From IMG/VR virus record IMGVR_UViG_3300045971_000512, positions 1 through 21,658 of that record: 21,658 bases of DNA; one strand, written 5' to 3'. The translations under genes and the position numbers were made by a program. This DNA comes from a virus. Positions within the stretch are counted from its first letter, which is position 1, and each line of letters starts with the position of its first letter. Below are positions 1 through 21,658 of this stretch, in pieces. The notes below the pieces were generated by a model. It ran no database searches. It was not told where the DNA came from and saw only the letters and a list, made by a program, of their open reading frames with translations.

Positions 1-1
1 G

Positions 2-385
2 TATTCCGGTCGCTGGGTTCCGGTCGGACGTATCACGAAAGGTGATCGTGCCGGGACCGAAACTGTCTGGGCACTGCTCAACTACCTCATCCAAGGCAAC
101 TGTCGGGAGATGCTCGTCGGTTCCTGGCGCAGGTTCGCCGAGATGCACCCGGACTACGCGGGTTTCGTGCGCTTCCCCGTGCACGACGAGTTGATCGTGT
201 CCTGCCCGCAGGATCGGGCCGAGGAAGTCTCCAAAGCGCTCACCGAGGCGATGTCCTTCGACTTCTACGGAGTACCGATCACCGCGGAGGCTGATCTGCT
301 CATCGACGAGGCTGGACGATCAAGGTGGATGAGTGGTGATCTTGCTAAGAAGATCAGACTGGCCAAGGAAGCCGCACTGTCATGA
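2..385 (+). CDS. polA: DNA polymerase I (family A), C-terminal part
   Basis: This is the 3' end of a family A DNA polymerase that runs in from the left edge, so the true start is outside the window. It would copy the phage DNA in the cytoplasm. The open frame from base 2 gives 127 residues. Residues 22-35 (VWALLNYLIQGNCR) resemble the helix after the polymerase O-helix region. Residues 58-66 (FPVHDELIV) are motif C, with the conserved His-Asp-Glu that binds catalytic metal. The C-terminus after motif C has the normal length, so the gene end looks intact. Its stop overlaps the ATG of the next gene by four bases, which suggests translational coupling with the resolvase. The exonuclease and the rest of the palm/fingers cannot be judged. 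Confidence 0.9.
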   Translation, partial: YSGRWVPVGRITKGDRAGTETVWALLNYLIQGNCREMLVGSWRRFAEMHPDYAGFVRFPVHDELIVSCPQDRAEEVSKALTEAMSFDFYGVPITAEADLLIDEAGRSRWMSGDLAKKIRLAKEAALS

Positions 386-756
386 CGGACGCACGACGGC
401 GCAGACGCGAACAGCACGTCGAGACCACCTACGGGATCGGCCCGGCCGCGTTGCGTGCGCTGGAGACCTTCCAGGGCAATCGATGCTGGGGTTGCCGTCG
501 CGCCACCGGTGCATCGAAGGCTCTTGCCCTTGACCACGACCACCGGTCAGGAGAGGGAAGGATGTTGCTGTGCTCCACGTGCAATAGATTGATCGTCGGC
601 CGGCAGATGCGGGACAGCCCGACCGCGCTTATCCGGCTCGGTATGGCGCTGGTCGATCCGCCGTCGCGCGCGGCATGGCTACGTCCGGGCGCTATCCACC
701 CTGGCTGGCAGGATGACTCACAAGAGCTTCAGGATTGGCTGGAGTCGCGTGAGTAG
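382..756 (+). CDS. Recombination endonuclease VII-like HNH nuclease
   Basis: A 124-residue protein of the T4 endonuclease VII family, which cleaves Holliday junctions and branched DNA before packaging. The family signature is visible in order: Cys35-x2-Cys38, then LDHDH at 50-54, then G-x-G-R-MLLC-x2-CN at 57-68. The four cysteines form the zinc site and Asp51/His52/Asn68 belong to the beta-beta-alpha-metal active site. The basic N-terminus (RRRRRE) is probably for DNA contact. The ATG overlaps the polymerase stop (ATGA), the usual order for actinophage polymerase-resolvase pairs. The length is close to that of other phage members. The family assignment is strong, but the exact DNA substrate is inferred. 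Confidence 0.88.
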   Translation: MTDARRRRREQHVETTYGIGPAALRALETFQGNRCWGCRRATGASKALALDHDHRSGEGRMLLCSTCNRLIVGRQMRDSPTALIRLGMALVDPPSRAAWLRPGAIHPGWQDDSQELQDWLESRE

Positions 757-959
757 GCGGACGGATTGGCGGAGGCGGTCAGGGCGTCAGCAAGGTGGCG
801 ACGGTGGTCCTCACCGGTCGCCACGTTCTCTCGGGGTAGCTCGCCAATGGCGTGCAGCCAGTCCTCATCACTCGCCATGTGATCAGGATAGAACATTCCT
901 TCCCCTGATACACGCCGGTAGATCGGGACCCCTGACACCGACTGATCCGTCAGGCGCAC
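729..959 (-). CDS. Probable antisense small protein, unknown function
   Basis: A 76-residue reading frame from a GTG at 959 that fills the 244-base gap between the resolvase and the small terminase and overlaps the resolvase 3' end by 28 bases, tail to tail. Its composition looks like a real soluble acidic protein (for example DEDWLHAIGELPRENV in the middle), with codons favouring G/C in the third position. The plus-strand frames in the gap are Arg/Pro-rich and look like shadows. There is no good ribosome site. A candidate promoter lies just upstream and would leave only about ten bases of leader. I do not recognise a family. It would be the only minus-strand gene in the left 17 kb, so caution is needed. 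Confidence 0.5.
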   Translation of the reverse strand: MRLTDQSVSGVPIYRRVSGEGMFYPDHMASDEDWLHAIGELPRENVATGEDHRRHLADALTASANPSAYSRDSSQS

Positions 960-969
960 CCCGGCAGGT

Positions 970-997
970 ACCGTAGTAGCCCAGACCTGACATTCAA
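970..997 (-). promoter_or_regulatory. Candidate promoter for the 729-959 minus-strand gene
   Basis: Read on the minus strand there is TTGAAT (997-992), a 16-base spacer and TACGGT (975-970), about ten bases before the GTG at 959. The -10 fits the TANNNT form common in Actinobacteria. The match is modest and could be chance. A TACCGT on the plus strand overlaps it at 969-974, but I see no matching -35. Confidence 0.3.
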
Positions 998-1000
998 CGG

Positions 1001-1453
1001 ATGGCGCAAATGACTGTTGATCCGAGCGACGTCGAGCGGCCCGACAACGCGCCGCTGGAGACCTCGAAGCGCAACAAGGCGCTGTCCATGCGCCTCGCCG
1101 GCATGAGCTTCCAGGAGATCGGCGATCACTTCGGGATGACTCGTCAGAGCGCCTGGGAGTTGATCCACCGTGCGTTGGCGATGGTGCCGAGCCGGCAGGC
1201 CGATGAGCTGCGCCTCGAAGAGAACCTGCGGCTCGACATCGCGCAGGCGAGGATCTGGTCCAAGGTCCTCGACGGTGATCTTAAGGCCGTCGACGCCTTC
1301 CTGAGGATCTCCGCGCGCCGCGCCCGCATGAACGGCCTTGACCTCGCGGCCGACGTCAGCGTGTCAGTCAGCGTCCGGCAGGATCTTGACGTGGCGCTCA
1401 AGCAACTCGAGGAAGTGATCAAGGGAGAGGTAGTAGACAGGCCGGCGGAGTAG
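1001..1453 (+). CDS. Putative terminase small subunit (HTH protein)
   Basis: A 150-residue protein with a helix-turn-helix at about residues 28-60 (RLAGMSFQEIGDHFGMTRQS in its core), followed by a long helical region ending in RRARMNGLDLA. HTH plus a helical middle carrying an R-RA-R-x-GLD motif is the usual layout of actinophage small terminases, which recognise the packaging site and load the large subunit. The C-terminal tail (VALKQLEEVIKGEV) looks helical. Two starts are possible, ATG 1001 or ATG 1010, and neither has a clear ribosome site. The large terminase is 2.2 kb downstream, with about a dozen small genes in between, which is unusual. It could instead be a transcription regulator. 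Confidence 0.6.
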   Translation: MAQMTVDPSDVERPDNAPLETSKRNKALSMRLAGMSFQEIGDHFGMTRQSAWELIHRALAMVPSRQADELRLEENLRLDIAQARIWSKVLDGDLKAVDAFLRISARRARMNGLDLAADVSVSVSVRQDLDVALKQLEEVIKGEVVDRPAE

Positions 1454-1470
1454 TGCTAGGGTTAGAGCAC
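1453..1470 (+). promoter_or_regulatory. Palindromic extended -10 promoter/operator, copy 1
   Basis: GTGCTAGGGTTAGAGCAC is an 18-base imperfect inverted repeat. It contains an extended -10 (TGC-TAGGGT, hexamer 1457-1462), with arms GTGCTA and TAGAGCAC-like. The downstream ATG at 1492 is 21 bases away behind a GAGGGAG ribosome site. The first base overlaps the last base of the preceding gene's stop codon. It is one of five copies in the window (others at 5287, 5619, 6295, 7057). Confidence 0.6.
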
Positions 1471-1491
1471 AACCTACCGAGGGAGCCCGCG

Positions 1492-1629
1492 ATGAACGTC
1501 TACGCACTCGCCGACAGCCTGGCCCGTCAGCGCGAGCTGGAGGACGCCGCGGCCGAGCTTGCCGACGAGGAGTTGGCGCTGGCCGCTGAGGCCGCGGGCG
1601 GCACGGACGCGAACTGGTCGACGTCGTGA
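1492..1629 (+). CDS. Small acidic helical protein, unknown
   Basis: A 45-residue, Ala/Glu-rich protein (middle: QRELEDAAAELADEELALAA) that is probably one amphipathic helix or short coiled coil. The ATG has a good ribosome site (CGAGGGAGC, about 8 bases upstream) and sits 21 bases after the palindromic promoter at 1453-1470. The stop overlaps the next gene's GTG (GTGA), so it heads an operon running through to the large terminase. I do not recognise a family. The strong initiation signals support it as a real gene despite its size. Confidence 0.6.
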   Translation: MNVYALADSLARQRELEDAAAELADEELALAAEAAGGTDANWSTS

Positions 1630-1880
1630 AGCGCCGGGCAGTCATCCTCACCGCGCGGTGCCTCGACATCGGCGAGACCGAAGCCGTCGAGATTAATCCG
1701 GCGTTCGTCGAGTATGACCTGTCGATCCATGCTGTTCGGTACATCTGCCACTGCGGTGAGGCGCACATCCGAGAGATTCCCAAGAAGGATCGTCGCCGGT
1801 GGGAGCACGACTTCCGCACCGCTGGTGCTCGCGTGTTCAAAGGCCTCAAGGGCGATGTCGCCCTTGCTCGGAAGGATTGA
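1626..1880 (+). CDS. Small hypothetical protein with CxC motif
   Basis: An 84-residue basic protein starting at a GTG that overlaps the upstream stop by four bases. The N-terminal half looks like beta strands (VILTARCLD, VEYDLSIHAVRYICHCGEAHIREI). It holds a Cys-x-Cys-Gly pair at about 39-42, which could be half of a metal knuckle, but no second cysteine pair follows. The C-terminus is basic (KKDRRRWEH). The fold recalls small phage single-domain beta proteins, but I cannot name a family. It is co-directional and coupled with its neighbours. Confidence 0.6.
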   Translation: MKRRAVILTARCLDIGETEAVEINPAFVEYDLSIHAVRYICHCGEAHIREIPKKDRRRWEHDFRTAGARVFKGLKGDVALARKD

Positions 1881-1885
1881 AGATC

Positions 1886-2053
1886 ATGAGCGAGTGGGAG
1901 TACGCCGGAGACGGCTACTACGTCGAGTGGGTGACGTGCACGAAGTGCGGTGCGGACCTGGGATGCAACTACCCCGGCGATCACTGTCGGAAGCATGACC
2001 TTAAGGTCCCTACCCCTTCCCCTGCGATGTTCGCCCGGACCAAGAAGGACTGA
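1886..2053 (+). CDS. Small Cys-rich (possible zinc-binding) protein
   Basis: A 55-residue protein starting at ATG 1886, chosen because GGAAGG lies 8-10 bases upstream and just after the previous gene's stop. It contains Cys-x2-Cys-Gly (VTCTKCGADLGC) and then GDHCRKH, giving four cysteines and two histidines in 25 residues. That is a plausible treble-clef or zinc-ribbon site. No catalytic motif is visible. It is one of many such miniproteins in this window. Confidence 0.6.
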   Translation: MSEWEYAGDGYYVEWVTCTKCGADLGCNYPGDHCRKHDLKVPTPSPAMFARTKKD

Positions 2054-2055
2054 TC

Positions 2056-2307
2056 ATGACGAACCTGACCGTTCCCACTGACTACGTCGCTGATCTGCGT
2101 TTCGAGGAGATCATCTATGCGAACGAGATTCAGGAAGGAATGATCTTTATCCTGGCCTCGAGCGGCGTTCCGAGGATCTGGGCGACGGCGAAGAAGATCC
2201 GGATCGGAGTGCTCGTCCAGATCGTTTCGGTCTACCCGGATGAGACTGCGCGCCCCATAGGGATCTCCCCCAACACGCCACTGATCGTTAAGAAGGCCGT
2301 GCCGTGA
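2056..2307 (+). CDS. Small hypothetical beta-rich protein
   Basis: An 83-residue protein starting at ATG 2056, two bases after the previous stop, with a GAAGGA ribosome site. The sequence alternates hydrophobic strands and turns (EGMIFILAS, GVLVQIVSVYP, TPLIVKKAV), suggesting a small beta-barrel. The phrase NEIQEGMIFIL resembles the start of small phage SH3-like or Hint-less 'inhibitor' domains, but I cannot place it. The stop overlaps the next start. Confidence 0.6.
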   Translation: MTNLTVPTDYVADLRFEEIIYANEIQEGMIFILASSGVPRIWATAKKIRIGVLVQIVSVYPDETARPIGISPNTPLIVKKAVP

Positions 2308-2507
2308 TGCTCGCCTACGCGCTCGATCTTTTAGACTCGGCGTTGCTCGACCTCACGCTGGCTCGCCTCACCCAGGACGCCGCTGGAGCCCGTAGGGCGA
2401 AGGCGCGGGTCATCCTGGCCAGGCAGGGCGTTCGGACCGCCAGCGTGGCGCTGAGCGGCTCTGAGACGGTGTTCCTGCCCATGCCCGCTGTGGCGGTGAC
2501 GGCGTGA
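2304..2507 (+). CDS. Small hypothetical helical protein
   Basis: A 67-residue Ala/Leu-rich protein. The GTG at 2304 overlaps the upstream stop (GTGA), and an ATG at 2307 is an equal alternative. AAGAAGG lies 7-8 bases before the GTG. The first 45 residues look like two helices (YALDLLDSALLDLTLARL, then DAAGARRAKARVILARQG). The C-terminus is short and hydrophobic. It resembles no family I can name. Its last codons form the first copy of a 17-base repeat seen again 150 bases downstream. Confidence 0.55.
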   Translation: MMLAYALDLLDSALLDLTLARLTQDAAGARRAKARVILARQGVRTASVALSGSETVFLPMPAVAVTA

Positions 2508-2661
2508 AGCGTTGTCTAGAGTGCTCAAGCGAGATGAGTGATGGTGAGTCCTACGAAGGGGACGAGAGATTCTGTAGTTTCGACTGTTTCGACATCGCCC
2601 AAGTGCGGATCTGGTCGAAGGGTTATATCTGGTCGAAGGGGAGAGGTGACGGCGTGAAGCG
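2495..2661 (+). repeat. In-frame 17-bp direct repeat pair, 150 bp apart
   Basis: GGTGACGGCGTGAAGCG occurs at 2495-2511 and again at 2645-2661. Each copy carries a GTG start in the same frame followed by codons for K-R-C. A shorter tandem repeat, ATCTGGTCGAAGGG, lies between them at about 2610-2640. This looks like a duplication of the start region of a zinc-knuckle gene. Confidence 0.7.
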
Positions 2662-2755
2662 CTGTCCGGACTGCGGCGCCGTCGCCGGCCAGCTCGACCC
2701 GATCATGCACGGTTCACAGTGCGGCTGGGACGACGAGATCCGGCAGGATCGTTAG
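2504..2755 (+). CDS. Duplicated Cys-rich (probable zinc) protein
   Basis: An 83-residue protein that seems to be made of two units. Unit one begins VKRCLECSSE and has CSFDC at 24-28. Unit two begins VKRCPDCGAV at residue 51 and has a later Cys and His. Both units start with the same codons, because the 17 bases at 2495-2511 recur at 2645-2661, exactly 150 bases (50 codons) apart. Between them RIWSKGYIWSKGRG contains a tandem five-residue repeat encoded by a 14-base direct repeat. Two Cys-x2-Cys knuckles per unit suggest zinc binding. The internal GTG at 2654 could start a separate 33-residue product. The function is unknown. Confidence 0.6.
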   Translation: MKRCLECSSEMSDGESYEGDERFCSFDCFDIAQVRIWSKGYIWSKGRGDGVKRCPDCGAVAGQLDPIMHGSQCGWDDEIRQDR

Positions 2756-2759
2756 AGTG

Positions 2760-2942
2760 ATGAGTGAGTATAGAAAACGTGCCGTTCTTTGTCTTTTCGC
2801 ATCTGTTCTTATCGTGATGGTCTCATCCATTATGTCCTTTAGCGGGCTACACATAGCAGGAATAGCCCTGGGATCGTTCTCTCTTGGGGTATTAGTTGCT
2901 TCGGTAGTAGTGGGTAAGCTACTAGGGGGACCTAATGAGTGA
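2760..2942 (+). CDS. Small membrane protein, two TM segments
   Basis: A 60-residue protein with two hydrophobic helices (about residues 7-28, AVLCLFASVLIVMVSSIMSF, and 31-53, IAGIALGSFSLGVLVASVVV), a short basic N-terminus (SEYRKR) and a polar tail, so it is an inner-membrane hairpin. ATG 2760 is preferred, and the GTG at 2757 adds only one residue. The DNA is clearly richer in A/T than its neighbours and uses codons such as AGA, ATA and TTA. That suggests recent acquisition. Holin-like topology is possible, but the position among small early genes gives no support for lysis. Confidence 0.6.
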   Translation: MSEYRKRAVLCLFASVLIVMVSSIMSFSGLHIAGIALGSFSLGVLVASVVVGKLLGGPNE

Positions 2943-3216
2943 CGATCCCGTCACTACCGGTCTATTGCACCAGTTGGCGGTCAAGTCCTGGGAGGCAGTC
3001 GGGAGCGTGGACATCGAGGAACGTACGTTCCTCGATGACCTGGGGTTGCTTCAGGGCGCCGCGTTGGTGGCGCAGGTCAAGGAAGACCAAAGGTCTTTAG
3101 CTGCGGTCTTGCTCCAACTGGTCGATATGTGCAGGCGTCACCGGATTGACCTCGACACCGATGTCGAGCAGGAGTTAGCGGAACGTCGAGCAGCTTGGTT
3201 GGTGTCTGATGAGTGA
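2935..3216 (+). CDS. Possible MazG-like all-alpha protein, degenerate
   Basis: A 93-residue helical protein. The C-terminal half (LAAVLLQLVDMCRRHRIDLD, then VEQELAERRAAW) follows the pattern of MazG-type nucleotide pyrophosphohydrolases, whose third and fourth helices read L-AD-L-YL-x-G-IDL followed by N-R. In active enzymes the first helix carries ExxE and the third ExxD. Here those sites read LGLLQGA and EDQRSLAAV, so most metal-binding acids appear to be missing. If related, it may have lost catalysis. The ATG overlaps the membrane gene by 8 bases, with TAGGGGGA upstream. The assignment is tentative. Confidence 0.4.
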   Translation: MSDDPVTTGLLHQLAVKSWEAVGSVDIEERTFLDDLGLLQGAALVAQVKEDQRSLAAVLLQLVDMCRRHRIDLDTDVEQELAERRAAWLVSDE

Positions 3217-3259
3217 TGACGTCCTGCCCGGCTCGTGGAAGAGATCGGGAGAGTGGTGA
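3209..3259 (+). CDS. 16-residue mini-ORF, possible coupling peptide
   Basis: ATG 3209 opens a 16-codon frame ending in TGA at 3257-3259. It overlaps the upstream gene's end by 8 bases and the next GTG by 4 bases (GTGA). The GGGAGAG inside it can serve as the ribosome site for the next gene. It starts MSDD, like the upstream gene at 2935. It may act only to carry ribosomes onto the next start. It could equally be non-functional. Confidence 0.3.
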   Translation: MSDDVLPGSWKRSGEW

Positions 3260-3630
3260 GTAATCAAATGATTGTCTATACAATGCGTTGCCGAACCGGA
3301 GAGATAGGGAGGCATCGGAAGAGATATCTATCTAGCAGAGAGCGTATATGGTCAGACAGGGAGATATGGGACCAAAAAGATTGCGGTCCTCATACTGCAC
3401 TTCGATCGTATGTCACCATAGGTGATTGGGAGGAGGTCGACGAGTCGACAGAACCGGATATTGATCCTGACGAAGTTATCAGGCTCGGCGCTTTACGGTA
3501 TGACTGCCCTAGGTGCGGGGCTGGTCCACAATGGCCGTGTATTAACCTAGCCGAGAGGTCGAGTGGTCGAATCGTCGCCAATATGTGGCCGCACTCTGAG
3601 CGGATAATCTCGTGGAAGACAGGTAAGTGA
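3256..3630 (+). CDS. Zinc-finger protein, possible DNA/RNA binding
   Basis: A 124-residue protein. GTG 3256 is chosen over GTG 3235 because it overlaps the mini-ORF stop and follows GGGAGAG. The N-terminal third is strongly basic (RHRKRYLSSRERIW). The C-terminal 40 residues hold DCPRCGAGPQWPC, then an N-L spacer and HSER, giving C-x2-C-GA-x-P-x3-C...H-x2-R. That is a zinc-finger pattern common in actinophage and plasmid proteins. The DNA is A/T-rich relative to the flanks, with codons such as ATA, TTA and AGA. The stop overlaps the large terminase start. A nucleic-acid-binding role is inferred. Confidence 0.55.
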   Translation: MSNQMIVYTMRCRTGEIGRHRKRYLSSRERIWSDREIWDQKDCGPHTALRSYVTIGDWEEVDESTEPDIDPDEVIRLGALRYDCPRCGAGPQWPCINLAERSSGRIVANMWPHSERIISWKTGK

Positions 3631-5240
3631 CCACTGACCTTGACGACCTGCTCGGCCAGTTGCGGACCCTCGCCGGCCGGGCAGGCAGCGACGCTGAGGT
3701 CAAGATGGTCATCAGCCGGATCTCCAAGTTGACGAGGTCGTACCAGCGCGTCCCGTCGAGCCCGGCCGAGCAGGCGCAGGAGCTTGACTCGGGGTATCAA
3801 CTCCGCCCGCACATCACCTACCTGTCCGACCGGATCGCGGCGGCTGTGCGCGACGTCGAGGCCGGGCAGAATAGGTTCCTAGTCGTGTCGCTCCCGCCTC
3901 GAGCTGGGAAGTCGACACTACTCAGCGTCTATTCGGTGGTGTGGCTTCTTCGGCGCCACCCCGACTGGAAGATCGTCAGCGCGAGCCACGATGATTCGCT
4001 CGCTATCGGTTGGGCGCGGCAGGCACGGCGCATCATCGAAGAGAACCCGGACCTTGGCGTCCAACTCCAGAAGGACGGCGGCGCGGCCGGCGCCTGGAGT
4101 ACCATCGAGGGCGGTGGGCTGTTCTCCACGTCGGTGCGGAAGTCTTTACTCGGCCGCGGCGCTAGAACGTTATGGATCGACGACCCATTGAAAGACTTCG
4201 TCGAGGCTCACTCACCTGTCGTTCGTCAGTCGTTATGGGACTGGTGGCTCAGCGTCGCGCAGACGCGGCTCGAGCCTCCTTATCTCGTTGGGATCATCTC
4301 GAGCCGATGGAACCAGGATGACCTCACGGGAAGATTGCTCAGCGATGAGTTCGAGGGCGATCCGGCAGAGTGGGAAGAAATCAATATCCCCGCGATCGCC
4401 GAGTCAGGTGACGTCATCGGACGGCTCGAGGGCGATCCGCTGTTCTCGCCATTAATTACCGAGACGCGGGAAGCGGCGCTCGAGCGCTGGGATAAGCTAC
4501 GCCGCGGAGTCGGTTCCTATGTCTGGGCCGCGATGTTCCAGGGACGGCCGAGTCCGTCGACAGGCTCGATCTTCGACACGTCGTGGTGGCGATACTGGAC
4601 GAGCGACCCGGCGCGGGCCACCGATGACGGCAGGGTCGTCTATTTGGAGCCTGAGAGGCTGACCGGCGCATCGTGGCTCGATAGCTGGGACTGCGCGTTC
4701 AAGGGCACTGCTGATTCGGACTGGGTCGTCGGACAGCGCTGGGTGCGCTCGGGCGCTAACCGCTACCTCGTCGCGCAGAAGCGCGGACGGTGGACGTTTA
4801 CGGCCACGATCGAGCAGATGCTCGATTGGGCAGATCCGTCGTCGTTCTGCGGGGGCCTCGTGCATCGCCGGCTGATCGAGGACAAGGCGAACGGAACCGC
4901 GATCATCGACGTGCTGCGGGAGAAGATCGCCGGACTCAAGCCGGTCAATCCGACGATCAGCAAAGAGGCTCGCTACCGCGCCGTCACGCCCGAGATCGAG
5001 TCCGGGAACGTCTATTTGCCGCACCCGAGCGAAGCGCCCTGGGTGAACGACCTGCTGAGCGAGCTGCGCGACGCACCGCGCGGGAGTCATGACGATCAAG
5101 CTGACGCGCTCGCCCAGGCCCTCGCCGGTCTGCGCGACGTCGGTCGCGGATCTGTTGCAGCTCCCGGCCGGCGCCTCGTCGTCGTCGGCCCGAATCACCC
5201 TCAAGTTCCTGGCGCGAGCCTCTTCCGTAGGCAGGGATAG
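3627..5240 (+). CDS. terL: Terminase large subunit
   Basis: A 537-residue packaging motor that cuts concatemers and pumps DNA into the procapsid through the portal. The ATPase half shows a deviant Walker A (PPRAGKS, 90-96) and Walker B (LWIDDP, 182-187). A coupling-like motif lies at about 223-228 (IISSRW). The nuclease half shows Asp354 in SWDCAFKG, Glu418-Asp419 in RLIEDKANG and Asp489-Asp490 in SHDDQADAL, the RNase H-like acidic triad. The length is normal and nothing is missing. GTG 3627 overlaps the upstream stop. Unusually it is not next to the small terminase or portal: about 4 kb of small genes follow before the portal. Confidence 0.93.
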   Translation: MTTDLDDLLGQLRTLAGRAGSDAEVKMVISRISKLTRSYQRVPSSPAEQAQELDSGYQLRPHITYLSDRIAAAVRDVEAGQNRFLVVSLPPRAGKSTLLSVYSVVWLLRRHPDWKIVSASHDDSLAIGWARQARRIIEENPDLGVQLQKDGGAAGAWSTIEGGGLFSTSVRKSLLGRGARTLWIDDPLKDFVEAHSPVVRQSLWDWWLSVAQTRLEPPYLVGIISSRWNQDDLTGRLLSDEFEGDPAEWEEINIPAIAESGDVIGRLEGDPLFSPLITETREAALERWDKLRRGVGSYVWAAMFQGRPSPSTGSIFDTSWWRYWTSDPARATDDGRVVYLEPERLTGASWLDSWDCAFKGTADSDWVVGQRWVRSGANRYLVAQKRGRWTFTATIEQMLDWADPSSFCGGLVHRRLIEDKANGTAIIDVLREKIAGLKPVNPTISKEARYRAVTPEIESGNVYLPHPSEAPWVNDLLSELRDAPRGSHDDQADALAQALAGLRDVGRGSVAAPGRRLVVVGPNHPQVPGASLFRRQG

Positions 5241-5243
5241 CGG

Positions 5244-5304
5244 CGTAAAGAATCTTCGTTCCGATCGGCGCCTTCTCGGCTCATCTGTGCTAGACTAAAG
5301 GCAC
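5244..5304 (+). promoter_or_regulatory. Palindromic extended -10 promoter/operator, copy 2, with upstream box
   Basis: GTGCTAGACTAAAGGCAC (5287-5304) contains the extended -10 TGC-TAGACT (hexamer 5291-5296). The GTG start follows 20 bases later behind GAGGAGCAC. No TTGACA-like -35 is visible. Upstream, bases 5244-5292 match 7014-7062 at 41 of 49 positions with the same spacing, including CGTAAAGAATCTTCGTTC. This suggests a conserved activator or UP-like element. Confidence 0.65.
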
Positions 5305-5324
5305 AAGCCAACGAGGAGCACACC

Positions 5325-5612
5325 GTGAGCGTTATCGGATCGATCGGAACCTGCAAGGCCGGTCACGTGTTCCGCGTCGACGCTCTTGTCACCTACCCGA
5401 TGTCCCCCGAGTCTCCGTACATCTACTGCCCCGAGTGTGCTCCGGTGATGACAAGCTACGCGGGTCTGGTGTACTCAAAGATCAAGTGGCACCTTATCAA
5501 GGGCCGTAACTCCAAGACCGTCTGCGACAGCGCGTGCACCTCAGCCAAGGGCGAAAAGTGCATCTGCGCGTGCTCCGGAACGAATCATGGAATCGATTAT
5601 GGCCGCTTCTGA
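5325..5612 (+). CDS. Small Cys-rich protein (C-x-C-x-C...NHG family)
   Basis: A 95-residue protein from GTG 5325, with a GAGGAG ribosome site and its own palindromic promoter. It has C10 (GTCKAGH), CPEC at about 36-39, and a C-terminal block CDSACTSAKGEKCICACSGT followed by NHG. That block (C-x3-C-x2-A-x-G-x2-C-x-C-x-C-x-G-x-NHG) recurs in many actinophage and plasmid proteins and is presumably a metal site, though no function is established to my knowledge. It is a single-gene unit before the next promoter copy. Confidence 0.6.
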   Translation: MSVIGSIGTCKAGHVFRVDALVTYPMSPESPYIYCPECAPVMTSYAGLVYSKIKWHLIKGRNSKTVCDSACTSAKGEKCICACSGTNHGIDYGRF

Positions 5613-5618
5613 GTATCT

Positions 5619-5636
5619 GTGCTAGACTCAGAGCAC
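5619..5636 (+). promoter_or_regulatory. Palindromic extended -10 promoter/operator, copy 3
   Basis: GTGCTAGACTCAGAGCAC with the extended -10 TGC-TAGACT (hexamer 5623-5628). It follows the previous stop by six bases. The next ATG is 23 bases downstream, behind GAGGGAGCACA. The sequence TATCTGTGCTAGACT before and across it matches copies 2 and 5 (ATCTGTGCTA). Confidence 0.65.
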
Positions 5637-5659
5637 ACAAGGACGAGGGAGCACAGATT

Positions 5660-5818
5660 ATGAACACCAAGACCGGGCAGAGTGACTACCGCAGGCTCAA
5701 GGTGACGATCGTGCTGGAGATTGTTCCGGGCGCTACTGACGAAGACCTTATGGATTCGCTCGCCAGTGAAGCGGAGAAGCTTCCCGGAGTTCTCGCCGCT
5801 TGGACCGTATCACGGTGA
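5660..5818 (+). CDS. Small hypothetical protein (52 aa)
   Basis: A 52-residue protein from ATG 5660, with a GAGGGAG ribosome site and the palindromic promoter just upstream. It reads as strand-helix-strand: LKVTIVLEIVPGATDEDLMD, SLASEAEKLPGVLAAWTVS. This resembles half of a small ferredoxin-like fold, with a beta strand carrying E and a following acidic helix. No catalytic motif is visible. It may pair with itself as a dimer. The family is not recognised. Confidence 0.6.
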   Translation: MNTKTGQSDYRRLKVTIVLEIVPGATDEDLMDSLASEAEKLPGVLAAWTVSR

Positions 5819-5850
5819 TGGAGACACTTTAACCAGTAGGGGAGAGAATC

Positions 5851-6276
5851 GTGGGAAGTATTCGGGCAGGAATCACAGGGACTCGGAACGGCGGCACCCC
5901 CGAACAGTACGGCAAACTTGCTGAGATGTTCCGACGCATAAGCATATCGGAATTTCATCATGGGGACTGTAAGGGTGTCGACGCTACGTCTGCAAGATTG
6001 GTGCGCGCACTACGACCCATTACTAAGATCATTAGTCATCCCCCGATAAATCCGACCTATCGAGCTTTTACTACGGGTGACCTAGTACACGAGCCTAAAG
6101 AGTACTTAGCTCGGAATCTTGATATCGTCAACTCAATCGATCTGCTGCTTGCAGTCCCAGAAACTACCGAGACCGAAAAGAGTGGAACATGGATAACAGT
6201 TAGATACGCCCGCGAAAAGGGTCTACCTATAATCATCATTCAGACATACGGTCAGGTTACACGAGAGAACCAATAG
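5851..6276 (+). CDS. SLOG-superfamily nucleotide-binding protein
   Basis: A 141-residue Rossmann-like protein of the SLOG (DprA/LOG/YpsA-like) superfamily, which bind nucleotides or nucleotide-derived signals. The visible motifs are GITGTRNG (7-14), the phosphate-loop-like HHGDCKGVDA (36-45), SHPP at about 62-65, YLARNLDIV (about 84-92), LLLAVPET, SGTW and VRYAREKGLPIIII. This order matches the cpYpsA-type phage SLOG proteins. The GTG has AGGGGAGAG just upstream. The gene is visibly A/T-richer than the flanks (ATA, TTA and AGA codons), pointing to transfer. The ligand is unknown. It could be a deoxyribosyltransferase-like enzyme or a sensor/sponge of a defence signal. Confidence 0.7.
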   Translation: MGSIRAGITGTRNGGTPEQYGKLAEMFRRISISEFHHGDCKGVDATSARLVRALRPITKIISHPPINPTYRAFTTGDLVHEPKEYLARNLDIVNSIDLLLAVPETTETEKSGTWITVRYAREKGLPIIIIQTYGQVTRENQ

Positions 6277-6294
6277 GTCCGGGAAGGTTGTGGC

Positions 6295-6312
6295 GTGCTA
6301 GACTAATAGCAC
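6295..6312 (+). promoter_or_regulatory. Palindromic extended -10 promoter/operator, copy 4 (perfect arms)
   Basis: GTGCTA-GACTAA-TAGCAC is a perfect 6+6 inverted repeat enclosing the extended -10 TGC-TAGACT (hexamer 6299-6304). The next ATG is 23 bases downstream, after AAGCCAACGAAGGAGCACAC. That leader is nearly identical to copy 2. No clear -35 is seen. Confidence 0.7.
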
Positions 6313-6335
6313 AAGCCAACGAAGGAGCACACGCC

Positions 6336-6740
6336 ATGAGCGCACAGTACGAGGTCATCGGCTGCAACGATGAGCAGACGACGTGCGACCACTGCGGCCG
6401 ACAAGGTCTGAAGCGCACTGTGATCCTCCGCTCGCTCGACGACGGCGAGGTCGTACGGTTCGGCTCGGACTGCGCGCTCCGTGCGGCAGCCGTCCCCGGC
6501 GTCCAGACGAAGTCGCAGTTGGACCGGAAGGTCTACGCCGCGCAGGTCGAGACTGAGCAGATCAGTTCTCGGTACGGGCAGGCCGTCGCGGTCCTCGCCG
6601 ATCCGGAACGGATCGCGCGGAACTGGGCGGTCAGGGTCAACTCCCCGTTCTGGAACGCGGTCTGGACGCTCGACGATGAGCGTTGCTACTGGACGCAGGC
6701 ACGCGACAACGCTGCGGACGAACTGGCAGGACGGTCATGA
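6336..6740 (+). CDS. Zinc-ribbon protein of phage/plasmid type
   Basis: A 134-residue protein from ATG 6336, chosen because GAAGGAG sits about 11 bases upstream and the palindromic promoter is 23 bases away. The N-terminal domain is CDHCGRQGLKRTVILRSL, followed by DDGEVVRFGSDCALRAA, i.e. a C-x2-C knuckle, two strands and a third cysteine. This module is common in actinobacterial plasmids and phages, where it is annotated only as hypothetical or zinc-ribbon. The C-terminal half is helical with many Trp/Arg residues. The stop overlaps the next ATG (ATGA). The function is unknown. Confidence 0.62.
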   Translation: MSAQYEVIGCNDEQTTCDHCGRQGLKRTVILRSLDDGEVVRFGSDCALRAAAVPGVQTKSQLDRKVYAAQVETEQISSRYGQAVAVLADPERIARNWAVRVNSPFWNAVWTLDDERCYWTQARDNAADELAGRS

Positions 6741-7018
6741 CCGATCAACTGTGTCTTGAATGTAACCATGATGTTGCGAGACATGCTGCCTTCGGCTGTC
6801 TTTATAGGGATAACAACGGCCTGTGCTTCTGCAACATCACGTGGGCGGAGGCTGTAAAGGCTACCGGGACAGATGATTATGATCTGGACCTCGTCGAGCG
6901 GGTGGCGTGGACCATCGTCGACGATCCTGAGCGAGCCGAGCTGGATGGGTCATGGCTCGACGATGCCAGGCGAGTCCTAGATCTACTCGTCGCGGAAGGT
7001 CGTCTCTGCGAGCCGTAA
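6737..7018 (+). CDS. Small Cys/His-rich protein, unknown
   Basis: A 93-residue protein whose ATG overlaps the previous stop. The first 35 residues hold CLECNHDVARH, then FGCLY and LCFCN, giving five to six Cys plus two His, which suggests a zinc site. The rest is an acidic helical domain (DLVERVAWTIVDDPERAEL, LDDARRVLDLLVAEG). N-terminal zinc knuckle plus helical tail is a frequent design in actinophage small proteins, but I cannot name the family. The stop codon (TAA, 7016-7018) lies inside the next promoter's upstream box. Confidence 0.58.
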   Translation: MTDQLCLECNHDVARHAAFGCLYRDNNGLCFCNITWAEAVKATGTDDYDLDLVERVAWTIVDDPERAELDGSWLDDARRVLDLLVAEGRLCEP

Positions 7019-7074
7019 AGAATCTTCGTTCTAGTCGGCGCTGCCCCAGCTCATCTGTGCTACAGTTAGAGCAC
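7014..7074 (+). promoter_or_regulatory. Palindromic extended -10 promoter/operator, copy 5, with upstream box
   Basis: GTGCTACAGTTAGAGCAC (7057-7074) has the extended -10 TGC-TACAGT (hexamer 7061-7066). The 43 bases before it repeat those of copy 2 at the same distance (CGTAAAGAATCTTCGTTC at 7014). Unlike the other copies, the leader is long, 71 bases. It starts with the 10-base palindrome GGTCCGGACC (7077-7086) and has GGGTCCGGG at about 7114-7122. Confidence 0.62.
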
Positions 7075-7145
7075 AAGGTCCGGACCACGAGCCGCCGCTA
7101 CACCGAGGCACTCGGGTCCGGGCCATTACCAAGCAAGGAGTCGAC

Positions 7146-7289
7146 ATGGACGCCAAGATTCACGTCAGCCGGCCGATGGACTCGGTGTGGACGTGCCTGC
7201 TCTGCGGCGAGACCTTCGCCACGCAGCGAGACGCGAACACCCACGAGCTGAGCGACATCTCGTCGTGGCTCCCGACCTGGAGTAACTGA
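7146..7289 (+). CDS. C2H2-like zinc miniprotein (47 aa)
   Basis: A 47-residue protein from ATG 7146 with an AAGGAG ribosome site 7 bases away. Residues 15-33 read WTCLLCGETFATQRDANTH, a C-x2-C-x12-H pattern like a classical zinc finger missing the second histidine. A His near residue 6 might complete it. Such miniproteins may bind DNA or RNA or act as protein inhibitors. The function is not established. It leads a small operon with the following genes. Confidence 0.55.
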   Translation: MDAKIHVSRPMDSVWTCLLCGETFATQRDANTHELSDISSWLPTWSN

Positions 7290-7291
7290 TC

Positions 7292-7420
7292 ATGTCTGAC
7301 GCGACCCGCACGCTTCTCGCTTCGATCTACGGTGAGTCCCGCTGGGACACGCCGCGTCCCGGACACGTCACCGTCGGCACGTGCGGTGACCACGAAGGCA
7401 TCACTGAGCAGGAGGCGTAA
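7292..7420 (+). CDS. Small hypothetical protein (42 aa)
   Basis: A 42-residue frame from ATG 7292, two bases after the previous stop, ending at TAA 7420. It has few distinctive features. The C-terminal part (GHVTVGTCGDHEGITEQEA) carries a Cys and two His. The ribosome site is weak (GGAG about 12 bases upstream). Operon position and spacing support it more than the sequence does. Confidence 0.42.
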   Translation: MSDATRTLLASIYGESRWDTPRPGHVTVGTCGDHEGITEQEA

Positions 7421-7423
7421 GGC

Positions 7424-7633
7424 GTGAATCTAACCCGCACCCGCGATGATGGCCCGGTCATCGCGTATCAGAACGTGACGATCCGGGACGCCGGCAAGAT
7501 GGTCGCGTGGTGCGCCGCCGATAACCTTGGCTGGTCGCAGCGCCGGGCGACGAATGAGGGAGTGAAGGCGGAACGGGCCTTCACAGCCGGCGAGCCCTAT
7601 GTCCTCGGCCGATACACGTTCGTCATTTCCTAA
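7424..7633 (+). CDS. Small hypothetical protein (69 aa)
   Basis: A 69-residue protein from GTG 7424, preceded by CAGGAGG about 11 bases upstream. The middle looks like a strand-helix-strand (AYQNVTIRDAGKMVAWCAADNLGW), followed by basic residues and a final beta strand (YVLGRYTFVIS). Family not recognised. It sits third in the operon starting at 7146. After its stop a purine-rich GAGAGAGAGAGA tract leads to the next start. Confidence 0.52.
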   Translation: MNLTRTRDDGPVIAYQNVTIRDAGKMVAWCAADNLGWSQRRATNEGVKAERAFTAGEPYVLGRYTFVIS

Positions 7634-7659
7634 CCGAAAGAAGAGAGAGAGAGAGAGTA

Positions 7660-8031
7660 ATGCACCAGGACACAGCAGAGCACCGGGCACGTTTCGTCTA
7701 CGAGACCCTGCGGACCCGCGCGGTGGAGACGGGCGCACCGATCGTCCCCGAACCGTGGGAGGAGCGGGACGAGGTTCGCCGGGCAGCGTTCACGGAGACG
7801 GTCAACAAGCGGTGCGATGAGAAGGGACCGCGCACGCCGCAGGAGTCGCACGAGGAATGGGTCGCCGCCGTCGCCGCTGAGGGCTGGACGTACGGCCCTG
7901 TCCGTGACGTCGAGAACAAGACACATCCGAACATGGTTGCGTGGATCTACCTGGACCCGGCCGAGCAGGCGAAGGACATCGCGTTCATGAACGTCTGTGA
8001 GCTGGCCCGACTGTTCCACTCCGGGCGCTAG
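7660..8031 (+). CDS. RyR-domain protein
   Basis: A 123-residue protein from ATG 7660, behind an unusual (GA)n purine tract that serves as a long ribosome site. The C-terminal half has WTYGPVRDVENKTHPNMVAW, then LDPAEQAKDIAFMNVCELA. This is the signature of the RyR domain (W-x-G-x4-D-x3-KTHP...KD), first seen in ryanodine receptors and common in bacterial and phage proteins, where it is thought to bind nucleotides or ligands. The N-terminal half is charged and helical. In bacteria RyR domains often occur beside NAD/nucleotide-signalling proteins. A SLOG gene lies 1.4 kb upstream. The precise role is unknown. Confidence 0.65.
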   Translation: MHQDTAEHRARFVYETLRTRAVETGAPIVPEPWEERDEVRRAAFTETVNKRCDEKGPRTPQESHEEWVAAVAAEGWTYGPVRDVENKTHPNMVAWIYLDPAEQAKDIAFMNVCELARLFHSGR

Positions 8032-8041
8032 GCTGACCGGC

Positions 8042-8254
8042 ATGGACTACGATGCGCATCGCTTAGTTCCGGAGAGTCTGGCCGGGCGTGTGACCTGTGA
8101 TGAGTGCGGCGGCGCCGTTGAGAGTCTGGACACGCATATCGAGGACCCGCCACTCCCTCCACCGTCGGACTTCTATTTCCGGGCGAATCCGGTGGTGACG
8201 GAGACGCTGCACCCTTGCGGGCACAGTAGCGGCTACACGCAGGACGAAACGTGA
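8042..8254 (+). CDS. Small Cys-rich hypothetical protein (70 aa)
   Basis: A 70-residue protein. ATG 8042 is chosen over the longer GTG because it begins just after the previous stop. It has CDECGGAVESLDTHI near residues 19-33 and a C-terminal LHPCGH, giving C-x2-C...C-x-H, a possible zinc site. There is no ribosome site. Instead TAGGCT (8029-8034) lies seven bases before the ATG, so a leaderless message is conceivable, but no -35 is seen. Its stop overlaps the next GTG. Confidence 0.52.
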   Translation: MDYDAHRLVPESLAGRVTCDECGGAVESLDTHIEDPPLPPPSDFYFRANPVVTETLHPCGHSSGYTQDET

Positions 8255-8511
8255 AGCCGACCGCCGATAACAGCCCCGTCGTCGTGATCCCATACGTGTA
8301 TTGGGTCGAGACCGGACACCCGTACATGGAGGTATCGGCAGCTCTCGGCGGTGAGTTGCTGAAGGACAGGCAGCGGGTCGAGGGCTGGGGAGCGCTGGTG
8401 ATCAAGACCGATGACACCGTAGCGATCGAAGGATCGTATGAGGACCTGGACGCGCTGCTGACCGTGCTGCGGAAGCAATTGGACGACCTGAGAGAGAAGG
8501 CCGCGGAGTGA
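8251..8511 (+). CDS. Small hypothetical protein (86 aa)
   Basis: An 86-residue protein from GTG 8251, overlapping the previous stop by four bases. It appears to be an alpha/beta unit: strands VVVIPYVYWVE and ALVIKTDDTVAIEG, then a C-terminal helix EDLDALLTVLRKQLDDLREK that could be a coiled coil. It starts MKPTAD, much like the next gene (MKPTDV). No motif is recognised. Confidence 0.55.
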   Translation: MKPTADNSPVVVIPYVYWVETGHPYMEVSAALGGELLKDRQRVEGWGALVIKTDDTVAIEGSYEDLDALLTVLRKQLDDLREKAAE

Positions 8512-8843
8512 AGCCGACTGATGTGGCGCTGGTCCTCGGGGCGACGATGCGCCTGACCCGGTTCGTCGTCGTTGATGACCTTGGGCAGTGGATGATTCGT
8601 GATCCGATCGACAAGGTGCTGCACGAGCACGAGAGTCTGACCCCATATCACAAGTACCAGTCGATGCTCGTGTGCCCGTGGTGTGTCGGCACTCACGTTG
8701 GCTGGCTGGTGCTCGGCAGTTACGTGCTCACCGGCCGGTCGAAGCGGGCACGCGGTGCCTGGCGGTTCGGAGCTGGTGTTCTCACGCTGAACTACGTCGC
8801 TGCGCAGCTCGGTATTCGACTCGGCGACGTCTCATCTGATTGA
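8508..8843 (+). CDS. DUF1360-like small membrane protein
   Basis: A 111-residue protein from GTG 8508 (overlap with previous stop). It shows ATMRLTRFVVVDDLGQWMIR near the start and LVCPWCVGTHVGWLVLGSYV in the middle. Together R-L-T-R-x-x-x-x-D and L-C-x-W-C-x-G are the hallmark of the DUF1360 family, widespread in phages and Gram-positive bacteria and of unknown function. Two or three hydrophobic stretches suggest it sits at the membrane. The intact CxxC could be redox-active or bind metal. Confidence 0.68.
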   Translation: MKPTDVALVLGATMRLTRFVVVDDLGQWMIRDPIDKVLHEHESLTPYHKYQSMLVCPWCVGTHVGWLVLGSYVLTGRSKRARGAWRFGAGVLTLNYVAAQLGIRLGDVSSD

Positions 8844-8875
8844 ATAGAACTCCCACAACCGGAAGAGAGAACAGC

Positions 8876-9202
8876 ATGGCACAGGAAACGATCGTCCGAC
8901 TCACCGACGACATCGACGGCTCGGAAGCGGCCGAGTCCGTCACCTTCGGTCTCGACGGCGTCACGTACTCCATCGACCTGTCGAACAAGAACGCCTCGGA
9001 TCTGCGCGAGCAGCTCGCGGTATGGGTCGAGCACGCTCGGAAGGTGTCCGGCCGGGCCAAGGCCAAGCAGAACGGCAGCAACGGCGCTTCTCACCCCGAC
9101 CTGCCGACCGTGCGGGCCTGGGCGAAGGCGCAGGGATTCGAGGTCAGCGAGCGGGGCCGCATCGCCAAGGAGGTCCTTGAGGCGTTCGCCGCCGCCAACT
9201 GA
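8876..9202 (+). CDS. lsr2: Lsr2 nucleoid-associated protein
   Basis: A 108-residue full-length Lsr2 homologue. Lsr2 is the actinobacterial H-NS-like protein that coats A/T-rich DNA and silences it. The N-terminal oligomerisation domain (1-60) shows LTDDIDGSEAAESVTFGLDG and YSIDLSNKNASDLR. A linker of Lys/Asn/Gly follows. The C-terminal DNA-binding domain (75-108) has VRAWAKAQGFEVSERGRIAK, with the minor-groove RGR at 93-95. ATG 8876 is chosen over GTG/ATG upstream for its GGAAGAGAG ribosome site. The twin hairpins follow immediately. A phage copy could silence the A/T-rich accessory genes here or interfere with the host protein. Confidence 0.92.
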   Translation: MAQETIVRLTDDIDGSEAAESVTFGLDGVTYSIDLSNKNASDLREQLAVWVEHARKVSGRAKAKQNGSNGASHPDLPTVRAWAKAQGFEVSERGRIAKEVLEAFAAAN

Positions 9203-9208
9203 AAGCCG

Positions 9209-9279
9209 CCCTTCCCTGCACTGTCGAGGGGAGGGAGCAGAACCGCTCATCCTTGCACTGTCGGAGGGTGGGCGGTTCT
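9209..9279 (+). terminator. Twin stem-loops with identical loops after lsr2
   Basis: Hairpin one pairs 9209-9216 with 9228-9235 (8 pairs, one G-U). Hairpin two pairs 9239-9252 with 9266-9279 (14 pairs, two G-U). Both loops contain TGCACTGTCG (9217-9226 and 9254-9263). A terminator at the end of the lsr2 unit is the simplest reading, but there is no long U run after either stem, so a processing or regulatory RNA element is also possible. Confidence 0.55.
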
Positions 9280-9322
9280 TGCATGTCCGGTCGCCAGTAG
9301 ACCTGCTCGCTACCATGACTGC

Positions 9323-10924
9323 GTGACCTCTGTCGAACGGCTCCGCCCACTCGGATCATTGCGTGCCAGCGCACAGCGCCTTACCTCGCGCAGCATCGGG
9401 CGGGCCAACGTCGCTACCGGCTGGCAGGATGACGCCTGGACCCTGTTCGACGAGGTCGGTGAGCTGCACTTCCTCGCCACGACGCTGGCCGGCCGAGGTG
9501 GCAGTGCCCGGATCTACGTCGGTGAGATCGGCGACGATCCGACCGAGGCGCCGACGCCCGTCGATGACCCGAACATCTCCGGCGTGCTCGACGCGATCGG
9601 GGACAGCTCCAACGCCAGGACGCAGATGGTCGTGCGGCTCCTGGTCAACCTGTTCATCGCCGGTGGCGGCTGGCTGGTCGGCGTCCCGCGCTGGAAGCTA
9701 CCGGCGAGCCTGCTCCCGGAGGAGCCGGACCCGATGGCACCGCAGGACGAAACCCTCGAATGGCGGATGCTGTCGGTCCATGAGGTTGTCGGCAGCAGTA
9801 ATGGCAACGTCACGCTGTGGTTCGGCCCCACCGAGGCCGACAAGGTCATTATCAAGGACCCGAAGGACGCCTTTCTGATCAAGGTATGGCGTCCGCATCC
9901 CCAGAAATGGTGGGATGCGGACAGCCCCACGAGGGCAGTCCTGCCGATCCTGCGCGAGCTGGTCGCGTTGACGAAGTTCGTCTCTTCACAGACCGATTCC
10001 CGGCTGATCGGGGCCGGTGCCATCATCTTCCCCGAGTCGGCATCACGTGCGCTGCGGGTCGCGGCCGGGCTCGGTGAGGACGATCCGACCGACCCACTCA
10101 TCGAAGCCTTCATCGAGACCGCCGCGGAGGCGATCAGGAATCAGGACTCCGCTGCGGCGAAAGTGCCGATTGCCCTCAACCTACCCGATGAGTCGTGTGC
10201 GCTGGTCCGTCATCTATCCTTCGCGACCCCTCTCGATAAGGAGGCAATGCCGCTCCGTGAGGAGGCGATTCGCCGGCTCGCGCTCGGCCTGGACGCGCCG
10301 CCCGAGGTCCTCCTAGGCAGTGGAAACATCAACCATTGGGGCGGCTGGCTCGTCGACGAGCAGGTCGTCACGACCCACCTCGCCCCACCACTCGCGCTGA
10401 TCTGCGACGCGCTGACGACGCAGTACTTGTGGCCGGTCCTCGTCCAGCAGGGCAAGACGGAGGAAGAGGCGCGCCGGTTCGTCATCTGGTTCGACGTCTC
10501 CGACCTCATCATCCGGCCGAGCCATTCCCAGGACGCCTTCGCGCTGCACGCCGTCGGTGCGATCAGTGATGAAGCTCTGCGGAACGCCACCGGCTTCGAC
10601 GACACGGACAAGCCCGAAGAGGACGACCTCGACCTGCCGCTTGAGGTGACGATGGCGATTGAACTGGTGAAGGGTCAGCCGGCGCTCGCTGCTAACCCCG
10701 GACTGCCCGGCCTGGTCGCGCAGTTCCGTGCGGTGCTGCACGGTGACATCCCGATCGTCGAGACGCCGGTTGCGCAGATCCCGGAGAAGAACGGGCAGCC
10801 GCAGAGCAAGGCGCCCGCGATCGGGCCGAAGCCGATCGCCGTCGGTGCTCCGTCGCTCATCCCGCAGACCGACCAGAACCCGCCGGCCGCTCCGACTGCG
10901 GCAGCGATGGAGCCGGTCCGGTGA
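9323..10924 (+). CDS. Phage portal protein
   Basis: A 533-residue portal, the dodecameric ring at one capsid vertex through which terminase pumps DNA. The family layout is visible. There is a wing region with GGGWLVGVPRWKLP at about 113-126. A stem/crown helical part holds LREEAIRRLALGLDAPPEVL and LGSGNINHWGGWLVDEQVV (about 308-350), typical of actinophage portals. A Pro/Ala-rich disordered tail follows. GTG 9323 has no ribosome site. TACCAT ends six bases before it, so a leaderless start is conceivable. The stop overlaps the methyltransferase start, giving an unusual portal-methyltransferase coupling. Confidence 0.85.
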   Translation: MTSVERLRPLGSLRASAQRLTSRSIGRANVATGWQDDAWTLFDEVGELHFLATTLAGRGGSARIYVGEIGDDPTEAPTPVDDPNISGVLDAIGDSSNARTQMVVRLLVNLFIAGGGWLVGVPRWKLPASLLPEEPDPMAPQDETLEWRMLSVHEVVGSSNGNVTLWFGPTEADKVIIKDPKDAFLIKVWRPHPQKWWDADSPTRAVLPILRELVALTKFVSSQTDSRLIGAGAIIFPESASRALRVAAGLGEDDPTDPLIEAFIETAAEAIRNQDSAAAKVPIALNLPDESCALVRHLSFATPLDKEAMPLREEAIRRLALGLDAPPEVLLGSGNINHWGGWLVDEQVVTTHLAPPLALICDALTTQYLWPVLVQQGKTEEEARRFVIWFDVSDLIIRPSHSQDAFALHAVGAISDEALRNATGFDDTDKPEEDDLDLPLEVTMAIELVKGQPALAANPGLPGLVAQFRAVLHGDIPIVETPVAQIPEKNGQPQSKAPAIGPKPIAVGAPSLIPQTDQNPPAAPTAAAMEPVR

Positions 10925-12654
10925 AGTATCTGGAGACGATCGACGCGCCGATCGGAGAGCCGCAGGACTACCCCGGTAATGCGCGGGTGCATGACGATGA
11001 CTGGCTGGACCGGACGACCGCGCCGGGACAGCACCAATCGATCCTTGTGCGGCGGCTGGACGGCGGCACGCTCCAGATCCTCGGAGGCCACGGGACGCGC
11101 TCAGCGCTGCGCCGTAGCGGCCGGACAACCGTTCGGTGTGAGGTGATGGAATGCACCGACGAAGAAGCGCTGCAAGCCAATCTCTCGCTGAATCCTCCAC
11201 CGGGGATCGGTGGGTTCGACGATGTCGCCCTGCGCGAGTTGCTCGTGAAGGCTGATGATTATGGCGTCTTGGAATCGGCGGGCTGGGACAAGGATCTGAT
11301 CGAGGCGCTCGGTTCGGAGCCGGTCCTGCCCGCGCTCGACGAACCGGATACCGAAGAGGATGACGGCGACGAGGGACAGCCGCCCGATGAGGTGCTGGTC
11401 CCGCTCCCGCCGGAAGAGTATGACCGGGAACGGCCGAGCGTGTTCTACGCCGACCAGGACGTGACGATCTGGTACGCCGACGCGCTGGCACTTCCCGTCG
11501 AGTCCGAGACGGTAGACCTCGTCGTCACCAGCCCGCCGTATTTCGGTTTGCGGAGTTACCAGGATCACGGGGAGCATTACGGCGGGCAGATCGGCAGCGA
11601 GGCGACGCCGACCGAGTTCGTCGACGCGCTGATTGTGGCAACGCGAGAAATGGTCCGGGTACTCAAGCCGAGTGGATCAATCTGGATAAATTTGGGCGAT
11701 AAGTACAGTGGTGGTAATACTACTCGTCGAGGTACTCACGGTGGAGATGCGTCACAGCCAGACGTATTACCCAACTTACGCCGTGTAGCAGGTTTTCCAC
11801 AGAAGTCACTCATCGGCGTTCCGTGGCGCTATGCCCTGCGTTGCATCGACGAACTCGGGCTCATCCTCCGCGCCGAAGTAATCTGGTCGAAGCCGAACGG
11901 ATTACCGGAATCAGTCACGGATAGGGTGCGCCGTTCTCACGAACAATGGTTTCATTTCACGCGCGAGCCGCACTATTTCTCGGCGATCGACGAGATCCGG
12001 GAAGCGCACCATGACAATGCAGGCCCGCCGAGCAGGTTCGGAAATACCGGCGCGATGGGTGGGAACAAGGGAGGGCTGAAACACGACCCTGCCGGAATGG
12101 CGCGAGGAGACTTCGAGAAAGCCGAAGGTGGGCGCCAGTACAACCCCCTCGGCAAGCTGCCCGGCTCCGTCTGGACGATCCCGACGCAGCCGCTCACCGT
12201 CCCGGACAGTCTCGGCATTGATCATTTCGCAGCGTTTCCGATGGCCTTCCCGTCCCGCATCATCAGGGGTTGGTCGCCGTCCGGGATCTGCACCGTCTGC
12301 AACGAGGGACGCCGGCCGGTGGTGGAGAAAGGGATCACACCGACGCAGCGCACCAACGGATCGGATAAGTGGTTCGGTTCACTGCCTGACGGGACGACCC
12401 GCGTCCGTGCAGACGGGGAGCGCGGCGTAACGGCAGCCACCATCACCGGCGAGTCCTGCGCCTGCCCCCAGCCGACCGCACCGACCCGCCCGGCCGTCAT
12501 TCTCGATCCGTTCGGCGGGACGGGTACGGTCGCCACCGTCGCTAAGGTGTTCGGTCGGCAGGCGATTCACGTCGACCTGTCGATCGACTACTGCCGGATT
12601 GCCGAGTGGAGAGTCAACGACCCGGCGCAACTGGCCCGAGCGGAGAGAAAATGA
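10921..12654 (+). CDS. ParB-like domain / beta-class DNA methyltransferase fusion
   Basis: A 577-residue protein. Residues 1-130 are a ParB/Srx-like domain (GGHGTR at 55-60, then LSLNPPP). Residues 195-577 are an amino-methyltransferase in the order motif IV (TSPPY, 203-207), target region, then motif I (DPFGGTGT, 529-536), i.e. the beta class. It methylates cytosine N4 or adenine N6, and TSPPY leans towards N4-cytosine. HFAAFP at 435-440 is typical. The target region carries a Cys insert (C457-x2-C460 and C513-x-C515) that may bind zinc. Bases about 11674-11815 are more A/T-rich than the rest, suggesting a mosaic segment. It probably protects phage DNA from host restriction. Confidence 0.85.
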   Translation: MKYLETIDAPIGEPQDYPGNARVHDDDWLDRTTAPGQHQSILVRRLDGGTLQILGGHGTRSALRRSGRTTVRCEVMECTDEEALQANLSLNPPPGIGGFDDVALRELLVKADDYGVLESAGWDKDLIEALGSEPVLPALDEPDTEEDDGDEGQPPDEVLVPLPPEEYDRERPSVFYADQDVTIWYADALALPVESETVDLVVTSPPYFGLRSYQDHGEHYGGQIGSEATPTEFVDALIVATREMVRVLKPSGSIWINLGDKYSGGNTTRRGTHGGDASQPDVLPNLRRVAGFPQKSLIGVPWRYALRCIDELGLILRAEVIWSKPNGLPESVTDRVRRSHEQWFHFTREPHYFSAIDEIREAHHDNAGPPSRFGNTGAMGGNKGGLKHDPAGMARGDFEKAEGGRQYNPLGKLPGSVWTIPTQPLTVPDSLGIDHFAAFPMAFPSRIIRGWSPSGICTVCNEGRRPVVEKGITPTQRTNGSDKWFGSLPDGTTRVRADGERGVTAATITGESCACPQPTAPTRPAVILDPFGGTGTVATVAKVFGRQAIHVDLSIDYCRIAEWRVNDPAQLARAERK

Positions 12655-12743
12655 CCGATGACGAACCGGAAACGAGTTACGGGCGAATTCATGTTCTGAT
12701 CCAGGGCGGTAAGAAGCTCGACGACAACGAGGAGCCATCGTGA
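12651..12743 (+). CDS. 30-residue mini-protein, unknown
   Basis: ATG 12651 overlaps the methyltransferase stop (ATGA), and the frame ends by overlapping the next GTG (GTGA). Thirty acidic residues (TDDEPETSYGRIHVLIQGGK in the middle). AGCGGAGAG lies just upstream. Tight coupling on both sides is the main support. Confidence 0.45.
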   Translation: MTDDEPETSYGRIHVLIQGGKKLDDNEEPS

Positions 12744-12934
12744 GACTGCTCTACTCGATTCTGTATATTGCGGCAGCGGTGTGTTTCCTGTTCGCCGCGT
12801 TCGGCGCTAACCTCTGGGGCACTGCGGCGGCAGCGGATGGCACGACCCGCACCGTCCGGTTCGGGGTGAACCTTGTTGCGCTCGGGCTGTTCTTCTGGGT
12901 GCTCGTGCCGACGATTATCCTGCTCAAGGCGTGA
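12740..12934 (+). CDS. Small membrane protein, two TM segments
   Basis: A 64-residue protein with two hydrophobic helices (about 4-24, LYSILYIAAAVCFLFAAFGA, and 42-62, VNLVALGLFFWVLVPTIIL), separated by a polar loop. GTG 12740 overlaps the previous stop, and ACGAGGAG is about 8 bases upstream. The topology would fit many small phage membrane proteins, including holins, but no lytic enzyme is adjacent on this strand. The charge is low and no motif is recognised. Confidence 0.58.
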   Translation: MRLLYSILYIAAAVCFLFAAFGANLWGTAAAADGTTRTVRFGVNLVALGLFFWVLVPTIILLKA

Positions 12935-12938
12935 TCGG

Positions 12939-13424
12939 GTGGACATTCCTAGTCAATGCCCGGTGTGTGGTGCATACTCGCTTTCCACCGATGGACAATA
13001 CTCCATGCTTCTCGGCGTGTGTGATATTTTAACTATCAATGCGCTGGAGAAATTAGGGAATTACATTGTCCGGGCTGATCGAAGCCGTTACGGTATCATC
13101 GGGGCGACTCCTCGTTATCTCGCGCACACGCTGCCTGTCGGCGTTCCCCCCGAGCGGAAGTGGAAGGCTGACGATGCGATGGTCGACAAGGCGCTGCATA
13201 GCGCCTGGAATGTCGTCCCCCGGATCGTCGACGTCTACGGCTTCCGCGACGTCACACCAGGGCAGATCACGAGAGTCCTGGACAGCTATGTCCACGACCT
13301 CGCCGTGACGCACACCGCGCATGACCTCTACGACGAGGCGGACGGCCTGGCCTACCGGCTCCGCTCGATCGGACTCCCCGTGTTCCTCCACCAGCCGAGG
13401 GAGAATCATGCCGAAGCGCTCTGA
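12939..13424 (+). CDS. Hypothetical protein in head block, N-terminal zinc knuckle
   Basis: A 161-residue protein. GTG 12939 is the most reasonable start because it lies just after the previous stop and the longer frame is Arg/Cys-rich noise. It begins with QCPVCGAYSLSTD, half of a zinc ribbon, followed by an alpha-helical body (WKADDAMVDKALHSAWNVVP, ITRVLDSYVHDLAVTHTAHD). The 5' third is more A/T-rich than the rest. The 3' end overlaps the MuF start by 17 bases. It occupies a slot between portal/methyltransferase and MuF. The function is unknown. Confidence 0.58.
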   Translation: MDIPSQCPVCGAYSLSTDGQYSMLLGVCDILTINALEKLGNYIVRADRSRYGIIGATPRYLAHTLPVGVPPERKWKADDAMVDKALHSAWNVVPRIVDVYGFRDVTPGQITRVLDSYVHDLAVTHTAHDLYDEADGLAYRLRSIGLPVFLHQPRENHAEAL

Positions 13425-14172
13425 CTTGACTGCGGAGCAGCGCCGGGCCGTCGAGGCCCGGACGGCGCTGGAGGAACGGCTGACAGTCATCATGCTCCGC
13501 GAGCTGCGGGTGTTCCTGCGCGGCGTCGAGAGGGACGCGACGACGGCGCTGGCATCTCCGGTCGTCCTCGCCGGCGGTATCCCGTCACCGTTCACCCTGG
13601 GCAGCGTCCTGGGCCGTTGGGGCGTCACGTCGGCGCGGGTCGTCGCCGAGCTGGCAACAGAGGTAGCGACGCTGAGCCCCGGCTACTTGGAGTCGGCACG
13701 GTGGAGGCTGCTTCATTCGGAGTTGCCCGAGAAGGTCTACACCAGCACGCGAGCGGTCCTGTCCTCTGCGGTCGAGGCGGGCTGGAGCAGGACCGAGACG
13801 ACGACGCGGCTCACGGACGCGCTGAGCATGGGCACGGGCTCGGTCGAGCAGACCGGCGCCAGCGTCATCGAGTCGACTGGCCGGAACTGGGCGAGCATCG
13901 CCGAAATGCACGCGCGGACCGAGGCAACCGCAGCGTTCAACTACGGAGAAGAGTCGACGATCGCAGAATCGGGGCTGCAATTCCAGGAGTGGGTTGCGGT
14001 TATCGATACCCACACAAGATCATCCCATTTAGACGCTGATGGGCAGATCGTGCCGGTCGGAGAACCATTCAACGTCGGCGGAGAAATGCTGATGTATCCA
14101 GGCGATCCGTCTGGATCATATGAGGAGACGTCGAATTGTCGGTGCAGTGTTATTGGAAGTATCGATGAGTAA
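13408..14172 (+). CDS. MuF-like head morphogenesis protein
   Basis: A 254-residue protein of the Mu gpF family, a minor head protein thought to be packaged or to bridge portal and capsid. The MuF core is at the C-terminus: EWVAVIDTHTRSSHLDADGQ (194-213), then EPFNVGGEMLMYPGDPSGS, EETSNCRCSV. The first 190 residues are helical, as is usual. ATG 13408 follows GAGGGAGA by 5-6 bases and is preferred over the longer frame. Codons become more A/T-rich after about 14000. The ATG of the next tiny gene lies inside its last codons. Confidence 0.85.
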   Translation: MPKRSDLTAEQRRAVEARTALEERLTVIMLRELRVFLRGVERDATTALASPVVLAGGIPSPFTLGSVLGRWGVTSARVVAELATEVATLSPGYLESARWRLLHSELPEKVYTSTRAVLSSAVEAGWSRTETTTRLTDALSMGTGSVEQTGASVIESTGRNWASIAEMHARTEATAAFNYGEESTIAESGLQFQEWVAVIDTHTRSSHLDADGQIVPVGEPFNVGGEMLMYPGDPSGSYEETSNCRCSVIGSIDE

Positions 14173-14287
14173 CGGAAGAATCGTCCTTCTTATTCTTATC
14201 GGAATGTTTCTATGTGGCTATATCGCCATTCATCTGGGCGACGCGACGACACCGCGACCCGTGCCGGTTGTGACGAGGACACGGTGA
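14165..14287 (+). CDS. 40-residue single-pass membrane peptide
   Basis: ATG 14165 overlaps the MuF end by eight bases. The 40 residues have one hydrophobic helix at 6-24 (IVLLILIGMFLCGYIAIHL) and a short Pro/Thr/Arg-rich tail outside or inside. The A/T-rich codons match the end of the MuF gene. TGGAAG about 10 bases upstream is a weak ribosome site. Unknown role. Confidence 0.48.
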   Translation: MSNGRIVLLILIGMFLCGYIAIHLGDATTPRPVPVVTRTR

Positions 14288-14374
14288 TCTGATCTCGTTC
14301 TAGCCTGGCGCGGTACGCTGGGTGCTGATCCGGGTGGTCTGGCGGAGGCTCGCGCCTTCCTTGGTAGGGCCGCA

Positions 14375-14392
14375 CCTCGTCTCTCGACGAGG
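14375..14392 (+). promoter_or_regulatory. Hairpin masking the capsid-protease ribosome site
   Basis: CCTCGTC-TCTC-GACGAGG forms a perfect 7-bp stem. The right arm overlaps the GAGGAG ribosome site (14389-14394) of the ATG at 14401. The 113 bases between the upstream stop and this ATG hold no gene. A possible -10 (TACGCT, 14314-14319) has no convincing -35. Confidence 0.5.
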
Positions 14393-14400
14393 AGTGCCCC

Positions 14401-16206
14401 ATGACCATTACTGACAACCTGACCACCTGGACCACGTCGGCGCCGTGTGCGCCGTGCCAGGCGAGACAGAAGCACAGCTCCGCGGCTGGCCCTCTCTCTC
14501 CGGTCGCGGGACCGATCACACCGGCTACCGGCGGTTCTCCGGCGGGTGCACGCTGGGCCGGTGTGATCGGGGTCGAAGGTCAAGTAACCGGCGATGGTCG
14601 GATCATCGAGCCGAATGCGTTGCGTTGGGAAGTGCCGATCCCGCTGCGCTACGTCCAGGCCGATCAGGGCGCGCACGACGGCGCGGAGGTCGTCGGACAG
14701 ATCGACTCGATCAGTCGCGGGCCGGGAGGGCAGATCCTCGGAGCGGGCACGTTCGACACCGGCGGTCCGACCGGCATCGAGGCCATGCGGCAGGTCTCCG
14801 AAGGCCTGACCACCGGAATCAGCATGGATCTCGACGATCATAGCTTCGAGGTCCGCGTACCGGCCGAGATGCTCAACGGGGAAGGCATGGCCTTGCCGCC
14901 TCCGGGCGCGGACGGCAGGATCACCGTCGCTGAAGGCAGTGCCGCCGACGAACTGCTCGTGACCACCTCCGCGCGGATCAGGGCGGCAACGATCGTGGCT
15001 CTGCCGGCATTCTCGGAGGCTGTGATCCACATGGCAGCGATGGTTCCCGGGATGTCTCCCTCCGGATCTCCGTGCAGTTGCGACCCGACCGCGCCTGACT
15101 ACGACGAGGCCTGCGTCTGCGGCGACGGCGCGCCCATGCCTGGTGGTATGTCCCTGGCGACGGCGCCGCCGCTCGTGCCCGGTGAGGCTCCCGCGATGCC
15201 CGGTCAGATGCCGTGCAGTTGCAATCCGACTGATCCGAACTTCAGCCCGGCGTGCACGATGGACGACGGCGACGAAGACGTGATCGAGGTCGAGGTGTCG
15301 GTGCCGGTCGAATCCGACGACGTCACGACGCTGCCGGACGGCACACCGTGCTCGACGGACCCGAACGCGCCTGATTATGATCCGGCCTGCGTCGAGGATG
15401 AGGACGAAGTCGAGGTGCACGTTGAGGTGCCGCTGGCTGCGGTCACGGCCGGCGCCGCGCCGATGGAGCCGCCCGCCGCGTGGTTCTCTGCCCCGAAGCT
15501 TTCTGGTCCGACTCCGCTCACCGTGACCGAGCAAGGACAGATCTACGGGCACCTCGCGCAGTGGGGAACCTGCCACATTTCACATACGCACAATGGCTGC
15601 GTGACGCCGCCGCATTCGAGCGCCGGCTACGCCTACTTCCGAACTGGCTCGATCGTCACCGCGGAAGGCTCGGAGATCCCGGTCGGGCACGTCACGCTCG
15701 ACACGCGCCACGCCGGCGAGCGTCTGAGTGCGTCCGCCGCTGCCGCGCATTATGAGGACACGGGCAGCGTCGTCGCCGATGTCGCGGCGGGCGAAGATCA
15801 GTTCGGGATCTGGGTGGCCGGCGCGGTGCGGCCCGGCGTGAGCGCCGCGCAGGTTCGTGCGCTGCGCGCGGCGCCGCTGTCCGGTGACTGGCGCCGGATC
15901 GGCTCCAGCCTGGAGCTGGTCGCCGCACTGAGCGTGAACGTGCCTGGCTTCCCGGTTCCGAGGCCGAAGGGATTGGTTGCTGGTGGAGTCGTCCGGTCGC
16001 TGGTCGCCTCGGGCATGGTGGCGCCGAAGAAGCCCGAGACGCTGTCCGATGACGACCTTCGCTATCTGCGCCGGCTGGTCGAGCGGGAGCGCCGCGAAGA
16101 GGCGACGCTGCTCGCGTCCGGCACGTTGAGCGCCGCAGAGGTCTTGGCTCGGCGGGTCAGGGCGACGACACTGTCCCTGCGGGCACACCGTCCGTTGGAG
16201 GGCTGA
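14401..16206 (+). CDS. Capsid maturation protease, large multidomain form
   Basis: A 601-residue protein. Residues 50-215 resemble the HK97-type prohead protease. The candidate catalytic His92 lies in QGAHDGAEVVG and Ser141 in LTTGISMDLDD. ARIRAATIVALPAFSEAVI near 191-209 is the usual domain end. Residues about 220-350 are an acidic linker with three Cys repeats of the form PCSxDPxxPDYxxAC. Residues about 375-560 are a second domain (GHLAQWGTCHISHTHNGC, GHVTLDT, GEDQFGIWVAGAVRPGVS, GDWRRIGSSLELVAALSVNV) that I know as a conserved actinophage head-region domain. The tail is basic and helical. It cleaves scaffold and capsid during maturation. No separate major capsid gene follows. Confidence 0.75.
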   Translation: MTITDNLTTWTTSAPCAPCQARQKHSSAAGPLSPVAGPITPATGGSPAGARWAGVIGVEGQVTGDGRIIEPNALRWEVPIPLRYVQADQGAHDGAEVVGQIDSISRGPGGQILGAGTFDTGGPTGIEAMRQVSEGLTTGISMDLDDHSFEVRVPAEMLNGEGMALPPPGADGRITVAEGSAADELLVTTSARIRAATIVALPAFSEAVIHMAAMVPGMSPSGSPCSCDPTAPDYDEACVCGDGAPMPGGMSLATAPPLVPGEAPAMPGQMPCSCNPTDPNFSPACTMDDGDEDVIEVEVSVPVESDDVTTLPDGTPCSTDPNAPDYDPACVEDEDEVEVHVEVPLAAVTAGAAPMEPPAAWFSAPKLSGPTPLTVTEQGQIYGHLAQWGTCHISHTHNGCVTPPHSSAGYAYFRTGSIVTAEGSEIPVGHVTLDTRHAGERLSASAAAAHYEDTGSVVADVAAGEDQFGIWVAGAVRPGVSAAQVRALRAAPLSGDWRRIGSSLELVAALSVNVPGFPVPRPKGLVAGGVVRSLVASGMVAPKKPETLSDDDLRYLRRLVERERREEATLLASGTLSAAEVLARRVRATTLSLRAHRPLEG

Positions 16207-17063
16207 TGCTCAAGAGACTCGCCGCGGTGCTCGCCGCAACGGCGCTGGTCCTTACCGCCGCGCCGAGTGCGGGTGCGGCGACGGTATGGCAGCCGAAGCC
16301 GGGCACGTCCTGGCAGTGGCAGATCACCGGCAAGGTCGATCCGTCCCTGCCGGTCGCCATGTACGACATCGATCTGTTCGACGCCCAGCCCGTCGCGTCC
16401 AGCTACGTCGTGACCGGGTTCGGCACGGTGAAGGTCCCGAAGGGCGAGAACGCCGGGGTTATCGCCACGCTGCACAGCGCCGGCAAGGTCGTCGTCTGCT
16501 ATCTCGACACCGGCGCGTGGGAAAACTACCGGCCCGACAAGTCGCTGTTCCCGTCCTCGGTCGTCGGACGGAGCACCGGCTGGTCCGGGGAGAAGTGGCT
16601 CGACATCCGTCGCGCCGCGTGGCCGAAGTTCGAGCCTCTCATTGCCGCCCGGCTCGATCTGGCGAAGCGCTCGGGATGCGACGGCGTCGAGCCCGACCAG
16701 AACAACCCGATCGGCAACCGGCCCGGATTCACGATCACGAAGGCCGATCAGAAGACGTGGTACCTGGAGGTCGCGCGCCTCGCGCACGACCGCGGGCTGT
16801 CCGTTGGGCAGAAGAACGGCATCGAGACGACAGACGCTGATACCGTCGCTGCCTTCGACTGGAACCTGAACGAGGAGTGCAACACCTACGATGAGTGTGA
16901 CGTGCTGAAGAAGTTCATCGCGGCCGGCAAGGCGGTGTTCCAAGTCGAGTACACCGACGAGGGCGCGACGTTCGTCAACATCTGCCCGGCCGACAACGCC
17001 GCGAACTTCGACGGCCTGCTCAAGACTCTTGATCTCGACGCCACGCGTCGAGCCTGCCGATAG
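16206..17063 (+). CDS. Secreted GH114-type glycosidase (endo-alpha-1,4-polygalactosaminidase family)
   Basis: A 285-residue protein with a clear signal peptide (KR, then AAVLAATALVLTAAPSAGA, cut after about residue 24). The mature part is a TIM-barrel of the GH114 type: WQWQITGKVD (36-45), YDIDLFDA (53-60), KVVVCYLDTGAWENYRPD (94-111), GCDGVEPDQNN (157-167), GLSVGQKNG and NEECNTYDEC (222-231), VFQVEYTDE. Asp in the IDLFD and DGVEPD strands are likely catalytic. Family members cleave galactosamine-rich polysaccharides, so it could strip capsule or biofilm. The ATG overlaps the protease stop (TGATG). It sits in a head block although it carries a secretion signal. Confidence 0.8.
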   Translation: MLKRLAAVLAATALVLTAAPSAGAATVWQPKPGTSWQWQITGKVDPSLPVAMYDIDLFDAQPVASSYVVTGFGTVKVPKGENAGVIATLHSAGKVVVCYLDTGAWENYRPDKSLFPSSVVGRSTGWSGEKWLDIRRAAWPKFEPLIAARLDLAKRSGCDGVEPDQNNPIGNRPGFTITKADQKTWYLEVARLAHDRGLSVGQKNGIETTDADTVAAFDWNLNEECNTYDECDVLKKFIAAGKAVFQVEYTDEGATFVNICPADNAANFDGLLKTLDLDATRRACR

Positions 17064-17077
17064 AGGAGTTGATCTAG

Positions 17078-17284
17078 TTGGGCTGTGGCTGCGGACAGAA
17101 GAAAGATCCGCCCCCGGAGAAAGTGAGTACGGGCGGGACTGCGACGTTCTCGCTTAGGCTCGATACTGCCGGTCGGCACGACCAGGTGTTCGGCTCCCGG
17201 TTGGAGGCCGAGGCGGCCCGCGTAAGGCAAGGCGCCGGTCGCGTCGTGTCTTCGCTGCCAGGTCGAGGCGGTTCGGCGGTCTGA
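17078..17284 (+). CDS. Small Cys-tipped phage protein (MGCGCG type)
   Basis: A 68-residue protein from TTG 17078, supported by AGAGGAG about 12 bases upstream. It begins GCGCGQKKDPPPEK, then has beta-like TGGTATFSLRLD and a helix RLEAEAARVRQG. Short proteins starting MGC-x-CG with a basic patch are common next to phage head/tail genes and usually have one small domain. The role is not established. Its 3' half is overlapped by an antisense frame that I do not favour. Confidence 0.58.
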   Translation: MGCGCGQKKDPPPEKVSTGGTATFSLRLDTAGRHDQVFGSRLEAEAARVRQGAGRVVSSLPGRGGSAV

Positions 17285-17327
17285 CGTATTCCCTCAGCGG
17301 CGCCACGTTGAGGGAGTCGCGCAGGCG

Positions 17328-17501
17328 ATGCCAATCGTCCCCACCGAGGTGGCCATGCGCGTGGAATGCCTTGTCCACGATGGCGCTAGCCTGGACGAGG
17401 CGCAGACGAAGATCCATGTACTGCCCGAGGAAATCCTGGTGCTCAGGACTGATGGGAACGATGGTCACGTTCCCAGCCTGCGCCTGACCTCCATGTCCTG
17501 A
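17328..17501 (+). CDS. Small hypothetical protein (57 aa)
   Basis: A 57-residue frame from ATG 17328, under the usual length cut-off but natural in composition: MRVECLVHDGASLDEAQTKI, then HVLPEEILVLRTDG. GAGGGAG is 11 bases upstream. It fits the direction of its neighbours and leaves 29 bases to the next ATG. A 104-residue frame runs the opposite way over the same bases (17468-17154), and its first 65 residues also look plausible. The strand choice rests on the operon context. Confidence 0.48.
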   Translation: MPIVPTEVAMRVECLVHDGASLDEAQTKIHVLPEEILVLRTDGNDGHVPSLRLTSMS

Positions 17502-17530
17502 CTAGGCATCTTGAGAGAGGGATCACTGTC

Positions 17531-17704
17531 ATGCCAGAGATGACCTACAGGGCATCCGAGGTCGATCGGATCGTGACCGAGGCGATGGCCGCGGGCGAGC
17601 GAGCCAGCGCCGGCCGGGACCGGACCATCACCGAGCGGATCGACAATCTCGCCGAAGCCGTCGCCTGCCTGGCCGAACGGATCGAGGAACTGGAGATGGA
17701 CTAG
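17531..17704 (+). CDS. Small coiled-coil protein (57 aa)
   Basis: A 57-residue acidic, highly helical protein from ATG 17531 with GAGAGAGGG about 9 bases upstream. Residues 8-56 have heptad-like spacing (VDRIVTEAMAAGERASAGRD, then IDNLAEAVACLAERIEELEM), suggesting a dimeric coiled coil. No family is recognised. Its stop codon touches the leaderless promoter that follows. Confidence 0.58.
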   Translation: MPEMTYRASEVDRIVTEAMAAGERASAGRDRTITERIDNLAEAVACLAERIEELEMD

Positions 17705-17706
17705 GC

Positions 17707-17735
17707 TTGACATCACAGCACCGACGCTGTATGGT
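17707..17735 (+). promoter_or_regulatory. Sigma-70-type promoter, leaderless, copy A
   Basis: TTGACA (17707-17712), a 17-base spacer and TATGGT (17730-17735). The ATG at 17742 is six bases after the -10, where transcription should begin, so the mRNA would be leaderless. The surrounding 40 bases match copy B at 18141-18180 with only two mismatches. Confidence 0.85.
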
Positions 17736-17741
17736 TAAGGC

Positions 17742-17942
17742 ATGATGACGACGACGAGAACCGCCACCACCACCCGTGAGATTCTCTTCAGCGACGAATC
17801 CGACACTCGCAACCTTCGCTGGTTCCCGGCCGGGACCGAGGTCTACGTGATGCGCACGTACCTGTCCGGCCTGCTCATCGTTCGTGTCCCCGGCTCCCTG
17901 TGGACGCAGGAGGTCTACCTGTCAGCGATCGAGCCGTGCTGA
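17742..17942 (+). CDS. Small hypothetical protein, Thr-rich start (66 aa)
   Basis: A 66-residue protein whose ATG coincides with the predicted transcription start of promoter copy A. It has no ribosome site. It begins MMTTTRTATTT, then has an SH3-like or beta pattern (ILFSDESD, LRWFPAGTEVYVMRTYLSGL, LIVRVPGSLW, EVYLSAIEP). This looks like a small beta-barrel. The Thr-rich start echoes the gene behind promoter copy B. The stop overlaps the HTH gene start region. The function is unknown. Confidence 0.62.
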   Translation: MMTTTRTATTTREILFSDESDTRNLRWFPAGTEVYVMRTYLSGLLIVRVPGSLWTQEVYLSAIEPC

Positions 17943-18145
17943 CCATCGAGCAGGCGGCGACCCGTGCCGGGATCGCCGCCTCCACCTGGAGGTCGTACGT
18001 CTCCCGCGGGCAGGCGCCGCAGGAGGATGGCCGGGACGAGTGGGGTCACCGTCGCTGGAACGAATCGACGGTGGACCACTGGATCAACAACCGGCCCGGT
18101 CGTGGTGCTCGTAAGAATCTTCAGTGGCACCGGGATAAGGCTTGA
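17936..18145 (+). CDS. Winged-HTH DNA-binding protein (AlpA/excisionase-like)
   Basis: A 69-residue protein starting with an HTH: VLTIEQAATRAGIAASTWRS, then YVSRGQAP, a wing-like loop and WNESTVDHWINNRPGRGAR. This follows the MerR/excisionase-like plan LT-x2-AA-x2-G-x-S-TWR-Y-V-RGQAP...W-x-W-RPGRG found in many actinobacterial phage and mobile-element regulators. GTG 17936 overlaps the upstream stop by seven bases. A longer start at GTG 17900 is possible. It could regulate the nearby promoters or serve in excision, although no integrase is visible here. Confidence 0.68.
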   Translation: MLTIEQAATRAGIAASTWRSYVSRGQAPQEDGRDEWGHRRWNESTVDHWINNRPGRGARKNLQWHRDKA

Positions 18146-18170
18146 CGTCACAGCACTGACGCTGTATGGT
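18142..18170 (+). promoter_or_regulatory. Sigma-70-type promoter, leaderless, copy B
   Basis: TTGACG (18142-18147), a 17-base spacer and TATGGT (18165-18170). The ATG at 18177 is six bases after the -10, as in copy A. It overlaps the end of the HTH gene (stop at 18143-18145). Confidence 0.82.
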
Positions 18171-18176
18171 TAAGGC

Positions 18177-18455
18177 ATGACAACGACAACGACAACGACC
18201 CACCGCCACAGCTTCACCCTCCCGAACGGCACATCCGCTACCCGCAACAGTGCGAACCGGATCTATACGCACGCGGTGCTGGCCGACGAGACTCGCTGCG
18301 ATGGTCGCCCGACCAGCGGCGCCGAGATCTACGTGAAGTCGTGGCACGGATCGCTTGAGGCAGCCGAGAAAGCAGCCTCATCAGCTACATCGATCTACGC
18401 GAAGCATGGGTGGACCGGAATCGTGTTCACCGTCGTTCCAGTCACCGTCCGTTGA
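18177..18455 (+). CDS. Small hypothetical protein, poly-Thr start (92 aa)
   Basis: A 92-residue protein beginning at the predicted leaderless start with MTTTTTTTHRH. After the Thr run come SFTLPNGTSATRNSANRIYT, a strand (EIYVKSWHGS) and a helix with a strand (LEAAEKAASSATSIYAK, TGIVFTVVPVTV). It looks like a compact alpha/beta domain of unknown family. It is a one-gene cassette with its own promoter and terminator, flanked by direct repeats, and so fits the phage 'moron' pattern. Confidence 0.65.
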   Translation: MTTTTTTTHRHSFTLPNGTSATRNSANRIYTHAVLADETRCDGRPTSGAEIYVKSWHGSLEAAEKAASSATSIYAKHGWTGIVFTVVPVTVR

Positions 18456-18470
18456 GCCACTAGGGAGATC

Positions 18471-18494
18471 GGCCCCTTCGGGGGCCTTTTTCTT
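18471..18494 (+). terminator. Rho-independent terminator with UUCG loop
   Basis: GGCCCC (18471-18476), TTCG loop, GGGGCC (18481-18486), then TTTTTCTT. It is a textbook intrinsic terminator for the plus strand, 15 bases after the stop at 18455. The minus-strand side has no U run, so it probably works one way. Confidence 0.93.
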
Positions 18495-18498
18495 GTCT

Positions 18499-18663
18499 TC
18501 AGTGGCACCGGCAGAGCGGCACGGAGACGGATCGTCCCGAGGTGTAGAACCCGCGGGACACCCAGGACTGATCGGGCAGGCCGTGAGGGCACCGCGCGTG
18601 CCACATGATGATCGGCCCCGGTTCGCTCTTGAGGTTGAACAACTCGTCCCGGAAGTCGGTCAT
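18499..18663 (-). CDS. Small Cys/His-rich protein (54 aa), operon end
   Basis: A 54-residue protein. ATG 18663 overlaps the previous minus-strand stop (ATGA), which fits every other junction of this operon. A GTG at 18696 is an alternative. The sequence includes MWHARCPHGLPDQSW and ends CRCH, giving three Cys and three His, possibly a metal site. The last codons coincide with the second 16-bp direct repeat, so its 3' end may have been altered by insertion of the cassette. Unknown function. Confidence 0.52.
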   Translation of the reverse strand: MTDFRDELFNLKSEPGPIIMWHARCPHGLPDQSWVSRGFYTSGRSVSVPLCRCH

Positions 18664-18986
18664 TTCGGGTCCGGGGAGAACTTCAGGCACGGACACTGAC
18701 CCTCACAGACTTCTAAGAGGGACGCGGGGCTCTGACCCGACGTGCACCTATAGGCTCTGCCGTTGTGAAGTTTACGAATATGTCCGCATGAGTCGCAGAC
18801 GTCGAGATAGTAAGGCGCCCGGGCCCAGCCCGCCGCAATTTCCAGCGCACGGATCGGAAGCAATTCCTCTTGCGAGATGAACCCTGATCCCCAATCCATC
18901 GAGTCTCCGAGCAGGTCGTACAGCGCCTTGACCCCGTCGGTGACGTCTGCCGTCGTCCCGTCGTCCCGCTCTACTGTGAACTTCAT
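18660..18986 (-). CDS. Small protein with Cys-rich C-terminus (108 aa)
   Basis: A 108-residue protein from ATG 18986, which overlaps the lipoprotein stop by four bases. The N-terminal half is alpha/beta (MKFTVERDDGTTADVTDGVK, ALYDLLGDSM). The C-terminal half has VCDSCGHIRKLHNG, YRCTSG and CEGQCPCL, i.e. C-x2-C...C...C-x3-C-x-C, plausibly two zinc sites. There is no signal peptide, so it is probably cytosolic. Not recognised as a known family. It sits late in the minus-strand envelope operon. Confidence 0.6.
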   Translation of the reverse strand: MKFTVERDDGTTADVTDGVKALYDLLGDSMDWGSGFISQEELLPIRALEIAAGWARAPYYLDVCDSCGHIRKLHNGRAYRCTSGQSPASLLEVCEGQCPCLKFSPDPK

Positions 18987-19414
18987 CGCAGCCGCACCTT
19001 CGCCGCCACGCCGCCGGTGCAATATACCGGATAGCCGGTGCAGTTCATCGTGTACCACCGATACGTGACGGGGCTCCAGGCGGACACGCTCGGCCCGCCC
19101 ATCGTGGCGTAAGCATCGGCGACGTTCAGCGCGAACGGGCACGATGTCGATCCGAGGACGCTGACGCGGTAGCCGTCGATCGTGCCGCAATAGGTCTCGG
19201 CGAGCACCTTCGGCTTCGGTGCTGCTTTCGTCACCGTTGCCGTCACGGTCGGCGTAGGTTTCGGCGTGACCGAGATGGTCACTGTCGGCGTAGGAGTCGG
19301 CGTCACAGTGACGATCGTCGCGGTCGGCGCCGGCCGGAACGGCAGGGAGCTGCAAGCGGACAGGACCAACGCCGCTAGGACCATCGCGGGCAATTTCCAA
19401 CCCTGTCGCTTCAC
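18983..19414 (-). CDS. Secreted lipoprotein with Thr/Pro linker and disulfide domain
   Basis: A 143-residue lipoprotein. GTG 19414 overlaps the upstream stop (GTGA), and a start here gives a perfect signal: KRQGWK, hydrophobic LPAMVLAALVL, lipobox SAC with Cys21. A long extended linker of TPTPTVT and KPTPTVT repeats (27-70) would span the cell wall. The C-terminal domain (YCGTIDGYRVSV, TSCPFALNVADAY, SAWSPVTYRWYTMNC, VYCTGG) has paired cysteines. It matches a small extracellular domain common in actinobacterial secreted proteins. It is probably surface-exposed in the lysogen, where it may bind a ligand or block adsorption. The function is inferred. Confidence 0.75.
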   Translation of the reverse strand: MKRQGWKLPAMVLAALVLSACSSLPFRPAPTATIVTVTPTPTPTVTISVTPKPTPTVTATVTKAAPKPKVLAETYCGTIDGYRVSVLGSTSCPFALNVADAYATMGGPSVSAWSPVTYRWYTMNCTGYPVYCTGGVAAKVRLR

Positions 19415-19602
19415 GTCGCGCTCATCTTCTGTAGGATCTCGGCCGGAGTCTCTCGGACCCAAAAGAACGATCTGTGGTCGGCATCCGGAGTGGTATACAT
19501 GATCTCTGTCCCTGCGGACATGACTATGAAACTCCGAACCTGATCCATATTGACCCAGATTGATTCCTTGTCTTCTGTCGTCAGTTCGATAAACGTACTC
19601 AC
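19411..19602 (-). CDS. Small FlbD-like protein (63 aa)
   Basis: A 63-residue protein. GTG 19602 is chosen because it overlaps the previous stop (GTGA). The sequence FIELTTEDKESIWVNMDQVR, then GTEIMYT, then WVRETPAEILQKM follows the FlbD-like pattern (F-x-L-T...V-N...I...T-I...V-x-E-x3-EI). This small beta-rich domain occurs in many bacterial and phage proteins without a settled function. It is probably cytosolic and is part of the minus-strand operon. Confidence 0.6.
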   Translation of the reverse strand: MSTFIELTTEDKESIWVNMDQVRSFIVMSAGTEIMYTTPDADHRSFFWVRETPAEILQKMSAT

Positions 19603-19880
19603 GTAGCGCTCCACGCCTGATTGCGCTGTGGCTTGCACGCTGACCGGATCGAGGATTCAGATGCGCCGAGACCTCGGAGATCTTTCGGCGCTCCGTCGAT
19701 CGATCGAATGATTGTCTCCAGGTACCGCATGATCTGGGGGATAGTCATCCCTCCCGCGTACAGACTGACGATCAGGACGTCGCGCGCGGCAGCCGCCTGC
19801 TCGACGCTCTTATGTGCGTCGAGCAGGCGGACAAACGCGGCGCGGATCGTCGCATCCCGGCCGTTGGTGGTCGTCGTCAC
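19599..19880 (-). CDS. Small helical protein, HTH-like (93 aa)
   Basis: A 93-residue protein from GTG 19880, overlapping the lipoprotein stop. It is mostly helical: AAFVRLLDAHKSVEQAAAAR, DVLIVSLYAGGMTIPQIMRY, LETIIRS. The segment YAGGMTIPQIMRYL resembles a degenerate helix-turn-helix. It also starts with a Thr run (MTTTTNG), like the leaderless genes on the other strand, though no promoter is seen here. The family is not recognised. Confidence 0.58.
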   Translation of the reverse strand: MTTTTNGRDATIRAAFVRLLDAHKSVEQAAAARDVLIVSLYAGGMTIPQIMRYLETIIRSIDGAPKDLRGLGASESSIRSACKPQRNQAWSAT

Positions 19881-20374
19881 TTGATCTCCCAGGTCGCAGT
19901 TGCGGTGTCTGTACTGAACTGCACCCGCGCCAGGACGGCGCCGGTCGGAACGATGTACGTCACGTACCCGCGGGTACGTGCGCCAGGAGGAAGGTCGTCG
20001 GACGACAGGATCTCCCCGGCGTTCGAGAAGGCGTAGGCGCGCCCGTAGTCCTGCCCGTCAATGTCAAGGACGCTTGTCACCGGGAGGTCGATCGGATAGG
20101 TGACCGCGCCGACGTTGACGAGCTGGAAGAGAACGGCGGCGTAGCGCGTGCCGGGCTCGGCAGGGTTCGTCATCGAGTCAGGCTGCGTCGAAGAAAGTAC
20201 CTTGACGGGAGTGACGGAAATCTCCGCGCCGGCCGATGTGCGCAACGTGATTGCCCGGCCGATGACGGGAGTCGTCATCGGCGGCGCAGCAGCAGCCGTT
20301 CCGCCACATCCCGCGAGAGACAGCGCAGCAGCAACGGCGGTGATGCCGAGTGTCACGCGGCGGATCGTGTTCAT
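19877..20374 (-). CDS. Lipoprotein with DUF4352-like Ig fold
   Basis: A 165-residue lipoprotein. ATG 20374 is chosen because GGAGG lies seven bases upstream and a complete signal follows (IRR, then VTLGITAVAAALSLAGCGG, lipobox with Cys23). The mature domain has alternating strands: YAAVLFQLVNVGAVTYPIDL, SVLDIDGQDY, LPPGARTRGYVTYIVPTGA, ARVQFSTD. This is the pattern of the DUF4352/immunoglobulin-like domains on Gram-positive lipoproteins. It is probably anchored outside the membrane. Its start overlaps the preceding membrane-protein stop. A surface receptor-masking or mating-surface role is possible but unproven. Confidence 0.75.
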   Translation of the reverse strand: MNTIRRVTLGITAVAAALSLAGCGGTAAAAPPMTTPVIGRAITLRTSAGAEISVTPVKVLSSTQPDSMTNPAEPGTRYAAVLFQLVNVGAVTYPIDLPVTSVLDIDGQDYGRAYAFSNAGEILSSDDLPPGARTRGYVTYIVPTGAVLARVQFSTDTATATWEIK

Positions 20375-20619
20375 CGGTTCCTCCGACGGTCCCGTGCGTA
20401 GGACGCGATAGTTACGAGGACAAGGAGAGACCAGAAGGCACCTAGTGTGATCTTCGCCCATCTTGGCGCGTCCCCGTATACAAGGACGATCGCTCCTGCG
20501 AGCAGTGCAGACCAACAGAGCACTGTTTGAGGCGAGGGAATGATTGCCCGGCGAATGGTCATGCGGATAGCGTAGCGCGATACGTCCCTATCCGCAACGC
20601 GCTGCGGACTACGGTTCAT
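20371..20619 (-). CDS. Small membrane protein, two TM segments
   Basis: An 82-residue protein starting at ATG 20619, which overlaps the hydrolase stop (ATGA). A shorter form from ATG 20562 (63 residues) is possible. Two hydrophobic helices follow (TVLCWSALLAGAIVLVYGD, then ITLGAFWSLLVLVTIASYA), with a basic C-terminus (RDRRRNR) that should stay in the cytoplasm. It has the size and topology of holins and of small conjugation membrane proteins. The gene lies right after a wall hydrolase, which fits either. The initial 19 codons include an inverted repeat. Confidence 0.6.
   Translation of the reverse strand: MNRSPQRVADRDVSRYAIRMTIRRAIIPSPQTVLCWSALLAGAIVLVYGDAPRWAKITLGAFWSLLVLVTIASYARDRRRNR
20563..20595. 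repeat. Inverted repeat within start region of the membrane gene
   Basis: GCGGATAG (20563-20570) pairs with CTATCCGC (20588-20595). Inside, CGTA (20571-20574) pairs with TACG (20581-20584). It lies just before ATG 20562 on the minus strand and could hide that internal start or be an operator. Confidence 0.5.
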
Positions 20620-21644
20620 GATGCCCGCCCGATGATCTGACGACCGACGTGGCCCGGGAAGATCGGCGCCGTCCACCCAAGGTACTGGCCCCATCGGTTG
20701 ATCACTGCCTGCGGCACGTGACCGTAGACGCCCGCAGTGAAGCCCTTCGCGCTGACATCGGTCGAGTAGACCCCGCCAGCGCCGTCGCTGATGGCGACGT
20801 GCCCGGCCCAGCCGGTCGACCAGAACATCAGCGCGCCGCGCGGAGCAGCACCTTGGTGCCTCCCGCTCGCCGGGATCGACTGCCAGTGGACGAGGGCAGT
20901 CGTGCTGCCGCTGTTGGCCCACCCGTAGGCCAACGCGACGTAATGATCGCACGCGCCGACCGGCACGCCGACGCCGACCATTCCCTGCGCCCAACTCATC
21001 GCCTGCGCGACGGTATGCGGGTTGCCGAGTTGGTCGAACATCGCAGGTGACGGCCCACCCGTACCGGTTGTGAACGTCGCCGGCTGAATGCACGCGACCT
21101 GCACAGCGGGCACGGTCGTAACCGCTACTCCGAGGCCACTGACGGCAGTCCTGGCGGTCGGCATGTACCGTGCGTATGACCCGCCGGTCCAGGTTGTCCA
21201 GGGACGCCACGAGCGTCCTGCGGCTTTCCACACCGAGAACGCCATGCGTCCGTTCACAGCGGGATCGCGCCAGTCGCCCATCGACCAGAGATCCTGATGA
21301 GCGGACTGGAGGATCTGCCACAGCCCGCTCGCACCGATGCTGTTCCGTGCCGTCGGCCGGTAGCCGGACTCCGCTCCCGCAACCGCAACCGCGGTCACGA
21401 GATCTTGCCCGGTGAAGCCCGCTGCCTGTGCAGCCTTCGCTGCCAGCGTCGCGCCGGTTGCGCTGCCGAACGAGACGTTCGTTGCGGCCACGCTCGAGCT
21501 ACTCGAGCAGGACTGGCTCTGTCCTGCCGCCGCGCCGGCAAGCACCGCGCCGTTGCTTGTGACCGTGAACAGGATGAGTCCCGCGCAGGCTCCCCCGACG
21601 ACGATCGGCGCCGTCAGAAGCGCGCCGACCGTCCAGAGCCTCAC
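20616..21644 (-). CDS. Membrane-anchored lytic transglycosylase / NlpC-P60-like peptidase
   Basis: A 342-residue two-domain wall hydrolase. Residues 5-28 form an N-terminal membrane anchor. A Ser-rich segment follows. Residues 65-165 are an SLT-type transglycosylase with catalytic Glu92 (AESGYRP) and SIGASGLWQIL. Residues 205-330 resemble an NlpC/P60 or CHAP domain, with Cys232 in GACDHYVALAYGW and His282 in GHVAISDG, after RGALMFW. Together they would cut glycan strands and stem peptides outside the membrane. The same architecture is common in actinobacterial conjugative elements, as a VirB1-like wall opener. A phage lysin is less likely given the anchor. GTG 21644 overlaps the upstream stop. 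Confidence 0.82.
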   Translation of the reverse strand: MRLWTVGALLTAPIVVGGACAGLILFTVTSNGAVLAGAAAGQSQSCSSSSSVAATNVSFGSATGATLAAKAAQAAGFTGQDLVTAVAVAGAESGYRPTARNSIGASGLWQILQSAHQDLWSMGDWRDPAVNGRMAFSVWKAAGRSWRPWTTWTGGSYARYMPTARTAVSGLGVAVTTVPAVQVACIQPATFTTGTGGPSPAMFDQLGNPHTVAQAMSWAQGMVGVGVPVGACDHYVALAYGWANSGSTTALVHWQSIPASGRHQGAAPRGALMFWSTGWAGHVAISDGAGGVYSTDVSAKGFTAGVYGHVPQAVINRWGQYLGWTAPIFPGHVGRQIIGRAS

Positions 21645-21658
21645 AAGTCCTCGTCGTC
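21641..21658 (-). CDS. C-terminal end of an upstream minus-strand gene
   Basis: On the minus strand the last bases of the window read codons for DDEDL followed by TGA, which overlaps the hydrolase GTG by three bases (GTGA). This is the same junction type as in the rest of the operon, so an upstream gene probably enters from the right edge. Only five residues are visible, so nothing can be said of its function. Confidence 0.4.
   Translation of the reverse strand, partial: DDEDL

Follow-up and report, generated by a model that had tools for sequence, protein, structure and literature searches.

Introduction

Repeated sequences ahead of genes have been described in several groups of actinophages, and the closest parallels to the locus reported here come from clusters K and EC/EI and from phage BPs. 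The ESAS elements of cluster K are dispersed and intergenic and combine a SigA-like promoter with an inverted repeat; they span ~46-47 bp with a -35 and a -10, a spacer divides their imperfect 15-17-bp repeats, and a 13-bp SAS (GGGATAGGAGCCC) forms an element of its own at the ribosome site 3' of the repeats (PMC3203893, PMC11373665). The authors of PMC11373665 suggested a regulator acting on the repeats but did not name it. In BPs, a temperate phage with a known repressor, it was demonstrated experimentally that the single repressor gp33 acts on palindromes at several dispersed promoters, using 12-bp CGACATATGTCG half-sites, with the PR operator lying between the -35 and the -10 (PMC4557955). 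Many short dyad repeats are also found in cluster O (17 bp; PMC4351075) and cluster EG (18 bp; PMC7302621), though the cluster O sites are mostly away from promoters and their orientation is not linked to transcription (PMC4351075). The stoperators of cluster A phage L5 are likewise repeated, dispersed regulator sites, but they are asymmetric 13-bp sequences bound by a repressor monomer that blocks elongation (PMC4557955, PMC3203893).

The repeats of the EC and EI Microbacterium phages have been published as "asymmetric" and start-associated; they share one orientation, several copies lie between the terminase and portal genes, and the first is found directly past the terminase (PMC7302621). 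The copies lie 21-30 bp ahead of start codons. This study concerns a viral fragment, IMGVR_UViG_3300045971_000512, positions 1 to 21658 (the window, meaning the whole 21,658-nucleotide stretch that was analysed), in which an initial annotation had noticed five 18-bp near-palindromes, each built around an extended -10.

Results

The phage was placed by its large terminase (3627..5240, + strand), which has ~58% identity to that of Leaf and 56% to that of Hendrix. Upstream, on the same strand, an HTH protein adjoining the terminase (1001..1453; phrog_645) is probably the small terminase subunit; it has a weak sigma region 4-like HTH, and its relatives were found only in Rogerhendrixvirus (43.8-46.3% identity) and five Arthrobacter phages. 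Terminase and portal searches of IMG/VR did not find a close relative of the phage, and megablast did not find a near phage for the window. The window is a fragment of a relative of Microbacterium phages that has had no genome sequence so far.

A scan with GTGCTAGACTNAGAGCAC allowing up to 3 mismatches gave exactly five matches in the window, at 1453, 5287, 5619, 6295 and 7057, all on the + strand, and none in 100 dinucleotide shuffles, which confirms the five near-palindromes originally noted. The looser GTGCT-N8-AGCAC with at most 1 mismatch recovered the same five plus two chance-like matches; the shuffle mean was 0.74, and no shuffle reached seven. All five sites lie outside genes, compared with 6.1% of 18-mers, and four of them also have a start codon 15-30 nt downstream, compared with 0.9% of 18-mers (both on a gene map covering positions 1-18455). 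It should be noted that the fragment of 21.7 kb yields only five sites and that repeats sharing a genome cannot count as independent.

Site 1 (1453..1470; GTGCTAGGGTTAGAGCAC) has its extended -10, TGC-TAGGGT, at 1454-1462 and a predicted +1 at ~1469; its only overlap with genes is its first base, which is the final base of the stop codon of 1001-1453, and an ATG follows at 1492. Site 2 (5287..5304; GTGCTAGACTAAAGGCAC), with TGC-TAGACT and a predicted +1 at ~5303, lies directly 3' of the terminase, as do the first repeats of Hendrix, Leaf, Rasputia, Merry and Quhwah, and is followed by a GTG start at 5325. Site 3 (5619..5636; GTGCTAGACTCAGAGCAC) matches the consensus exactly (predicted +1 ~5635; ATG 5660), and site 4 (6295..6312; GTGCTAGACTAATAGCAC) has perfect 6-bp arms (predicted +1 ~6311; ATG 6336). 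Site 5 (7057..7074; GTGCTACAGTTAGAGCAC; predicted +1 ~7073) is separated from its ATG at 7146 by a 71-nt leader with a strong predicted fold (-33.7 kcal/mol for 75 nt). The first four sites end 21, 20, 23 and 23 nt before their starts, and GGAGC precedes these four starts and GGAG the fifth, in agreement with the claim that four of five are followed within 20-23 nt by a start codon behind a GGAG(C)-type site. Identical copies of the 16-mer TAAAGAATCTTCGTTC lie on the + strand at 5246..5261 and 7016..7031, 41 bp 5' of sites 2 and 5 respectively.

The genes that follow sites 1-5 encode 45, 95, 52, 134 and 47 aa. The 95-aa protein (5325..5612, + strand, like the next three) matches phrog_6842 (E 5e-6), and tblastn found no relative of it among phages. 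No family was matched by the 52-aa protein (5660..5818) or by the 134-aa protein (6336..6740), though weak relatives of the latter occur in two phages, and the 47-aa protein (7146..7289) matched no Pfam family.

All five sites carry TGC-TANNNT as an extended -10 (TAGGGT, TAGACT three times and TACAGT), as originally proposed, and they are the only matches to TGCTANNNT on either strand of the window. The accompanying claim that no TTGACA-like -35 is present holds for four sites, where the match to TTGACA is at most 3/6, but not for site 1453, where TAGACA (1434..1439, + strand; 5/6) lies 17 bp 5' of the -10; the chance of such a match at this spacing is ~0.8% per site. Across 31 aligned sites from the window and its relatives, a forward extended -10 was found in 28 and a reverse one in none, so the symmetry breaks at the bases that sigma needs, and two-directional promoters were ruled out. 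Promoter function of the sites is well supported by these sequence features.

The palindrome proper is GTGCT-N8-AGCAC. Four sites match it exactly and 5287 departs from it by a single base; 6295 is the one site whose right arm mirrors the A of GTGCTA as well. When 100 possible centres were tested, the dyad centre ranked first in the window, Hendrix and Leaf, each taken separately. Complementary cells numbered 26/45 in the window against a random mean of 11.7, 54/81 in Hendrix against 20.7, 48/63 in Leaf against 14.6 and 62/90 in Rasputia against 22.7. The arms vary by lineage yet remain mirrored (GTGCT/AGCAC in the window, GTGAT/ATCAC in Leaf). The dyad is imperfect, with pair 4/15 complementary in 0/9 Hendrix sites and pair 6/13 in 1/7 Leaf sites. 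Across the alignment of 31 sites, pairing occurs in 83.6% of cells compared with 79.2% in shuffles, a small excess owing to column conservation, with real covariation limited to pair 4/15. An RNA hairpin formed by the palindrome was rejected on the grounds of this weak covariation and the lack of the left arm in RNA begun at the site's own promoter.

Hendrix, Leaf and Rasputia (Rogerhendrixvirus) each have 7-10 promoter-like sites of the form GTGnTACAnTnGwAnCAC. Their sequence is unlike that of the window sites, but the 18-bp dyad is again centred on the extended -10 in the same register, and several sites occupy corresponding places among the three genomes. GTGNTACANTNGWANCAC with at most 1 mismatch gave 8-11 + strand matches per genome and none in 8 Markov randomisations of each; where gene tables were checked, nearly all the sites lie before starts, which does not bear out the concern that the motif might be as frequent inside genes. 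In these relatives, helicase and Sak4-like genes are among those preceded by this class of site, and with window products of 45-134 aa the proposed "regulon of miniprotein genes" is too narrow a description. Directly 3' of the Rogerhendrixvirus palindrome there is often an RNA hairpin whose stems covary, and an AAGGG-loop leader hairpin (stem of at least 5 bp) was found at 14 sites across the three genomes but was absent 3' of the window sites. Because it starts directly past the palindrome, the hairpin fits the earlier prediction that transcription would start in the right arm. Hendrix (38917), Leaf (39460) and Rasputia (38029) also have a related palindrome in which the TA of the -10 is replaced by TG; its conservation in three genomes hints at a role apart from sigma. 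No earlier description of the Rogerhendrixvirus palindromic promoter set was found in the literature examined.

Most matches from IMG/VR and GTDB scans with the window motif fell within genes of low-GC contigs or were chance-like, and a looser Rogerhendrix pattern gave, among the matches listed, mainly unrelated contigs. One contig, L032, was alone in the window-motif scans in carrying a similar 18-mer twice in exact form.

The window shares the EC/EI layout: all sites are on the + strand, four of five lie 20-23 nt before a start, and four of five are between terminase and portal. The TAGACT -10 of the EC repeats also occurs in window sites, and in most copies of the cluster EC phage Merry it is part of TAGACA-N17-TAGACT, with the same -35 and 17-bp spacing as site 1. 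However, EC/EI repeats have no dyad at the -10 (centre ranks 62-82, versus rank 1 of 100 in the window); instead they have an upstream palindrome-like block, CTAAcc..gaTTAG, which by inspection of the alignment is not found upstream of the window sites. Compared with the EC core (TAGaCTATaGGTgTaAgC) in its extended form, site 5287 matches at 17/24 positions (7 mismatches, a level also reached in 2/20 randomised windows) and site 6295 has 9 mismatches. Register with the -10 and the post-terminase position do agree, but homology to EC based on the core match alone was dropped since 17/24 is not beyond chance.

Discussion

The position, orientation, extended -10 and dyad register of the sites, and their recurrence in relatives, can be read from the sequences themselves, and they support the view that these are start-associated, promoter-like elements with a dyad whose register relative to the -10 is constant. 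The reading that we consider somewhat better than even is that they are dispersed extended -10 promoters for the host sigma factor, overlaid by an operator for a putative dimeric regulator. The host's main sigma factor would read the sites in one direction through TGn-TANNNT, mostly without a -35, and transcription would begin in the right arm at about the A of CAC, and the short leader that results would carry a GGAGC ribosome site. The two half-sites of the dyad lie on either side of the -10 and extend as far as the start point, and a dimeric phage regulator may bind there and block polymerase or open-complex formation, switching the small genes together. We infer which sigma factor is used, where transcription begins, that the regulator would be a dimer, and that it would repress rather than activate. 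As for the regulator itself, the HTH protein at 17900-18145, earlier offered as a candidate, is HTH_17/excisionase-like and is a poor one because no relative was found in Hendrix or Leaf. No DNA-binding family was found in the proteins encoded divergently from the Hendrix site at 55.6 kb and from its Leaf and Rasputia counterparts.

The dyad could also be a by-product of two separate polymerase-binding constraints at plain promoters with no operator, which is possible but doubtful. Here GTG would be the Gram-positive -16 (TRTG) of the extended -10 and the right arm a discriminator with a CA initiator; TRTG is indeed found at 5287, 5619 and 7057, the A of CAC is the predicted +1, and EC/EI repeats conserve the start region without symmetry, so conservation of that region alone does occur in this group. 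Those same EC/EI repeats indicate that a similar -10 does not by itself force a dyad. Moreover, complementarity reaches AGCAC (GTA-n-CAC or ATCAC in Rogerhendrixvirus), the window, Hendrix and Leaf share one centre, the arms differ jointly (GTGCT/AGCAC versus GTGAT/ATCAC), and the palindrome without a -10 is retained in three genomes. A phage sigma or sigma-like factor in place of the host's, as suggested for cluster EC, would be in keeping with the gene annotated as an RNA polymerase sigma factor in EC and EI genomes (PMC7302621). However, those products are just 77-86 aa with no Pfam sigma match, sigma factors do not need a dyad, and sigma region 2, the part that reads the -10, was not found in the window or in Hendrix, Leaf, Quhwah, MementoMori, Merry and FuzzBuster. 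This absence makes the host sigma the likely reader and led to rejection of a phage sigma, which we regard as highly improbable even though, the window being a fragment, such a factor could sit outside it.

Control at the RNA level might be added to the promoter. In read-through RNA the left arm would pair with the AGCAC of the ribosome site and hide it, whereas RNA begun at the local promoter has no left arm and would be translated; gene e of T4 offers a parallel for a ribosome site hidden in read-through RNA. At 5619, the left arm and flank ATCTGTGCT (5615..5623, + strand) would pair 9/9 with AGCACAGAT at the ribosome-binding site (5650..5658, + strand), and the read-through RNA has z = -3.65. 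At 6295, TGGCGTG (6291..6297, + strand) pairs with CACGCCA (6330..6336, + strand) at the ribosome-binding site and start codon of the gene at 6336. In the window (p = 0.017) and Merry (p = 0.003), own-site pairing was stronger than pairing between swapped sites, and a 13-14 bp helix with a compensatory change is found at the corresponding Merry and Quhwah sites. Yet site 1453 lacks the pairing, sites 5287 and 7057 show it weakly, and no signal was seen in Hendrix (p = 0.87), Leaf (0.76), Rasputia (0.61), Quhwah (0.10) or MementoMori (0.28). The observation was post hoc and leaves the Rogerhendrixvirus dyad unexplained; masking fails there as a general rule in the comparison of own with swapped sites, and this reading is improbable. 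A composite, in which one 18-bp dyad would serve as promoter core, start region and operator, diverge by lineage with a putative dimeric regulator and act in some copies as an RNA switch, is unlikely, if a shade less so. In those copies the left arm would hide the ribosome site in read-through messages but not in messages begun inside the palindrome.

Several start-associated repeat sets in actinophages (EC, EI, EG, K and O) have been without assigned function. On the present reading, the sequence-defined set of the window and the matching set of Rogerhendrixvirus would be promoters in which the -10 doubles as part of an operator. This reading yields exact predicted start points and arms that are testable in cultured phages whose laboratory hosts are known (Microbacterium foliorum NRRL B-24224 for Hendrix and Rasputia, M. 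paraoxydans NWU1 for Leaf) and, if true, would suggest that presumed lytic phages coordinate scattered small genes through one regulator.

Among the known systems, the cluster O and EG palindromes have sequences unlike those of the window (PMC4351075, PMC7302621). The likeness to stoperators drawn in the initial annotation is less close than that to cluster K ESAS or the BPs operators, as stoperators are asymmetric, off-promoter and block elongation whereas the window sites are dyad-symmetric, each with an extended -10. The SigA -35/-10 pair of ESAS, spaced 17-18 bp, has a counterpart only at site 1453, where a -35 is present, and each window site is a single 18-bp dyad; in those leaders that were read, no pair of 15-17-bp imperfect repeats ahead of a GGGATAGGAGCCC SAS was noticed. 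On the sequence comparisons made here, the layout is comparable to that of cluster K ESAS and the BPs operators, with one phage regulator proposed for several dispersed promoters as in BPs, and differs from both in that the dyad is placed on the -10 itself.

Results

The initial annotation described five palindromic sites (18 bp, plus strand, at 1453, 5287, 5619, 6295 and 7057), and these are real: a motif search of the window (21,658 bases in IMG/VR, G+C 63%) returned 5 matches compared to 0 in 100 shuffles, and the five sites are the sole occurrences of TGCTANNNT on either strand. The strict palindrome GTGCT-N8-AGCAC is exact in four of them, and 5287 has one mismatch. According to our own gene map all five lie outside genes, whereas only 6.1% of 18-mers do. 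Four of the five have a start codon 20-23 nt downstream, as had been claimed; by chance a start 15-30 nt on is expected for 0.9% of 18-mers on the gene map. It had also been stated that no site has a -35, which holds for four sites (at most 3/6) but not for 1453, where a TAGACA is spaced 17 bp from the -10. With that one correction, the original observation is confirmed. The same 16-mer, TAAAGAATCTTCGTTC, occurs at 5246-5261 and 7016-7031, exactly 41 bp upstream of sites 5287 and 7057, and a GA-repeat run, gaagagagagagagagag (7640-7660), lies immediately 5' of the ATG at 7660.

No near DNA identity to the window was found among deposited phages. Protein relatives place this phage near the Microbacterium phages, with Rogerhendrixvirus (Hendrix, Leaf and Rasputia) closest, because its terminase is ~58% identical to Leaf and ~56% to Hendrix, portal identity is 47%, and the HTH protein adjoining terminase is related solely to proteins of Rogerhendrixvirus and of five Arthrobacter phages. 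Directly after terminase, the position of window site 5287, the sequence is GTGCTACACTTGAATCAC in Hendrix and GTGATACAATGGAATCAC in Leaf. Plus-strand genome scans with GTGNTACANTNGWANCAC, allowing at most one mismatch, gave 10 matches in Hendrix, 8 in Leaf and 11 in Rasputia compared to 0 in eight Markov randomisations per genome. The sites taken into the analysis (9, 7 and 10, respectively) are nearly all start-associated, and many sites are at corresponding positions across the three genomes.

Site sets were then aligned by cutting at the -10, and every possible dyad centre (100) was scored. The window, Hendrix and Leaf each had the motif centre in first place, whereas the same centre ranked only 62-82 in Merry and Quhwah (cluster EC) and MementoMori (cluster EI), the MementoMori set containing some false sites. 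Complementary cells per dyad genome were roughly 2.2-3.3 times the random mean. The extended -10 (TGn-TANNNT) is readable forward in 28/31 sites and in reverse in 0/31: dyad symmetry yields at the bases sigma needs. A palindrome variant with TG replacing TA at the -10 is found at one place, kept in all three Rogerhendrixvirus genomes, a hint of a function for the dyad apart from the -10. Annotated starts of Hendrix (L045) genes 120 (record 76492) and 92 (record 62908) lie at or before a palindrome, the first GTG of which is the annotated start codon of gene 120; the true starts are probably later ATGs. At window site 1453 the ORF caller likewise puts the start at the palindrome.

In Hendrix, Leaf and Rasputia the palindrome is often followed, within a few bases, by an AAGGG-loop hairpin. 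Stem cells of 12 aligned leaders were paired at 98.6% compared to 67% in shuffles, a percentage that is inflated because the leaders were picked by loop and stem. The evidence lies in the compensatory changes, with both sides changed in 5/6 pairs and a covariation score of 0.87 compared to 0.24 when shuffled and at most 0.23 with the partner slid. A structured 5' end directly past the palindrome is consistent with transcription starting in its right arm. The AAGGG-type hairpin is absent after the window sites. Minus-strand AAGGG hairpins of similar kind lie near Hendrix 77050, Leaf 75511 and Rasputia 74725.

In read-through RNA, the left arm and flank are predicted to pair with the ribosome site, over 9 bp at 5619 (z = -3.65) and over 7 bp at 6295. 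Compared with swapped sites, own-site pairing was in excess for the window (p = 0.017) and for Merry (p = 0.003), with no excess in Rogerhendrixvirus, Quhwah or MementoMori. This pairing was spotted after the fact, and a second layer at 5619 and 6295 is a lead only. A promoter spacer in Merry (33748-33793) and Quhwah (32831-32876) is complementary over 13-14 bp to the next gene's ribosome site; the two phages differ there by a compensatory change.

Two near-identical promoters, TTGACR-N17-TATGGT, at window 17707-17742 and 18142-18177 represent a second class of promoter here; only 6 nt separate -10 and start codon, so their mRNAs are probably leaderless. A low-GC contig (L023, 6600-9300) has about five cassette copies of TGCTAGAnTnAnGnCACAAGnGAAGAnGAGAGCACGAAGCTCnATGACGA, another extended -10-like start-associated repeat. 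Contigs L113, L128, L144 and L160 each carry GTGTTACACTnGCATCAC twice shortly upstream of start codons, apparently an independent occurrence of a similar palindrome.

Discussion

Judged from sequence, it is likely that the sites are promoters, and the balance tips toward their also being operators for a putative regulator. Host polymerase would read TGn-TANNNT, as suggested by the lack of any match to sigma region 2 in the window and in six relatives, and transcription would start close to the A of CAC. If a dimer occupied both arms, it would cover the melting region and start point, which makes repression the expected outcome; activation from this position would be hard. As for the regulator, the HTH_17 protein at 17900-18145 is a poor candidate, with no counterpart in Hendrix or Leaf, and the sole shared HTH protein (1001-1453) is probably a small terminase subunit.

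Jacobs-Sera et al. 2020 (PMC7302621) describe an EC motif, TAGaCTATaGGTgTaAgC, that is present 12 times, 21-30 bp upstream of starts, with four of the copies lying between terminase and portal, as well as similar repeats in EI and a palindrome in EG, all of unknown role; the passages located on Hendrix do not speak of repeats. The EC core agrees with window site 5287 at 17/24 positions, which alone is within chance. The EC/EI repeats (Merry, Quhwah, MementoMori) have an upstream palindrome-like block, CTAACC-N3-ATTAG, that ends ~20 bp before the -10 in most copies and ~9-10 bp before it, near one helical turn less, at Merry 6737 and 33969 and Quhwah 7067 and 33038. In the cluster K phage Adephagia, extended start-associated sequences (ESAS) have a SigA-like promoter and an inverted repeat for which an unknown regulator was proposed (PMC11373665), and several dispersed promoters of BPs have palindromes that are bound by that phage's repressor (PMC4557955). 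Because of these precedents, the idea of an operator at dispersed promoters is not new. The new part is the dyad fused with the -10, recurring with different letters.
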